A DNA stretch of 64,000 nt. Origin: Sedimentibacter sp. MB31-C6 (GTDB lineage: Bacteria > Bacillota > Clostridia > Tissierellales > Sedimentibacteraceae). A program made the position numbers and the translations under genes. The notes below the pieces were generated by a model that did no database searches, was not told the origin of the DNA, and saw nothing but the letters and a program-made list of their open reading frames with translations. This document shows, piece after piece, positions 1 to 64,000 of this stretch. How positions within the stretch are numbered: position 1 is the stretch's first letter; every line of letters starts with the position of its first letter. The stretch covers positions 248,001-312,000 of the forward strand of contig NZ_CP142396.1 of the NCBI RefSeq assembly GCF_035934735.1, in the 5' to 3' direction.

Positions 1-26
1 GGACGCATACAATGCGTCCCCTACAT
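1..26. repeat. Dispersed palindrome, copy 1
   Basis: An 8-bp inverted repeat (GGACGCAT / ATGCGTCC, spacer ACA) followed by CCTACAT. Five related copies occur at 8868, 43878, 51936, 60016 and 63356. This copy lies downstream of the DUF3343 gene and is cut by the window edge. Confidence 0.75.
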
Positions 27-66
27 TTAATTTGTTTGCAGGACATTTACATCACACAGTATTAAT

Positions 67-339
67 TTAATCAAAGGTTAAAGGTAATAATTTATATACT
101 AATAATCCATTTTGTTTTATTGTACTATAAACATTATCTATAGGATATTTTCCTCGACACTCTCTTATAATTAATTTTAATGTTTCTAAATCTTTGGTTT
201 TTAAACATAAATCACATTCGCTTTTGATACTAAAAGGTGTTTGAGAAAGTTTTATATTTGTTAGTTTATACTTTTCTAAATTGCTATAAGCCGCAATCGT
301 ATAGTTACCATGCTTAAATGTAATAATATATAACTCCAT
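67..339 (-). CDS. DUF3343 (putative Se/S carrier-like) protein
   Basis: A 90-residue soluble protein with the DUF3343 pattern: an N-terminal YIITFKHGNYTIAAYSNLE segment (the family usually has F-x-S/T-x-x-A-I-x-A-E-x-x-L), then a central S-x-x-C-x-x-C stretch around residues 40-45 and a C-terminal half rich in charged residues. The family is described as Se/S carrier-like because members often lie near selenium or sulfur metabolism genes, but its biochemical role is not settled. It has a good ribosome site (GGAGGAATAAT before ATG). Its presence is loosely consistent with the selenoprotein found at 26-29 kb, although the two are not neighbours. Family assignment is from residue pattern only. 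Confidence 0.65.
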   Translation of the reverse strand: MELYIITFKHGNYTIAAYSNLEKYKLTNIKLSQTPFSIKSECDLCLKTKDLETLKLIIRECRGKYPIDNVYSTIKQNGLLVYKLLPLTFD

Positions 340-454
340 ATTATTCCTCCTTTATGCTGTGAAAAACTCTTATTTAACATATTTTATTAAAAATAAAATA
401 ATAAGTTACAACATAAAAAAGTATTATTATATGCCAGTTAAAAATAATCTTTTA

Positions 455-958
455 TTAGTTTAGGTATTCATGTTCTTCTTCGCTCTCATAAATGCTTAAT
501 TCATATTTCAAATCTTCTAAATTTGATACATATTCTTCCATTGAAATTTGATTAGAGTATAACAAATTATCCAACTTATTTTTTGTATCTTCATATATAA
601 AAATTTCTTTACATGGCCAAATAATATTACTTATTTTATTAGAATCAGAAATCAATATAGATATATTCATTTCATCTTCAACTAAGTCTAAGATTGTGCC
701 CATCAGATAGCATTTATTAATTCTAATATTATTTTTTTTAAAGAAATTTCTTATCTCTTGAATAAATAAAAAATGTTTCCTCTTAATCTCATATGATACA
801 TTTTCATTTAAACTATCATCCACTAAATCTTTATTATAAAATTCAACGGACACATCATATCCCTTATTTAAATCGAAATCTTCAAGATTTATTTTATTAT
901 TTAACTTCTGTCCTATATCTAAATTATTAATATTTGAATTTGAAAATTTAAAATCCAT
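455..958 (-). CDS. Hypothetical protein, 167 aa, acidic
   Basis: I do not recognise this protein. It has no signal peptide or membrane segment. It is rich in Asn, Asp, Glu and Lys, has a basic, predicted helical centre (around residues 58-78, EIKRKHFLFIQEIRNFFKK) and a strongly acidic C-terminus (YESEEEHEYLN). It starts at an ATG 15 bases after the rarA stop region, behind GGGGGATTATT on the same strand, so it is probably the last cistron of the rarA transcript. Its codon use resembles its neighbours and nothing suggests decay. Confidence 0.6.
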   Translation of the reverse strand: MDFKFSNSNINNLDIGQKLNNKINLEDFDLNKGYDVSVEFYNKDLVDDSLNENVSYEIKRKHFLFIQEIRNFFKKNNIRINKCYLMGTILDLVEDEMNISILISDSNKISNIIWPCKEIFIYEDTKNKLDNLLYSNQISMEEYVSNLEDLKYELSIYESEEEHEYLN

Positions 959-973
959 AATAATCCCCCTATT

Positions 974-2290
974 CTAAGGAACCTGATTCAAGTATTCCAT
1001 AAACTTTTTAATTCTTGATTCATAGCCTGAATCCTTTGGTTCATAAAAGTTTACACCCTTCATAGTCTCTGGTAAATATTGTTGTTTTACATAAAATTTA
1101 TCATAATCGTGTGGGTACATATAGTTTGTAGCTTTATTTAACTTTGCTGCGTTCTTATAACTTTTATCCCTTAAATGATCAGGAACTTCCAAAGAACTCC
1201 TTTCAACAGCTTCTAAAGCTTTATTTATAGCTATATAAGATGCATTACTTTTTGGAGCACAAGATATATATATAACAGCTTGAGCGAGAATTATTCTGCC
1301 TTCAGGAAATCCAATTATCTCAATTGCTTTAAAAGCATTTACCGCTACTTCTAAAGCTCTAGGATCAGCGTTGCCAACATCTTCTGAAGCGCATATAATA
1401 ATTCTTCTTGCTATGAATTTTGGATCTTCTCCACCTTTAATCATTTTAGCAAGCCAAAATACTGCTGCATCCGGATCTGACCCTCTCATACTTTTTATAA
1501 AAGCTGAAATTGTATCATAATGGCTGTCCCCATTTTTATCATATTCAACTTTCTTTCTTTGAATACATTCTTCTGCTATACTTAAATCGATTTTAACTTT
1601 ACCATTAACTTCTTTAGTCGTTTCTATCCCAAGTTCTAATGCACTAAGAGCTTTTCTTATATCTCCATTTGAATTATTAACTATAAGATTTAAAGCATCT
1701 TCAGTAACTTCTATATTTTTGTTACCGTAGCCTTTTTCTTTGTCTTCAATAGCCCTTTTCATAACATTTTTGATATCTATATTTGAAATTTTTTTAAACT
1801 CAAATACTAGAGATCTAGATATCAACGCTGAATTAACCTCAAAATATGGGTTTTCAGTAGTGGCACCAATAAGAATTATAGTTCCATTTTCAACATAAGG
1901 TAAAAGGGCATCCTGTTGAGCTTTGTTAAATCTATGAATTTCATCAATAAAAAGTATAGTTCTTTTATTATAAAAAGACAATTCATCTACAGCAAATTTT
2001 ATTCTTTCTTTAATATCCTTTATACCACCGGTTACTGCATTAAGCGTTGTAAAATTATTATTCGTATTTTCTGCTATTATTTTAGCTAAGGTAGTTTTAC
2101 CTGTTCCTGGTGGCCCATAAAAAATGGCAGAAGAAAGTTTATCAGCTTCTATTGCTCTATTTAAAATTTTACCCTTACCTACAATATGTTCTTGTCCGAC
2201 AAAATCATTAAGATTTAAAGGTCTCATCTTTTCAGCCAATGGTGCCTTATTTTTTATTGAATTTTCATATTGCATATCAAATATATTCAT
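974..2290 (-). CDS. rarA: Replication-associated recombination protein A (RarA/MgsA)
   Basis: A AAA+ ATPase that acts at stalled replication forks with SSB. The 438-residue length is typical. Walker A (GPPGTGKTT, about residues 59-67) and Walker B (ILFIDEIHR, about 112-120) are present, followed by sensor 1 (IGATTENP) and the RarA-type C-terminal oligomerisation domain (SDPDAAVFWLAKMI, then EDVGNADPRAL). The N-terminal LAEKMRPLNLNDFVGQEHIVG is characteristic and separates it from RuvB, which is encoded separately at 56.4 kb. It lies downstream of the rseC-like gene on the same strand, an arrangement common near aspS in Clostridia. Confidence 0.95.
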   Translation of the reverse strand: MNIFDMQYENSIKNKAPLAEKMRPLNLNDFVGQEHIVGKGKILNRAIEADKLSSAIFYGPPGTGKTTLAKIIAENTNNNFTTLNAVTGGIKDIKERIKFAVDELSFYNKRTILFIDEIHRFNKAQQDALLPYVENGTIILIGATTENPYFEVNSALISRSLVFEFKKISNIDIKNVMKRAIEDKEKGYGNKNIEVTEDALNLIVNNSNGDIRKALSALELGIETTKEVNGKVKIDLSIAEECIQRKKVEYDKNGDSHYDTISAFIKSMRGSDPDAAVFWLAKMIKGGEDPKFIARRIIICASEDVGNADPRALEVAVNAFKAIEIIGFPEGRIILAQAVIYISCAPKSNASYIAINKALEAVERSSLEVPDHLRDKSYKNAAKLNKATNYMYPHDYDKFYVKQQYLPETMKGVNFYEPKDSGYESRIKKFMEYLNQVP

Positions 2291-2339
2291 TGTTTACCTT
2301 CTAATATTTCATTACATCAAAGTTTCAATAAAACTACAT

Positions 2340-2756
2340 TTATAATTTTTTAGCTACTGTATATTTTATAGAATTTTTTTTCATTTCATTTTTATCATAA
2401 CTTTTTAATATAAAATGGGATACTACTAGTGATGCTAACCCTGCAAGAGCCGAAATAGCATCTTTGTTTGAATTTCCATTCATTAAGGTATTTACTATAA
2501 ATATTGTACCTATCATTAAAACTAAAGGCATTCCATAAATCATGAGTATATGCTTAAACATAACGTCATTTTCAGTTGTTATTTCTACATAATCTCCCAC
2601 TTGTATATCATCTGTTACTTCAGTTTCTATTCTAATTCCGTTTACTTTACATGCTGCTGAACAACTTGCACAATTGTCTCCACATGCAGAAATTCTTTTT
2701 ACTAAAATAGTTGCTTTATTACCATTAATTTTTTCAATTTTGCCTACTTGTTCCAT
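2340..2756 (-). CDS. SoxR-reducing / RseC-type membrane protein
   Basis: About 138 residues, RseC/MucC family. The N-terminal domain carries the cysteine cluster C-G-D-N-C-A-S-C-S-A-A-C that in family members is linked to redox control. Two hydrophobic segments follow (roughly residues 70-92 and 100-115). In Clostridia such proteins often accompany electron-transport genes, but here the neighbours are aspS and rarA. I prefer the ATG at 2756: the ATG nine bases upstream lies inside the AAGGATG ribosome site. Confidence 0.8.
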   Translation of the reverse strand: MEQVGKIEKINGNKATILVKRISACGDNCASCSAACKVNGIRIETEVTDDIQVGDYVEITTENDVMFKHILMIYGMPLVLMIGTIFIVNTLMNGNSNKDAISALAGLASLVVSHFILKSYDKNEMKKNSIKYTVAKKL

Positions 2757-2801
2757 TAAAATCATCCTTTCTAAAATTAAAATCTTAATAAGCAGGATAA
2801 A

Positions 2802-4574
2802 TTATTCAATTGTATCAATACCTAATTCCTTTAATTGTTCACTTGACGCAATAGCAGGAGCATTAGTCATTAAACATGATGCACTTTGTGTTTTTGGAAA
2901 TGCAATTACGTCTCTTATATTATCACTATCAGTTAAAAGCATCATAAAACGATCTAATCCATATGCAATTCCACCATGAGGTGGTACCCCGTATTTAAAA
3001 GCTTCTAATAAATATCCAAACTTATCATTAGCTTCTTCTTGTGTCATACCAATTGCCTTAAACATTCTACTCTGCAAATTGCTATTTGTAATTCTAATAC
3101 TTCCACCACCTATTTCATCACCATTAATTACAATATCATAGGCCTTTGCTCTTACCTCATCAGGATTTGATTCTAATTTATCAATATCTTCATCTATCGG
3201 TGCAGTAAATGGATGATGTTTTGCAACATATCTATCTTCTTCCTCACTATATTCAAACAATGGAAAGTCAGTTATCCATACTAATTCAAATTTATTTTTT
3301 TCAATTAAATTTTTACTTCTAGCAATTTCTATTCTTAAAGCGCCAAGGACAGTATTTACTACTGATTCCTTATCAGCTACTATGAAAACTATATCTTTTT
3401 CTTTTATATCTAGGTTAGTTATTAATTCGTTAATTTCTTTTTCACTTAGAAATTTAGAAATTGGAGATTCAAAAACTTCATTTTCATATTTAAACCATGT
3501 TAAACCTTTAGCTCCATATGTCTTTGCAAATTTCTCTAATTTAGAAATTCCTTTTTTCGAAAACTCTTCCGAAGAACTATCAATTTTAATACACTTAATT
3601 ACTCCACCATTTTCAATCGTAGATTTAAATGCATTAAAACCAGAATTCACAAATATATCAGATATATTATTTAATTCAAAACCAAAACGCAAATCAGGTT
3701 TATCAGAGCCATATTTATCCATAGCAACTTGATATGACATTCTCTTAATAGGAATTTCAATATCAATGTTTTTTATTTCCTTAAATATTTTTTGTATAAG
3801 TTTTTCATTTATTGATATCACGTCTTCAACGTCTACAAATGACATTTCGATATCAACTTGAGTAAATTCAGGCTGCCTATTAGCCCTCAAATCTTCATCT
3901 CTAAAACATCTTACTATTTGATAATATCTATTCATACCAGATACCATTAATAACTGTTTAAAAAGCTGTGGCGACTGTGGTAATGCATAAAATTTTCCTG
4001 GATTAACTCTGCTTGGTACTAAATAGTCCCTTGCTCCTTCTGGAGAAGGCTTTGTTAAAAAAGGAGTTTCCACTTCATTAAAACCATTATCATATAAAAA
4101 ATCTCTAAAAATCTTTGATGTTTTACTTCTCATAATAAGATTTTTTTGCATACTTGGTTTTCTTAAGTCAAGAAATCTATATTTCAACCTCATTTGTTCA
4201 GATACATCATCATTATCTTTAATATATATAGGTGGAGTTTCAGCAGAATCCAAAATCTTTAATTCATCAATATATACTTCTATTTCTCCTGTTGCCATTT
4301 CAAGGTTTTTAGATTCTCTTTCGCATACCTTTCCTCTAACAGCAATAACAAACTCACTTCTTAAACTTTCTGATTTCTCAAAAGCTTCTTTATTTACTTC
4401 AGTATCAAATACTACTTGAATTAAACCCGTAATATCCCTTAAATCTGCAAAGATAAGTCCACCTAAGCTTCTTCTTTTTTGAACCCATCCCATTAGCACA
4501 ACTTCTTTACCAATATCCTTTTTTGTCAATTCTCCACACATATTAGTTTTTCTCAGCAAACCCATAGATTCCAT
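2802..4574 (-). CDS. aspS: Aspartyl-tRNA synthetase
   Basis: A class II synthetase charging tRNA-Asp, 590 residues, the length of bacterial-type AspRS. The N-terminal OB-fold anticodon-binding domain (about residues 1-110, GWVQKRRSLGGLIFADLRD) is followed by the catalytic core with motif 2 (FRDEDLRANRQPEFTQVD), the bacterial GAD insertion (about 285-410) and motif 3 (GIAYGLDRFMMLL, near 535). The start ATG follows GGAGGATAATT. Expression is controlled by the T-box leader directly upstream, which carries a GAC specifier. HisS often precedes aspS in related genomes and is absent here. Confidence 0.97.
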   Translation of the reverse strand: MESMGLLRKTNMCGELTKKDIGKEVVLMGWVQKRRSLGGLIFADLRDITGLIQVVFDTEVNKEAFEKSESLRSEFVIAVRGKVCERESKNLEMATGEIEVYIDELKILDSAETPPIYIKDNDDVSEQMRLKYRFLDLRKPSMQKNLIMRSKTSKIFRDFLYDNGFNEVETPFLTKPSPEGARDYLVPSRVNPGKFYALPQSPQLFKQLLMVSGMNRYYQIVRCFRDEDLRANRQPEFTQVDIEMSFVDVEDVISINEKLIQKIFKEIKNIDIEIPIKRMSYQVAMDKYGSDKPDLRFGFELNNISDIFVNSGFNAFKSTIENGGVIKCIKIDSSSEEFSKKGISKLEKFAKTYGAKGLTWFKYENEVFESPISKFLSEKEINELITNLDIKEKDIVFIVADKESVVNTVLGALRIEIARSKNLIEKNKFELVWITDFPLFEYSEEEDRYVAKHHPFTAPIDEDIDKLESNPDEVRAKAYDIVINGDEIGGGSIRITNSNLQSRMFKAIGMTQEEANDKFGYLLEAFKYGVPPHGGIAYGLDRFMMLLTDSDNIRDVIAFPKTQSASCLMTNAPAIASSEQLKELGIDTIE

Positions 4575-4589
4575 AATTATCCTCCAAAT

Positions 4590-4785
4590 AAAAATAAATA
4601 AAACTCGTCCCTCTTAGGGACGAGTATAACCCGCGTTGCCACCCTATTTGGACTAAAAATAGTCCCTCTCAATTGTCATTGCAATAAATAGAGGTGTCTT
4701 TCATCACAAGCTAATAATAGGCTTCCATCGTCCCTATCTTGCTTTAATTAAAACTAAGTGATTACTCTTCCCCTTACAATATATA
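4590..4785 (-). ncRNA. T-box riboswitch, specifier GAC (Asp)
   Basis: On the minus strand the leader of aspS holds the T-box core AGGGTGGCAACGCGGG (complement of 4632-4647), immediately followed by a terminator hairpin (ACTCGTCCC / GGGACGAGT) and a T-rich tract. Stem I shows the AG-rich bulge and, on its 3' side, GAAAGACACC. The triplet GAC at 4698-4696 is in the usual specifier position and is an aspartate codon, matching the downstream gene. In known T-boxes, uncharged tRNA pairs with the specifier and the T-box bulge and favours the antiterminator. Confidence 0.93.
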
Positions 4786-4793
4786 TTACATTA

Positions 4794-4822
4794 AAATTAC
4801 CATAGTACAAATTGTTTGTCAA
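4794..4822 (-). promoter_or_regulatory. Sigma-A promoter of the aspS T-box transcript
   Basis: TTGACA (complement of 4817-4822), a 17-base spacer and TAATTT (complement of 4794-4799). Transcription would begin about nine bases before the T-box. The bases from here to 4920 are AT-rich and show nothing else. Confidence 0.7.
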
Positions 4823-4920
4823 TAATATTTTTTTACCATTACAGTAATCTATTTATAAAAATAAACTCTTTTTTATATATGTTTCTTTTAAAATAATATA
4901 ATCTTTTTAACAAAATCATT

Positions 4921-5799
4921 TTATGATTCTTTAAATATTTCTTCATTAAACTTTAAAGCTGTAGGCGTTATTGCTATGCCCCCTAAAGCAGTTTCTCTAA
5001 GTTCAGGAGGTAATTGCTTGCCAACCCTATACATTGCCCATACAACTTCATCAAATGGAATTTTACTTTTTACACCACTCATTGCTAAATCTGCTGTTGT
5101 AAGAGCACTGACAACACCGGCCACATTTCGTTTTGCACAAGGCACTTCTACAAGTCCAGCAACAGGATCACAGATAAGACCTAATACATTTTTTATGACA
5201 ATAGCTGCTGCATCTAAAGCCTGTTCAGGAGTACCGCCTAACATTTCAACAATAGCTGCTGATGCCATGGCTGCAGCAGAGCCACACTCGGCTTGACATC
5301 CTCCTTCTGCTCCTGCTAAGGTAGCATTTTTAGCAATAATAATACCTACACCTGATGCTGTGAACAACGCATGTATTAATTCTTCATCAGTTTTCTCTAA
5401 TTTTTCCCCCGCAGATATAACAGCAGCAGGCAATATACCACAAGAACCAGCTGTTGGACAAGCAACTATTCTTCCCATAGCAGCATTTACTTCAGATGAT
5501 GATAATGCCCTAGCCATTGCTCTTACAATAAAATCTCCAGTTAACGTTTTTTTCTTATCAGCATATTGTCCTAATTTATATGCATCTCCTCCAATTAATC
5601 CACTGACAGACTTTACATCATTATATTGTGCAAAAGAAGAAGAACTCTTCATTACATCTAAATTATGTTTCATCTTATTTAAAACATCACTTCGATTAAG
5701 ATCACTTTTTTCCATTTCTTGTCTTATAGTGTATTCATATATAGATATACCTTCTTTTGAACACTCTTTTATTAAATCCTTACCATTTGTTACAAACAT
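4921..5799 (-). CDS. sdaAA: L-serine dehydratase, iron-sulfur subunit alpha
   Basis: Deaminates L-serine to pyruvate and ammonia together with the beta subunit. The 292 residues match the alpha subunit. Conserved cysteines that hold the catalytic [4Fe-4S] cluster in this family are visible in CPTAGSCGILPA, CQAECGSAA and ICDPVAGLVEVPCAKRN. It starts at an ATG overlapping the sdaAB stop (TAATG) with AAGGAG upstream, so the two are translationally coupled. Two-subunit enzymes are typical of Clostridia and allow serine fermentation. Confidence 0.95.
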   Translation of the reverse strand: MFVTNGKDLIKECSKEGISIYEYTIRQEMEKSDLNRSDVLNKMKHNLDVMKSSSSFAQYNDVKSVSGLIGGDAYKLGQYADKKKTLTGDFIVRAMARALSSSEVNAAMGRIVACPTAGSCGILPAAVISAGEKLEKTDEELIHALFTASGVGIIIAKNATLAGAEGGCQAECGSAAAMASAAIVEMLGGTPEQALDAAAIVIKNVLGLICDPVAGLVEVPCAKRNVAGVVSALTTADLAMSGVKSKIPFDEVVWAMYRVGKQLPPELRETALGGIAITPTALKFNEEIFKES

Positions 5800-6482
5800 T
5801 ATAAAACTCCTTCTACTACTGGATTAATAAATTTAACACTTTCTATTTCTTCAATTTGTTTTACCTTTACTTTTATCTTTTCAGTTATAATATTATCTGT
5901 TTCCAATGCCATAGTTGCTAATTTACCTTTTCCATCTCTATATACCCTCATGTTTGCTATATTTATATTATCTTCAAATAAAATAGATGATATCTTAGAA
6001 ATAACACCAGGTAAATCCTTATGATGTGTAAGTATAGTAGGAAATTCTCCTGTAAACTCAACATTTTGACCATCAATATTAAAAATCAAAATATTTCCTC
6101 CACCTATCGAAGATCCTGTAACTTCGGAAATCATTCCATCTTCTCTTGTTATAATGAATTTTACAGTATTTGGATGAACTTCACCTAAATCACTTTCAAT
6201 AAAGTCATATTCAATTCCATTTTCAGTAGCTATTTCATAAGATTTCTTTAAATTTTCATCCCAAGGATCTATATTTTGTATTCCGGCTAACAATGCCTTA
6301 TCAGTTCCATGTCCTATATATGTTTTTGCAAAAGAGCCATGAAGATAAAATTCTACCTTTTTTATTTTACCTCCAGCTATAATACGGGCTACCTTTGCTA
6401 ATCTAGCTGCTCCTGCAGTATGAGAACTAGATGGACCAACCATTATTGGTCCTAGTATATCAAAAGCGCTATAGTCTCTCAT
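5799..6482 (-). CDS. sdaAB: L-serine dehydratase, iron-sulfur subunit beta
   Basis: 227 residues. The N-terminal serine dehydratase beta domain has GPIMVGPSSSHTAGAARLAK near the start. The C-terminal 70 residues (TILTHHKDLPGVISKISSIL onwards) form an ACT-like domain. It precedes sdaAA in one operon. An inverted repeat around 6519-6566 (ATAATTGCCT...AGGCAATCATAT, imperfect) separates it from the transporter upstream and could be that gene's terminator. Confidence 0.95.
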   Translation of the reverse strand: MRDYSAFDILGPIMVGPSSSHTAGAARLAKVARIIAGGKIKKVEFYLHGSFAKTYIGHGTDKALLAGIQNIDPWDENLKKSYEIATENGIEYDFIESDLGEVHPNTVKFIITREDGMISEVTGSSIGGGNILIFNIDGQNVEFTGEFPTILTHHKDLPGVISKISSILFEDNINIANMRVYRDGKGKLATMALETDNIITEKIKVKVKQIEEIESVKFINPVVEGVL

Positions 6483-6614
6483 GTAAATCTCCTTTACTAA
6501 AAATTATATCGTAAAAATCTAATATAATATAATTGCCTTTCATTATAGTTTTTAGGCAATCATATTATAACATAGCTTATCTTTAAATCAACAGATTATT
6601 TATTACCAACATAA

Positions 6615-7781
6615 CTACTTATTTTCTTGAATTCTATCTACTATCATTGCCACCGCTTGATCTCCTGTTACATTACAAGCAGTACCGAAACTATCCTGAG
6701 CAATATATAAAGCTATCATTAATGCTATCATTGGCTCAGTAAATCCTAAAATCAATTCTAATACTCCTAAAGAAGCCATAACTGCTCCTCCGGGTACTCC
6801 AGGTGCAGCAACAATTGTAATACCTAACATAGCTATAAATCCAAAAAAAGCACTGAATACTATTGGTACTCCATTTAACATCATAACTGACATAGCACAA
6901 ATAGTTAATGTTATTGTGCTACCAGACATATGAGTTGTTGCACAAAGCGGAATAACAAATTCTCTAATCCCCTTTGAAATGCCAATCTTTTCGGAGCATT
7001 GTATGTTAACCGGAATCGTTGCAGCAGAGGATTGTGTTCCTAAAGCTGTCATATACCCAGTAATTTGTATCTTTAAACTTCTGAAGTAATTTTTTTTGCT
7101 TATAAAACAACTAATTGCAAACTGAAATAAAATAATAAGTATATGACAAGATATTACAATTAAAAATACCTTCCAAAATACTGAAAACACAGTCATAACC
7201 TGTCCAGTATATGTCATATTTCCAAAAATCCCAACTATGTAAATAGGTAGTAATGGTATTACTATACTTTCAATTACTTTGGTAATAATTTTTTGAAAGT
7301 CATTAGCAATTTTTCTTAGCGGATCGCTGTCAATTGCTGCTATTCCCAATCCTAACAAGAAAGCTAAAATTAAAGCTGATACTACTTCCATAATAGCAGG
7401 CATTTCAACTATAAAAAAAGGCTCTAAATCTGCTTTAGCTGTAGTAATATTTCCAGCAGTTTCTGGTGTAATAATTGAAGGTAATAATGATACTCCAACA
7501 GTATATGCAAATAAACCAGCTATTAAGGTAAACAAATAAGCTATACCAATAGTTATACCTAAAAGCTTACCTGCACCTGTTCCAAGTTCAGCAATTCCCG
7601 CTGTTACAAACCCTAAAATTAAAAGTGGAATAATAAATCCAAGAAAGTTGCCAAATATTGAACTAAATGTTACAAATATTTGAATAAACCAATTCGGTGC
7701 GACGATACCAATTATTAAACCAAAAATAATACCGAGTATTATTTTTGATATAAGCCCTAGCTTAAATCTCTTACTTTGCAT
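6615..7781 (-). CDS. Dicarboxylate/amino-acid:cation symporter (DAACS family)
   Basis: A polytopic inner-membrane protein of 388 residues with eight to nine hydrophobic segments, starting LGLISKIILGIIFGLIIGI. Family features include the serine-rich re-entrant loop region (ALGTQSSAATIPVN) and the later MSGSTITLTICAM and GTACNVTGDQA segments. DAACS proteins carry glutamate, aspartate, dicarboxylates or, in the SstT branch, serine/threonine with Na+ or H+. Its position directly upstream of sdaAB suggests serine uptake, but that is inference from context. Confidence 0.85.
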   Translation of the reverse strand: MQSKRFKLGLISKIILGIIFGLIIGIVAPNWFIQIFVTFSSIFGNFLGFIIPLLILGFVTAGIAELGTGAGKLLGITIGIAYLFTLIAGLFAYTVGVSLLPSIITPETAGNITTAKADLEPFFIVEMPAIMEVVSALILAFLLGLGIAAIDSDPLRKIANDFQKIITKVIESIVIPLLPIYIVGIFGNMTYTGQVMTVFSVFWKVFLIVISCHILIILFQFAISCFISKKNYFRSLKIQITGYMTALGTQSSAATIPVNIQCSEKIGISKGIREFVIPLCATTHMSGSTITLTICAMSVMMLNGVPIVFSAFFGFIAMLGITIVAAPGVPGGAVMASLGVLELILGFTEPMIALMIALYIAQDSFGTACNVTGDQAVAMIVDRIQENK

Positions 7782-7930
7782 GAAATTTCTCCTTTGCTTT
7801 TCATTTATCTTAGTTTATTCTTTCAAATCTAAGTAAAAATATCCAAAATATTAAATAAAAAACAGGAAGGATAATATATAATCGCTTCCCATTTATAAAT
7901 TCTAATTACTAATTATAACAACAAAGTATG

Positions 7931-8731
7931 TTATTTTAAATCATTTAAAGTTTTAAACTTATATCCTTCTTCTTTCCATTTAGATAATAATTCATCTAAA
8001 ATTTCTGCATTAGTTTGAGATGTACTGTGTAATAAAACTATTGCCCCCGGATGAATACGAGGTATTAATTTGCTAAAAGCTTGCTCTTTTGTTGGTTGCT
8101 TATCTACATACCAATCTACATAAGCAAGACTCCAAAATATTGTTTTATACCCAAGTTCTTTTGCATTTTTAAGATTTTCTTCGTTAAACTTACCTTGAGG
8201 AGGTCTATAAAACTTAGGCATATCCTGCCCCGTTGTTTCTTTATATAATTCCTCCAAAGAATTTAATTCCTCTTTAAAAGCTTCTAACTCTAATAATCTT
8301 GACATATCTGGATGATTATATGTATGATTCCCTACAATATGCCCTTCATTAACCATCCTTTTTACTAAATTAGGGCTTTTTTCTATATAATTACCAACTA
8401 AAAAAAACGCGGCCTTTACATCATGCTCACTTAGAATATCTAAAATTTGAGGTGTATAGCCATTCTCAAATCCAGCATCAAAAGTTAAATATATAACTTT
8501 ATCGTCTGTTCCATCAACATAATATGAATTATACTTCTTTAGATATTCTGGTGTTGCATTTCCTAATGGAGATTTTCCATTCTCTCTAAAACTCAATCCC
8601 CAATTTGTTATTTCTGTTGATGTAGTGATAGAAAAATTATTAGAATTCTCAATTATAAAAAATAAAGCAAATAAAAATACACAACATACTAAAAAAATCA
8701 TTATATTTTTTTTCTTAATAGCAATTAACAC
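7931..8731 (-). CDS. pdaA: PdaA-like polysaccharide deacetylase
   Basis: About 266 residues: an N-terminal membrane anchor (NIMIFLVCCVFLFALFFII), then a NodB-type deacetylase domain with TFDAGFENG (metal Asp), HTYNHP (metal His pair), RPPQGKF and LLHST motifs. The xENG variant of the first motif and the VDW segment are typical of PdaA, which removes acetyl groups from N-acetylmuramic acid when spore-cortex muramic lactam is made. I choose the GTG at 8731: it lies seven bases after GGAGG, whereas the upstream ATG is part of that ribosome site (ATGGGAGGTGAGG). Confidence 0.85.
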   Translation of the reverse strand: MLIAIKKKNIMIFLVCCVFLFALFFIIENSNNFSITTSTEITNWGLSFRENGKSPLGNATPEYLKKYNSYYVDGTDDKVIYLTFDAGFENGYTPQILDILSEHDVKAAFFLVGNYIEKSPNLVKRMVNEGHIVGNHTYNHPDMSRLLELEAFKEELNSLEELYKETTGQDMPKFYRPPQGKFNEENLKNAKELGYKTIFWSLAYVDWYVDKQPTKEQAFSKLIPRIHPGAIVLLHSTSQTNAEILDELLSKWKEEGYKFKTLNDLK

Positions 8732-8777
8732 TTCCTCACCTCCCATTTATAGTTATATATATTTAAAATTAATAGAC

Positions 8778-8830
8778 AATATGTCAACTAAATGATATAT
8801 TACATATATATATCATTTAGTTGACATATT
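8778..8830. repeat. Perfect 23-bp inverted repeat
   Basis: Arms 8778-8800 and 8808-8830 are exact reverse complements (AATATGTCAACTAAATGATA...), separated by a 7-base loop. It lies upstream of pdaA. There is no T-tract, so it is not an ordinary terminator. It could be an operator, an RNA hairpin or a MITE remnant. Confidence 0.8.
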
Positions 8831-8867
8831 ATGCATTATATGCTTACCGCTTCTACTGTTCGATTCT

Positions 8868-8893
8868 GTAAGGGCCGCATTTTATGCGTCCCG
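8868..8893. repeat. Dispersed palindrome, copy 2
   Basis: GTAAGGGCCGCAT-TTT-ATGCGTCCCG, an imperfect copy of the GTAGGGGACGCAT-N3-ATGCGTCCC family. It lies between the divergent pdaA and DUF1622 genes. Confidence 0.7.
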
Positions 8894-9033
8894 ATACCGC
8901 AGTGTAGCAAGGATATAATATGGTATTACGAAATGGCATTTGACATTAGCAGATATGTTTATTATAATTCTATATAGCTTGTATTAAAATTTCTTATTAA
9001 GTTATCGATTATATTATCTTTTCGGAGGAAAAT

Positions 9034-9405
9034 ATGTTAGAACATTTGATTTCAATTATAGTTCCTAATTTGGCACATATGCTAGAACTAATTGGAGTTT
9101 TTATTGTTATGTATTCTGCAATAAAAACATTTTTTAGGTACGCCTTTAGATTTTTTAAGTTTTCTGATGAAACTGTAAAAATAGAATTTTCCCAAGCGCT
9201 AGCTATGGCTCTTGAGTTTAAACTAGGAGCAGAGATTCTGAAAACTCTTGTTATTAGAACGATTGATGAGCTTATAATACTAGCTTCAATTGTAGTGTTA
9301 AGAGCTGCTTTAACATTAATAATACATTGGGAAATCGAATCTGATTCCAAGCGTTGCAATCATTTTGCAGAATTAAAAGAAGCTAATAAAGTTAAAAATA
9401 AGTAA
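9034..9405 (+). CDS. DUF1622 membrane protein
   Basis: 123 residues with an N-terminal hydrophobic helix (HMLELIGVFIVMYSAI), an amphipathic middle and a second hydrophobic region (IDELIILASIVVLRAALTLIIHW). The EFSQALAMALEFKLGAEILKT segment is characteristic of DUF1622 (YlxW/YkvI-unrelated small membrane proteins of unknown role). The start follows CGGAGGAAAAT. It is one of few plus-strand genes in this part, alone between the deacetylase and a convergent histidine kinase. Function unknown. Confidence 0.8.
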   Translation: MLEHLISIIVPNLAHMLELIGVFIVMYSAIKTFFRYAFRFFKFSDETVKIEFSQALAMALEFKLGAEILKTLVIRTIDELIILASIVVLRAALTLIIHWEIESDSKRCNHFAELKEANKVKNK

Positions 9406-9451
9406 TAAAGAAAGTCATGCAAATATACTTAATTGAGAATCAGTCCAATAT

Positions 9452-10750
9452 TTACTTTGTAAGGTTATTGACAGGATTATAAAGCAATAAATCCGTATAA
9501 AACATATTATCTGTGTAATAAATATCTAATACACCATTATACCTTTCAATAGATTTCTTAACACTTTTGAGTCCTATGCCATGATTCTCTATATCATTAT
9601 GTGTTGTCTCTAATTCACTGTTTTTATAGGACACATTACCATTAAAAGGGTTGATCATACTTAAATAAAGAACATTTCTTTCATATTCAATAGAAATGCA
9701 TATTTCTTTTTCTTCTTTTGTATTTATTGTTGCTCTTATAGCATTATCTATTATATTTCCCAAAACAACACTTAAATCAAAGGGATGAATATTTAGTTTT
9801 TTTGGAATACTCAAATTTAAATTTACGTTAATACCATATTTAACTGCTTCATTAATTTTGTAATTCAATATACTATCCACCTCTGAATTTCCAGATTTAG
9901 CATATTCATTTGAACAATTAACATAATCATAAATTTTTTTAAGATAGCTTAATGCACTTTTATTGTCTTTTTTTTCAATCATAATTTGTAAAGATGTAAT
10001 ATGATTTTTTAAATCATGTCTAAGTATTTTTATATTTTCCTGAGACTGATTAATAAGTTCAAATTGTTTACAATAAGCATTGTTTTGTTGTTGTAAAATA
10101 ACATTCTCCATTTTTTCATTATCGAATTTCACTATTGAATCATAAAGATAAAATACTAGAATATTAATCATAAACATAATAATAACACTTATATTAATTA
10201 AAAGTAAATTATTATCATTAATTACAGAAATTAAAATAATTGTTGATATTAAGGTGCCAATTGGAATTATTATTATAGAAAACCAATGTTGCGGTGATAC
10301 AATTATACTTTCTTTGACTAATTTAAAATTTGATAAAGCAAGAATTATCACAAAAGAAAAAATTTTCGAACTAATTAATACAATTATCATTTGTAAATCG
10401 TCATTTAAAGCAATTATATTTATATTCAAAAAACTTACTGTTATAACAGCAAAGGCTTCTAGAATTGCCAAAATAACATATGTTAAAATAGTTGCAGTTA
10501 ATTTTAATTTTAATGTAGAAGGATAATTTAAAGTTATTAAATAAAACATAAGTATGTTAATAATCAAATACATACTAGGCTTATTAAAAAATAAAAAAGC
10601 AAGTCCTATTACAATATAGTAAAATATATATGATAGTACCTCCAATTTTCTATTAACCTCATTTGTGTTAAAAAAAATATTCATAAATTTATAAATTACA
10701 TATATTCCAAATATATTAGAAATCATATAAACAATATTTATACTATTCAT
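9452..10750 (-). CDS. GHKL-type sensor histidine kinase, AgrC-like
   Basis: 432 residues. The N-terminal 200 residues hold about six hydrophobic segments, as in AgrC-type sensors of peptide or membrane signals. The cytoplasmic part has a dimerisation H-box (ILRHDLKNHITSLQIMIE, His near residue 246), an N-box (LGNIIDNAIRA) and a G-box (NHGIGLKSVKKSIERYNG). It follows the LytTR regulator gene with two bases between stop and start. No agrB or agrD-like peptide gene is visible nearby, so the signal is unknown. Membrane stress or an antimicrobial peptide is suggested by the adjacent exporter, as inference. Confidence 0.88.
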   Translation of the reverse strand: MNSINIVYMISNIFGIYVIYKFMNIFFNTNEVNRKLEVLSYIFYYIVIGLAFLFFNKPSMYLIINILMFYLITLNYPSTLKLKLTATILTYVILAILEAFAVITVSFLNINIIALNDDLQMIIVLISSKIFSFVIILALSNFKLVKESIIVSPQHWFSIIIIPIGTLISTIILISVINDNNLLLINISVIIMFMINILVFYLYDSIVKFDNEKMENVILQQQNNAYCKQFELINQSQENIKILRHDLKNHITSLQIMIEKKDNKSALSYLKKIYDYVNCSNEYAKSGNSEVDSILNYKINEAVKYGINVNLNLSIPKKLNIHPFDLSVVLGNIIDNAIRATINTKEEKEICISIEYERNVLYLSMINPFNGNVSYKNSELETTHNDIENHGIGLKSVKKSIERYNGVLDIYYTDNMFYTDLLLYNPVNNLTK

Positions 10751-10752
10751 AA

Positions 10753-11472
10753 TTATTTCATCCTTTGTTTTCGATGCAGTAATTGATTTCTAACAGATTT
10801 TCTGTTATTTTGACTTATAGGCAAAATTTTATCATCTGACATTTTTACATATTCATACTGATACTCAATTACATGTTTATAATTTACTAAAAATGATTTG
10901 TGAATTGTTATAAAATCCTGATTATAAAGTTGTTTTTGAACTTCTGATAATTTACCATAACAGCTTTGAATTTCACCTTTAGAAATAATATTTACTTTCC
11001 TTCTATCACTTTCAAAATATATAATGTCTTGAAATGGTATTCTATAAATAGAATTACCATTTTTAAACTCAAAACATTGATTGCTTTTTTCTATTAATTT
11101 AGTCGCCATTTTAATAACATCAAACAATTTATCGTATTCTATAGGCTTTATTAGAAAGTTCAATGGTCTTATTTGAAAAAGATCCATTGCATAACTTTCT
11201 TTAGCAGAAATATAGACAATTTGTGTTATTTCATCATTCATTTTTTCCCGAATAATTTTTCCTACTTCAACTCCATTTAATTTATGAAGTTCAATATCTA
11301 ACAATATAATATCAAAATGATTGTTCTCAGATAAAAATTTACATAAATCCTCCCCTGAAAGAAAAATTTCCACCTCTATAATTTCAAAAATATCTTTACT
11401 AATTTCCTTCAGCATATTTTCTATCTGTAAACAAGTAATATTATCATCATCACACACTGCAATTTGTAACAT
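10753..11472 (-). CDS. LytTR-family response regulator, AgrA-like
   Basis: 239 residues. The receiver domain (about 1-120) has the acidic pair DDD near residue 10, the phospho-acceptor Asp in DIILLDIELHKLNG and the conserved Lys in FLIKPIEYDKL. The C-terminal LytTR DNA-binding domain (about 135-235) includes FESDRRKVNII and FITIHKSFLVNYKHV. It sits between the sigma-like gene and its presumed kinase. A pair of 13-base direct repeats 22 bases apart upstream of the operon (12113-12147) fits the spacing used by LytTR proteins. Confidence 0.92.
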   Translation of the reverse strand: MLQIAVCDDDNITCLQIENMLKEISKDIFEIIEVEIFLSGEDLCKFLSENNHFDIILLDIELHKLNGVEVGKIIREKMNDEITQIVYISAKESYAMDLFQIRPLNFLIKPIEYDKLFDVIKMATKLIEKSNQCFEFKNGNSIYRIPFQDIIYFESDRRKVNIISKGEIQSCYGKLSEVQKQLYNQDFITIHKSFLVNYKHVIEYQYEYVKMSDDKILPISQNNRKSVRNQLLHRKQRMK

Positions 11473-11524
11473 GTTATCACCTGCTAATTTTCTTAATTAT
11501 TATATAATATTATACCATATAAAT

Positions 11525-11971
11525 TTACTTTTGTGAAATTTTTAACTTTGATAATTGGTCTTTGAGATGTTTGCGAGAATTAAATAATAAATAATTAAGT
11601 TCTTTTTTTTGCAATTTAACTATATCATTTAATTCTATTAATTCATATCCTAATATATCTTTCCAAACTATTACGACTCTATTTAAAGGTTCGAGCATCA
11701 AAATTGATGCTTGTACTAAATTTTCAATCTTATTATCAATCTGTGATGTAAAATCTTTTATATTACAAATTGTATTTGATTCGGTAAGAAAAATATAACA
11801 TACTTCCATTGAACAAATTTTAAGCATTTTATCCGTTATTGTTTCTTGACAATTAAATTTCGTCAATACTCTATCAACTGCTAGAGTTGCAATATCACTA
11901 GCTTTATTTTCTTCTCCTATGAGACGAAATGAAACGTTATAAATTTTTAAAATAAATGTATTAAAGTTCAT
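11525..11971 (-). CDS. Small ECF-sigma-like protein
   Basis: 148 residues, no membrane segment. The N-terminus (YNVSFRLIGEENKASDIATLAVDRVLTKF) resembles sigma-70 region 2, and the C-terminus (LEPLNRVVIVWKDILGYELIELNDIVKLQKKELNYLLFNSRKHLKDQL) resembles region 4, with a helix-turn-helix at its end. The match is weak: region 2.4 residues for -10 recognition are not obvious, and no anti-sigma partner is seen. It leads the operon with the LytTR regulator and GHKL kinase. It may be a true ECF sigma or a degenerate sigma-like adaptor. Moderate confidence. Confidence 0.6.
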   Translation of the reverse strand: MNFNTFILKIYNVSFRLIGEENKASDIATLAVDRVLTKFNCQETITDKMLKICSMEVCYIFLTESNTICNIKDFTSQIDNKIENLVQASILMLEPLNRVVIVWKDILGYELIELNDIVKLQKKELNYLLFNSRKHLKDQLSKLKISQK

Positions 11972-11993
11972 ATTAAATACCTGCCAACTTTTA

Positions 11994-12032
11994 ATTATAA
12001 CTTTGGAAGTAATTGTGACACAATTACTTCCA
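11994..12032 (-). promoter_or_regulatory. Promoter with overlapping palindrome before the sigma-like operon
   Basis: On the minus strand, TTGTGT (complement of 12018-12023) and TATAAT (complement of 11994-11999) are 18 bases apart. A perfect 13-bp inverted repeat (TGGAAGTAATTGT, arms 12004-12016 and 12020-12032) covers the -35 and spacer, as an operator would. No T-tract follows it. Confidence 0.5.
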
Positions 12033-12112
12033 CCGCTTAACCGAGCAAGTTACACCTTTTACTCGGTATACCAAACTATACTAACACATAGTTAATACTC
12101 CTGCGGCAAATC

Positions 12113-12147
12113 GTCAAAATTAACATAAAGAGTTGTCAAAACTAACA
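12113..12147. promoter_or_regulatory. Tandem 13-base repeats, candidate LytTR site
   Basis: GTCAAAATTAACA (12113-12125) and GTCAAAACTAACA (12135-12147) differ at one base and are offset by 22 bases, about two helical turns. LytTR/AgrA regulators bind pairs of direct repeats with about this offset. They lie upstream of the sigma-like/LytTR/GHKL operon. Confidence 0.4.
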
Positions 12148-12155
12148 ATTTAATA

Positions 12156-13364
12156 TTATTCATATCTTAATGATTCAATAGGATCCGACTTTGCTGCTTT
12201 TTTTGCAGGATAATACCCAAAAAAGATACCTATAATAGTTGAAAATGCAACAGCAATTATAATTGAAGCAGGATTGACAACTATAGGTATAGATATTAAA
12301 GAGCCTCCTAACATGACTAAACCTATTCCAAAAGCAGTTCCAAAAATACCACCTATTGCTGATAGAGTGGCAGATTCAATTAAAAATTGAAATAAAACAT
12401 CATTTGTTCTAGCTCCTAGTGCCTTTTTTATACCTATTTCTCTAGTCCTTTCAGTAACAGAAACAAGCATAATATTCATAATTCCAATACCTCCAACTAC
12501 TAATGATATTGCAGCTATAGCACCAACAGCTACAGATAATCCACCCACAACATTATTCACCATTGCTTGATCTTCTTCTACTGTATAAAATATGTAATTC
12601 TCTGGCTCTCTATGTTTTAAATTAGCTACATAAGAAACAATTTCATCTTTAACATAATTTATTGTATACTTTTCGTTTACAAATACGTCTAAACTATAAA
12701 AACCATAATATGACGGAAATGCAGTCGTATATGGTATAAAACTACTTTCATATACACTTTGACCTTGAAGAAGTGATAAAACAGGAGACTGTTCAATTTT
12801 ATATACACCGACAATTAATAAGTCTTCTTTGTTTTCTTTTATATCTACTCTTATTGTTTTTCCCACAACATTATCATTTCCAAATAACTTTAATGCAGCA
12901 TTTTGCTCTAAAACAATAACTTTACTTTTCCTTTCGACATCATTTTCGTTAATCATCCTACCATATAACATTTTAATTTCCTGAACATCCCTATAATTTC
13001 CACCAACACTTTGCATTCTTAATTTAATAGTATTTCTATTAATAGTAACATCACTTCTCAATGATTCATCAGTACATATGTAAGCTAACTTATCTCCAAA
13101 CCTTTCCTTAAGTAACTCAATATCTTCCATTGAAAAAAAATCAGTTGACCTAAAATCTTCAATATTGCCTACATACATATAAGCTCGATTTTTCCCTATA
13201 TCTTTATATATATCGTCCATTACTCCTTTCATGCTGTCTCCTATGGAAACTATTGAAATTACAGAGCTTATGCCAATAATAATTCCAAGCATCGTAAGCA
13301 AAGAACGCATCTTGTTTGATAAAATTGACTGAAATGCTATTTTAATATTCTCTAGCCAAATCAT
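12156..13364 (-). CDS. MacB/YknZ-type ABC exporter permease
   Basis: About 402 residues. One transmembrane helix near residue 22-42 (MRSLLTMLGIIIGISSVISIVS), a large extracytoplasmic MacB-PCD domain (about 45-265), then three helices forming the FtsX domain, with GGIGIMNIMLVSVTERTREIGIKKALGA as the signature. It overlaps the ATPase gene by about 23 bases. The ATG at 13364 follows GAAGGTG. Family members export peptides or lipophilic compounds, or act mechanically, together with a MacA-like adaptor. Confidence 0.9.
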   Translation of the reverse strand: MIWLENIKIAFQSILSNKMRSLLTMLGIIIGISSVISIVSIGDSMKGVMDDIYKDIGKNRAYMYVGNIEDFRSTDFFSMEDIELLKERFGDKLAYICTDESLRSDVTINRNTIKLRMQSVGGNYRDVQEIKMLYGRMINENDVERKSKVIVLEQNAALKLFGNDNVVGKTIRVDIKENKEDLLIVGVYKIEQSPVLSLLQGQSVYESSFIPYTTAFPSYYGFYSLDVFVNEKYTINYVKDEIVSYVANLKHREPENYIFYTVEEDQAMVNNVVGGLSVAVGAIAAISLVVGGIGIMNIMLVSVTERTREIGIKKALGARTNDVLFQFLIESATLSAIGGIFGTAFGIGLVMLGGSLISIPIVVNPASIIIAVAFSTIIGIFFGYYPAKKAAKSDPIESLRYE

Positions 13365-14058
13365 TATAGACACCTTCTTTCATTTTGTCTTCTACAATAT
13401 TTCCATCTTTAAATACTATAACCCTATTAGCATATCTTGCAATATCAACTTCATGTGTAACTAAAATTACACTAGTTCCTTCTTTATGTAAATTTGTAAA
13501 CAACTCCATAATTTCTTCAGAGGATTTAGTATCTAAATTACCAGTAGGTTCATCTGCTAAAATAATTGGAGGATTATTAGCTAAAGCTCGAGCTATTGCT
13601 ACTCTTTGTTTTTGACCACCAGATAATTCATTAGGCAGATGAGTTATTCTATCACTAAGACCCACCTTTTCTAACAATTCCAATGCTCTGTTTTTCCTTT
13701 GAGGCGGTTTTGTTTTTGCATATATCATGGGGAGCTCAACATTTTTTAACACATTAGTTCTTGGTATTAGATTAAAAGCTTGAAATACAAAACCTATTTT
13801 TTTATTTCTAATAAATGATAATTCATCAGGATTTTTTTTACTTATATCTATACCTTCTAACAGATATTCACCATCTGTTGGTTTATCTAAGCAACCTAGA
13901 ATATTCATAAGAGTAGATTTACCAGAACCAGAATGGCCCATAATTGCAATAAATTCTCCACGTTTTATTTCAAGATTTACATTTTTTAAAGCATGTACTT
14001 CTACAGAACCATTTTTATAAATTTTGTTTAATTTATTAATATTTATTATGTTATCCAT
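13342..14058 (-). CDS. MacB/LolD-type ABC exporter ATPase
   Basis: 238 residues with Walker A (GHSGSGKST, near 41), the Q-loop (FVFQAFNLIPRTNVLKNVELP), ABC signature (LSGGQKQRVAIARAL) and Walker B (IILADEPTGNLD). The sequence has the pattern of YknY/LolD ATPases that work with a single-spanning-plus-FtsX permease. It is the middle gene of an adaptor-ATPase-permease operon, eight bases after the adaptor gene. Confidence 0.95.
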   Translation of the reverse strand: MDNIININKLNKIYKNGSVEVHALKNVNLEIKRGEFIAIMGHSGSGKSTLMNILGCLDKPTDGEYLLEGIDISKKNPDELSFIRNKKIGFVFQAFNLIPRTNVLKNVELPMIYAKTKPPQRKNRALELLEKVGLSDRITHLPNELSGGQKQRVAIARALANNPPIILADEPTGNLDTKSSEEIMELFTNLHKEGTSVILVTHEVDIARYANRVIVFKDGNIVEDKMKEGVYNDLAREY

Positions 14059-14065
14059 TATATTC

Positions 14066-15304
14066 CTACTCCATTCCTATTTCATTGGGAGTAACTGTCA
14101 TTCCATCCACATATGTATTATCAGGATTTATTATAACTTTCATCCCTTCGGTCAGCTCAGAACTATAAATTTCTGTCTCTAAATCAGTTTCTAGACCAAT
14201 TTCAACAGATATTGATTTAATTGTATTGTCACTATTTATAACAAAAACTTTAAAAGCAGAGTCACTTTCCTGTATTAATGCACCTGACGGAACTGTTAAA
14301 ACATCTTCAGACTTATCTACTTTAATTTTAGCAGTAGCTAAAACTCCTGCTATAAGTTCATCTGGTTTTTCCAATACTTCGATTAAAACAGGTATAACTC
14401 TTTCCATAGAATTATTTTCTTTTTGTTCAGCTGTAGGTGATATTCTTGCCACAGTTCCATTTACAAAATCTTGCCCTAAAATATCAGAATATATTTCGAC
14501 TTCCTGTCCTTTCTTAATTTTCCCTATATCATATTCACTTATATAAACTTTCATTTGAAGCTGTTCTAAATTCTCAATAATAAACATTGCTTTCTCGTTT
14601 TCTGTATCATTGGCATATCTACCTAAAAATACATTTACTCTTGTAACTGTGCCGTCTATAGGACTTCTTACATAAACTTTTTCTAAATCTTCCTTTTTTT
14701 GTAATAGTTCTTTTTTCTTTATTTCAATAAGTTTTTCTTCAGCAGGTGTTGAAACAATTTTACCATTTGCAACATTGTAGCTTTCAATATTTTTTTTTGC
14801 TGTATTTAATTCACTTTCTATATCTTTAAATGCTTCCTCTGTTATAATTTCATTTTCAAATAATATTTGATTTTGATTATAACTTTTTTCTAATTCTTTG
14901 AGTTGCAAAAGAGCTTTATCATACTCGATTTGCTTTGATTGTAACTTTTCTTGTTGTTCTAAATTCATTAACTCTATTTGACTTTCCACTTCAGAAATGT
15001 CTTTTTCAAGTTCCTCACTATCCAATACAGCTAAAACTTGATCTTTCGATACAATATCTCCTTCTTTAACTTTAATATCTACAATTTCATAATTCAATGG
15101 AGAAACAACCTCGGCTTTTTCAATACCATCTAATGTAGACTTTACAGAAATAATCTGTTCTATTGTTTTAGTTTCTAAAGACATAATATTTGCATTGAAA
15201 ACTGGTTCTTTCGTATTTTTGTTAAACACCAAAAATACAGAAACAGCAACAATAAAAATTAGTAAAACAATTATTAATTTTTTACGTGTAAATATTTTTT
15301 TCAT
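14066..15304 (-). CDS. MacA/YknX-type periplasmic adaptor (HlyD family)
   Basis: 412 residues with an N-terminal membrane anchor (KKLIIVLLIFIVAVSVFLVF), a split biotinyl-lipoyl domain (KVKEGDIVSKDQVLAVLDSEEL and VRSPIDGTVTRVNVFLGR), a coiled-coil hairpin between them (about 100-200) and a beta-barrel plus membrane-proximal domain. It is first in the operon. In Gram-positives such adaptors stabilise the ABC exporter and contact substrate outside the membrane. Together with the two-component system downstream it suggests a peptide-resistance or export unit, by context only. Confidence 0.9.
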   Translation of the reverse strand: MKKIFTRKKLIIVLLIFIVAVSVFLVFNKNTKEPVFNANIMSLETKTIEQIISVKSTLDGIEKAEVVSPLNYEIVDIKVKEGDIVSKDQVLAVLDSEELEKDISEVESQIELMNLEQQEKLQSKQIEYDKALLQLKELEKSYNQNQILFENEIITEEAFKDIESELNTAKKNIESYNVANGKIVSTPAEEKLIEIKKKELLQKKEDLEKVYVRSPIDGTVTRVNVFLGRYANDTENEKAMFIIENLEQLQMKVYISEYDIGKIKKGQEVEIYSDILGQDFVNGTVARISPTAEQKENNSMERVIPVLIEVLEKPDELIAGVLATAKIKVDKSEDVLTVPSGALIQESDSAFKVFVINSDNTIKSISVEIGLETDLETEIYSSELTEGMKVIINPDNTYVDGMTVTPNEIGME

Positions 15305-15340
15305 TTTCGACTCCTAATTATATAATAATTTGCGTTTTAT

Positions 15341-15386
15341 ACTAGTGTATTAGTTTAATAATACACTAGTTGAATATTTGTGTCAA
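15341..15386 (-). promoter_or_regulatory. Promoter with GntR/YtrA-like palindromic operator
   Basis: On the minus strand, TTGACA (complement of 15381-15386), a 17-base spacer and TATTAT (complement of 15358-15363). A perfect 12-bp inverted repeat (ACTAGTGTATTA, arms 15341-15352 and 15359-15370, loop 6) covers the -10 and the likely start. Palindromes of this GTGTATTA...TAATACAC kind are bound by YtrA-type GntR repressors, but no such gene is in the window. The rest of the gap to 15727 is AT-rich with a weak candidate -10 (TATAAT, 15682-15687) for the SIMPL gene. Confidence 0.6.
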
Positions 15387-15727
15387 TAATTAACACTATT
15401 AATATATTGTAATATTTAATAAACCTTGATTTTAACTTATCTAGCCATCTTTCATATATTTATAAAACACACCATATTGCATTAAATCATACTATTTTTA
15501 CCTTATTTTGTTATTAATGATTTATTAAAAGATCATTAAAAGTTTTTCTGTCTATTTTAAAGAAGGTTTATTTTACACTACATTACAAAGCCTTATTTTA
15601 CCATAATATTTTTACATTTCCACTAGTATAACAAAATTAATATATATTTTAGTCATAAGTTACAGTATTAAGATTATTACATATAATGGTATAAATAATT
15701 AATTATTTAAGGAAGGTGGTTCATTAA

Positions 15728-16357
15728 ATGACTAAAGCTTTTTCTGATGTACATAACACTCATAATGGTAAAACCATGACTTTAACAGGACATGGTAAAG
15801 TTACTACTGCACCTAATATTGCGATTATTCGTCTAGGTGTACAAACAACAGGTGAAAACCTAGTTGAAATCCAATCTGAAAATGCTCAAATAGTACAAAG
15901 AATACTACAGGTTCTTCAACAAATTGGTGTCACAGATGTTAAAACTTTTCAATATACAATTAATAAAATTTATGACTATGACGAAGGAAGGCAAATAGAC
16001 AGAGGTTATTCTGTTAGAAATGTTCTTGAAATAAAAACTAGTAATTTAAATCAAGTTGGAAATATTATTGATGCATCTGTAAATTCAGGAGCCAACATTG
16101 TTGACCTTATTTCATTTGATGTTTCTAATAGCGACTTTTATTATCAACAAGCACTAAATCTGGCTATAAAAAATGCTATTCAAAAAGCTAAGTCAATATT
16201 AAATAATTTAGGAATTAAAGCAGAACCAATACCTATTAATATTATTGAAACCAGTTCTTTACCTCCACAACCATTTCAACGTGAATTTGTTTCAACTCCA
16301 ATTGTACCAGGAAATATACAGACAGAGGCGTTTGTAACAGTGGAATTTGTTTATTAA
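15728..16357 (+). CDS. SIMPL-domain (DUF541) protein
   Basis: 209 residues, SIMPL domain throughout: MTLTGHGKVTTAPNIAIIRLGVQT at the start, a central YTINKIYDYDEG and NVLEIKTSN, and the final TEAFVTVEFVY. Proteins of this family form ring-shaped oligomers. Most have a signal peptide, but this one has none, so it is probably cytoplasmic. The ATG follows GGAAGGTGGTTCATTAA. It is transcribed alone, away from the exporter operon. Role unknown. Confidence 0.85.
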   Translation: MTKAFSDVHNTHNGKTMTLTGHGKVTTAPNIAIIRLGVQTTGENLVEIQSENAQIVQRILQVLQQIGVTDVKTFQYTINKIYDYDEGRQIDRGYSVRNVLEIKTSNLNQVGNIIDASVNSGANIVDLISFDVSNSDFYYQQALNLAIKNAIQKAKSILNNLGIKAEPIPINIIETSSLPPQPFQREFVSTPIVPGNIQTEAFVTVEFVY

Positions 16358-16395
16358 ATAAATTTACATTACAATTTTATATACATAACAAAATA

Positions 16396-16432
16396 AGCAA
16401 TCTCAATTAAATAATAATTAATTGAGATTGCT
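16396..16432. terminator. Intrinsic terminator after the SIMPL gene
   Basis: A perfect 15-bp stem (AGCAATCTCAATTAA, arms 16396-16410 and 16418-16432) with a 7-base loop, 38 bases after the SIMPL stop. It lies between convergent genes, so it may work in both directions. Confidence 0.7.
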
Positions 16433-16520
16433 ATTATGTTTAAGTTAATGTTGTTTATCGAAATTTATAATATCTTCATTAAATTTTCTCGAAGCTTTCC
16501 CTGGTACTGAACTAATTTTT

Positions 16521-17015
16521 TTATTTCTGTTTTTCCATAAAATTAATTATTTCATTTGCAATTCCTTCTGCGTCATCTATATGGTAGCATGGAATACCTA
16601 TGTCCCAGGAGATGTCGCTGGCAATTGCAATTAATTCGTTCGGTTCACATAATAGAGTGCTATGGGCTGTTGAGCGGAAAACTTCTATTTTTGGCTTATT
16701 TTGTCTTTTAAAGCCTTCTGTAATTATTAAATCCACGCCTTCAATTCTATCAACAATTTCATCTAAGGTTAATTCTTTTTCTCTTTTTTCAATCATTGCA
16801 AATTTTTCAGGAGAAGAAATTGCTATTATATCTGCTCCTGCCTGTGCATGTCTCCAGGTATCCTTGCCCGGTTTATCCATTTCAAAGCTATGGGCATCAT
16901 GCTTTATAACAGCTAATTTAATATTCTTTTCCTTTAAAATCCTTATTACCTTTTCTAACAGTGTTGTTTTTCCGGAACCAGATTTAGCAACAACAGATAT
17001 TACTACTTTACTCAT
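16521..17015 (-). CDS. mobB: Molybdopterin-guanine dinucleotide biosynthesis protein B
   Basis: 164 residues. A P-loop GTP-binding protein that assists MobA in attaching GMP to molybdopterin. Walker A is VVAKSGSGKTTLLEKVI (about residues 7-23), with KHDAHSFEMDKPGKDTWRHAQAGAD and ITEGFKRQNKPKIEVFR as typical MobB motifs. It follows the mobA-moeA fusion directly (stop and start are adjacent, GAGGAGG ribosome site). Its presence implies a bis-MGD cofactor, as needed by the DMSO-reductase-family enzyme at 26-29 kb. Confidence 0.95.
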   Translation of the reverse strand: MSKVVISVVAKSGSGKTTLLEKVIRILKEKNIKLAVIKHDAHSFEMDKPGKDTWRHAQAGADIIAISSPEKFAMIEKREKELTLDEIVDRIEGVDLIITEGFKRQNKPKIEVFRSTAHSTLLCEPNELIAIASDISWDIGIPCYHIDDAEGIANEIINFMEKQK

Positions 17016-18824
17016 TTAGTCCTCCTCAATATAATATACATTTATTAAATCATCAGCTTTAAAATAAGCCTTTGATGGTAGATCAATTAATATATTTGTT
17101 TTTTTCAATACATCAAAAATACTTTTTCCTTCAAAAATTTTAAATTGCAATTCTCCTTTTTCCAAATGCAGTCTTCCTTGCAAAATTCTTCTGTAAGACT
17201 TTTTGTTTGCATAATCATCAGGAATTTTTATTTCTAATTTAGCAGGCATGAAATTACTTATTCCCATAAGCTTCTTTATTACAGGCTTTACAACTAAGTG
17301 TACGTTGTTAAATGCTGAGCCGGGACTACCTGATAAACATAAGAACAATTTTTCATCCTTTTTGGCAGCTATAAATGATTTTCCAGGTTTTACAGCAATC
17401 CCTGAAAATAAAATTTTGGCTCCCAGCATCAAAAGACTTTGCTCTATCAAATCATATTCTCCAGAAAATGCTCCTCCGAAACTTATTACTATATCGGACT
17501 CTTTCATAGCCTCTGAAAGCTTTTCAGAAAGTTTTGCTGCATTGTCAGGTGCGATTCCTCCCATAACAGTTTCAACACCTAAATTTTTCAGTATACTGTC
17601 TGCAAAATACATGTTACTGTTATATGTTTTAGCTGTATTGTATTTTTCACCCGGCAAAATTAACTCTGAACCGGTACTGATAATGGAAGCTTTAATAACC
17701 CAATAAACTGGGATAAAAGAAATTCCGTTAAACGATAGAATACTTAGCAATTCAGGGCTTATTATTTCTCCTTTTGAAGCAACTATATCGCCCTTCTTTA
17801 CATCACTGCCGGCTTCAATTATATTTTGCCCTTTTTTTATATTTCCTCTTACAATTATAGATGAATTTTCTCTTTCCACATGTTCATGCATTATTACACC
17901 GGCAGAATTTAAAGGCAATACTGCTCCTGTCATAACACTTTGTGAATTGCCCCTTGATAAAGAATTCACCGGTATGGAACCTGCTGGCACCTTATCTGTA
18001 ACAGCTAATTTCAAAAATCCATTTAGCATAACATCATTTATATCTTCATCACATATAATATACCCGTCCACAGATGAACGCTGTGATTCAGGCAAATTTT
18101 GCGGAGCATATATGTTTTCAGACAGTACTCTCCCTAATGAATTGTTTATATGGATTATTTCAGTTTTATTTGTAACTTTTGTTTTAGATAGAAGTAGCTT
18201 AAGTGCCTGTTCTATTTCAACATTTGTTTTAAGACCGTTAATTTTAACCATATTGTATAAGTCTTCAGGAGTATTAATATTGAAAAAACTTTTAGTGCAT
18301 TGATTAAACTCATGATATAATTTTTCTAAGTCCAAATAATTTGTTTTAACTAAGGAATATAACTCTATTACCTTTATTATATTGTTGTTTAAACATTGTT
18401 CAATACCCGGTATGCAAGTTTTCTTATATAGGGCAAATAATGGCTCCATATGGTCATTTATTAAAGGAACTACAATATCATTGTCTAATCGATGCTTTAA
18501 CATTTCCTCTACTAAAAAAACTTCCCACATTGGCATGTCACAAGGTATTACAAATAACCAGTCATTTTTTGCTGCCTTAAGAGCTGCATGAATTCCACCC
18601 ATAGGTCCCATTCCCGGATAAATGTCTTTTATAATTTTCACATTCTCTATATGATATTTTTCAACATTATCTGCTACAACAATTACCTCATCAAATAGTT
18701 TGTTAAGCTTCTTGAGAGAATTTGACATAAATGTCTCATCTCCGTACTTAATGAGAGCCTTGTCCTTTCCCATACGAGAACTTTTACCACCTGCTAATAA
18801 TATACCTGTAACATTATAAGACAT
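17016..18824 (-). CDS. mobA-moeA: MobA-MoeA fusion protein
   Basis: 602 residues in two domains. Residues 1-195 are MobA (molybdenum cofactor guanylyltransferase), with the nucleotide-binding LAGGKSSRMGKDKAL, DIYPGMGPMGGIHAAL and VIPCDMP. Residues 200-602 are MoeA (molybdopterin molybdenumtransferase), with PESQRSSVDGYI, VMTGAVLP, a central GTG-type STGSELILPGE and LSGSPGSAFNN. The fusion joins metal insertion with the next step, GMP transfer. The frame is continuous and both domains seem complete. Separate genes are usual. Other Moco genes (moaA, moaC, moaE, moaD) are not in the window. Confidence 0.93.
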   Translation of the reverse strand: MSYNVTGILLAGGKSSRMGKDKALIKYGDETFMSNSLKKLNKLFDEVIVVADNVEKYHIENVKIIKDIYPGMGPMGGIHAALKAAKNDWLFVIPCDMPMWEVFLVEEMLKHRLDNDIVVPLINDHMEPLFALYKKTCIPGIEQCLNNNIIKVIELYSLVKTNYLDLEKLYHEFNQCTKSFFNINTPEDLYNMVKINGLKTNVEIEQALKLLLSKTKVTNKTEIIHINNSLGRVLSENIYAPQNLPESQRSSVDGYIICDEDINDVMLNGFLKLAVTDKVPAGSIPVNSLSRGNSQSVMTGAVLPLNSAGVIMHEHVERENSSIIVRGNIKKGQNIIEAGSDVKKGDIVASKGEIISPELLSILSFNGISFIPVYWVIKASIISTGSELILPGEKYNTAKTYNSNMYFADSILKNLGVETVMGGIAPDNAAKLSEKLSEAMKESDIVISFGGAFSGEYDLIEQSLLMLGAKILFSGIAVKPGKSFIAAKKDEKLFLCLSGSPGSAFNNVHLVVKPVIKKLMGISNFMPAKLEIKIPDDYANKKSYRRILQGRLHLEKGELQFKIFEGKSIFDVLKKTNILIDLPSKAYFKADDLINVYYIEED

Positions 18825-18838
18825 TTCCCCACCTCGCT

Positions 18839-19924
18839 TTAATTTACCTTGCTATTGACCAATATTTCTTCTATTTCCTCATCTGTAATATCATATAAAT
18901 AGTACAATTCAAAGAAATCTTTAATTTCCTGCTTAACATCAATTTCATATTTATCAGGATAAAGTATATTAGCAAGCCATTTAATTCCTATAATTCTGTT
19001 TACAGAAGGCGGTCTATTTATCCAATCATATGGAATACCGGGTATTTCATAAACTTTTCCATCATTAACAGCATTAATAACACCCCAGCTACTACTATTT
19101 GTTATATCCTTATAAACTTGATGATTACTGTCGCCATCGATACTAATAATAACCACATCAGGGTTTTCAAGAATTACTTGCTCCAATGAAACCTGAATTC
19201 TTCTTGATTCTGACTTCCAGTTACTGCTGGCAACATTTAAACCACCTGCAATTTCAATTATTTCAGAATTAATAGTCCCTCTAAGTTCAGTTTCAAGACC
19301 TTTAGGCCCCATTGCATAATATACTTTTACTCTTTTTTCTTCGGGGATATTGTTAATAACTCCCTTTACATTACTCATTGTTTTAGTGAAATAATCTGAT
19401 AGTTTCTTTGCTCTATCTTCCTTATTCAATATTTCTCCAAGAAAGGTATATGCTTCAGCTGTTTTATCAATACTTCCATCTACCATTAATACTGGTATGC
19501 CTGTTTGTTTTTCAATTTCTTCTGTATCAGATATATAAGCTTCTGAAACATCTCCCATGTTAATTATTACATCAGGTTTTACCATTAAAAACTCTTCAAT
19601 ATTGCCATTATACTGAGTTCCTTTCCAAGAGCCCAACACAGGAGTAGCCTTGTTTGTATCTCCTAAATACTTTAATTCCATTTCTGACATTTCGCTGTTT
19701 AATCCTGCAATGCTCTCCGGTGCCAATGTCTGTATCAAAATTGTTCCTAATGTACCTGTTGCATAAATTTTTTCAACATTTGCAGGTATTTCTACACTTC
19801 TTCCTGCCATATCAACAACAGTTCTATTTTCTGTTTCTTTAACTTCTTCTTTCTTGTTGCATCCAACTACTAACAATAAAGCAGTAATTAATAATATAAT
19901 TAATAATAATATTTTCTTTTTCAT
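18839..19924 (-). CDS. Metal-type ABC transporter substrate-binding lipoprotein (MolA-like)
   Basis: About 361 residues. Lipoprotein signal ending LLLVVGC, then a class III periplasmic binding fold (FecB/BtuF type): TVVDMAGRSVEIPANVEKIYA at the start, VKPDVIINMG, and a C-terminal WINRPPSVNRIIGIKWLANILYPD typical of such proteins next to molybdoenzymes. Sequence alone would allow iron, cobalamin or oxyanion; flanking mobA-moeA and mobB, and the probable Moco riboswitch upstream, favour molybdate or tungstate, as in MolABC of Haemophilus. The ATG at 19924 follows GGAGG; the earlier ATG overlaps it. Confidence 0.85.
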   Translation of the reverse strand: MKKKILLLIILLITALLLVVGCNKKEEVKETENRTVVDMAGRSVEIPANVEKIYATGTLGTILIQTLAPESIAGLNSEMSEMELKYLGDTNKATPVLGSWKGTQYNGNIEEFLMVKPDVIINMGDVSEAYISDTEEIEKQTGIPVLMVDGSIDKTAEAYTFLGEILNKEDRAKKLSDYFTKTMSNVKGVINNIPEEKRVKVYYAMGPKGLETELRGTINSEIIEIAGGLNVASSNWKSESRRIQVSLEQVILENPDVVIISIDGDSNHQVYKDITNSSSWGVINAVNDGKVYEIPGIPYDWINRPPSVNRIIGIKWLANILYPDKYEIDVKQEIKDFFELYYLYDITDEEIEEILVNSKVN

Positions 19925-19945
19925 TTTAGCCTCCATCTTATGCGA

Positions 19946-20725
19946 TTAATAAGGAATACATACTTTAAATTTATTTTCGTCACTAACCTGTACGTTAATT
20001 AATTCAGAATCAATATTATACAATTCTTTGATGTTTTGTTTATTAATAACTTCATTAGGGTCACCTGTCGAATGAATAATACCACCCTTCATAAGCGCTG
20101 CCTTGGTTCCGTATCGAATTGCATGATCAGGCATATGGGTAGAAATTATAACACCTATGCCCATCTTTGAAAGTGTTTGTAAATGATTCATAACCTTGAA
20201 CTGATTACCGTAATCTAAATTAGATGTTGGCTCATCCATAATTAGTATTTTGGGTTGTTGTGTCAGTGCTCTTGCAATTAGCACAAGCTGTCTTTCACCT
20301 CCGCTTATATTAGTATAGCTTTTGCTTGCCAAATGACTAAGTCCTATGCTTTCTATTGCTTTTAAAGCAATTTCTTCATCGCTTTTAGATGGCATATCAA
20401 ATCTGTTTAAGTGGGGTGTCCTTCCCATTAAAACAACCTCCAAAACTGTATATGAAAAGGGAGGGTTGTGGTGCTGCGGAACATATCCGATAAATTTGGC
20501 AATCTTCTTCCTTGTCCAACCAGAAATATTTTTATTTCCTAATGTAATATTTCCTTTGTCAGCTTTCAATATTCCTAATAACACCTTGAATAATGTTGTT
20601 TTTCCTATCCCGTTAGGCCCTAACAAAAATAAGCACTCCCCTTCACCCAAAGAAAATGAAATATTTTCAAATACTGTCTTTTCTAAATTATACCTAAAAG
20701 TTAAATTTTCTACATTTAATCTCAT
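19946..20725 (-). CDS. FecE/MolC-type ABC transporter ATPase
   Basis: About 259 residues with Walker A (GPNGIGKTTLFK), a Q-loop (GYVPQHHNPPFSYTVLEVVLMGRTPHL), signature (ISGGERQLVLIARAL) and Walker B (ILIMDEPTSNLD). This is the siderophore/cobalamin/MolBCA group rather than the ModC type. The ATG at 20725 overlaps the permease stop (ATGA) and follows AAGGAGAGG. Energises uptake through the FecCD-type permease. Confidence 0.9.
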   Translation of the reverse strand: MRLNVENLTFRYNLEKTVFENISFSLGEGECLFLLGPNGIGKTTLFKVLLGILKADKGNITLGNKNISGWTRKKIAKFIGYVPQHHNPPFSYTVLEVVLMGRTPHLNRFDMPSKSDEEIALKAIESIGLSHLASKSYTNISGGERQLVLIARALTQQPKILIMDEPTSNLDYGNQFKVMNHLQTLSKMGIGVIISTHMPDHAIRYGTKAALMKGGIIHSTGDPNEVINKQNIKELYNIDSELINVQVSDENKFKVCIPY

Positions 20726-21738
20726 TTCCAACCTCTCCTTGATCGTGCCAATAGCCATAGATAAAAGGGTGCACCTATAAGTGATGTAATTATCCCTATG
20801 GGAAACTCTATAGAAAATATGGTACGTGATATTGTATCAACTATTAACAAAAATGCTCCGCCCATGAAAAATGAAGAAGGCAATAATACTTTGTAATTAG
20901 GTCCTGCTATATTTCTCGCCAAATGCGGTATAACCAATCCTATCCAACCTATTGTACCGCAAACAGCTACCGAGGATGCAGTGAGCAGTGTTGAGAACAA
21001 TACTATTATTAGTCTTATTTTATTGGTATCAATTCCTAATGTTTGCGCTTCTTCATCTCCAAAGGATAAAACATTGAGATTCCATCTCATAAAATATAAA
21101 GGAATTAAAGATAATAAATTTATAGTTAATAAAATTAAAATATCTTCCATATCTATTGCCGTCAAGCTCCCAAGCAGCCAGAAATTAATTGCAGGCAATT
21201 TATTATAAGGGTCTGCTATATATTTTATAAGAGATACAAAAGAATTGAAAATTGTTCCAACAAGCATTCCTGAAAGTACCAATACAAGCACTTGATTATT
21301 TTGTCTTACTTTAGTGCTTACAAACCATGTTACAGCCACAGCCAAAATACCTGTTATAAACGAATTTATTTGTATCCCTATTATACTCCATGAAAATATA
21401 ATTCCTATGGCAGCACCTAAAGATGCACCTGCAGTGGCTCCCAATATATCCGGTGATACCAACGGATTGTTAAATATACCTTGATATGCTGCTCCTGAAA
21501 CAGATAGAGAACCTCCTATTATTACTGCTGCTAAAATACGTGGTAGCCTTACATCAAACAAAACTGTTTCCATTGCAGAATTTATTGCATAGTCTTTTCC
21601 GAAAAAACTTACTGACATAATTTCATATATATCATTGTAGGTAATTGGAAATTTCCCTAATGTTAAGGAAATTACACATAAAAATATTATTGTAATCACC
21701 ATTATTCCATATTTATATTTTTTTAAAATATCGTTCAT
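20722..21738 (-). CDS. FecCD-type ABC transporter permease (MolB-like)
   Basis: 338 residues, about ten membrane segments. Family motifs include FDVRLPRILAAVIIGGSLSVSGAAYQGIFNNPLVSPDILGATAGA cut here into its parts (RLPRILAA, GAAYQGIFNNPL, PDILG) and the cytoplasmic GWIGLVIPHLAR coupling loop. It is the first gene of the transporter-cofactor operon, about 150 bases downstream of the terminator of the leader RNA. Substrate inferred as molybdate or tungstate from its neighbours. Confidence 0.9.
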   Translation of the reverse strand: MNDILKKYKYGIMVITIIFLCVISLTLGKFPITYNDIYEIMSVSFFGKDYAINSAMETVLFDVRLPRILAAVIIGGSLSVSGAAYQGIFNNPLVSPDILGATAGASLGAAIGIIFSWSIIGIQINSFITGILAVAVTWFVSTKVRQNNQVLVLVLSGMLVGTIFNSFVSLIKYIADPYNKLPAINFWLLGSLTAIDMEDILILLTINLLSLIPLYFMRWNLNVLSFGDEEAQTLGIDTNKIRLIIVLFSTLLTASSVAVCGTIGWIGLVIPHLARNIAGPNYKVLLPSSFFMGGAFLLIVDTISRTIFSIEFPIGIITSLIGAPFYLWLLARSRRGWK

Positions 21739-21767
21739 GCTTACTCCATTTCAAGTCACTTTATAAG

Positions 21768-21880
21768 GTACATACGCAGGGGAATGCAACAAATTTGTTT
21801 GCTCCTTGCGTCGCACAAATTTGGCATTCTGTGCGGTTGACCTACCATCCATTTCTCAGAAAAAGGACTCTGAGAAATGG
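21768..21880. repeat. Nested hairpins between leader and permease gene
   Basis: Two hairpins: an imperfect long one pairing GAATGCAACAAATTTGT (from 21782) with ACAAATTTGGCATTC (to about 21829), and a perfect 12-bp stem CCATTTCTCAGA (arms 21849-21860 and 21869-21880). GC-richer than its surroundings. Looks like a small mobile palindrome (MITE-like) inserted between the riboswitch and the first gene. Confidence 0.45.
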
Positions 21881-21892
21881 GGTTAGGGCATA

Positions 21893-22050
21893 CAAAAAGC
21901 TTACACAGGAATATGCCAATGTAAGCTTAATAAGCCTAATGCATCTCCTTTCCAAACGTGGGGACAGCAGATTTCTCTGACTACCCTGTGGGGTTTAAAC
22001 CCAGGTTATACAAGCATAGTTTCCCTTAGCTCGTAAAACTCGGAGTATTA
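21893..22050 (-). ncRNA. Probable Moco (molybdenum cofactor) riboswitch
   Basis: On the minus strand this leader of the transporter operon begins with ACTCCGAG and contains GCTAAGGGAAAC, a GC-rich hairpin (ACCTGGGTTTAAACCCCACAGG) and GTCAGAGAAATCTGC, then TTTGGAAAGGAGATGCATTAGG. It ends in a terminator-like hairpin (AAGCTTACA / TGTAAGCTT) followed by a run of Ts. The blocks fit what I recall of the Moco RNA motif, which controls molybdate transport and Moco genes. The genes downstream fit that role. A cobalamin riboswitch was considered, but its box is absent. Identity is from memory of the motif, not a covariance search. Confidence 0.6.
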
Positions 22051-22083
22051 AATTGTAAATAGACTTCATTTTAGGTGCATAGT

Positions 22084-22162
22084 TCTTGTCATTCTGAACC
22101 AAAGGTGAAGAATCTCATATGTTAATAGATTAGATCCTTCGCTATGCTCAGGATGACAATTA
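22084..22162. repeat. Imperfect inverted repeat of a common Firmicute type
   Basis: Arms TTGTCATTCTGAACC...GAAGAATCTC and, inverted, TTGTCATCCTGAGC...GAAGGATCT. This 'TCATTCTGAGC...GAAGAATCT' element recurs in intergenic DNA of many bacteria. It ends at the stop of the 4Fe-4S gene upstream. Confidence 0.6.
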
Positions 22163-23191
22163 TTTTTTTGTGTTCTTCCATGTACAAGTCGGACAAACGT
22201 CGGTTTCTGTAATAGATGCAAAGAATTCTTTTTTGCAAGATATACATTCCTTTTTTGTATTGAAAAAGATTGTTTCATTTATTATTTCAAAATTTTCTCT
22301 TATGTCAATTGCTTTTGTTGGACAAATATCTTTGCATAAATTGCAACCGGTACATAAATATGTTCTGAATACAATTGTATCGTTGTTTTCCTCCCAAACA
22401 TTATGGGTGCACATTTTCATGCATGCTTTGCACTGAATGCATCTGTCCTTATCTATATCAACTAAATAAACAGATAATTTGTTTTCATTGTTTTGCTGCC
22501 ATTTTTGTAGGATTTGTCCTGTCGAGCGCCAGAACTGAACCCTAATGGCAGGTGGTGCTATTTCATATGTTTTACCGAATAAATCCTTTGCCATATGTTT
22601 AAAGAAGCTTCTTCTGTCAATCGGAGTATCCTTTTTTATCTTTTCTGCTTCCTTAACATATTCAACTAAATTTTCCACATCTTCATTATGCACTGACATA
22701 GGTGGTAAGTTTAAATTATTGAGTATTATGTTTGTTCTATCTAATTCTATTTGCAGATTATGGCTTCTTTGACAATTATCGCATTTATTTAAATTTGTAT
22801 GAATCTCTCTGAAGCCGTTATTATATATATTTAATAAAATTTTAGTGCTTAAAAAATTCAAGCACTCAATTCGTGAATTATTGTTTATGTTCTCATTAAG
22901 CTTATGCTTGTTGCATAGCAAATAAATTTTTTTATCTGCTCCCATAAACTTTCTGCCTGTATCTACTAATGCATTAGTCGGACAATGAGAAACACATTCA
23001 TTGCAAAAGTTACAGCTTTCACTTATGGTTATTCCCTTTTTATTAATTTTTACAGCCTTTTTACTGCAAACCTCTTCACATATATTGCAGCTTGCCTTAG
23101 GAGAAATGTTCTTTATGCACTTTACTCGCTCGTACTTTGGCCTATAATCTAAATTATTTATTATTCCAACTACATCCATAATTCCAGCCAT
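22160..23191 (-). CDS. Polyferredoxin-like 4Fe-4S protein with C-terminal zinc ribbon
   Basis: 343 residues. Two N-terminal [4Fe-4S] motifs (CNICEEVC and CNFCNECVSHCP), a central domain with CNKHK, ECLNFLS and CDNCQ, then RRSFFKHMAKDLF near residue 197, which resembles a twin-arginine motif but is internal, then two more clusters (CIQCKACMKMC and CTGCNLCKDICP) and a final CISCKKEF...CPTC zinc-ribbon or rubredoxin-like end. Likely an electron carrier for the reductase. It has no signal peptide or membrane helix, so it is probably cytoplasmic. No family name recognised. Confidence 0.8.
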   Translation of the reverse strand: MAGIMDVVGIINNLDYRPKYERVKCIKNISPKASCNICEEVCSKKAVKINKKGITISESCNFCNECVSHCPTNALVDTGRKFMGADKKIYLLCNKHKLNENINNNSRIECLNFLSTKILLNIYNNGFREIHTNLNKCDNCQRSHNLQIELDRTNIILNNLNLPPMSVHNEDVENLVEYVKEAEKIKKDTPIDRRSFFKHMAKDLFGKTYEIAPPAIRVQFWRSTGQILQKWQQNNENKLSVYLVDIDKDRCIQCKACMKMCTHNVWEENNDTIVFRTYLCTGCNLCKDICPTKAIDIRENFEIINETIFFNTKKECISCKKEFFASITETDVCPTCTWKNTKK

Positions 23192-23316
23192 ATATTCACA
23201 TCCTTATGTTCAAAGGCTAGAATGGACAGACTGTTTATCTCATTCTTGCCTTTTTATGTTGTTTAAATTATGCTTTTTCTACCTAGTAAAGTCCTTCCTT
23301 GAACGAAGGGAATCCG

Positions 23317-24087
23317 TTAATCTTCATCATCTTCATTATCTCTCTTTCTTTTTCTTATAACTCTGCTAATTAATACACTGATTTCAAATAACAAAATCAT
23401 TGGTAATGCAACTAATATTTGTGAAATAATATCAGGCGGTGTAATAATTGCACCAATTATAAATATAACAACAATTACTGCCTTGCGGCTCTTAATAAGC
23501 CATTCAGTTTTTAACAATCCCAATTCACTTAACAGAATTGTAACAACCGGCATCTCAAAAATAGCTCCAAATGTAATAAGAGTAGTCAATACAAAGCTTA
23601 CAAAATTCTGTATTGTTATAGTTGGTTGAATAGAATGATTTTGATCTACACTAATGAAAAATGTCAATGTAACCGGCACTACAACGAAATAAGCAAATAA
23701 TGTACCTAACAAAAAGCAAATCAAGCCTGCTAAAAGTGACAAAAACATAGTCGTTTTTTCTTTTTTCATAAGAGCAGGTTTTACAAAAAGCCAAACTTCA
23801 AACAAAATAACTGGCGATGATAAAACAAGGCCGCCAACTATTGCCAATCTAATGTATTGTGAAAACAATTCACCCGGTGCAATATAAACCATTTGATAAC
23901 CGATTTCTTTTGCTTTATCTACAAGCAGCGCCACTAAATCATCACAAAAATTAAAACCAACAACTGCTACGGTTAAAAAGACAATAACAATGACAAATAT
24001 TCTTTTTCTTAATTCACTTAGATGCTCAATTATACCCATTTCGCCACTGGGCTTTTTATCTTTTTTCTTAACAGCTCTTTTACTCAC
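23317..24087 (-). CDS. tatC: Twin-arginine translocase subunit TatC
   Basis: 256 residues with six membrane helices. The N-terminus has the signature GIIEHLSELRKRIFVIVIVF, and the later FxxWLFVKPALMKKEK and FGAIFEMPVVTILL motifs bind the signal peptide. GTG start after TTGGAGAATGAACC. The adjacent TatA and TatB-like genes complete a translocase. Its place inside the molybdoenzyme operon suggests it serves the exported reductase. Many fermenting Clostridia lack Tat. Confidence 0.97.
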   Translation of the reverse strand: MSKRAVKKKDKKPSGEMGIIEHLSELRKRIFVIVIVFLTVAVVGFNFCDDLVALLVDKAKEIGYQMVYIAPGELFSQYIRLAIVGGLVLSSPVILFEVWLFVKPALMKKEKTTMFLSLLAGLICFLLGTLFAYFVVVPVTLTFFISVDQNHSIQPTITIQNFVSFVLTTLITFGAIFEMPVVTILLSELGLLKTEWLIKSRKAVIVVIFIIGAIITPPDIISQILVALPMILLFEISVLISRVIRKRKRDNEDDED

Positions 24088-24103
24088 GGTTCATTCTCCA
24101 ATA

Positions 24104-24277
24104 TTAGTTTTCTTCTGTATTTGAATCCTCTTCATTACCATCATCTATACCATCTTTAAAACCTTTAATAGTTTTTCCGAAAGTTTTTCCTAACTTAGGT
24201 AACTGCTTTGGTCCAAATATTACTAAAACAATAGCAAATATTACTAATAATTCCTGTGTTCCAATTTTTCCAAACAT
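24104..24277 (-). CDS. tatA: Twin-arginine translocase subunit TatA (57 aa)
   Basis: A short gene that I translated by hand: MFGKIGTQELLVIFAIVLVI, then FGPKQLPKLGKTFGKTIKGF and an acidic tail DGIDDGNEEDSNTEEN. One membrane helix, the FGP-KLP hinge and an amphipathic helix make this a canonical TatA/E. The ATG follows CAGGAGGATATT. It lies 16 bases before tatC and 18 bases after the TatB-like gene. Confidence 0.93.
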   Translation of the reverse strand: MFGKIGTQELLVIFAIVLVIFGPKQLPKLGKTFGKTIKGFKDGIDDGNEEDSNTEEN

Positions 24278-24295
24278 AATATCCTCCTGGTATAA

Positions 24296-24700
24296 TTAAT
24301 TTTCTTGAACAATTTCTGTTTCTTGCGATAAACTTTCTTGTGTTTCCGTGATAACCGCTGAAGTATTTTCTTTTAATTCTTCAGCTACCGAAATAACATT
24401 TTCTTCCTTCTTTTGAAGTTTTCCAATATCATTTACGGATTTTTTAATATCCTTGATAGGTTTATTAGCATCATTCGAAATTTTTTTCAATGGTTCAACG
24501 GCTTTTTTAAGGGGCTTTTTAATTTCTTCCATCGGTTCTACAACACTCTCATTAATATCTTCTGACAGCTTGTCAGCATAAACCTTAATCGAACTCAGGA
24601 ATTTCCCAGCCTTTTTTGCATACTTTGGAACCTTGTCCGGTCCAAGCACCAACAATGCCACTACGAAAATTACCACTAATTCTGATGTGCCGATTTTCAA
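24296..24700 (-). CDS. TatA/TatB-family translocase protein with long tail
   Basis: 134 residues: an N-terminal membrane helix (IGTSELVVIFVVALLVL), the GPDKVPKYAKKAGKF hinge and amphipathic helix, then a long Lys/Glu-rich, predicted helical tail to the end. The length and the position before tatA-tatC suggest a TatB role, but TatA and TatB are hard to tell apart in Firmicutes. TTG start after AAAGGAGAGGATATTA. A 180-base gap upstream suggests a possible separate promoter. Confidence 0.85.
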   Translation of the reverse strand: MKIGTSELVVIFVVALLVLGPDKVPKYAKKAGKFLSSIKVYADKLSEDINESVVEPMEEIKKPLKKAVEPLKKISNDANKPIKDIKKSVNDIGKLQKKEENVISVAEELKENTSAVITETQESLSQETEIVQEN

Positions 24701-24880
24701 TAATATCCTCTCCTTTAAGTTAGTACATCGCTCTATAACTTTATTATTAAATGTTTTACTGGATAATGTTAGTTTAATGTCAATTTATAAAAATTACTAT
24801 ATATAAATAATCTTTACGATTGCTTATTTTCAATTGAAGGTGAGGAGTTCTGCCAAAGACATTACTCCTCTTAAATATCT

Positions 24881-25480
24881 TTATTCTTTACCGCCTTTAA
24901 ATCTATCGGCAGGTTCAGTTCCTATTTCATTTAATCCTATATATACTACGCTTAAGTCTAATCCTAAGTCTTCTTTTAACCCATGAACTTCATTTTCTTT
25001 GATTAATTTTGCCACATCACTTTCGGGATCATTCAAATCACCGAAGTACCTGGCATGAGAAATACAAGTGCTTACACATGCAGGCATCAAGCCTGATTCA
25101 GCTCTTCCTACACAGAAAGTACATTTTCCCGCCTTTTGATCCGGCTTCATGTATCTTGCTTCATAAGGACATGCTACAAGACATGCTCCGCAGCCTATAC
25201 ATTTTTCTTCATCTACAACAACACTTCCGCCTTCCAAAGCAAATGTCGCTTCAACAGGACATACTTCAAGGCAAGGTGCATCAACACAATGATTGCACAT
25301 TTTAGGCAATTTTACTTTTGATACATTTGGGTAACTGCCATGATCCCATTCTTCCACCCATGTATTAAAACAGTTTTGGGGCACGTCATTTTCCATCTTG
25401 CATGCAACAGTGCAAGCATGGCAGCCGACACATTTTCTCAAATCTATAACCATACCGTAACGCTTTTTATTTTCTGGCAA
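24881..25480 (-). CDS. Four-cluster ferredoxin subunit of the molybdoenzyme
   Basis: 199 residues, DmsB/PhsB/TtrB type. Four cysteine groups arranged as in this family: CVGCHACTVACKMEN, CNHCVDAPCLEVCPVEA, CIGCGACLVACPYEA and CTFCVGRAESGLMPACVSTC, giving four [4Fe-4S] clusters. It carries electrons to the catalytic subunit. It has no Tat signal, so it would cross the membrane bound to the catalytic subunit, as in related enzymes. The TTG start follows AAAAGGAGTGATTTAA, part of which is the end of the torD-like gene. No NrfD-type membrane subunit follows. Confidence 0.93.
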   Translation of the reverse strand: MPENKKRYGMVIDLRKCVGCHACTVACKMENDVPQNCFNTWVEEWDHGSYPNVSKVKLPKMCNHCVDAPCLEVCPVEATFALEGGSVVVDEEKCIGCGACLVACPYEARYMKPDQKAGKCTFCVGRAESGLMPACVSTCISHARYFGDLNDPESDVAKLIKENEVHGLKEDLGLDLSVVYIGLNEIGTEPADRFKGGKE

Positions 25481-25485
25481 TTAAA

Positions 25486-26148
25486 TCACTCCTTTTCTGG
25501 CTCTAATACTAAAATATCTTCTTTTATCCATGCAGCACAAAGATTAAGCCAATAACTGTAAAGGCCTTTGTTCTTTTCTTCTGACAATCTTGCATAATCT
25601 TCAACCCACTTGCTTAAATGTTCACTTAAAAACTGTCTCTCAAGATTTTGCCATCTTAGTGCATTTTTTTCTTCGCCCTTTTCCAACGAGCTTTCTTCTT
25701 CAGAAACAAGAAAAGTCATAAATGACATTTCATATGCTATATGATCAGGAAATGGTATATCCTGCAAAGACTTGAACATATTAAGCTTATGAAAATTAAA
25801 AGACACCATTTCATAGCATGCTTTCACATGGAAGGTTTCTTTTGTTTCCAATTTCCCAAACTTAATTTTCTTACCACTCTTAGATCTGTTTCTTATGGCA
25901 GATTCATAGGGTGGTATAAATGATGAAGAAGTGGGAACAAAAAACCTGTCATAGTATTCTTGTTCATATTTTTCTATATCAGACAACTCAATTGAAAATT
26001 CATTGCTGCTGTCCTCAATCAACTCTTTTAATACTTCTTGTCCCTCTTTCATTACTTGAAGAAGAGAATCTGTAGGAACATTAAGTAAACAATATGAAAG
26101 AAGTTCATATATTTTTTTTCTTTGTTTGCATATTGTTAATTGGTCCAT
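25486..26148 (-). CDS. TorD/DmsD-family molybdoenzyme chaperone
   Basis: 220 residues, all helical, no membrane segment. Family features: YELLSYCLLNVPTD near the N-terminus, YDRFFVPTSSSFIPPYESAIR in the middle (the usual Y-x-x-L-F-x-x-P-x-x-P-Y-E-S pattern) and PFPDHIAYEMSFMTFL later. Such proteins bind the Tat signal of one molybdoenzyme and hold the apoprotein until cofactor is inserted. It sits directly between the catalytic and Fe-S subunit genes, as expected. Confidence 0.9.
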   Translation of the reverse strand: MDQLTICKQRKKIYELLSYCLLNVPTDSLLQVMKEGQEVLKELIEDSSNEFSIELSDIEKYEQEYYDRFFVPTSSSFIPPYESAIRNRSKSGKKIKFGKLETKETFHVKACYEMVSFNFHKLNMFKSLQDIPFPDHIAYEMSFMTFLVSEEESSLEKGEEKNALRWQNLERQFLSEHLSKWVEDYARLSEEKNKGLYSYWLNLCAAWIKEDILVLEPEKE

Positions 26149-26174
26149 ATTTACCTCTTTCCATACTTAGATTG

Positions 26175-26203
26175 TCCATTCCGATTATAATAATCGGAAT
26201 GGA
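26175..26203. other. Intercistronic hairpin between reductase and chaperone genes
   Basis: A perfect 13-bp stem (TCCATTCCGATTA, arms 26175-26187 and 26191-26203) with a TAA loop, ten bases after the reductase stop. No T-tract follows on either strand, so it is more likely an mRNA-stabilising or processing element than a terminator. Confidence 0.65.
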
Positions 26204-26212
26204 TTGACTTTC

Positions 26213-29200
26213 TTAAAGCTTTTCTACTTTGTAAGCTCCACCATTTCTTGATGGTCCTCCTGTAGAAACCTCACTGAAACCGAAAATTCCTTCTATACTT
26301 GGGTCAGTTATACCGATTAAATGGAATCCATGTCCTCTTTCTGCATCTGACTGTTCTTTACCTTCGATTGTAAAGGATTTAGCTCCATATTCCCAATGTC
26401 CGTAACCATAAGCCACGCCAATTGTTCCTTTTGCAATACCTTCTCTTACAAGTGCTGTTCCTTCAAATTCTCCACCTGTAGCAGGGGTAACTTTTACTTT
26501 ATCGCCAGTAGAAATTCCTAAAGCTTTTGCATCTTCTGAATTCATTTCTACTTTGTTGCCTAAATTAATATCTTTTAAGCTGCTGCTGTTTGCAAGCATA
26601 CTTACACTTCTGAATTTTGGTTTATAGTTTGCTGCTTTAAATGGCCACTCTTCTTTAGCAAACACATCACTTACCAATTCTCCATTAAAGAATCTTTGTG
26701 GATTCCAAGCAGGAGTACCGTAAGCAAACTTTTCACCAGTTATAGAATTGTAGCTTGTTGCCAACTTTTCGTTATACAAAGAGAAGCACTTAGTATTTGC
26801 AAATACTCTGTTATCCCCATCAAAGCCTGCGCCATGGTCTTCAAATCTACCGCCTCTAGAAAGAAGATTCATAACTTTTTTCCACTCTTCTTCAGAGCCT
26901 AAAGCATCTTTCCAATTACTTGTTGCAGTTTCTAAATCCTGCATTTCTATTTCTTCATCAGAAATATCATCAACAGCTTCACCATCATATGCCAAATTTG
27001 CAACACCTTTTAAATAGAACTCATGAGCATCGTTAAAGTCATATTTATTGCCATCTACATCAGTGATTGCATCTTTTCCAAATCCTGGCACTCCTATAGC
27101 TTTAGCAACGTCTACCAAGAATACTTCATATGAAGCATGTCTGCCATCATCTAACTTCATTGATGCAGGCTCAACAACAGGCCATCTTAAGGTTGTTGCT
27201 TTACCTGAGAAGTTACCTTCTACGTTTGCTAGTCCCCAGCTTTCATAAGGTGTTGTATCAGGAACTATGTAGTCTGCCAAAGCAGTTGTTTCACCCATGT
27301 AACAATCCACTGAAATAAATAATGGAACTGTTTCAGGACTCTTTAATGTTTCTATTACTTCTTTTCTTGCTGCTGCTGGAAGAGCCAATAAAGGATTTGC
27401 CATCCAGTTCATAAATATTTTAACACTGTAAGGATATTTATTAATCATAGAGAATATCATCTGATTGTCAGAGCCTGAACCAACAGGATGCCAAGGCAAT
27501 CTGCTTGGATATGGATTGTCTCCTTTAGCAACTTTTAACTTGTATTCATCAGTACTTTCGTAGCTAACTCCAGCCCTGCTCAAAGACAAAGCTTTATTAG
27601 CAGGTTTTCCTTCAATTGTGCTAAGTTTGTAACGGGCACCATCTGTTAAACCCTTGTATGAGTATCTTCTTGGGAAAATACCACCTTTTTTATTCATGCT
27701 TCCTACAAATGTTGATAATACATTCACAATAAAAGCTAAATCTAATCCGTTAGATGTAGCTGTACCGCCTAATGTATCAACAGATGATTTCATTCCGTGA
27801 GAAGTAAAATCATCGGCTATTTCAATAATAGTATTTTTATCTATTCCACAATCTGCTGCATATTCATCTAAGGTGTGTTCATCAGCAGTTTCTTTTAATA
27901 TTACAAATGCTGTTTTCACTTTGATTCCTTTTACTGCTCCCACAAAATGAATATCTGCTTCTTTAACATCTTTTATAAATTTTGCATCTCCTGTAGCTTT
28001 GTCAATTGTCATGAAAGGTTCTTTTTCATCTTCAGGAACTATGAACCCAACATCTTCGGCTCTTAACATTTTTCCGTAATTCTTATGAGATTCATCAACA
28101 ATAACTAAGTGTGATGCATTACTCCATGAATTGTAGCCTTTTTCCTTAGCTGCCTCTAAATTAGGTGAGCTTAAATATTTTTCATCATACTTTTTGTTAT
28201 CAATTATATATTGAATCATAGCCATTCCAAATGCCCCATCAGTAGTTGGTACAATAGGAACCCACTTAGAATTTTTAAGCAATGGATTTACTGCTCCACC
28301 TACCATTACAGGATCCACCACTGTAATTTTTACATTCCCATCATTTAAAGCTTTAGCTGACTGACGAGCTATAGCCTGCATAGGCTTTCCACTGTGTCCC
28401 GGGAATGCTCCCATAAATAAAACATATTCTGCATTATTGATATCTGGTTTTCCACCATTAGTCGTTACCTGCTCCGCAGGTACTTTAGAGCCACCTCAGG
28501 AATAGCCGTGACCGTAATTATTAACGGTTCCGAATGCTCCCGAGAATCTTCCTGATATACTTCTTCCGTCTCCACGACCACCGTTCATAACCAATTGGTT
28601 TGAAACCGCACCTAAATCAGGTCTCTCAGGGTCAATAAGTGTTTGGTTGTCTCTTACTTTTCTAAACCCATCAATTGCATAATCTTCTCCTATATCACCG
28701 AAAAGATTTCCACCTTCAACAGTTTCATCAATTAATTCTTTCCATGAAATAGGTTTCCATTTACCTTCTCCACGTTTATCAGTTCTTTTTAATGGAACTG
28801 TTATACGCATTGGATCATAATAGCTTTCCAATGTTGCATTACCTCTTGCACATAATGTACCCCTATGGAGATTGCCGTTGTTCTTATAAGTACTAAAAGC
28901 TAAATACCCTGCAGTCAACGGATCCTTCATGCTTAGATGAGGCTCTGCGTTGTTTGGGTTATATGGATTTCCGTACACTCTCAGGATTTTACCTGTGGAC
29001 TTATCGATTTTAACACGATTACCACAGGAAGTATAACATCCCAAGCATGCACTGTTTCTCATTAAGATTGAAGGTTCAAACTTTACTTCACCTGTTGCCA
29101 AATCAATTACAGCCTCAGGCTTTTTGCCTCCAAATTCTTTTGCATCAGGAAAACTTTCTGGAACCGGAGTTTCTTCTTCCACTACTGCTGTCTTTTTATC

Positions 29201-29275
29201 ACAGCCTATGCTTAATCCCGTAAGAGATAAAGCTCCGGCGCTTCCTAATACTTTCAAAAAAGTTCTTCTTTTCAT
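26213..29275 (-). CDS. Selenocysteine-containing molybdopterin reductase, catalytic subunit (TtrA/SrdA/ArrA-like)
   Basis: One frame of 1020 residues read through an in-frame TGA at 28498-28496 (residue 260). The N-terminus is a Tat signal (KRRTFLKVLGSAGALSLTG) ending in SIGC. A [4Fe-4S] motif follows (CLGCYTSC at 77-84, fourth Cys in GTLCARG near 142), then the molybdopterin domains and, C-terminally, the dinucleotide-binding domain (NKVEMNSEDAKALGISTGDKV). The UGA lies in YGHGYS-UGA-GGSK, where this superfamily has Ser, Cys or Sec as metal ligand; 27 open codons link it to the long downstream frame. Length and the CLGCYTSCG...GNPYNP pattern suggest the tetrathionate/selenate/arsenate reductase branch. 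Substrate unknown. ATG at 29275 after AGAGGTGATAATCAAT. Confidence 0.88.
28463..28498 (-). promoter_or_regulatory. Selenocysteine UGA codon and candidate SECIS hairpin
   Basis: On the minus strand TGA (28498-28496) is followed by 13 bases, then TACCTGC-GGA-GCAGGTA, a perfect 7-bp stem with a GGA loop that starts 20 bases after the UGA. Bacterial SECIS elements are small hairpins close after the UGA, with a G at the start of a short apical loop. This one meets those rules. Confidence 0.8.
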
Positions 29276-29328
29276 ATTGATTATCACCTCTATTTTTTAA
29301 AAAAGTATTTTTGTCACTAAATTAACAA

Positions 29329-29345
29329 AGCAATTTATATGCCAA
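29329..29345 (-). promoter_or_regulatory. Sigma-54 (-24/-12) promoter of the reductase operon
   Basis: Minus-strand TTGGCATATAAATTGCT. The GG (-24) and GC (-12) are separated by exactly ten bases, the sigma-54 spacing. It lies 54 bases before the start codon, giving a short untranslated leader. The gene directly upstream encodes a sigma-54 activator. Confidence 0.85.
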
Positions 29346-29502
29346 TAGTTCTCATTCTGTATTACTTTTATTTATTTTTGACTCTAATATGGCTAATTTT
29401 CAACGTATAATTATTCCTAATTATTTTTCATGAATTAATTTTTTTCATATTTAAGTCCTTTAGTATTACTTTTTTTAAATATAGAGAATTTTTTTACGCC
29501 AT

Positions 29503-29650
29503 TTTGACAAATTTGTTTGTAATATAGACAAAAAAAATACAATATCTAAATTTAGATTTTGTATTTTTTGTTACTGTTAACCATAAAGAGAGAAGATGTA
29601 TGCCCCTACCTTCTCATGTCAAAATGTCAAACGCTATGTCACAATGACAT
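29503..29650. promoter_or_regulatory. Candidate enhancer sites (TGTCA/TGACA palindromes)
   Basis: ATGTCA-CAA-TGACAT (29636-29650) is a perfect 6-bp inverted repeat. ATGTCAAAATGTCAAA (about 29615-29630) and TTTTGACAAATTTG (from about 29503) carry the same half-site. They lie 160-310 bases upstream of the sigma-54 promoter, a range usable by an enhancer-binding activator. Confidence 0.35.
29532..29569. terminator. AT-rich hairpin downstream of the sigma-54 activator gene
   Basis: Arms 29532-29550 and 29551-29569 pair (AAAAAATACAA...TTGTATTTTTT) with one mismatch, with a T-run on the minus strand. Probably terminates the sensor operon about 80 bases after the activator's stop. The remaining 29288-29651 gap holds the promoter and palindromes listed separately. 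Confidence 0.55.
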
Positions 29651-29651
29651 G

Positions 29652-30974
29652 TTAGTTGTGTATATCATATTCAGCTATTTTTCTATAAAGAGTTCTTAAC
29701 CCTATTTTCAATATCTTAGCAGCTTCGGTTTTATTCCAACCTGTTCTAACAAGAACCTGTTCAATATGCTCTTTTTCCATATCCTCTAAAGATAAGCTTT
29801 TTACATTATTTTTATTGCTAATTTCTCCTGAGAAAAAATCAGGTGACATTATTTCTTCACCCTTTGAAAACAATATTCCTCTTTCTATTAAATTTGCCAA
29901 TTCCCTAACATTTCCCGGAAATTTATAATTTAATAAAAATCCTTCAGCTTCCTTGCTTAATTTTTTATTTGAATTGCTTTGTCTTAAAAAATGCTCTGCC
30001 AAATACAATTTGTCTTTTTCTCTGTCTCTAAGAGGAGGTACTTCTAGTTTTATAACACTTAGCCTATAATAAAAATCTTCTCTGAAGCTTCCGTCTTCTA
30101 TAGCCTGCTCTAAGTCTACATTTGTGGCAGTTACAACTCTTACATTGATTTTCTTTGTAGTTGTTCCACCTACGGGCCTTATTTCTCCCGTATCTAAAAA
30201 TCTAAGAAGTTTAACCTGCAGAAAAACATCCATATCTCCTATTTCGTCTAAAAACAAAGTTCCTTCATTTGCTAATTCCAATAAACCTTTTTTATCAGCA
30301 CCGGCTCCAGTGAATGCCCCCTTTACATAACCAAACAATTCACTTTCCAACAACTGGCTAGGAATTGCGCTGGCATTTATAGGGATAAACGGGTGCTGAG
30401 CACGGCAGCTGTTATAATGAAGAGAACTTGCTACCAACTCCTTGCCTGTTCCGCTTTCTCCCAAAATAAGAACAGGTAATGTACTATCAGCAACCTTTTC
30501 AATTCCATGTTTTAAATTGACAATAGGCTCGCTCACCCCAACTATATTGGGTCTACCGCTGGTTCTTTGAATTGTTTCAATTAGATTACTGTTATATTCT
30601 TTAAGCTTCTTTTTTTCTAATGCTTTTCCCAAAACCAATTCCAATTCAACCGGTTTTATGGGCTTAGTAAGGTAATCATAGGCTCCGTTTTTCATAGCCT
30701 TAATTGCAGAATCTACATCCGCATAACCTGTAAGCATAATTACTTCCATGTTTGGCTGAAACTTCTTTGTTTCTACTAAAAGTTCCAATCCATCCATTCC
30801 ATTCATTTTAATATCAAACAAACCTGCATCAAATTCTGAGTTTTCTATTATTTTTAAGGCTGCTAAGCCGGAATTGGCTGTTTCAACAATATAATTTTTT
30901 CTACTAAGCCTTTGCTGCAATATTTCAGTGAATTTTTCTTCATCATCTACCAATAAAATTCTATACTGTTCCAC
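29652..30974 (-). CDS. Sigma-54-dependent response regulator (NtrC family)
   Basis: 440 residues. The receiver (1-120) has LLVDDEEKF, the phospho-acceptor in AGLFDIKMNGMDGLELL and the Lys in YLTKPIKP. The AAA+ domain (about 140-370) has Walker A GESGTGKELVA, the sigma-54 contact loop KGAFTGA and Walker B GTLFLDEIGDM. A Fis-type helix-turn-helix ends the protein (GWNKTEAAKILKIGLRTLYRKIAEY). GTG start after AGAGGTGATGACAA. It is the likely activator of the reductase promoter at 29329-29345. Confidence 0.95.
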   Translation of the reverse strand: MEQYRILLVDDEEKFTEILQQRLSRKNYIVETANSGLAALKIIENSEFDAGLFDIKMNGMDGLELLVETKKFQPNMEVIMLTGYADVDSAIKAMKNGAYDYLTKPIKPVELELVLGKALEKKKLKEYNSNLIETIQRTSGRPNIVGVSEPIVNLKHGIEKVADSTLPVLILGESGTGKELVASSLHYNSCRAQHPFIPINASAIPSQLLESELFGYVKGAFTGAGADKKGLLELANEGTLFLDEIGDMDVFLQVKLLRFLDTGEIRPVGGTTTKKINVRVVTATNVDLEQAIEDGSFREDFYYRLSVIKLEVPPLRDREKDKLYLAEHFLRQSNSNKKLSKEAEGFLLNYKFPGNVRELANLIERGILFSKGEEIMSPDFFSGEISNKNNVKSLSLEDMEKEHIEQVLVRTGWNKTEAAKILKIGLRTLYRKIAEYDIHN

Positions 30975-30980
30975 TTGTCA

Positions 30981-32807
30981 TCACCTCTTTGATGTGGGTA
31001 TACAAACTTTTGCTTTCACACCTTTTTCATCATTATTTTTTAAATAGATATATCCTCCGTACCTTTCTACAATTGTTTGAATAATAGGAAGGCCCAGTCC
31101 TGTGCCGTTGCCAAGAGGCTTGGTTGTGAAAAAGGGGTCATAAATATGTTTGAAATCTTCCTCATTGATTCCTGTTCCTGTATCTATAATTTCAATGCAT
31201 ACCATATCATTGTTTTGATATAGCTTAATTGTTAATTTGCCTCCATTAGGCATTGCATGCAATGAATTTGTTGCTAAATTCAATATAACCTGCTGCATCT
31301 GGGATTCATCTGCCAATACACAGGGTACGGATTCATCCCAAGAAAGCTCTAATTCTATATTTTGTTTACTAATTGGATATTTGACTAATTTTAAAACTAT
31401 ATTTATTACATCAGGTATATAAACATTCTTTATCCTTGGCTCAACTTCTCTTGAAAAAGTTAATAAGCTTTGAACTATATCTGTGCACCTTTTTATTTGT
31501 TCCCTTATATTAAGCAAATAATCCTTAAACACACCTGAAGTTTTAAGTTCATTTACATCCTTGGTTTCCATTAACTCCAATAAATCATCTGCATAAAATC
31601 CTAAGATATTCATAGGATTATTAATCTCATGGGCAACTCCTGAAGCCAACAATCCCACTGAAGCTCTTTTTTCAGCTATGAGTGCTACCTTTTCATTTTC
31701 TCTTTTTATTTTAATTTCATTAATCATTATATTAAATGCTTCTATAACAAGACCTAGTTCATCCTTAGAACGATAAGGAATTTGATAATTTAAGTTTCCG
31801 TTTTGTACTGAGGATACTCCTTTTGACAATTCCTTTACAGGCCTGATTACCATGGAAACAATAAATGCTATCAGTACAATAATTATAACAATAATAATAA
31901 ATAATACAATTGTCAGTCTGAACATCATTGTCCAAAGAGCTGAATATGCATTTGATAGAGGCTGTTCAACAACAACCCCCCAACCCACCGTTGGAATTAA
32001 TCCATAAACGCCTAAAACCTCTTCTCCTGTATAAGACTTATAAGTTATTGATTTGAAATTATCGTAAATACTCGCATCAGAATCTTTTAATAAATTTTGT
32101 ACACTTTCACTGCCTAAAACATCCTGCTGTCTCAATACCTGGCTATAATCAGTGTGTCCTATCAAGTTTCCTTCCCTATCAACCAGCATAATGTAACTTC
32201 CATTAGGAAGTTCTAAGGATGACATTTCCTCCATAACCTTTCTTAAGCTGATTTTCCCTATAAATCCTCCGGCAAACTCCCTGTTTAAATATGATATAGG
32301 TACATAACAATCAAAAACAACCTGGTTATTATTATCAACTTCAGCGTTGTCTATATATAATTCTCCATTTTGCAATGCTAAAAGTTGGGGTTCTGCTACC
32401 TTATTAAGGTCCTTATCGGAATAAGCATAACGTTTTGATACTTTTGCTGTTTCTTGACCCTGATAAGATATAATTATCAATTCCTCTAAATGAGGAAAAT
32501 TTTTTAATACTCCATACATAAATTCTTCCTTTTTATTTTCATTATTAGAAAGGAAAAATTCCGAATTGGTTAAAGAAACAGTATCTAATGCAGTTTGCAA
32601 AGTAACAATCAAATCTGTAACCGTATGAGATACTCTCGAGGCTGCCAAAGCATGATGTTGATGAATAGATTTTTGTATTTCTTTTTTTAGCATTTCCATG
32701 TTGTATAAGCCGAATAGTATTATAGGAACAATGGAAATAACAGCTATCATGGCTATTAATCTTATTTTTATGCTGTTATACCACTCTATATTTGTCCATT
32801 TGTCCAT
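30981..32807 (-). CDS. Cache-domain sensor histidine kinase
   Basis: About 608 residues. One membrane helix near the N-terminus (IRLIAMIAVISIVPIILFGLY), an extracellular double-Cache region (about 45-290, with YIMLVDREGNLIGHTDYSQ), a second helix (LTIVLFIIIVIIIVLIAFIV), a HAMP domain, then HisKA (ASGVAHEINNPMNIL) and HATPase (LATNSLHAMPNGG, DTGTGI, GNGTGLGLPI) domains. It is encoded between the binding protein and the sigma-54 regulator. I prefer ATG 32807 after GAAAGGTG; an overlapping GTG at 32822 (GTGA with the upstream stop) is possible. Confidence 0.92.
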   Translation of the reverse strand: MDKWTNIEWYNSIKIRLIAMIAVISIVPIILFGLYNMEMLKKEIQKSIHQHHALAASRVSHTVTDLIVTLQTALDTVSLTNSEFFLSNNENKKEEFMYGVLKNFPHLEELIIISYQGQETAKVSKRYAYSDKDLNKVAEPQLLALQNGELYIDNAEVDNNNQVVFDCYVPISYLNREFAGGFIGKISLRKVMEEMSSLELPNGSYIMLVDREGNLIGHTDYSQVLRQQDVLGSESVQNLLKDSDASIYDNFKSITYKSYTGEEVLGVYGLIPTVGWGVVVEQPLSNAYSALWTMMFRLTIVLFIIIVIIIVLIAFIVSMVIRPVKELSKGVSSVQNGNLNYQIPYRSKDELGLVIEAFNIMINEIKIKRENEKVALIAEKRASVGLLASGVAHEINNPMNILGFYADDLLELMETKDVNELKTSGVFKDYLLNIREQIKRCTDIVQSLLTFSREVEPRIKNVYIPDVINIVLKLVKYPISKQNIELELSWDESVPCVLADESQMQQVILNLATNSLHAMPNGGKLTIKLYQNNDMVCIEIIDTGTGINEEDFKHIYDPFFTTKPLGNGTGLGLPIIQTIVERYGGYIYLKNNDEKGVKAKVCIPTSKR

Positions 32808-32818
32808 AGTAACACCTT

Positions 32819-33817
32819 TCACTGATATATAAAATGATCTACATAAGGCATTTCAGAAGCCTTAATATCTACGCCTATCTTTTTTGCAGTATCAACATTA
32901 ACATACAATTCTAATTTTTCTGGAGATTCAATAGGTATGATTTCGGGGTCTTGTCCCTTTAAAATATTTACCACAATTCTTGCAGCCTGAATTCCTTCAT
33001 TGTAATTGGTTCCTCCGTAAAAAGCTAATGCTCCTTTTTGAACGTGTTTGTTGGAAACAGCTATGAGAGGCAATTTATTTTCTATTGTAATATCTATTAT
33101 TTCTTCTATTACCGAATTAAATAATAAACTACACATTAGCATTACTCCGTCTGTTGACTTGCTTTTTTCATTTAAAATACTAAAAATTTCACTTTCCTCA
33201 GTAACGGGAATTATATCTAATTCAACATTATATATGTCAGCTGCATCATATAAATATTCAATACTTGCATCTATTGGCATATTTTTTGGATTATACAAAA
33301 CCAATACCTTTTTAACACTTGGAACTAATCTTTTTAAAAATTCAATTCTTTTACCAGACAGTTGCACATAATAACTGTCTATTCCGGTAAGATTACATGC
33401 TGGAGAAATACGATCCTCCACAAATCCTAACCCTACAGTGCATGCAACACCTATGAATGCAACAGGAGTTTGTGAATCTTGGGTAACCTTTTTTGCAGCT
33501 GTTGTTTCATCAATACCTAATGGTACTATTACATCAACTTTTTCATCTACTAATTCCTTAGCCATCCTCTCCAAGTCATCAAGATTTTCATTTGCATTTT
33601 TTATAATGATTTCTACATCTTCCTCATATAGACCATACTTTTTTAATCCTTCACGCATTCCTTCAACCTTATCCAATCTGCTTTCAATAAAAGTCAAAAC
33701 ACCAATTTTATAAATTTTGGTTTTTTTTTCATGAGCATTTGAGAATAAATTATTTATATTGGAAAGTAAAAAAGCTGATATTATGAGAACAGTTAGAATA
33801 ATCACATACTTTTTCAT
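32819..33817 (-). CDS. Orphan periplasmic binding protein (ABC_sub_bind type), probable sensor component
   Basis: 332 residues. An N-terminal signal-anchor (KYVIILTVLIISAFLLSNI) without a clear lipobox, then a two-lobed binding fold of the PF04392 kind: KIYKIGVLTFIESRLDKVEGMREGL, DVIVPLGIDETTAAKKVTQ, PVAFIGVACTVGLGFVE and AFYGGTNYNEGIQAARIVVNIL. Such proteins normally feed an ABC importer, but no permease or ATPase is adjacent. It is followed directly by the kinase and activator, so it probably presents a ligand to the kinase, as binding proteins do in Ttr, Arr and Aio regulation. Ligand unknown. Confidence 0.8.
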   Translation of the reverse strand: MKKYVIILTVLIISAFLLSNINNLFSNAHEKKTKIYKIGVLTFIESRLDKVEGMREGLKKYGLYEEDVEIIIKNANENLDDLERMAKELVDEKVDVIVPLGIDETTAAKKVTQDSQTPVAFIGVACTVGLGFVEDRISPACNLTGIDSYYVQLSGKRIEFLKRLVPSVKKVLVLYNPKNMPIDASIEYLYDAADIYNVELDIIPVTEESEIFSILNEKSKSTDGVMLMCSLLFNSVIEEIIDITIENKLPLIAVSNKHVQKGALAFYGGTNYNEGIQAARIVVNILKGQDPEIIPIESPEKLELYVNVDTAKKIGVDIKASEMPYVDHFIYQ

Positions 33818-33858
33818 AATTACCTCATATTTTTATATGAATTTTTTTATACATAATT

Positions 33859-33887
33859 AGTATATATTATATTTAATAAACATTCAA
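33859..33887 (-). promoter_or_regulatory. Sigma-A promoter of the sensor operon
   Basis: TTGAAT (complement of 33882-33887), a 17-base spacer and TATACT (complement of 33859-33864), about 42 bases before the binding-protein start codon. Confidence 0.55.
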
Positions 33888-33931
33888 TATATAAAATAAT
33901 TTAAGTTTCCCCATTTTCAATTTTTAAAAAC

Positions 33932-34132
33932 TTATGAAGCCACTAATTTAAAGTAGTTGAAGATATCAAATTGTTGTGATTTAATGTTTTTAGGTATAAA
34001 GCTTTGAATTCCAACTTTAGTTTTAACTAAAATGCTTTCTATAGCATAGCCAATGGCATAGTAAATAAACTTAGGAATGTCATAAATTCTCTTTGAACAT
34101 TCCTTAAGTTCTTTAAAAAATATACTATCAGC
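33932..34132 (-). pseudogene. Unrecognised 66-residue open stretch, possible gene remnant
   Basis: An open minus-strand frame between two stops with no ATG or ribosome site at its start: it contains KELKECSKRIYDIPKFIYYA and ends FDIFNYFKLVAS. It reads like coding sequence and is bounded upstream by a perfect 12-bp palindrome, so it may be the tail of a decayed mobile-element gene. I do not recognise the family. It fills most of the 365-base gap 33818-34182. Confidence 0.3.
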
Positions 34133-34141
34133 TCAAAATAA

Positions 34142-34172
34142 AATAAGTTCAGTACCTGGCACTGAACTTATT
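34142..34172. terminator. Palindrome after the ABC-2 permease gene
   Basis: Perfect 12-bp arms (AATAAGTTCAGT, 34142-34153 and 34161-34172) with a 7-base loop ACCTGGC, ten bases after the permease stop. It could terminate that operon. The GTTCAGTACCTGGCACTGAAC core resembles palindromes found at ends of small repeat elements. Confidence 0.5.
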
Positions 34173-34182
34173 AATATTATAA

Positions 34183-35814
34183 TTATTTTTTAATAAATAA
34201 TCTTTTCGGTACTGCAAACTTCCAACTTAAAGGAATACATATAATCAGCATTCCGATATAAATCCAATTTCCCATAGGTATTTTATGAGAAATAATATGG
34301 AGGATTAAAAAACATGCTGCTACCCCTAATGACATAAAATATTTATCTATCGATTTACTTTGATTAGACTCATTTATTGGCAATGAAAATGGAAATTCAG
34401 TAAAATATATTTTTCCAATAATCGGAAGAATAACTATACTTACTAACATTATGGTAATTATATCAATAATGAATTTTTCCTTAAAAAGAACTATATATAT
34501 AATACCATTAAAAATTAATAAAGGTATTAACAATCGAGTAGCAATTGATTTTAAAACACCCTTATATAATTCTTTTATATTATCAAATCCTGATATTGCA
34601 TATACAAAAGAGCCTTTCCAAGCAGTCGAATATTGTACTAAATCTAACACAGGTGGAAAAGCAATAAAGTTAAAATAAAGAAAAAAACTTTCAAATCCAC
34701 TTGCCTCATAACCAGAACCTCTCATACCCATATTAAAAATCATTAAAACTGGAAGAAGAATACCCATCGAAAGGGAGGGATATACTTTTAATTTTAAACT
34801 TCTGTCACTTCGTAAAACAGCATTAGTAAAGTGATATGATTGTTTTACAGTTTCATTCCTATTTATTAATTTCCCTATTAATACTTCAATTCTGTGTTTT
34901 GAAGGTTTTTCTCTTCCTTCTGATTCTAATTTCAATAATAGGGATTCCATTTTTTTGCTGAGTTTTAAGTATATTATAAAGCATATCAAAGGTACTGCAA
35001 TTAACAATACTGTAAAAACAAAAAAGTGAATTTCTCTTCCTTTATTGAATATTATTTCAAAAGGTGCGCCAAACCATAAAATTGGATTAAAATAATTATG
35101 TATTTCAAATTTATACGCAATATTTTCCAATGTTGAAAAATCTATCATACGAATGGCTATTTGATAACCTATAGTAACTAATATAGTCAAAAGAATTTGA
35201 ATTAAATTAATAATGTTCCTTAATAACTCCCCGTCGAAAAATCTCAATATCAAAAGATATATAAATGCAGTTAACAAAAATATAAGCAAATCCATCAAAA
35301 GTATTTCTATCAAAAAAATTGGAATAGCTAATAGCCCGTTAGTCATTACTATTGCAACAAGAGATGGTCCTGCTATAAAAGCATTAAGACGAAACATATA
35401 TATCAAAATATGTAATACCTTAGATAAAGATACTACCTTACTATTAATAGGTTTGGTCAATAAAATATTTTTATCCTTTGTATCTAATAAAACAAAAGAA
35501 AAGTCAGAAATTAAATACATAGTTGTCATAAAGAAAAATGCTCCGGAAAAATAAGTCATACGAATCATTTCGTCTTCAATAAAATAAATAAAAAATGCTA
35601 ACATTAATCCAAACAAAAGATGCATTAAATATCTTTTAATCAGAGAAGTTTGCTCTGATTCATTTTTTTTATTTTGATTTGCAATTACAGGTGCTCTTCT
35701 GTTGTCTAATGTAAGTTTAGTATTTAAAATCATACGCATTATTTCATAATCAATACCGCAAATTTCAAATACCTTTTGAAATTTGTCAAGTATTTTCAAA
35801 GATAAGAATTCCAT
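34183..35814 (-). CDS. ABC-2-type exporter permease
   Basis: 543 residues with about twelve hydrophobic segments in two groups (roughly 75-285 and 345-535) and a charged cytoplasmic loop between. It fits the 'putative ABC exporter' permease family (PF16949-like), found in Firmicutes beside a BcrA/YtrB-type ATPase. It is preceded directly by that ATPase. Substrate unknown; antibiotics, peptides or lipids are typical for the class. Confidence 0.8.
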   Translation of the reverse strand: MEFLSLKILDKFQKVFEICGIDYEIMRMILNTKLTLDNRRAPVIANQNKKNESEQTSLIKRYLMHLLFGLMLAFFIYFIEDEMIRMTYFSGAFFFMTTMYLISDFSFVLLDTKDKNILLTKPINSKVVSLSKVLHILIYMFRLNAFIAGPSLVAIVMTNGLLAIPIFLIEILLMDLLIFLLTAFIYLLILRFFDGELLRNIINLIQILLTILVTIGYQIAIRMIDFSTLENIAYKFEIHNYFNPILWFGAPFEIIFNKGREIHFFVFTVLLIAVPLICFIIYLKLSKKMESLLLKLESEGREKPSKHRIEVLIGKLINRNETVKQSYHFTNAVLRSDRSLKLKVYPSLSMGILLPVLMIFNMGMRGSGYEASGFESFFLYFNFIAFPPVLDLVQYSTAWKGSFVYAISGFDNIKELYKGVLKSIATRLLIPLLIFNGIIYIVLFKEKFIIDIITIMLVSIVILPIIGKIYFTEFPFSLPINESNQSKSIDKYFMSLGVAACFLILHIISHKIPMGNWIYIGMLIICIPLSWKFAVPKRLFIKK

Positions 35815-35825
35815 ATTTTCACCCC

Positions 35826-36596
35826 TTAGCTCATAAATACAGATACAAATTTATTTGCAAGCTCTTCATGGTCATAAAAGCCTGTTACGTCATTAAATAT
35901 CGACTCTAAGGATGAATCTGTTTGCTTTTTCATTACTTCTTTCATTGTTCCGTCAATAACGATTTCGCCTTCATTAAGTAGCAAAATCCTGTCACTTAAT
36001 TTTTCTACAACTTCTAAAATATGTGATGAGTAGAATATCGTTTTACCCACCTTTTTTAAGCTTTGCATAATTTCTTTAAAAACTAAAACAGTATTTGCAT
36101 CAATACCACCTAAAGGTTCATCTAAAAATAAAATATCAGGATTATGAAGCATTCCAGTTATAATTGAAAGTTTTTGTCTCATACCTTTAGAAAAAGTATG
36201 AATTCTTCCATCGATAGCGTCCTCTATCCCAAAAATACTCATCATTTCCTTGCCTTTTAACACTGCATTGTGAGAACCGATTCCATATATCATTCCAATA
36301 AAGCTAATATATTCAAATGCAGTTAAATTATCATACATATCAGATATTTCTGGAACATATCCAATTCTTCTTTTATAATCAATCTGACCTTTAATATTTT
36401 CTCCAAAAACGTATATTTCTCCATCATATTCATCTATTAATCCAAGTATTAGCTTAATTGTAGTACTCTTTCCTGCACCATTAGAACCAATATAGCCAAT
36501 AATCTCACCGCTATTTACACTAAAGTTAATATCTTTTAATACTTCTTTCTGTCCAAATCTTTTATTAACATGTTCCAATTTTAATACTTCTAACAT
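35826..36596 (-). CDS. ABC transporter ATPase for the ABC-2 exporter
   Basis: 256 residues with Walker A (GSNGAGKSTTIK), a Q-loop region (GYVPEISDMYDNLTAFEYI), the signature FSKGMRQKLSIITGML and Walker B (ILFLDEPLGGIDANTV). FSKGM in place of LSGGQ is normal in this exporter class. First gene of a two-gene operon transcribed away from birA, 250 bases apart. Confidence 0.92.
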   Translation of the reverse strand: MLEVLKLEHVNKRFGQKEVLKDINFSVNSGEIIGYIGSNGAGKSTTIKLILGLIDEYDGEIYVFGENIKGQIDYKRRIGYVPEISDMYDNLTAFEYISFIGMIYGIGSHNAVLKGKEMMSIFGIEDAIDGRIHTFSKGMRQKLSIITGMLHNPDILFLDEPLGGIDANTVLVFKEIMQSLKKVGKTIFYSSHILEVVEKLSDRILLLNEGEIVIDGTMKEVMKKQTDSSLESIFNDVTGFYDHEELANKFVSVFMS

Positions 36597-36766
36597 GATT
36601 TTCTCCTTGATTTATTAATTTCAATATTAAATAATTATATCACAAATTGTCGGACTGATTATCCACAACCTATTTATTATATCATATAATTATGTTTTAT
36701 TTTGTTGCAAGTAAAAATTAATATATCATAATGTTAAAATTAATACCTTTTAAATTTGTATTTTGT

Positions 36767-36820
36767 ATTGTTAACTATTATAATATTTTGGTTGACAATT
36801 AAGTTAAGTTTCTATATAAT
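36767..36820 (+). promoter_or_regulatory. BirA operator overlapping the birA promoter
   Basis: ATTGTTAAC (36767-36775), a 15-base spacer and GTTGACAAT (36791-36799) form the inverted repeat expected of a Firmicute BirA box. Its right half contains the -35 TTGACA (36792-36797). With a 17-base spacer, TATAAT follows at 36815-36820. Holo-BirA bound here would block the promoter, giving biotin-dependent control of birA-bioY. Confidence 0.85.
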
Positions 36821-36846
36821 ACTTTTAGAATGGAGGTGAGTTTAAA

Positions 36847-37827
36847 TTGACTGTTAAAAATGAAGTTTTACATATTTTAGAAGAAAACAAAGGTAAAAAC
36901 ATCTCTGGTCAAGAATTAGCTAATATATTATGCGTTTCAAGAACAGCAATTTGGAAGGCCATTAAATCACTACAACAAGAGGGTTACTTAATTAATGCTG
37001 CATCAAACAAGGGGTATTCATTATCATATACCTCAGATGTTATATCTTCTGAAGGTATAAGATTATTTTTATGTGAAAAGTTTAAGAATATTCCTATTTC
37101 TGTTTATAAATCATTGTCTTCTACTAATACTGAAGCAAAAGCAGAAATAATACAAAAAGGTATTCATGGGACTGTTGTTATTTCTGAAGAACAAACAAAT
37201 GGACGTGGAAGGTTTGGAAGAAAATTTTTTTCACCACCAAATACTGGCATATATATGAGTATTATTTTAAAACCTAATTTGAATATTTCTAATTCTGTTC
37301 TGATAACAACAGCAGCAGCTGTAGCTGTGTGTCTTGCTATAGATAAATTTACAGAAAAAAAACCTCAAATAAAGTGGGTTAACGATATTTATATTGAAAA
37401 TAAAAAAATATGCGGAATCCTCACAGAAGCTGTTACGGATTTTGAAAGTGGTACGATAGATAGTATTGTAATTGGTATAGGATTAAATGTAAAAACAGAA
37501 AATAAAACTTTTCCAAATGAATTACAAGAAATAGCTGGATCGATTTTACAAGATAATGATAATTTTGCTATAAGGAATAAATTAACTGCTGAAATAATTA
37601 ATAATGTCTTATCTACTTGTGAAAAGTTAGAAGAAAAAAAATTCCTAAAAATTTATAAAGAACGTTCAATGATATTGGGGGAAAATATATTTTATAAAAA
37701 AAATAATAAGTGGATTGAAGGGTATGCCCAAGATATTGATGAAAATGGAGGCTTAATAGTATCTCAAAATGATGGACAACAAATAATTTTAAAATCAGGA
37801 GAAGTATCAATTAGAAAAACGAAATGA
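36847..37827 (+). CDS. birA: Bifunctional biotin-protein ligase and biotin repressor
   Basis: 326 residues. N-terminal winged helix (about 1-65, ISGQELANILCVSRTAIWKAIKSLQQEGYLI), then the ligase core with the biotinyl-AMP loop (GRGRFGRKFFSPPNTGIYMSI, near 116), KWVNDIYIENKKICGILTE and a C-terminal SH3-like domain. It uses ATP to attach biotin to carboxylase carrier domains and, when loaded, represses transcription. TTG start after GGAGGTGAG. It is the first gene of the birA-bioY operon and controls itself through the operator upstream. Confidence 0.96.
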   Translation: MTVKNEVLHILEENKGKNISGQELANILCVSRTAIWKAIKSLQQEGYLINAASNKGYSLSYTSDVISSEGIRLFLCEKFKNIPISVYKSLSSTNTEAKAEIIQKGIHGTVVISEEQTNGRGRFGRKFFSPPNTGIYMSIILKPNLNISNSVLITTAAAVAVCLAIDKFTEKKPQIKWVNDIYIENKKICGILTEAVTDFESGTIDSIVIGIGLNVKTENKTFPNELQEIAGSILQDNDNFAIRNKLTAEIINNVLSTCEKLEEKKFLKIYKERSMILGENIFYKKNNKWIEGYAQDIDENGGLIVSQNDGQQIILKSGEVSIRKTK

Positions 37828-37867
37828 AATATAAAACACAAGAAATTTAATTTAAGGGGAAACGACA

Positions 37868-38416
37868 ATGAAATTAAGTATTAATGATATAACACAAACA
37901 GGTATATTTACTGCTTTAACAGCAATTGGAGCTTTTATAAGCATTCCAGTAGGGCCTGTACCCATAACTTTACAAACTTTTTTTGTTTTGTTATCTGGTA
38001 TTATTTTAGGATCAAGGAAAGCTATGTTCTCTCAAATAGCATACATACTATTAGGTTTAGTTGGTCTTCCAATATTTGCAGGATTCTCTGGTGGACTACA
38101 AACTATAACTAAACCAAGCTTTGGTTTTTTAATTGGATCTGTTTTAGCTGCTTATTGTGTTGGCAAAATTACAGAAAAAAAATCAGATTCTACTACAAAT
38201 ATGTATATAGCTGTTATTATTGGAACTTTAATTATATATGCTATTGGAATTCCCTATATGTATTATATACTAAATATAATGTTGTCCAGTAATCTACATA
38301 TTAATCAAATTTTAAAATTAGGAATGTTAATGTTTATTCCTGGTGATACAATAAAAGCTATTGTAACTGTATTATTAGGTAGTAAACTACAAGGAAAATT
38401 AAATAAAAGAAACTAG
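37868..38416 (+). CDS. bioY: Biotin ECF transporter S component
   Basis: 182 residues with six membrane helices. BioY signatures: FTALTAIGAFISIPVGPVPITLQTFFVLLSGI is present in the first third, then LGLVGLPIFAGFSGGLQ and PSFGFLIGSVLAA. It captures biotin and needs the shared EcfAA'T energy module, which is elsewhere. It lies 40 bases after birA. No biotin synthesis genes are seen here, consistent with reliance on uptake. Confidence 0.95.
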   Translation: MKLSINDITQTGIFTALTAIGAFISIPVGPVPITLQTFFVLLSGIILGSRKAMFSQIAYILLGLVGLPIFAGFSGGLQTITKPSFGFLIGSVLAAYCVGKITEKKSDSTTNMYIAVIIGTLIIYAIGIPYMYYILNIMLSSNLHINQILKLGMLMFIPGDTIKAIVTVLLGSKLQGKLNKRN

Positions 38417-38434
38417 AATTTTACATGAAAACAA

Positions 38435-38522
38435 CGGAGAGTCAGGGATTCGAACCCTGGGTCGGGTATTAACCAACACGGCTTTTCGAGAGCCGCACCT
38501 TAAACCTCTCGGACAACTCTCC
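38435..38522 (-). tRNA. tRNA-Ser (anticodon CGA)
   Basis: 88 bases on the minus strand, from GGAGAGTTGTCCGAG to ACTCTCC plus discriminator G. Seven-base acceptor stem, anticodon stem GCGGCT/AGCCG with loop CTCGAAA giving anticodon CGA (reads UCG), a long variable arm (GTGTTGGTTAATACCC) typical of serine tRNAs, and the T arm CCAGGGTTCGAATCCCTG. CCA is not encoded. Confidence 0.95.
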
Positions 38523-38601
38523 ATATCATAATTCTAATACTATTTTATATTAACGAAACTACCTTCTGTTGTCAATGTGAAATTTTCATAATATACATTA
38601 T

Positions 38602-40083
38602 CTAACTAGGTATTTCTCTTATTAAATCAATCTTTTTTTCTATTATTTCGTCAATTCGATTATTGTAGTCATCTAAACCTTTAAAATTATGTATTGGTTT
38701 ATGCCTGTCATTATTAACCATAATTTTACTTGAAGCTCCAGCTCCGCAAGCAAGTATTGTTTCATTTTCTTCAATTATTATCATATTATAAATGCATTCT
38801 TTATTTTTAATTGCAAAACCTACATTTTCTAAATTTCCTTTTATATTTTTTTGCCTATACATATAATATGGTTTATAATTATTTTCTAAGCACCTTTCCT
38901 CAACTATTTTTTGCATATTTTTAAGTAAATTATATTCTTTAGAATACTGTAAGCTTTGTTTTGTAAGTAGAGAATTTCTCTTATAAGCTAAAGCATGAAC
39001 AGTTATATTATCAGGTTTAAGTTTAATAATTTCATTGATAGTATGATTAACTTCATTTTCATCTTCATTTGGCAATCCTAATATTATATCCATATTTATA
39101 GAGTTGAATTTTATTTTCCTAGCTAATAAGTATTTATCTTTTATATCTTTCACACTATGTTTTCTACCTATTATATCCAAAGTACTTTGTTTCATTGTTT
39201 GAGGATTTATACTAATTCTATTTACATAATTCTTTTTTAAACAATAAAGCATATTTTCATCAATTGTATCTGGTCTTCCAGCTTCAAATGATATTTCTTT
39301 AATTGATGATAAATCATAATATTTTCTAATTGAATCAAATATCATATTAATTTGTTTTTCATTTAAAATAGAAGGAGTTCCTCCACCTATATATATTGAA
39401 TTTAATTTTAAGTTTTTTTCTAAGGCTAGTTGAATTGATTTTTCAATTTCGTATTTTAAAGTTTTTAAATATTTTTCAATACTACCTTCTTTATTTATAT
39501 AAGAAGTAAATGAACAGTAACTACATTTTGTAGGACAAAATGGTACACCTATATACAAGTTATAATTTTTATTCCTATATTCTTTTTTAATGTATTTCTC
39601 TTCGATTTCTAATACATCCCACAAAAGCTTTATTTTATCTAAAGAAACTTCGTATGTATCTTTTAATATTCTATTAATTTCAGCTTTACTTTTGCCAGAA
39701 TTTTTCGCGACAAATAAAATTTTTACTGGCCTTACTCCAATCAATAATCCATATTCTGGAGTTATCTTATAATAATTTTTAAATACATTATGTACAGATT
39801 TAACAACTACTATTTTTTTAAGTTTCTTCTCATTTTCTTTTTCCAGTATTATATCTTTACCTTTTATTTCAATTTTGAACAACTCCTCATTATCTTTATA
39901 TAATTTAGCTTTTCCAACAAAGTCATCATTTTGTTTTTCAATGATAGTAAACAATCCTAGCCCTGTATTTTCACTTATTTCGCTAGTATCTCTTATTTTA
40001 TACTTTATATTTAAGTCAAATACTCGTAGAGCATTTCTGACTTCATATTCAAAATTGTGTCCTTCAAAATAAAAATTAATCAT
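38602..40083 (-). CDS. hemZ: Coproporphyrinogen dehydrogenase-like radical SAM protein
   Basis: About 493 residues. The N-terminal 150 residues are the HemZ-specific extension (MINFYFEGHNFEYEVRNALR start). The radical SAM core has the cluster motif CPTKCSYCSF, then the GGGTPS motif and EAGRPDTID. HemN-like C-terminal region follows. In Clostridia HemZ is conserved even without full heme synthesis, and its in vivo role is not fully settled. The ATG at 40083 follows TAGGAG. It heads the run of core genes that follows the tRNA. Confidence 0.9.
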   Translation of the reverse strand: MINFYFEGHNFEYEVRNALRVFDLNIKYKIRDTSEISENTGLGLFTIIEKQNDDFVGKAKLYKDNEELFKIEIKGKDIILEKENEKKLKKIVVVKSVHNVFKNYYKITPEYGLLIGVRPVKILFVAKNSGKSKAEINRILKDTYEVSLDKIKLLWDVLEIEEKYIKKEYRNKNYNLYIGVPFCPTKCSYCSFTSYINKEGSIEKYLKTLKYEIEKSIQLALEKNLKLNSIYIGGGTPSILNEKQINMIFDSIRKYYDLSSIKEISFEAGRPDTIDENMLYCLKKNYVNRISINPQTMKQSTLDIIGRKHSVKDIKDKYLLARKIKFNSINMDIILGLPNEDENEVNHTINEIIKLKPDNITVHALAYKRNSLLTKQSLQYSKEYNLLKNMQKIVEERCLENNYKPYYMYRQKNIKGNLENVGFAIKNKECIYNMIIIEENETILACGAGASSKIMVNNDRHKPIHNFKGLDDYNNRIDEIIEKKIDLIREIPS

Positions 40084-40157
40084 ATGTACTCCTATCATTA
40101 AAAAAGTTATTCTAATTATAACAATAATTTTAAGTATAATCCATAAGTTATTTATGC

Positions 40158-40183
40158 AAAAAAAAGGCTTACTTAAAGCCTTT
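40158..40183 (-). terminator. Intrinsic terminator after the thioredoxin-like gene
   Basis: On the minus strand AAAGGCTTTAAGTAAGCCTTT followed by TTTTTG, 14 bases downstream of the stop. Confidence 0.8.
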
Positions 40184-40196
40184 AGGATTTTATATA

Positions 40197-40454
40197 TTAT
40201 AATGCTGCTTTTAGTACAGATTCAATTTTTTCTTCATTAGGCACACCTTCATGAATTTTTACATTATCAACATAAAATGTAGGTACATAATAATAGTCAT
40301 ACTCTGCACATACTTGAACATTTTGCGACTCTTCAATTTTATCTATTATAATATTATCATATTTAGGATTGTTGCTTTTTAAATCTTCAATAATTTGTGA
40401 TGCCTTCTTGCAATGAGGACAATTCTGCAAATAAAACATGGTAACTTTTTTCAT
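40197..40454 (-). CDS. Thioredoxin/glutaredoxin-like protein (CPHC)
   Basis: 85 residues, one thioredoxin-fold domain. The active site is C-P-H-C near the N-terminus (MFYLQNCPHCKKASQII), with the cis-proline in YVPTFYVDN. The CPHC pair is DsbA-like, in a glutaredoxin-sized protein. Probably a cytoplasmic thiol-disulfide oxidoreductase; partner unknown. Confidence 0.85.
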   Translation of the reverse strand: MKKVTMFYLQNCPHCKKASQIIEDLKSNNPKYDNIIIDKIEESQNVQVCAEYDYYYVPTFYVDNVKIHEGVPNEEKIESVLKAAL

Positions 40455-40503
40455 TGTATAATCCTTTCTTTATCATATATTTTTTTAATACAATAACAAA
40501 TAT

Positions 40504-41124
40504 TTAATTTACAAACGGGTTCCCTAATTTTTCAGATTTTATAGTTGTAGGTGAATTATGTCCAGGATACAATATTATATCATCATCGTATTTAAATATT
40601 ATTTCTTGAATTGAATTAATAATTTCATCGAATGACCCACCTGGTAAATCAGTTCTTCCAATTGATTTATTAAAGAGAGTATCACCAGTCATCATTATAT
40701 TATCTACTTTAATACAAATTCCACCTTTAGTATGTCCAGGAGTATGAATTATATCAAATTCCAAATCACTCATTTCAACTTTATCTCCGTCTTTAAGTTT
40801 TACATCTGGATTTATAGATAAGTTCTTTCCAAACATAACCTTTGAGAAATTAGATTTGCTATCATTTAAAGTCTGCACATCTTCTTCATGTACATACACA
40901 GGTATATTGTATTTTTCTACTAATTCATCGACTGCTCCAATATGATCTCCATGAGCATGAGTTAATATAATCATCTTTGGATTTAATCCTAGTTCATTAA
41001 TTTTTTTATCAATTCTATCAAATTCTGCCCCCGGATCAATTATAGCTGCTTCTTTAGTTTTATCACTTCCAACAATATAACAATTTGCATAATATGAGCC
41101 AACAGCCATTGCTTCAAAAATCAT
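40504..41124 (-). CDS. Metallo-beta-lactamase-fold hydrolase (glyoxalase II-like)
   Basis: 206 residues. Metal-binding motif THAHGDHIGA, then the HTPGHTKGG, TGDTLF and YPGHNSPTT motifs of the glyoxalase II-like branch. Short forms like this one lack the full glyoxalase II C-terminal domain, so the substrate is uncertain. It follows dtd and relA in an order common in Clostridia. Confidence 0.9.
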   Translation of the reverse strand: MIFEAMAVGSYYANCYIVGSDKTKEAAIIDPGAEFDRIDKKINELGLNPKMIILTHAHGDHIGAVDELVEKYNIPVYVHEEDVQTLNDSKSNFSKVMFGKNLSINPDVKLKDGDKVEMSDLEFDIIHTPGHTKGGICIKVDNIMMTGDTLFNKSIGRTDLPGGSFDEIINSIQEIIFKYDDDIILYPGHNSPTTIKSEKLGNPFVN

Positions 41125-41134
41125 AAGTATCCTC

Positions 41135-41584
41135 CTAAAATAATTTTTTGCTATCTAGTAATATTGTAACAGGCCCATCATTTATTAATTCTACTTGCAT
41201 ATCTGCTCCAAATTCACCAGTTTCTGTTTTAATCCCATTATTTTTAAAATTTTGAATAAAGTTCTCATAAAGTGGTATTGCTAATTCAGGTTGAGCCGCA
41301 TTAATAAAACTAGGTCTTCTGCCTTTTCTTGCATCTCCTAGCAATGTAAACTGAGATACAATTAATATGCTACCTTTAACATCTATTAAACTTTTATTCA
41401 TTTTACCATTTTCATCTTCAAATATTCTTAAATTTGTAATTTTATCACACATATATTCTACGTCTTTTAAGTCATCATTGTTCTCAATGCCGAGTAAAAG
41501 CATTATTCCATGGTTTATACTACCAATTATTTTACTATCTACTGAGACCTTTGCGCTTTTAACACGTTGAACTACACTTCTCAT
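41135..41584 (-). CDS. dtd: D-aminoacyl-tRNA deacylase
   Basis: 149 residues, the normal size. Starts [16 protein letters not shown], with the active-site [17 protein letters not shown] and the C-terminal GxxGP-like motif as [22 protein letters not shown]. It removes D-amino acids from mischarged tRNA. It lies between relA and the hydrolase gene in one transcription unit. Confidence 0.97.
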
Positions 41585-41621
41585 TTGTCCACCTACTTTT
41601 TAACATATATCATTTTATCTT

Positions 41622-43808
41622 TTATTTCTTACTTCTGTATACTTCTAAAACTCCGTCAAGTTTTTTGATTTTTTTAATTAAGTCCTGTATCTCTTTAGTT
41701 TCATTTATTTCAAAAGTTATGTCTATTATAGCAATTTTGTCTCTACCTATCCTTAAATTCAAGGAAACGGCATTTAATTTTGCTTCTCCATATAAACCCG
41801 TTAAATCTTGCATTAAATTTGGTCTGTCTATGGATTTTATTTGTATTTCTATCAAAAATGTAGCTTTTTTCCCTGTATCCCATTCAACTTCTAAAAACCT
41901 TTGATCCTCAGAATCCCTTAAGTCATGTATATTTGTACAATCTGATCTGTGTATAGATACTCCTCGACCTCTTGTTATATATCCAACAATTGCATCTCCA
42001 GGTACTGGACTGCAACATTTTGAAAATTTAACTTTTATATTATCTATTCCTTTTATTATTACACCTGAAGCGTGCTTTTCTTTCTGAGAAAGAGGTTTTT
42101 CTAATATTATTGAATTCTTCTCTATATTTTCAAGTTTTTCAAGTGCTAATTTATCCTTATTCTTTTCTAAATATATTAATTTTAATCTATTTACTATTTG
42201 AATATCAGTAATTCCACCGTTACCTACAGCAGCATAAAGATTACTAATAGAATACATGTTGTATTTTTCTGCAACAGTTTTTAACCATTCTTCTTTTAAA
42301 AAATCTGAAACAACATAACCTTGTTTCTTGATTTCTCTTTCTACTAATTCTTTACCTTTTTCAATATTAAATTCTTTATCTTTTTCTTTAAAAAATTTTC
42401 TAATCTTAGCTTTCGCTTGACTACTTGCAACAATTTTCAACCAATCTCTGCTTGGACCTATACTAGATTGAGAAGTTAATACTTCTACTTGATCACCATT
42501 TTTCAACTTTGTATCTATCGGTACAATTCTTCCATTTACTTTAGCTCCAACACATTTATTACCAATAGCACTATGAACTCTATAAGCAAAATCTATAGGT
42601 GTTGAATTAATTGGCAAATTAATTACTTCTCCCTTAGGAGTAAAGACAAAAACTTCATCTGTATATAAGTCAATTTTCAATGATTCCATAAATTCTTGAG
42701 GATCATTAGTTTCTTGCTGCCATTCAAGCATTTGCCTCAACCAATTCAATTTTTCTTCAAATTTAGTTTGATCATCAATTCCTTCTTTATATTTCCAATG
42801 TGCAGCAATACCATATTCAGCAGTTCTATGCATATCCAAAGTTCTAATTTGTATTTCAAAAGGTTCTCCATCAGGTCCTATTACAGTTGTATGAAGGGAC
42901 TGGTACATATTTGGTTTAGGCATTGCAATATAATCTTTAAACCTTCCTGGTATTGGCTTCCATAGGGTATGGACTGTACCTAAAGCACCATAGCAATCCT
43001 TTATAGTATCAACAATAATTCTTACAGCAATTAAATCGTATATTTGATCAAAGGATCTTTTTTTATAATACATCTTTTTATATATGCTATATAAACTTTT
43101 AGGTCTACCTTTAATTTCTCCATGAATATCTGCTTCTTCAAGCTTTCCATTAATTATTGATATAATTTGATTTATATAATCTTTTCTTTTCTCATTTTTT
43201 TCTTGAACCTTCTTTTGTAAATCTCTATATCCATCAGGATCAAGATATTTTAAACTTAAATCTTCTAATTCCCATTTTATTGATGCCATACCTAAGCGAT
43301 TTGCTATAGGAGCATATATTTCTATCGTTTCCATAGCTTTTTGTTTTTGCTTTTCTGATGGCATATATTGAAGGGTTCTAATATTGTGTAAGCGGTCAGC
43401 AAGTTTTATAATTACAACTCTAATATCTTTAGACATGGCTATTATCATTTTTCTTAGAGACTCAGCCTGGCGTTCTTCTTTATTTCTATATTTAACTTTA
43501 CTTAACTTTGTAACACCATCAACCATATTTGCGATTTCTTCACCGAATTCATTCTTTATCTCATCATAGGTTATGCCAGTATCTTCTACTACATCATGTA
43601 ATAAGCCAGCAGCTATAGTCTGAACATCAACATGTAAGTCAGCTAAAATAAGCGCGACATTATAAGGGTGAGTAAAATATCTCTCCCCTGAAAACCTCAT
43701 TTGTGCATTAGAATGAGCCATTTCTGCAAAATTATATGCCTTTATTACTACTCCAATGTCAACATTTGGACTATATGATTCTATTTGATTTATTATATTT
43801 CCTAGCAT
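41622..43808 (-). CDS. relA: Bifunctional (p)ppGpp synthetase/hydrolase
   Basis: 728 residues, RelA/SpoT homologue. HD hydrolase domain (HDVVEDT, near residue 69), synthetase domain (RVIVDTIKDCYGALGTVH, YQSLHTTVIGPDG), TGS domain (EVFVFTPKGEVINLPINSTPIDFAYRVH cut into EVFVFTPKG and PIDFAYRVH), the zinc-finger region with KCCSPVPGD and a C-terminal ACT domain. Both catalytic sites look intact, so it makes and degrades the alarmone of the stringent response. Confidence 0.96.
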   Translation of the reverse strand: MLGNIINQIESYSPNVDIGVVIKAYNFAEMAHSNAQMRFSGERYFTHPYNVALILADLHVDVQTIAAGLLHDVVEDTGITYDEIKNEFGEEIANMVDGVTKLSKVKYRNKEERQAESLRKMIIAMSKDIRVVIIKLADRLHNIRTLQYMPSEKQKQKAMETIEIYAPIANRLGMASIKWELEDLSLKYLDPDGYRDLQKKVQEKNEKRKDYINQIISIINGKLEEADIHGEIKGRPKSLYSIYKKMYYKKRSFDQIYDLIAVRIIVDTIKDCYGALGTVHTLWKPIPGRFKDYIAMPKPNMYQSLHTTVIGPDGEPFEIQIRTLDMHRTAEYGIAAHWKYKEGIDDQTKFEEKLNWLRQMLEWQQETNDPQEFMESLKIDLYTDEVFVFTPKGEVINLPINSTPIDFAYRVHSAIGNKCVGAKVNGRIVPIDTKLKNGDQVEVLTSQSSIGPSRDWLKIVASSQAKAKIRKFFKEKDKEFNIEKGKELVEREIKKQGYVVSDFLKEEWLKTVAEKYNMYSISNLYAAVGNGGITDIQIVNRLKLIYLEKNKDKLALEKLENIEKNSIILEKPLSQKEKHASGVIIKGIDNIKVKFSKCCSPVPGDAIVGYITRGRGVSIHRSDCTNIHDLRDSEDQRFLEVEWDTGKKATFLIEIQIKSIDRPNLMQDLTGLYGEAKLNAVSLNLRIGRDKIAIIDITFEINETKEIQDLIKKIKKLDGVLEVYRSKK

Positions 43809-43877
43809 AAATTCACCACTTACTATTAAAATACCTATATTTTGTGTTAATTTAATTATATGTTTTTAAATATAGAC

Positions 43878-43905
43878 GGTGAGCATAAAATGCGCTCCCT
43901 ACATT
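43878..43905. repeat. Dispersed palindrome, copy 3
   Basis: GGTGAGCAT-AAA-ATGCGCTCCCTACATT, a diverged copy. It lies just downstream of the apt stop codon on the minus strand. Confidence 0.65.
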
Positions 43906-43909
43906 GTTT

Positions 43910-44422
43910 CTAGTATTTAATTAGGGATTCTACCCTATAATTTGCAAGTTTGTCTCTTCCTTTTAATTCTTCTAGTTCAATTAAAAAACCTAAACCTGCT
44001 ACTACACCACCAAGCTGTTCTACCAGCTTTGCTGCAGCTATCATTGTACCACCTGTAGCCAATAAGTCGTCGATAATTAATACTTTCTGTCCTGGTTTTA
44101 TAGAATCTTTATGAATTTCTAGTGAATCCGAACCATATTCTAAAGAGTATTCATATTTTATTGTATCTCCAGGTAATTTACCTGGTTTTCTTACAGGTAC
44201 AAAACCAGTTCCTAATAAATAAGCTAACGGTGTTGCAAAAATAAACCCTCTTGACTCGGGTCCAACAACTAAATCCACTTTTACATCCTTAAACTTTTCA
44301 GCCATTTGGTTAATACTTTCCTTTAATCCATCTGCATCCTTCAACAATGTAGTTATATCCTTAAAACTGATTCCTTCTGTTGGAAATCCATCAATAACTC
44401 GAATTTTCTCTTTTAGATCCAT
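43910..44422 (-). CDS. apt: Adenine phosphoribosyltransferase
   Basis: 170 residues. PRPP-binding motif [17 protein letters not shown] (about 119-135), with [19 protein letters not shown] and the adenine pocket [12 protein letters not shown]. It salvages adenine to AMP. The ATG follows GCGGAGGAATT. It lies between recJ and relA, the standard clostridial order. Confidence 0.97.
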
Positions 44423-44451
44423 AATTCCTCCGCTTTATAGCTATTTTTAAA

Positions 44452-46374
44452 TTATCTCTTAATATACAATATATCATTTTTCAATACATATTGAATATTT
44501 TCATTCTTCTTTAGTATGCACATAATTTCTTCAGCAGTTGTTTTTGTATTATATATTTTATTTAACTTTTCTACAAGTAAAAATATATCAGTTTTAATTA
44601 TTTTTGATTTCGATTTATTAATCATTGAATTCAAAATTTTATTTTTGTTTTCATCTACAATATAGTCAAAATCTTCAGGTTCTCCAACATTTAATAAAAC
44701 TAACTGTAAGTTACTCTTACCATTATACTCATTATTTTCAATTGAAACAATGTAAGATGATGGCTTAGTTAATACTTTTTCTAAAATATTAATTTTACTA
44801 AAACCAATAACAGGTAACTCTTTATTTTTATCTGATAGTCTAAAACTTAAATGATTTTGATTTTTTCCTACCCTTCGAATATCTTTTATATTAGATTTTT
44901 TAAGAGCAAAAACTGGTTTAGGATTACCATGTCCAAATGGTTCAAACATTGTTATTTCATTATATAGCTTATATGATATATCTTTACATTCAATAAATGT
45001 ATCTACTACTATATCCTTAACTTTATCTTCTTCTGATATGTTCGTTTCTATATAATTGTTGAGTTCGCATGCAAATTTGCTAATATTTTCTTCTTTAATT
45101 GTTAAACCTGCAGCCAACTTGTGTCCACCATATTTAACTATATATTGATCTGCATACTTAAAAGCTTCATAGATATTTAAATAATTCATACTTCTTGCAG
45201 ATCCCTTGCCTATTCCATCTTTAACGGAAATAACAACAGATGGTCTATCGTATTTTTCAGTCAATTTAGAAGATACTATTCCAAGAACTCCTTCATGCCA
45301 GTTTGTCCCAAAAACTACAAGGATATTTTTTTTGTATAATAAATCTGCTTCAATTTTTCTTACAGCTTCTTCAAAAATATCTTGCTCAGTTTGTTTTCTA
45401 TAATCATTTAATTTTTCCAGTTCTTCAGCTAATAATGTTGCTTCTTTTTCGTCCTGAGAAAGCATAAGTTTTATAGCCTTTTTAGCTGAGCTCATTCTTC
45501 CAGCTGCATTAATTCTTGGAGCTAAAATAAAACCTATATGATAGGATTCTATTTTTTTACTCTTAATTCCTGAAATTTCAATTAATTTTTTTATACCTAT
45601 AATCTTAGTTTCATTTAATTTCTTTAATCCATTATAAGTTATAATTCTGTTATCACCTTTAAGTTCAACTATATCTGCAACAGTTCCAAGACATGCAAGC
45701 TCTAATAACACATCCTCAACATCCTTGATTTTCAAATAATTGTTTAAATACCTCAAAAATTTAAAAGACAGTCCTGCTGCGCATAACTGCTTATTTTTAG
45801 AAGGACAATTCTCTTGTTTTGGATTTATAATGGCAAATGCTGAGGGTAATATATCGCCACATTGATGATGGTCTAATACTATTACATCTTTATTAAGTTC
45901 AGTAATTTCTTTTATTTTTTCAACTTCTGCAATACCACAATCAACAGTTATTAGTAAATCTATATTTATTATATTTGTTTTTAATTTTTGAATAAATTCA
46001 GAACTGATGCCATATCCCTCAGTTTCTCTTTCAGGCACATAATAGGATATATCTGCACCAGCCCTTGATAATAGAATAACAAATTGACTTATTGAAGTAA
46101 CACCATCAACATCATAATCCCCGTAAATTAAAATTCTTTCTCTTTTATTTACAGCTTCTAAAATTCTCTTACAGCCTTTTTGTACATCTTTATAATTCTC
46201 AGCATCTTCAAAATATTTGAAGTCTGGATTCAAAAATTCCTTAATTTCATTTTCATTACACAAATTTCTATTTAAAAGAACTCTTGAAGATATATCAGTA
46301 AGTTTAAACTTTTTACTAACTAAGTCTACATCTTTTTGTTCAAAATTATTCACTTTCAACTTCACTTTTTTCAT
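44452..46374 (-). CDS. recJ: Single-stranded-DNA-specific exonuclease RecJ
   Basis: 640 residues. DHH phosphoesterase motifs: IYGDYDVDGVTSI, LLITVDCGIAE, IVLDHHQCG, then the DHHA1 motif KYGGHKLAAGLTI and an OB-fold. A 5'-3' exonuclease in recombination and repair. Its start overlaps the end of the LapA-like gene by 29 bases and has only a weak ribosome site, so translation may be coupled. Confidence 0.94.
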   Translation of the reverse strand: MKKVKLKVNNFEQKDVDLVSKKFKLTDISSRVLLNRNLCNENEIKEFLNPDFKYFEDAENYKDVQKGCKRILEAVNKRERILIYGDYDVDGVTSISQFVILLSRAGADISYYVPERETEGYGISSEFIQKLKTNIINIDLLITVDCGIAEVEKIKEITELNKDVIVLDHHQCGDILPSAFAIINPKQENCPSKNKQLCAAGLSFKFLRYLNNYLKIKDVEDVLLELACLGTVADIVELKGDNRIITYNGLKKLNETKIIGIKKLIEISGIKSKKIESYHIGFILAPRINAAGRMSSAKKAIKLMLSQDEKEATLLAEELEKLNDYRKQTEQDIFEEAVRKIEADLLYKKNILVVFGTNWHEGVLGIVSSKLTEKYDRPSVVISVKDGIGKGSARSMNYLNIYEAFKYADQYIVKYGGHKLAAGLTIKEENISKFACELNNYIETNISEEDKVKDIVVDTFIECKDISYKLYNEITMFEPFGHGNPKPVFALKKSNIKDIRRVGKNQNHLSFRLSDKNKELPVIGFSKINILEKVLTKPSSYIVSIENNEYNGKSNLQLVLLNVGEPEDFDYIVDENKNKILNSMINKSKSKIIKTDIFLLVEKLNKIYNTKTTAEEIMCILKKNENIQYVLKNDILYIKR

Positions 46375-46822
46375 TACTTAAATCAATACCTTCGTCTTTA
46401 TTATCTGTTTCTTCATTTGCATTTTGTAACTTGTCATTTAATTTTTTAATTGTTTCTACATGTACATTGTTTGTTTCCTCTAGTTTTAAAGCTTTTGTCT
46501 CAAGTTCATTATTACTCTCTCTAAGTGTTAGAATATCAGATTCCATTGTTTTTATGTTATTTTCAAATAGAATTTTATCATTTTCTAAAACCTTGATTTT
46601 ATTCTTCAATTCTTTAACTTCAGAACATTTTCTAAATTGTCTGTAAGTACCAAGAAGCAAAACTATAATTGCACCAAGGATTAAGCATACCATAATGATT
46701 ACTGCCAGCGGAATATCATACTGAGCTAAAAACAAATCTACTTCTACTGGAGTACCGTTTTGTATTGCAAAAATCGCAACAAAAATTGCAATAATCAATA
46801 TTATTATAAAACCGACTTGCAT
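46346..46822 (-). CDS. LapA-domain (DUF1049) membrane protein
   Basis: 158 residues. Two N-terminal membrane helices (QVGFIIILIIAIFVAIFAIQNG and IPLAVIIMVCLILGAIIVLLLG) with the LapA-type QNGTPVEVDLF turn, then a long coiled coil (about 65-145) and an acidic tail. LapA/YciM-type proteins relate to envelope processes in Gram-negatives; the role in Firmicutes is unknown. Encoded directly before recJ. Confidence 0.85.
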   Translation of the reverse strand: MQVGFIIILIIAIFVAIFAIQNGTPVEVDLFLAQYDIPLAVIIMVCLILGAIIVLLLGTYRQFRKCSEVKELKNKIKVLENDKILFENNIKTMESDILTLRESNNELETKALKLEETNNVHVETIKKLNDKLQNANEETDNKDEGIDLSNEKSEVESE

Positions 46823-46929
46823 AGTAACTCTCCTCTCTCGTATTAAATTAGTTTTTTATATTATACTACATATTAGTATATATTTACCACCATTTTTTTA
46901 ATTTAAACTTTTCTTAGTAACTTATTAAT

Positions 46930-48261
46930 TTATTGTAGTTTAGCTTTTATAAATATTGAACATTCTATTCTCTTTTTTTCAAGCTCACATCCTACATTGT
47001 ATGGAACTTTAAAGTCATTGTTAAAATTATATGCATTTGCGTGACAGCCTCCACTACAATAGTATTTTGCCCAACAATCTTTACATACAGGTTTTTCATT
47101 TACTGATACATTTCTAAACATATTAACTACTTCATCATTAGTTATACCATCATCAACATTTCCTATAATAAACTTTTTTTCTCCAACAAATTGATGGCAT
47201 GGATAATAATCACCTTCTGGTGTTACAGCTACATATTCAGTTCCTGCTCCACAACCTATTGAACGTTTATATATACAAGGACCTCCATCTAATTCAATAT
47301 TAAAATGGAAAAATTGAAATTTTTTATCATTATTTTTATAATCAATATATAATTTAGCCAATTTTTCATATTCAGATTTTAATTTTTCAATATGCTCTTC
47401 TTTTAATGCATATTTTTCTTCTGGTTTTGCAACAACAGGTTCAACTGATATTTTATCAAAACCTAAATCTCTCATATGCTTAACATCATCGGCAAAGTCA
47501 AGATTATAAGCAGTGAATGTTCCTCTGGCAAAATAATCCTTATCTTTTCTTTTGTCTACAAGTTTTTTAAAATTCTCAACTATTATGTCGTAGCTTCCTT
47601 TATTATTTACAGTTTTTCTCATTCTATCATTTATATCTTTTCTACCATCAATACTTAAAACTACATTGTCCATAACTTCATTGATATAATCTCTTTTTTC
47701 TTCATCCAAGAGCACACCATTGGTTGTTATAGTAAACCTAAAATGCTTATTGTATTTTTCTTCTAAAGATCTACCATAATCAACTAGTTTTTTAATAGTA
47801 TCGAAATTCATTAATGGCTCTCCACCAAAGAAGTCAACTTCAAGGTTTATTCTATTACCTGAACTTTTAACTAAATAATCAAAAGCTTTTTTTCCAGTTT
47901 CATAGCTCATATACGCTCTTTCACCATTATATGTTCCTTGAGAAGCAAAACAATACTCACATCTCAGATTACAGTCATGAGTCATATTAAGGCACATGGC
48001 TTTCACTGCAGGCTCTATCCGATTTACAATATTGTTTTCCTCTGTATAAAGCATTTTATTATCAATAAGATATTTAATTTCTAAAAGAGCTTCATCAATA
48101 ATATCTTGTCCATATTTTACACATAATTCTTGTAATTTATTCTCATTTTTAAAATTCTCTTCTATTAATAAATCATATATAATTTCATCAACAGAATGAA
48201 CTAATCCACTATTAGTATCTATAACAAAATGCATATCTTCTATTTTATAAACATGTATCAT
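46930..48261 (-). CDS. scfB: SCIFF peptide maturase (radical SAM/SPASM)
   Basis: About 443 residues. N-terminal RiPP-recognition region (MIHVYKIEDMHFVIDTNSG), radical SAM cluster motif CNLRCEYCFA, the GGEPLMNF motif and SPASM cysteines (CGAGTEYVAVTPEGDYYPCHQF, then CKDCWAKYYCSGGC). It forms Cys-to-alpha- or gamma-carbon thioether links in the Cys-rich SCIFF precursor encoded just upstream. The start at 48261 follows GAGGAAAAA; longer reading adds 19 residues that do not match the family. Confidence 0.95.
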   Translation of the reverse strand: MIHVYKIEDMHFVIDTNSGLVHSVDEIIYDLLIEENFKNENKLQELCVKYGQDIIDEALLEIKYLIDNKMLYTEENNIVNRIEPAVKAMCLNMTHDCNLRCEYCFASQGTYNGERAYMSYETGKKAFDYLVKSSGNRINLEVDFFGGEPLMNFDTIKKLVDYGRSLEEKYNKHFRFTITTNGVLLDEEKRDYINEVMDNVVLSIDGRKDINDRMRKTVNNKGSYDIIVENFKKLVDKRKDKDYFARGTFTAYNLDFADDVKHMRDLGFDKISVEPVVAKPEEKYALKEEHIEKLKSEYEKLAKLYIDYKNNDKKFQFFHFNIELDGGPCIYKRSIGCGAGTEYVAVTPEGDYYPCHQFVGEKKFIIGNVDDGITNDEVVNMFRNVSVNEKPVCKDCWAKYYCSGGCHANAYNFNNDFKVPYNVGCELEKKRIECSIFIKAKLQ

Positions 48262-48302
48262 TTTTTCCTCCAATCCTCCAATTAAATTGAATAATATAAA
48301 AA

Positions 48303-48321
48303 GTAGTGGCTTCGCCACTAC
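48303..48321 (-). terminator. Hairpin between SCIFF peptide and maturase genes
   Basis: GTAGTGGC-GAA-GCCACTAC (8-bp perfect stem) followed on the minus strand by TTTTTATATT. It is placed and built as an intrinsic terminator, and would reduce read-through from the peptide gene into scfB. Confidence 0.75.
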
Positions 48322-48325
48322 AAGT

Positions 48326-48466
48326 TTATTTATTCTCGCACTTTTGATTTCCTACAGTACAAGAAGTCTTACAAGCAGATTGACAAGAAGTTTGACATTC
48401 TCCACAACCTTTTGAGTTAATATTATCAGTTAATTTTGTTTTGTTTAATGTTTTAATATGTATCAT
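48326..48466 (-). CDS. scfA: SCIFF ranthipeptide precursor (six cysteines)
   Basis: 46 residues, translated by hand: leader MIHIKTLNKTKLTDNINSKG, core CGECQTSCQSACKTSCTVGN and tail QKCENK, with cysteines at 21, 24, 28, 32, 36 and 43. This is the near-invariant clostridial 'six cysteines in forty-five' peptide. ATG after AAGGAGGTTTAAG. ScfB is expected to add thioether bridges. Ranthipeptides have been linked to population behaviour in some Clostridia. Confidence 0.96.
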   Translation of the reverse strand: MIHIKTLNKTKLTDNINSKGCGECQTSCQSACKTSCTVGNQKCENK

Positions 48467-48530
48467 CTTAAACCTCCTTATTAGCTTTATAAATTATAGC
48501 ATCTTAAGGGATTTTTGAAAAGTACTTTTT

Positions 48531-48881
48531 TTATTTTTTAATATTTACTCCTATTACACCCCCGAGAATCGATATAGGCAAATAAATTATATGTTGTAAT
48601 ATGTTAGATTCAAATGCAAATTGAAAAACCAACTTCAATAAAAGTATTATTCCCATGTATATAATCCATATTTCTAAACCTCTAACTAATCCTCTCTCAT
48701 GAATATTTCTAGAATATAAAAAAGAAATAATAAACATACATATTGGAACAATAAAATAATAGGCAATTTCAATACTTGGTTTATTTGAGAAGAAATATAA
48801 ATACGTTGTAAGAATTAAAAATGTTATTAATATAATCAATAATAAATATAACGAATATTTAAGTAACACACCTATTTTCAT
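48531..48881 (-). CDS. TIGR04086-family membrane protein
   Basis: 116 residues with four membrane segments: YSLYLLLIILITFLILTTYLY cut near residue 10-28, then around 38-57, 70-90 and 95-112. Ends LPISILGGVIGVNIKK. This small membrane family commonly lies beside the SCIFF locus and yajC in Clostridia. Function unknown. Confidence 0.75.
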   Translation of the reverse strand: MKIGVLLKYSLYLLLIILITFLILTTYLYFFSNKPSIEIAYYFIVPICMFIISFLYSRNIHERGLVRGLEIWIIYMGIILLLKLVFQFAFESNILQHIIYLPISILGGVIGVNIKK

Positions 48882-49066
48882 AACTAGCCTCCCTAGTAAT
48901 ATACTACAGTATATATTATTCTAATAATTATAAAAAAGAACATATATTTAAATTGCATCTCAGTGTCGCACTAAAACCTATATCTAAACCAATGCTATAG
49001 AGATATTTACATCATATAACTCATTATTCATTGTAGAATTTTACATTATTTTAACAATTAATGTTC

Positions 49067-49095
49067 TTTACATTATGAAATTATGATGTTATACT
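49067..49095 (+). promoter_or_regulatory. Sigma-A promoter of the P-type ATPase transcript
   Basis: TTTACA (49067-49072), a 17-base spacer and TATACT (49090-49095), about ten bases before the riboswitch. The bases 48882-49066 show nothing else. Confidence 0.7.
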
Positions 49096-49111
49096 TAGCT
49101 CATTCCAAAAT

Positions 49112-49256
49112 TAGTAAGTAACTAAAGGGGAGTAGTTTTAAATTTTTAGTCAACATCTTGAATTCTATAATTCTGGCTAAAAATCCGCTTAGGTAACAAG
49201 ACTTTTAGTATATTTTTTTATTTTTTATAAAAGATATGCTAAAGGTCTTTTTTTTC
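49112..49256 (+). ncRNA. yybP-ykoY (Mn2+) riboswitch
   Basis: The leader has AAAGGGGAGTAG (49124-49135), GTCAACA (49149-49155) and CCGCTTAGGTAACAAGAC (49185-49202), in the order and kind of the yybP-ykoY motif. A terminator follows: AAGACTTTTAG pairs with CTAAAGGTCTT (about 49198-49249), then TTTTTTTT. In known cases Mn2+ stabilises the aptamer and turns expression on. The gene downstream is a P-type ATPase, one of the classes regulated by this motif. Confidence 0.85.
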
Positions 49257-49284
49257 GCAAAAAATTTATATTAAAGGAGAAATT

Positions 49285-51939
49285 ATGTTTTATAAAAAAA
49301 GTGTAGATGAAACATGCTCTGTATTAGGTTCAGATGTAAAGAATGGTCTTAGTTTAAATGAATCAAAAAAAAGATATGAAAAGTATGGACCTAACACTTT
49401 AATTGAAAAAAAATCTAAAACTAAAGTACAAATGTTTTTATCACAACTAAAGGATACAATGATATATATATTGTTTGCTGCTGCTATTATCTCTGTTTTT
49501 CTTGGAGAAATTAGCGATGCTTTAATTATCCTTGCGGTTGTTCTTGTAAATGCAATAATAGGAATGGTTCAAGAGTCTAAAGCTGAGCAAGCACTTGTAG
49601 CTTTAAAAAACCTATCAAGTCCAAATGCAGTGGTAAGACGAGATGGTAAAATAATAGAAGTACCAGCTAGTGAGCTTGTAATAGGTGATATTGTAGTATT
49701 GGAAGCAGGCCGTATTATACCTGCTGATATGAGATTGCTATCAACTGTTAATCTAAAAATAGAAGAATCAGCATTAACTGGTGAATCAGTACCAGTTGAT
49801 AAAGATTCTAATTATGTTGCTAACGAAGATATAGGTATTGGTGACCAAATAAATATGGCTTTTTCATCTACAAGTGTAGCATATGGTCGTGGCGAAGGAA
49901 TTGTTGTTTATACAGGAATGAACACTGAAATAGGCAAAATAGCAACTCTAATCAATGAAACTAGTGATGAGTTAACTCCTCTTCAAAAACGTCTTAATGA
50001 CTTAGGAAAAGTTCTAGGTATAGTTGCTATTGTAATTGTTATAGCCATGTTTGGTATAGCAGTTATTCAAGGTAGAGATATAGCGGAAATGTTATTAACC
50101 GCGATATCATTAGCTGTTGCAGCAATTCCAGAGGGACTAACAGCTGTAGTTACTATAGTTTTAGCTCTAGGAGTTCAAAGAATGGTGAAAGTTAATACAA
50201 TAGTACGTAAATTACCTGCTGTTGAAACTTTAGGGGCAGTTAGCATTGTTTGTTCAGATAAAACTGGTACCCTTACACAAAATAAGATGACAGTCACTAA
50301 AGTTTATTTAAATGGACAAACAAAAGATGTTAATGAAATTTCATACGAAAAGGATAAATTATTTATAGATGGATTCGTTCTTTGTAATGATGCTTCAACT
50401 GAAAATAATGTAAGAATAGGTGATCCTACTGAACTTGCTCTATTAGACATGGGTGACTTTGCTAACGTAACAAGAGAAGGTCTTGAAAAAAAGAATCCAA
50501 GAATAAACGAACAGGCATTCGATTCAGGGCGTAAAATGATGACAACAGTTCACAAAAATGAAAATGGCAAAATTATGAGCTACACTAAAGGTGGAATGGA
50601 TATACTCTTAACTAGGTGTAAAAAAATACTAATCAATAATGAAGTAACTAATATTACGGAAAAACATATTGCAGAAATTAATATAGCTGCTGGTGAAATG
50701 GCTAAAGAAGCTCTAAGAGTATTAGCTTTAGCTATAAAGGAAGATGATGATTCTGCAAAGGAAGAAAATCTTATATTTACTGGTTTAGTTGGTATGATAG
50801 ATCCTCCTCGACCAGAAGCAAAAGATTCTGTTAATGTATTTAAGGATGCTGGAATTAAAACAATTATGATAACTGGCGATCATAAAGATACTGCTCTTGC
50901 AATTGCAAAAAATCTTGGTATTGCTAATGACGAAAGCCAATGTATTACTGGAAATGAATTAAATAATATAACTCAAGAAAAATTAAATGAAAAAGTTAAA
51001 AATTTACGTGTCTTTGCTCGTGTATCACCTGAACATAAAGTTATGATTGTAAAAGCTTTTAAATCGAATGGAAGTATCGTGTCTATGACTGGTGACGGCG
51101 TTAATGATGCTCCTTCATTAAAATCAGCAGATATAGGTGTAGCAATGGGGATTACTGGAACTGATGTTGCTAAAGGCGCTGCTGACATGATTCTCACTGA
51201 TGACAATTTTGCAACTATTGAAAAGGCTGTAGCTGAAGGAAGAGGAATTTATCAGAATATTAAAAAGACTGTACTATTCCTTCTTTCTTCAAACTTTGGT
51301 GAAGTAATATCTATGTTTACTGCCATTGTTGCTGGTCTTGCATCTCCATTAAAAGCTATTCACATACTATGGATTAACTTAATAACAGACTCCTTGCCAG
51401 GTTTAGCTTTAGGTGTAGACACTAAAGATGATGATATCATGAAAGCCAAACCTAGAAATCCAAATGAAAGCTTATTTGCTCACGGTGGTATGGCTTTTAC
51501 CATATATAATGGATTCATGATTGCAGCTTTAACTTTAGGTGCATTCTTGTTCTCTCCTATTAAAGAACTAAATATAACTGGTCAACAAATTACATTAGAA
51601 AGTATTAAAATAACATTACAAAATCCTAATATATTAATTCATGCACAAACATATGCATTTACAACTTTAGGTGTATCGCAACTATTTCATGCAATTGGTA
51701 TGAGAAATTATGATAAATCGCTATTCAAAATGAATCATTTTGAAAACAAAGCTATGATAGGTGCATTCTTTGTAGGACTATTATTGCAAGTTGCTGTAAC
51801 TGAAATACCATTCTTAACAGAAGCATTTCAAACAGTTCAACTTTCATTACTAGAATGGATTGATTTAATACTATTATCTATGATTCCATTATTATCACAT
51901 GAATTTGTTGTACTATTTAAATATTTATTTAAAAAGTAG
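49285..51939 (+). CDS. P2A-type cation-transporting ATPase (Ca2+/Mn2+)
   Basis: 884 residues. N-terminal cation ATPase domain, actuator motif LTGESVPVDK, M4 ion-binding AAIPEGLTAVV, phosphorylation site CSDKTGTLTQNK, hinge MTGDGVNDAPSLKSADIGVAMG, and six C-terminal helices. The class includes Ca2+ ATPases such as YloB/LMCA1 and Mn2+ exporters such as YoaB. The manganese-type riboswitch upstream argues for Mn2+ export or Golgi-type Ca2+/Mn2+ transport. The TAG stop is itself part of the dispersed palindrome. Confidence 0.94.
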   Translation: MFYKKSVDETCSVLGSDVKNGLSLNESKKRYEKYGPNTLIEKKSKTKVQMFLSQLKDTMIYILFAAAIISVFLGEISDALIILAVVLVNAIIGMVQESKAEQALVALKNLSSPNAVVRRDGKIIEVPASELVIGDIVVLEAGRIIPADMRLLSTVNLKIEESALTGESVPVDKDSNYVANEDIGIGDQINMAFSSTSVAYGRGEGIVVYTGMNTEIGKIATLINETSDELTPLQKRLNDLGKVLGIVAIVIVIAMFGIAVIQGRDIAEMLLTAISLAVAAIPEGLTAVVTIVLALGVQRMVKVNTIVRKLPAVETLGAVSIVCSDKTGTLTQNKMTVTKVYLNGQTKDVNEISYEKDKLFIDGFVLCNDASTENNVRIGDPTELALLDMGDFANVTREGLEKKNPRINEQAFDSGRKMMTTVHKNENGKIMSYTKGGMDILLTRCKKILINNEVTNITEKHIAEINIAAGEMAKEALRVLALAIKEDDDSAKEENLIFTGLVGMIDPPRPEAKDSVNVFKDAGIKTIMITGDHKDTALAIAKNLGIANDESQCITGNELNNITQEKLNEKVKNLRVFARVSPEHKVMIVKAFKSNGSIVSMTGDGVNDAPSLKSADIGVAMGITGTDVAKGAADMILTDDNFATIEKAVAEGRGIYQNIKKTVLFLLSSNFGEVISMFTAIVAGLASPLKAIHILWINLITDSLPGLALGVDTKDDDIMKAKPRNPNESLFAHGGMAFTIYNGFMIAALTLGAFLFSPIKELNITGQQITLESIKITLQNPNILIHAQTYAFTTLGVSQLFHAIGMRNYDKSLFKMNHFENKAMIGAFFVGLLLQVAVTEIPFLTEAFQTVQLSLLEWIDLILLSMIPLLSHEFVVLFKYLFKK

Positions 51940-51962
51940 GGGACGCATTTTATGCGTCCCGC
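51936..51962. repeat. Dispersed palindrome, copy 4
   Basis: GTAGGGGACGCAT-TTT-ATGCGTCCCGC, the best match to the consensus. Its first bases contain the TAG stop of the P-type ATPase gene. Confidence 0.8.
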
Positions 51963-52009
51963 AACAGTGTCACTGGATGACGAAAAGAAAATTGTCAACA
52001 ATAAAAAGA

Positions 52010-52176
52010 GTTGCTTCGCAACACCCGCTAGGGGGACCTATGTCCCCCTTCGGCGTAAAAATGCTTTATTAAAGCATTTTTACTGAGCACCCCCCTTAAC
52101 GGCAAGGACGTTCCGTCCTTTGCAATCCTCGTTTTTTATTATATAGGAAAGGAGAACTTTCCTATATAATAAAAAA
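52010..52176. repeat. Array of consecutive hairpins
   Basis: Five perfect or near-perfect inverted repeats in a row: GTTGC/GCAAC (52010-52022), GGGGGAC/GTCCCCC (52031-52048), a 14-bp arm GTAAAAATGCTTTA (52055-52083), GCAAGGACG (52102-52123) and a 20-bp arm around TATTATATAGGAAAG (52132-52176). No open frame. It fills the gap between the convergent ATPase and yajC genes. Confidence 0.75.
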
Positions 52177-52195
52177 AGGAGCAATGCTCCTTTTT
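52173..52195 (-). terminator. Intrinsic terminator of the yajC operon
   Basis: AAAAAGGAGCA / TGCTCCTTTTT, an 11-bp stem with one loop base, ten bases after the yajC stop on the minus strand. Confidence 0.8.
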
Positions 52196-52205
52196 AATAT
52201 GTAAT

Positions 52206-52532
52206 TTATTCTTTGTCCTCATCAACTTCTTCAACAATTTCTTGCTTATCTTCTATTTTTTCTTTACCTTTTTTTACTACGCTTCCAATAGCCCATTTAG
52301 AAAATTCTATTCGTTGCTTAGCATGTGATAATTCTACAACAACTATTTCATCACTTACTTTGACTACCTTACCATGAATGCCACCTATAGTTATAACTTC
52401 GTCTCCTTGAGACAAGGTATTTCTCATGTTTTGTACTTCTTTTTCTTTCTTTTTCTGCGGTCTTATCATCATAAAATACATTATTGCAAATAAAACCACT
52501 AACATAATCAAACTGCCGTATTGTGAACCCAT
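52206..52532 (-). CDS. yajC: Preprotein translocase subunit YajC
   Basis: 108 residues. N-terminal membrane helix (LIMLVVLFAIMYFMMIRPQKKKEKE), then a soluble domain with GDEVITIGGIHGKVVKVSDEIVVVEL and a charged tail. Accessory part of the Sec translocon with SecDF. Last gene of the ruvC-to-yajC run. Confidence 0.95.
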   Translation of the reverse strand: MGSQYGSLIMLVVLFAIMYFMMIRPQKKKEKEVQNMRNTLSQGDEVITIGGIHGKVVKVSDEIVVVELSHAKQRIEFSKWAIGSVVKKGKEKIEDKQEIVEEVDEDKE

Positions 52533-52553
52533 AATTCCTCCTAAATATTTTTT

Positions 52554-53666
<1,113 letters not shown>

Positions 53667-53678
53667 TCACCTGCTTTT

Positions 53679-54719
53679 TTATTTTATAAACATAGCATCT
53701 CCAAAGCTGAAAAATCTATATTCTTTGTCTACAGCTTCTTTATATGCTTTTAATATATTTTCTTTGCCACACAAAGCACTTACTAACATAATTAGAGTAG
53801 ATTCTGGTAAATGAAAATTAGTAACTAGAGAATCTACTACTTTGTACTTATAGCCAGGGAATATAAATATATCAGTCCATCCTTTTTGACCTTTTACTAA
53901 TCCATTATGATCTCCTATAGTTTCAAGCGTTCTAGTACTAGTAGTTCCAACTGATATTACTTTATTTCCTTGTTTTTTTGCATTATTGATTTTTTCTGCT
54001 TCTTCATTAGTAAGTTCGTAATATTCTGAATGCATCTTATGCTCTGAAATAAATTCAGATTTAACTGGTCTAAAAGTCCCTAATCCAACATGAAGTGTAA
54101 GCTTAGCTAATTTAACTCCTTTTTTTTCAATTTTATCCAATAATTCATCATTAAAATGAAGACCTGCTGTAGGCGCTGCTGCTGACCCAGGATGCTTAGC
54201 ATAAATAGTTTGATATCTATTTTTATCCTCTAATTTTTCATGAATATATGGTGGCAAAGGCATTTCGCCTAATTGATCTAATATTTCCTCAAAAATACCT
54301 TTATATTCAAATTCTATAATTCTATTTCCATCTTCATGTACATCGACTATTTTTCCCGTAAGTAGATTTTCCTTAAATATAAGTTCTATTCCTTTTTTAG
54401 CCTTTTTTCCCGGTTTTACAAGGGTTTCCCATTTATTATCATCAATTCTTCTTAACAAAAGTAACTCAATTACTGCGCCTGTATCCTTCCTCACACCAAA
54501 AAGCCTTGCTGGCAAAACTTTTGTATCATTTATTACAAGACAATCACCTTTATTTAAAAAATCTAATACATCATAAAAATATTTATGTTCCATTTGTCCA
54601 GTTTTTTTGTCTAAAACTAACAATCTTGAATGATCTCTGTCTTTCAGTGGTGTTTGAGCTATTAATTTTTCTGGTAAATCATAATAAAAATCACTTGTTT
54701 TAAAATTTATTTCTGTCAT
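53679..54719 (-). CDS. queA: S-adenosylmethionine:tRNA ribosyltransferase-isomerase
   Basis: 346 residues. QueA motifs: [27 protein letters not shown] split at the start, [27 protein letters not shown] and the late [14 protein letters not shown]. Adds the epoxycyclopentane ring to preQ1-tRNA. Its ATG overlaps the SpoIID-like gene's stop (ATGA). Confidence 0.97.
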
Positions 54720-56404
54720 CTAATATTTACTCCAGTATAGTAATATTTAAGTATTTTTTCATAATCAAATCCTTCTTCTGCCATTTCTTTTGCACCGTAT
54801 TGGCTCATACCAATACCATGTCCCCATCCTCTACCATTAAAAGTATATTTAGAAGAATTTACACTTTCTATGGTAACTCCTTTTGAGCTTATAAAAGCTA
54901 CATTCTCTTTATTTAATTCATAATTACCATTACTTGATATTACAGCTCTTCCATTTAAAGCACCAGAATCTAAAAATTCACTAGAATCTGATAACTCATC
55001 TTCTTCTAATATAGAACCTATTATACCATCTTCATCTGAATTTGATTTAAAATTACTAAAGTAATTTTCATTTGTAAAATAAAAGAAATTACCACTACCA
55101 ATCATGAACCATGAACTTTTAAGTCCTAATAATAATCTTGCGTTTTCCTTCTTATATGAAATTTCTCCAATATCAGTTGAAAATATACATTCTATAACTC
55201 TGTTATTCTCAGATATATCTGTTATTTCAATTCCATAAATTCTATTTATGGCATGTCCATCTTCTCTTAACATATCAATAATATCATCTTTTGAATAAGA
55301 TATTTCCCATTCATTATGAGGTGAGTCCGAATTATTTGAAAATTCATCATCTACGCCTCTTAAATAAGGAACCTCTTCATACCAAATATTCTCAGAATCT
55401 TCAGTCATGCCCCCACTTGTAGAATGATAAAATGCATGTATTAGTTCTCCATCATAATAAATCATTTCTCCCATAGTTTCATCAACAGCTTTATTAGATA
55501 ATTTATTTTCACTAAAATATCCCCTATATACTTGGCTGTTTTGATTATCGTCTAAATCATAGCCATAAGATGAATTAGGAGTTATACAAGAAACAGCATA
55601 AGTTCTAGCTGCTACAGATTGAGCCTTTATTGACTCAATATGCCATGATGCTGAAATCTCATTAGGTACTACACCATATAAATAACTTTCTAAATCTACA
55701 TAATTTATTGATATTAATTTATAATTTTCAATTATATAAAATCCAATCATCCCTCTATATGGCCTGTTATCAATTTTTATCATTTCTACTTCTTCGCCAC
55801 TATTGTAGGAAGTAAAGAAAATATTGTAATTCTTACTATACATAAATTCTATATCATTATTATCATTATAAATAACGACATTTTGACTTTCACCATTTTC
55901 AATTATACTATCTAAACCATTATCTTCTAAAACAGTCACTAATTCATTTGCCTGCTTTTCATCAACATAGGAACCAGAGTAAATTTCATATTCCGAACCA
56001 TTATAAAAAGGGTAAAATTTAATTCCAGTTCTTTCATTAAGTATCTCAATTTCATTTTCAACTTCTTCATAAGTAAAAAAACTATCTTTTAGACAAACAT
56101 GATATGGTCCAACAACTGCACCGTTTCCTTTTCCTTCAAAAAAATTGAATTTGCTATCATAAAAAGAATCAAGCAATATACTCAAATTGTTATCTGTTTT
56201 AAATAATAGTTCCATATTGTCATTTTTATTCTTATACACAGATATATTATCATATCCATCAAGTTCAGCTTGTTCATTATATTGCCTTGGGGATCTAATT
56301 CTAACCCTTACATTATATTCCTCATCTTCAAATGCTAATACAACATTAGTTGAAAACAGAATTGTAATTATACATATTGATAAAATTATGTAAATTTTTC
56401 TCAT
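54716..56404 (-). CDS. SpoIID/LytB-domain lytic protein
   Basis: About 562 residues. Signal peptide ([22 protein letters not shown]), a region resembling a SPOR repeat ([21 protein letters not shown]...[20 protein letters not shown]), and a SpoIID domain with [21 protein letters not shown] and, at the end, [22 protein letters not shown]. SpoIID enzymes are lytic transglycosylases for peptidoglycan lacking stem peptides. Members next to ruv/queA genes in Clostridia are common and need not be sporulation-specific. ATG 56404 after CAGGTGG. Confidence 0.9.
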
Positions 56405-56419
56405 AATACCCACCTGTCA

Positions 56420-57460
56420 CTATTCTAAGTCAATAATAATTTGATTAGAATTAGAATTATTTTTTACCTTATTTACATGTTTATAACCTAGTTCTGTAAC
56501 AACTCTTCCTCTAGGCGTACGATTTATAAATCCAATTTGTAGAAGAAAAGGCTCATAAACATCTTCTATGGTTCCTTTTTCTTCTCCTATTGATGCTGCA
56601 AGAGTATCTAATCCTACAGGACCACCTTTATAATAGTCAATTATAGTATTCAAAATTCGTCTATCTAACTTATCTAGCCCAATTTCGTCTATTTCAAACA
56701 TTCTTAATGCCTTGTCTGCAGTACTTATATCAATAGAGCCATTAGATTTTACTAAAGCATAATCTCTAACACGTTTTAAAAGTCTATTTGCAATTCTTGG
56801 TGTCCCTCTAGAACGCTTAGCTATTTCTTTAGCTCCTTCTTCGCTAATCTCTATATTCATTATGACAGCTGAACGTAAAACAATTCGTTGTAAATCTTCA
56901 TTATTATAAAAGTCTAAATTGCACAATACTCCAAATCTATCACGTAAAGGTGATGCAAGCATACCTGATCTAGTAGTTGCTCCAATTAACGTGAACTTAG
57001 GTAAGTCTAGTCTTATTGATCTAGCAGATGGTCCTTTACCTATAATTATATCTAATGCATAATCTTCAAGAGCAGGGTACATTATTTCTTCAACACTTTT
57101 ATTAAGCCTATGAATTTCATCTATAAAGAGAACATCATTTTCATTCAAATTAGTTAATATTGCAGCTAAATCTCCAGGTCGTTCAATTGCTGGTCCAGAA
57201 GTTACTCTAATATTAACATTCATTTCATTTGATATAATATTCGCCAAAGTAGTTTTACCTAAACCTGGTGGCCCTGATAAAAGAACATGATCTAAAGGTT
57301 GATTTCTCATTTTTGCAGATTCAATAAATATTTCTAATATTTCTTTAACTTTATCTTGGCCAACATACTGGGTAAGCTTTTGAGGTCTCAGACTTAGCTC
57401 AATATCTTCTTCCCCTGGTTTAAGAGTGCTAGTAACTATTTCATTTTCTCTATCATTCAT
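56420..57460 (-). CDS. ruvB: Holliday junction branch migration ATPase RuvB
   Basis: 346 residues. [18 protein letters not shown], Walker A ([14 protein letters not shown]), Walker B ([24 protein letters not shown] split) and RuvB-specific [18 protein letters not shown] and [12 protein letters not shown]. The motor of RuvAB. It follows ruvA closely. Confidence 0.97.
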
Positions 57461-57472
57461 CCCATTACCTAC

Positions 57473-58069
57473 CTACCTATTTATATTTTTTAATGCCTCT
57501 TTTATTATATCATTTTCGGATTTTCCAGTTAAATCCATATTATCTAAAGTTTTTTTAGCTTCAAATTGATTGAAACCAAGAGATATTAAAGCATTTAAAA
57601 CATCAGAAGTTTCTGAATTACTTTGAATAGAAATTTCATCTATTTTATCATCAGAAGTTATGCCTTCCAATGTACCAACTTTATCCTTTAGTTCAAGTAT
57701 AATTTTACTTGCAGTTTTCTTACCAATACCAGGAACTTTTGACATTTTGACTGTATCATCTTTTAGTATTATCTCTTTAATCGTATTTATATTATAAGTT
57801 GACAGCACTGAAAGTCCAGCCTTTGGACCTATGCCATTTACTAATATAAGTTTTTTAAACATTTCAAGTTCCTCAGATTTTAAAAAACCATATAAAGCCA
57901 ATATGTCTTCTCTTATATGTAAATATGTATATATACAAACATTATCCCCTTCGTTAAGCATTTTTAATGTAGAAAGAGAAGTGCTAATAAAATATCCTAT
58001 ATTATTATTTTCTATAACTAAATAATCTAAACCTTTTTTTATAACTTCACCTTTAATAAAGCTTATCAT
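57473..58069 (-). CDS. ruvA: Holliday junction DNA helicase subunit RuvA
   Basis: About 198 residues. OB-fold (MISFIKGEVIKKGLDYLVIE), two helix-hairpin-helix motifs (LILVNGIGPKAGLSVLS and MSKVPGIGKKTASKIILELK) and domain III at the C-terminus (DVLNALISLGFNQFEAKKTL). The ATG at 58069 follows AGAGGAGAATT and matches the usual N-terminus; a longer reading adds seven residues. Confidence 0.96.
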   Translation of the reverse strand: MISFIKGEVIKKGLDYLVIENNNIGYFISTSLSTLKMLNEGDNVCIYTYLHIREDILALYGFLKSEELEMFKKLILVNGIGPKAGLSVLSTYNINTIKEIILKDDTVKMSKVPGIGKKTASKIILELKDKVGTLEGITSDDKIDEISIQSNSETSDVLNALISLGFNQFEAKKTLDNMDLTGKSENDIIKEALKNINR

Positions 58070-58121
58070 AATTCTCCTCTCTAAACACATGTTATCTTGA
58101 AACTGCTAACTTTTCTTTAAT

Positions 58122-58622
58122 CTAATATTTCAGTATTTTAAAATTTTCAGCATATTTCAGTGAATGAGCATGGCAAATTGCAACTGCTAATCCATCAGCA
58201 ACATCATCTGGTTTTGGTATTGAATCTAATTTAAGAATTATTTTTACCATTTCTTGTACTTGTCTTTTTTCTGCCCTTCCATAACCAACTATACCTTGCT
58301 TTATTTGGAGAGGAGTGTATTCATACAAAGGTATTGAATTATTTACTGCTGCCAAAAGATGAACACCTCTTGCTTGTGCAACTGCAATGGCAGTTTTAAC
58401 ATTTTTGTTATAAAACAATTCCTCTATTGCTACAGCTTCAGGCTTGTACATTTTAAACAACTCACTATAACAGTCATATATTTTTTTTAACCTTAATGGA
58501 AATTCTTCGCAACTTTCAGTTGTAATAGCTCCATACTCTAAAACATCAAATTTATTCCCTATATAATTTAAAACACCATAACCTGATATTGCAAGGCCAG
58601 GATCTATACCAAATATTATCAT
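58122..58622 (-). CDS. ruvC: Crossover junction endodeoxyribonuclease RuvC
   Basis: About 166 residues. Catalytic acidic residues in [23 protein letters not shown] and the final [13 protein letters not shown]. Resolves Holliday junctions with RuvAB. I take ATG 58622, after AGAGGAATTACA, as the true start because family members begin MxxxGIDPG. First gene of the ruvCAB-spoIID-queA-tgt-yajC run. Confidence 0.96.
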
Positions 58623-58833
58623 TGTAATTCCTCTAATTCTTAATCTTGACAAATATGTTTACCTATTCCTTTACTATCGTTCATTATAGCATATGTTACT
58701 TCCTTTGTTAAGAATAATTTACATATAGTTCTTAAGAAAAAATATAATATGAAGCTTTAGAACTAGGAAAAATTATATTTTGCAATATATTAAATTGTGA
58801 TATAATATATTCATTAAGACAATTGGAGGAATT

Positions 58834-59985
58834 ATGTTTAAGAAGGAAAGCAAACTTAAAAGGTTTGATTTTATATTGTTTTTTACATCAATATTTTTAT
58901 CTATATATGGTTTTATAATTATTAACAGTGCAACAATGAGTAAAGTTAACGGAAGTGAGCCTTTTTTAAAAACACAAATAATAGCTTTTATTTTAGGATT
59001 GTTTATAATGTTGTTTTTGCTTTTTATTGATTATGATATTTATGGAAGCTTTTACATTCCAATTTATGTTATATCTGTTGGACTGTTGTTATATGCTTTA
59101 ATTAATTCTGTAAGTGCATCTGATTGGGGGGATGTAAGGAGTTGGATTGCAATAGGACCAATTGTATTTCAGCCATCAGAAGTAGCTAAATTCGGCGTTA
59201 TTATATCATTGGCGAAATTTATTGATTTACACAAGGAAAGTATAAATGAACCAATTGTATTATTGAAAATATTAGCATTTGCACTATTCCCTGTTTTTCT
59301 GATTTTGTTGCAACCTGATTTAGGAACTTCTTTAGTTTTTATATTTTTCATTGCAATTATGATATTTATATCAGAAATTAATTATAGATATATTATGACA
59401 ATATTAATTATTACATTAGTACTTCTTATTATTGGACTAGGTGCATTCTTCTATATAATGCAAGATTACACATTAGGAGACAATTATCAATTTGATAGAA
59501 TTGTTACATTCTTTTATCCTGAACTTGATCCCGAAGATACTGGTTATCAAGTAATTCAGTCAAAAACTGCAATCGGATCTGGTATGCTTTATGGTAGAGG
59601 ACTTTACAACGGAGTACAAAATCAGCTTGGATACCTGCCAACAAAGGAAACAGATTTTATATTTGCCGTTATTGGTGAGGAATTAGGATTGTTAGGTGGA
59701 CTTCTATTATTGATTTTGTATGCTATTTTATTGTACAGATTAATTAAAATAGCTAAACATGCTGCAAATTTATTTGGCTCCCTAATTGTTACAGGTATTA
59801 CAGCTATGTTCTTATTTCATATCTTTGAAAATGTAGGGATGACAATGGGACTTATGCCAGTTACTGGTATACCTCTCCCCTTCATTAGTTATGGAGGAAC
59901 ATTTATGTTAATTAATATGATAAGCATCGGACTAGCTTTAAGTGTTGGAATGAAACGAGGTAAAATTGATTTGAACGATTTATAA
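58834..59985 (+). CDS. rodA: Cell-wall SEDS polymerase RodA
   Basis: 383 residues, about ten membrane helices. SEDS motifs: IAIGPIVFQPSEVAKFGVII, PDLGTSLVF, the periplasmic loop GRGLYNGVQNQLGYLPTKETDFIFAVIGEELG in parts, and the C-terminal LMPVTGIPLPFISYGGTFMLINM. Peptidoglycan glycosyltransferase of the elongasome. RodA and FtsW are similar; the short N-terminus and NSATMS suggest RodA. ATG after TTGGAGGAATT. Confidence 0.88.
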   Translation: MFKKESKLKRFDFILFFTSIFLSIYGFIIINSATMSKVNGSEPFLKTQIIAFILGLFIMLFLLFIDYDIYGSFYIPIYVISVGLLLYALINSVSASDWGDVRSWIAIGPIVFQPSEVAKFGVIISLAKFIDLHKESINEPIVLLKILAFALFPVFLILLQPDLGTSLVFIFFIAIMIFISEINYRYIMTILIITLVLLIIGLGAFFYIMQDYTLGDNYQFDRIVTFFYPELDPEDTGYQVIQSKTAIGSGMLYGRGLYNGVQNQLGYLPTKETDFIFAVIGEELGLLGGLLLLILYAILLYRLIKIAKHAANLFGSLIVTGITAMFLFHIFENVGMTMGLMPVTGIPLPFISYGGTFMLINMISIGLALSVGMKRGKIDLNDL

Positions 59986-59992
59986 ATAAATG

Positions 59993-60040
59993 TAGTGTCG
60001 CATAAAATGATATTCGGGTCGCATGCAATGCGACCCCTAC
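59993..60040. repeat. Dispersed palindrome, copy 5 (compensatory variant)
   Basis: GGGTCGCAT-GCA-ATGCGACCCCTAC at 60016-60040. The A:T pair of other copies is T:A here, so pairing is kept. A partial half-copy (TGTAGTGTCGCAT) sits at 59991-60003, just after the rodA stop. Confidence 0.75.
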
Positions 60041-60045
60041 TACAT

Positions 60046-61701
60046 TTATTCGAAACAGCTTCCTCCAATAAACTCTCTTAAAATAGATGTATTAGGAATA
60101 GCACTTTCACATTCTAAAGTTTTAAAGTAACTTAAAAACTTTAATAGTCTTTGTCTTTCAGGGAAAAATTCACTGTCTTCATCAATTTCCTTTATCAACG
60201 GTAAAGCATATTTTTTTAAAACACATAATTCATATACTAATGCAGAATTAAATATAGCGTCTGCATTTTCTTGATATGGGAAAATATATTTCTCCGCACC
60301 TCGCAATACATTATCCCATAATTCCATTGTTTTTAGAGCATTATTACCTCTATGAGTATTATCTCTTACTATACGTCTAATAAGTCTTAAATCAGAGGTA
60401 GCAATATGATTATGATTATCAATATTTAATTGTGTTAACGCACTTATATAAATTTTATATTTATTCTTGTGAGGAATATTTTTAGTCAACTCGTCGTTAA
60501 GACCATGGATTCCCTCAACAATTATTATATGTTCCTTTGATAATGTAACTGGTTCTCTCGTAAATTCCCTTTCTCCAGTAATAAAATTATAAACTGGAAT
60601 ATTAACCGTATCACCAGCCATTAAATCTAATAATTGTTCATTAAACAAATCTAAATCTACAGCTTTTATTGTTTCAAAATCATAATCTCCGTTTTCATCT
60701 TTTGGTGTAAGGCTTCTGTTTACAAAATAATCATCTAATGATAGTGCATATGTTTTTTTACCATTCACCCTTAATTGAATTGAAAGCCTTTGTGCAAAAG
60801 TTGTTTTACCAGAAGAAGATGGACCTGAAATTAATACTATTTTAATATTTTTGTCACTTGTTATTTCATCTGCTATATATGCAATTTTTTTCTCATGTAA
60901 TGCTTCGTTGATGCGAATCATATCTTCAATAGTACTATCTGCTATTTTATTATTTAAAGCACCAACATATCCAACATCCATTATTTCCCCCCATTCTTCT
61001 GTTTCTCTGAAAACTTTAGATATCTTCTTTTGTTCAATATATTCAGGAAGCTCGAAATTGTTTTCTTTTGTTGGGAAATTTAATATCACTCCAGGATAAA
61101 ATAACTTTAAATCAAACTTATCTATAACATTCGTATTTGGAGCTAAATATCCATAAAAATTATCATAATAATCTTCTAGCTTATATACTCTAATTTTATC
61201 CTTATTCCAATGATTCAAAAGTTCTACCTTATCATCCATTCCCTGTTTGTTAAAAATTTCCTTTGCATCCTTAACATTTAAAAATGTTTGTTCTATAGGT
61301 TTTTGATCATCTATTATTTCTTGCATTTTGATTTTAACTTTGCTGACATCATTTAAGTGAATTGCTTTTTTATTTTTAATTTCAATATATAAACCCTTAT
61401 TAAGAGAATGCTCTATAGAAACATCTATATTTTCAAATATATCCTTACATGCCTTAATAAATACTAAACTTAATGTTCTAACATAAACCCTATGACCATC
61501 ATTATCTTTTATATCTAAAAATTCTATTTTGTCATTTTCTGTAAATGAACTACTTATTAATTCTTGTAACTTATTATTTACTTTAGCAACAAGAAACCTT
61601 TTATAATCATCTTTATAAATTTTTTTTGCCAAACTATATAATGTTTCATTATTATTAACTTCTACTATTTCATTGTTTCTATTAACTAAAATAATCTTCA
61701 T
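60046..61701 (-). CDS. Nucleoside kinase with N-terminal TGS-like domain
   Basis: 551 residues. The N-terminal 60 residues resemble a TGS/ubiquitin-like domain, residues about 60-190 a threonyl-tRNA-synthetase editing-like region, and residues about 285-500 a PRK/uridine kinase domain with Walker A GPSSSGKTTFAQR and the DDYFVNR and VEGIHGLND motifs. The whole architecture is widespread in Clostridia and is annotated as nucleoside (uridine) kinase; the role of the front domains is unclear. The ATG overlaps the stop of the RluA-type gene (ATGA). Confidence 0.85.
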   Translation of the reverse strand: MKIILVNRNNEIVEVNNNETLYSLAKKIYKDDYKRFLVAKVNNKLQELISSSFTENDKIEFLDIKDNDGHRVYVRTLSLVFIKACKDIFENIDVSIEHSLNKGLYIEIKNKKAIHLNDVSKVKIKMQEIIDDQKPIEQTFLNVKDAKEIFNKQGMDDKVELLNHWNKDKIRVYKLEDYYDNFYGYLAPNTNVIDKFDLKLFYPGVILNFPTKENNFELPEYIEQKKISKVFRETEEWGEIMDVGYVGALNNKIADSTIEDMIRINEALHEKKIAYIADEITSDKNIKIVLISGPSSSGKTTFAQRLSIQLRVNGKKTYALSLDDYFVNRSLTPKDENGDYDFETIKAVDLDLFNEQLLDLMAGDTVNIPVYNFITGEREFTREPVTLSKEHIIIVEGIHGLNDELTKNIPHKNKYKIYISALTQLNIDNHNHIATSDLRLIRRIVRDNTHRGNNALKTMELWDNVLRGAEKYIFPYQENADAIFNSALVYELCVLKKYALPLIKEIDEDSEFFPERQRLLKFLSYFKTLECESAIPNTSILREFIGGSCFE

Positions 61702-62630
61702 TTATTTCCTCCCTGGTTTTTAGATATTATCTCTCTTTCTTTTATATCAGATTTTATTATCTTACCATTTAAATAAGCTAATTCCTCTTCATAACCGTTT
61801 AATATTAATTTATATGCATGTAGCACTTGATATTTTTCATTGTCCTTTTTCCCATACTTTTTATCACCAACAATAGGGTGTCCAATTGAAGATAAGTGAG
61901 CTCTAATTTGGTGGGCTCTCCCTGTTTCAAGTTCAATTTCAATCCAACTATACTTACCTTCATTTTTAATGGGATGAGCGTATGTAACTATTTTTTTTGT
62001 ATTTTCTCCTTTCCTTTTCACAACTTTAACCATATTCTTATTTTCATTCTTAATTAAATAGTCACTTAATTCTAAATCATCACTAATTATTCCATGTATT
62101 TTTGCAATATAATATTTTTTTATATTCCTTTCTCTAATAGCCTTATTCGTCTGCTTTAAAGTATTGTAATTTTTAGCAGCAATTACTAATCCCGATGTAT
62201 TTTTATCAAGTCTATTACAAACTGCTGGTTTAAAAGTGAAACTTATATTTTTCTCTTTTGCATCTAAATACATCTTAATTTCATCTACTAGACTTTTTGT
62301 ACTAGTTGCGTCAGGTTGAGTACTTAATCCTACAGGTTTATTTACAATTAATATATTATCATCTTCGTAAACTGTCTTAAAATGTATGCTAGTTTCTTTT
62401 AAAGATTTCTTTTCTCTAAACTTAGAAATTGTTTCATCAGATAAATAAATTTGAACTTTATCATCTATTTTTAATATTATTTCAGGTTGTATTCTTAAAT
62501 TATTTAACTTAATATTCTTTTTTCTTATCATTTTATGAATAAAAGATTGATTTGCCTTATTTAAGTATTTTTTTAAAAACCGATCAACCCTTTGCCCTGC
62601 TTCGTTATTTGTTATAATTATTTCCTTCAT
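61698..62630 (-). CDS. RluA-family pseudouridine synthase
   Basis: 310 residues. S4 RNA-binding domain at the N-terminus (RVDRFLKKYLNKANQSFIHKMIRKKNIKLN), then the synthase core with catalytic Asp in NRLDKNTSGLVIAAK and the GRAHQIRAHLSSIGHPIVGDKKYG motif. It modifies uridines in rRNA, most like RluC/RluD, but the exact site is not clear. Confidence 0.92.
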   Translation of the reverse strand: MKEIIITNNEAGQRVDRFLKKYLNKANQSFIHKMIRKKNIKLNNLRIQPEIILKIDDKVQIYLSDETISKFREKKSLKETSIHFKTVYEDDNILIVNKPVGLSTQPDATSTKSLVDEIKMYLDAKEKNISFTFKPAVCNRLDKNTSGLVIAAKNYNTLKQTNKAIRERNIKKYYIAKIHGIISDDLELSDYLIKNENKNMVKVVKRKGENTKKIVTYAHPIKNEGKYSWIEIELETGRAHQIRAHLSSIGHPIVGDKKYGKKDNEKYQVLHAYKLILNGYEEELAYLNGKIIKSDIKEREIISKNQGGNK

Positions 62631-62792
62631 AATTTCTCCATTTTTACTTTTTATTAATTATATCAAATTATAAGAAAAGTTTATACAATAAATTGAAAAT
62701 ATTAACATGTTTTTATTGAATGAAATTATTGAAAATGTATTCTTTTTATGTTAATATATTATGTGGTAGTTATAAATTGACGAGGTGTACAT

Positions 62793-63341
62793 ATGAAAAA
62801 AATAATAAATGCCATAAGAGATTTTTTATACAATATAACTGACTATGGATTGATAATTGCTGTAATTGTAATTATGGTTGCTATCTTGGCATGGAGGTTT
62901 AACTTATTATTTAATAAAGATATAGAAAAAGAAGTAATTGCTGATGGAGCAGACATAATACAAATTGATGATGAACACGATTCAACTTCTAACCTTAATG
63001 ATAATACTGATGAAATAGATGATGAAATAGATGATGAAAAACCTGAGGTTTCTGATAATGAGGATACGGAAGAACCAGATAATACTGATACAAAGGAACC
63101 TGATGATACTGAAGGCAATAATGTAAGTGATGTTATTGCTACAATTGAAATTCCAGAGGGATCTTTTCCATCTAGTATAGGCGATATTCTTGTAAACTCA
63201 AATTTAATTAATAATAAAAATGAATTTTTAAATAGATCTGTTGAATTAGGACTTGATACACGATTGAGAAGCGGAACCTTTGAAATTGCAGTTGGAACTT
63301 CATTGGATAATATAATCAAAATAATAGCAAACGCAAATTAA
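62793..63341 (+). CDS. Membrane-anchored MltG-like (LysM-like) protein, no catalytic domain
   Basis: 182 residues. One membrane helix (about 18-40, GLIIAVIVIMVAILAWRF), then a long Asp/Glu/Thr-rich linker with EPDNTDTKEPDDTE repeats (about 60-110), then IEIPEGSFPSSIGDILVNSNLINNKNEFLNRSVELGLDTRLRSGTFEI cut near 118-165. This last part resembles the LysM-like N-terminal domain of MltG (YceG). The lytic domain is missing, so it may be a regulator or a peptidoglycan binder. Confidence 0.65.
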   Translation: MKKIINAIRDFLYNITDYGLIIAVIVIMVAILAWRFNLLFNKDIEKEVIADGADIIQIDDEHDSTSNLNDNTDEIDDEIDDEKPEVSDNEDTEEPDNTDTKEPDDTEGNNVSDVIATIEIPEGSFPSSIGDILVNSNLINNKNEFLNRSVELGLDTRLRSGTFEIAVGTSLDNIIKIIANAN

Positions 63342-63355
63342 GCGAAGGAACTAAT

Positions 63356-63382
63356 GCGGGACGCATGCAATGCGTCCCCTAC
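63356..63382. repeat. Dispersed palindrome, copy 6
   Basis: GCGGGACGCAT-GCA-ATGCGTCCCCTAC, 14 bases after the MltG-like stop and directly before a terminator. Confidence 0.8.
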
Positions 63383-63411
63383 AAAAATGGGCGAATTAAT
63401 CGCCCATTTTT
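63383..63411. terminator. Bidirectional terminator
   Basis: AAAAATGGGCGA / TCGCCCATTTTT, a perfect 12-bp stem with a 5-base loop, between two convergent genes. Confidence 0.85.
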
Positions 63412-63964
63412 AATATTTTTGATTTACGTAATAATCAATAACTGATTTTTTTCTTTTATCTAAAAATACATTCTCTTTTTTTAAAACTTCTAACAACCAT
63501 AAGCACTTTGAATGCAAAACTGCATATTCATAATTACTAAGTACTATTTCGTATAGTTTACCTTCTAGATTTAAAGACTCCATTTTAATAAAATATGCTT
63601 CAACATTTTCATAATGTAAAAATCTTAAGAGTCTAAATGTAGTTTTATCCTTTTCGTTATAATAATAATCAGCTTCATTTAAATATTTGTTATAGAAACT
63701 TATGTGTTTACCCTTATCCTTAATTTCTTGAGCAATCATCCTGTGGTATTTAGCCATCATATTATAATATTGATAATTGTACATTCCCTTTTCAAAACTA
63801 TCAATTCTTTGAAATGGTTTAATGCTTTTTTCTAGCATATATTTATAATTGAGCTCTAAATATTCTTTTTTATTAATATCTCCATTCATATGTTGAATAA
63901 TCAACATATCTCGATGCTCAAAAAAATCATCAAAAATTGTTTTATTAGGTTTAAAATAATTCAT
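63410..63964 (-). CDS. DUF6648-like protein
   Basis: 184 residues, soluble, highly charged and rich in Tyr, Lys and Glu, with no signal peptide. The pattern FDDFFEHRDMLIIQHMNGDI, IKPFQRIDSFEKGMYNYQYY and HSKCLWLLEVLKKENVFLD matches what I recall of DUF6648, a clostridial family of unknown function. It begins close to the window end and its promoter is not visible. Confidence 0.6.
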   Translation of the reverse strand: MNYFKPNKTIFDDFFEHRDMLIIQHMNGDINKKEYLELNYKYMLEKSIKPFQRIDSFEKGMYNYQYYNMMAKYHRMIAQEIKDKGKHISFYNKYLNEADYYYNEKDKTTFRLLRFLHYENVEAYFIKMESLNLEGKLYEIVLSNYEYAVLHSKCLWLLEVLKKENVFLDKRKKSVIDYYVNQKY

Positions 63965-64000
63965 AAATTCACTCTTTCTAATTTGTCATTCCTTACTAAG

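Follow-up and report, generated by a model that had tools for sequence, protein, structure and literature searches.

A putative selenoprotein form of the TtrA-type reductase, conserved in anaerobic Bacillota and Coriobacteriia

Introduction

Selenocysteine (Sec) as a ligand of molybdenum or tungsten has so far been tied to C1 chemistry, that is, to formate and CO2. TtrA, SrdA, ArrA, PhsA and SrrA are tabulated as Cys enzymes (PMC7331816, PMC10100899), and Sec was checked only in the FwdB and formate dehydrogenase (FDH) lineages (PMC7331816). Table 1 of a May 2026 inventory of 119 selenoprotein families contains FdhA and FwdB and no TtrA-type reductase (PMC13188914); the "tetrathionate reductase family octaheme c-type cytochrome" of the same paper is a different protein. 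Dhaf_4785 and Dhaf_1197 of Desulfitobacterium hafniense share with the enzyme described below the setting of an annotated TtrA in a Bacillota anaerobe, and the paper on them makes no mention of Sec in TtrA (PMC3306737). No report of Sec in TtrA was found in the titles and abstracts searched, a search that took in neither paywalled papers nor preprints nor RefSeq annotation that is unpublished. Relative to these sources Sec in the TtrA-type reductase branch is new, being listed in none of them.

The window analysed here is a stretch of 64,000 nucleotides from Sedimentibacter sp. MB31-C6. It appears to encode a reductase of TtrA/SrdA/alternative-ArrA type that is a selenoprotein, with UGA codon 260 specifying Sec, a reading to which, together with the mechanism proposed below, we assign a probability of about 0.94. 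The enzyme shares full-length homology (36-40% identity), the 4Fe-4S cysteines and a Tat leader with proteobacterial TtrA-type enzymes, and its locus shares with their systems a TtrB partner, a TorD-type chaperone and a nearby two-component system. However, its ligand would be Sec instead of Cys, it falls in a separate clade and it scores far below the equivalog cut-off; the genome is without a detected TtrC/NrfD, and the locus has a separate binding protein and a sigma-54 regulator. The Sec-containing FdhA/FdhG and FwdB belong to the same superfamily and also combine Sec at the site of Mo/W ligation with decoding by UGA plus hairpin, but the enzyme described here is of a different branch, reads HGYS-U-GGS and not UHxP, sits in the operon of an exported reductase and has a low score against the FDH profile.

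The Gene and Its In-Frame UGA

The gene is a single frame of 1020 codons, interrupted in the standard code by one UGA in the context YGHGYS-U-GGSK, which is codon 260 when TGA is read through:

26213-29275, minus strand: TtrA-like molybdopterin reductase catalytic subunit, 1020 aa, predicted Sec at residue 260 (read-through translation; NF011567 is the best NCBIfam match)
28496-28498, minus strand: putative Sec-UGA codon at the Mo/W ligand position, residue 260 (25 homologues have TGA, 112 have Cys; aligned with the ligand Cys of solved structures)

Automatic calling cuts this gene into 28496-29287 and 26213-28414, the next ATG following the TGA after a gap of 27 codons. The first-pass annotation, made from the letters of the window, had described two in-phase frames, one TGA, 27 open codons and a continuous protein, and the read-through translation confirms each of these. 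A match of 100% identity contains one TGA. The sequencing error that the same annotation had allowed for is excluded, because the same UGA occurs in independent genomes of other species, other families and a second phylum.

A true stop would also leave two ORFs in the standard code, separated by the 27 codons before the next ATG, either as a pseudogene or as a 259-residue product followed by a restarted C-terminal product. This reading is highly improbable. Downstream of the UGA, dN/dS is 0.076 over 760 codons between the window gene and a relative of 87% identity; it is 0.06 on each side of the UGA when two other genomes of the genus are compared, and ranges from 0.06 to 0.20 across comparisons. 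Such values indicate that purifying selection acts on the protein beyond the UGA. Moreover, the 27 intervening codons, which encode the region directly after the ligand, are conserved, and the same UGA persists, with no other stop, in homologues down to ~42-45% identity and across phyla. The pseudogene or true-stop reading was rejected on the purifying selection past the UGA and on the conservation of the codon across phyla.

The Residue Opposite the UGA

The codon aligned with the UGA is TGA in 25 of 139 distinct homologous stretches and TGC or TGT in 112, and never one for Trp; the remaining two rows are out of register in the alignment, and one of these is a further TGA gene. The UGA column is invariant in a 30-sequence alignment, in which the His at -4 is also conserved. 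In a profile alignment the residue coincides with the Cys that is the metal ligand in the known structures of ArrA, PsrA/PhsA and acetylene hydratase. The placement of Sec at the metal-ligand position, already claimed at first pass together with a comparison of homologues that might decide it, is supported by these 25 UGA and 112 Cys genes and by the coincidence with the ligand-Cys column.

The UGA might instead be read as some other residue, either as Trp through a change of code or by near-cognate read-through, the case for Sec being a comparative one. We consider this very unlikely, since TGA is an ordinary stop elsewhere, terminating 7 of the 49 genes in the window, and homologues offer Cys and never Trp at this position; a change of code was rejected on these grounds and on the hairpin and the Sec system described below. 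The terminal TGAs of the window genes are followed by at most 18 open codons, compared with 760 after the UGA at codon 260.

Distribution and Phylogeny

Copies with the UGA are found in the window's own genus, Sedimentibacter (87% and 61-62% identity), elsewhere in the Bacillota (Tissierella praeacuta, Tissierella sp. P1 and several other families) and in many Coriobacteriia, including two Gordonibacter and one Eggerthellaceae MAG. Tissierella sp. P1 (genome G608, locus L201) has two neighbouring Sec-TtrA operons, at 5502-8585 and 15838-18888 (minus strand), whose paralogues share 45% and 64% identity with the window protein. The two operons flank one two-component system, the kinase of which reads in three pieces. 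Two of the Bacillota genomes searched (G1309 and G1347, with Sec loci L197 and L198) each contain one Sec and one stop-free (Cys) TtrA-type gene, and several TtrA-type paralogues occur inside one Coriobacteriia genome. A more distant TtrA-like paralogue from the Coriobacteriia (locus L164, genome G761; 28-32% identity) contains one in-frame TAG and is perhaps a pseudogene.

All Sec rows lie within one clade of 35 (23 Sec and 12 Cys; SH-aLRT 100), separate from the all-Cys proteobacterial TtrA, in a quick, unrooted tree that contains no SrdA or archaeal ArrA reference. At least five Sec/Cys changes are required on this tree, which resolves neither the root nor the direction of change. The pattern indicates that Sec is no one-off, and that it characterises a clade in which Sec and Cys have been exchanged several times. 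The first-pass annotation knew of Sec as no standard feature of the TtrA/SrdA/ArrA branch, which is Cys-only in the literature searched; the recurrence of the UGA in 25 homologues goes beyond what it had described.

The Predicted bSECIS Hairpin

Bacterial Sec insertion elements (bSECIS) have been defined by a stem of 4-16 bp and a loop of 3-9 nt at 16-37 nt from the UGA, with a G among the first two loop bases and an MFE of -7.5 or lower (PMC13188914). A hairpin at the appropriate position follows the UGA of the window gene:

28466-28482, minus strand: predicted bSECIS hairpin UACCUGC-GGA-GCAGGUA, 7-bp stem, GGA loop, 20 nt from UGA to loop (rules of PMC13188914; compensatory changes in homologues)

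The hairpin starts 13 nt past the TGA and folds at -9.3 kcal/mol in a 36-nt context, so that its stem of 7 bp, its GGA loop, its distance of 20 nt and its energy all agree with the published rules. A 7-bp, GGA-loop hairpin 13 bases past the TGA had been noticed at first pass, with the suggestion that it be compared with known SECIS elements; it lies at 28482-28466 and conforms to the rules of PMC13188914.

The fold energy is not above chance against dinucleotide shuffles of a longer stretch (z -0.74), and comparison with synonymous recoding gives mean z values of -0.9 for Sec and -1.1 for Cys genes, with no separation. Sec and Cys genes are separated only by the position of the hairpin, the loop rule and covariation, not by energy. 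A positioned hairpin (stem of at least 5 bp, loop start 19-22 nt past the codon, G as first or second base of the loop) is present in 24 of the 25 Sec genes and in 11 of the 112 Cys genes (Fisher p 3e-17, a value that ignores relatedness and uses a position range set after seeing the data). In the 25th Sec gene a 5-bp stem with the loop UGGAA can form. The 11 Cys genes with such a hairpin are all outside the Sec clade, whose own 12 Cys members lack it. In an independent-pairs test on the tree, 3-4 of 4 pairs are concordant, four pairs being too few for significance.

Compensatory changes are seen at 4 of 7 pairs in the Bacillota (covariation 0.291 vs 0.144 shuffled, in an alignment without the outlier L170) and at 4 of 6 pairs in the Coriobacteriia (0.594 vs 0.207 shuffled); in either group, none of 500 shuffles reaches the score. 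In Sedimentibacter LM3, PVGRV replaces the PAEQV of the window protein and the stem is still paired. A bSECIS-like hairpin with compensatory changes, absent from the 12 Cys members of the Sec clade, argues further against decoding as a residue other than Sec.

The Sec Machinery

A full Sec system in the genome likewise speaks for Sec rather than for another residue. The genes selA (C1:217980, 621 bits, cut-off 268), selB (C1:216055, 402 bits, cut-off 242), tRNA-Sec (selC) and selD are clustered ~30 kb outside the window, so that all four genes for which the first-pass annotation had proposed a search are in the genome, selC as tRNA-Sec. Sec decoding serves other genes too, since in-frame TGA codons are carried by selD itself (TKAAG-U-AAKIG; locus L009, minus strand, near 12382) and by two grdB genes (L206 and L207; LTST-U-GTCTRCG). 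These three genes are truncated by standard ORF calling because of their in-frame Sec-UGA. In related genomes, selA was found in 10 of the 10 tested, two of which have a Cys-TtrA.

Identity of the Reductase

The best of all NCBIfam models is NF011567 (TtrA), with 752 bits over residues 68-1019; lower scores are obtained with PhsA (147 bits), ArrA (88 bits, cut-off 1600) and Fdh-alpha (76 bits, cut-off 666). The 1020-aa protein does not reach the TtrA equivalog cut-off of 1750 bits; we therefore make no claim that it is an orthologue of tetrathionate reductase, and its substrate may not be tetrathionate. The N-terminal 4Fe-4S cysteines C77, C80, C84 and C142 are near-invariant in the 30-sequence alignment and are preceded by a putative export signal:

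29201-29275, minus strand: twin-arginine type leader MKRRTFLKVLGSAGALSLTGLSIGC (RR motif and hydrophobic stretch; tatB and tatC next door)

The protein is a catalytic subunit nearest to TtrA and is probably exported by Tat, as the gene content suggests. The top PDB match of its AlphaFold model (pLDDT 86, pTM 0.88) is ArrA (6cz7; Foldseek E 9e-39), whose ligand Cys aligns with Sec260 and which also has a His at -4. However, ArrA is only 16% identical, its ligand is Cys, and the ArrA model scores far under its cut-off.

Within the superfamily, the member that usually carries Sec is FdhA (PMC13188914), and FDHs are also listed among the Foldseek matches, which would fit a selenoprotein of FDH type mislabelled as TtrA-like. 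Such an identity has very little probability in view of the 752 bits for TtrA against 76 for Fdh-alpha, the nearest homologues (enterobacterial and other TtrA-type enzymes), the motif UGGS in place of UHxP, the Tat leader and the TtrB neighbour. FdhA identity was rejected on score, motif, leader and neighbour, and the first-pass description of the protein as TtrA/SrdA/ArrA-like and not FdhA-like agrees with the two scores. The window reductase is the one PF01568 protein in the whole genome; with no other enzyme of this kind found, no typical formate dehydrogenase was found, yet Sec is apparently used.

Operon and Regulation

The reductase gene is followed by genes for a chaperone, TtrB, TatB, TatC and a polyferredoxin, and preceded by those for a regulator, a kinase and a binding protein:

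25486-26148, minus strand: TorD/NarJ-family chaperone (PF02613, weak TIGR03482; syntenic in related Sec loci)
24881-25480, minus strand: TtrB-like 4Fe-4S electron-transfer subunit (NF011569 TtrB, 211 bits; syntenic)
24296-24700, minus strand: TatA/TatB protein (TIGR01410 at cut-off)
23317-24087, minus strand: TatC (TIGR00945 over cut-off)
22160-23191, minus strand: polyferredoxin-like protein, possible electron donor (multiple Fer4 domains)
29652-30974, minus strand: sigma-54 response regulator (PF00072, PF00158, PF02954; syntenic)
30981-32822, minus strand: sensor histidine kinase with Cache domain (PF02743, PF00512, PF02518)
32819-33817, minus strand: substrate-binding protein (ABC_sub_bind), putative inducer-sensing partner (PF04392; syntenic)
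29329-29344, minus strand: sigma-54 type -24/-12 promoter TGGCATATAAATTGCT (1 mismatch)
21929-22057, minus strand: Moco (molybdenum/tungsten cofactor) riboswitch adjoining the operon (RF01055, 65 bits, gathering score 36)

In related loci TtrA, the chaperone and TtrB are kept together, and many of these loci have the regulator trio close by. In the window and in seven related loci a -24/-12 site with one mismatch precedes ttrA by 64-83 nt, and shuffling the window region 2000 times never gave as good a match. The site was not found in the G1264, G1333 and Coriobacteriia loci, where no regulator was seen in the vicinity, or in G1205, whose regulator is ~2 kb away.

No match to PF03916, the NrfD/TtrC anchor, was obtained in the genome, though TtrA and TtrB are present; an NrfD-type subunit is found beside Sec-ttrA in the Coriobacteriia and in the G1309 and G1347 loci. 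The polyferredoxin is a candidate electron donor, and distant homologues of it lie beside Sec-ttrA in Tissierella and Sedimentibacter. Beyond the riboswitch, at 16521-21738 (minus strand), a FecCD/BtuC-type ABC importer, a Peripla_BP_2 protein, a MobA-MoeA fusion and MobB are encoded, which, with the riboswitch, probably constitute a molybdate/tungstate uptake and cofactor cluster for the only PF01568 enzyme found. Elsewhere in the window, a Clostridiales-2 small RNA (52043-52137, minus strand) scores just above its gathering score.

Proposed Mechanism and Substrate

Comparative evidence suggests that UGA 260 would be decoded as Sec by SelB and tRNA-Sec, steered by the downstream bSECIS hairpin. 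From the alignment with solved structures, the Sec selenolate would ligate the Mo or W of bis-PGD in place of a Cys thiolate. Such a ligand may, as suggested at first pass, shift the redox potential or influence which substrate is used. The gene content further suggests that the TorD-like chaperone aids cofactor loading, that Tat exports the enzyme once it has folded and that electrons reach it via TtrB; genes and promoter together point to induction of the operon on the acceptor by the binding protein, histidine kinase and sigma-54 regulator. The reaction would likely be the two-electron reduction of tetrathionate or a related S, Se or As oxyanion as an anaerobic electron acceptor.

Within this selenoprotein reading, the odds that tetrathionate is the substrate are about even, and a different one (selenate, arsenate, thiosulfate or, in the Coriobacteriia, an organic acceptor) has an equal claim. 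The catalytic versatility of the family (PMC10100899), the score well under the TtrA equivalog cut-off and the presence of several paralogues in one Coriobacteriia genome favour another substrate, whereas the TtrA-chaperone-TtrB operon core fits TtrA systems.

Significance

The comparative data argue for a real and conserved selenoprotein variant of the TtrA-type reductase, absent from the sources searched. It adds a selenoprotein family that is missing from the 2026 inventory (PMC13188914). Published surveys argue ancestral ligands from a Cys-only chalcogen-oxyanion branch (PMC7331816, PMC10100899), a picture that a Sec clade alters. In addition, full-length reductases lie hidden in the genomes of anaerobes, gut Coriobacteriia included, as annotation normally cuts them in half. 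The natural Sec/Cys pairs, which sometimes occur within one genome, make the role of Sec at Mo/W directly testable. More tentatively, and at somewhat less than even odds, these enzymes may form a Sec-dependent respiratory reductase clade of anaerobic Bacillota and Coriobacteriia with repeated Sec/Cys switching; selenium ligation would then have evolved in the S/Se/As oxyanion branch of the DMSO reductase family, where Sec may tune or enable a reaction to which Cys enzymes are poorly suited, possibly the reduction of a Se or S oxyanion by an enzyme that is itself dependent on selenium.
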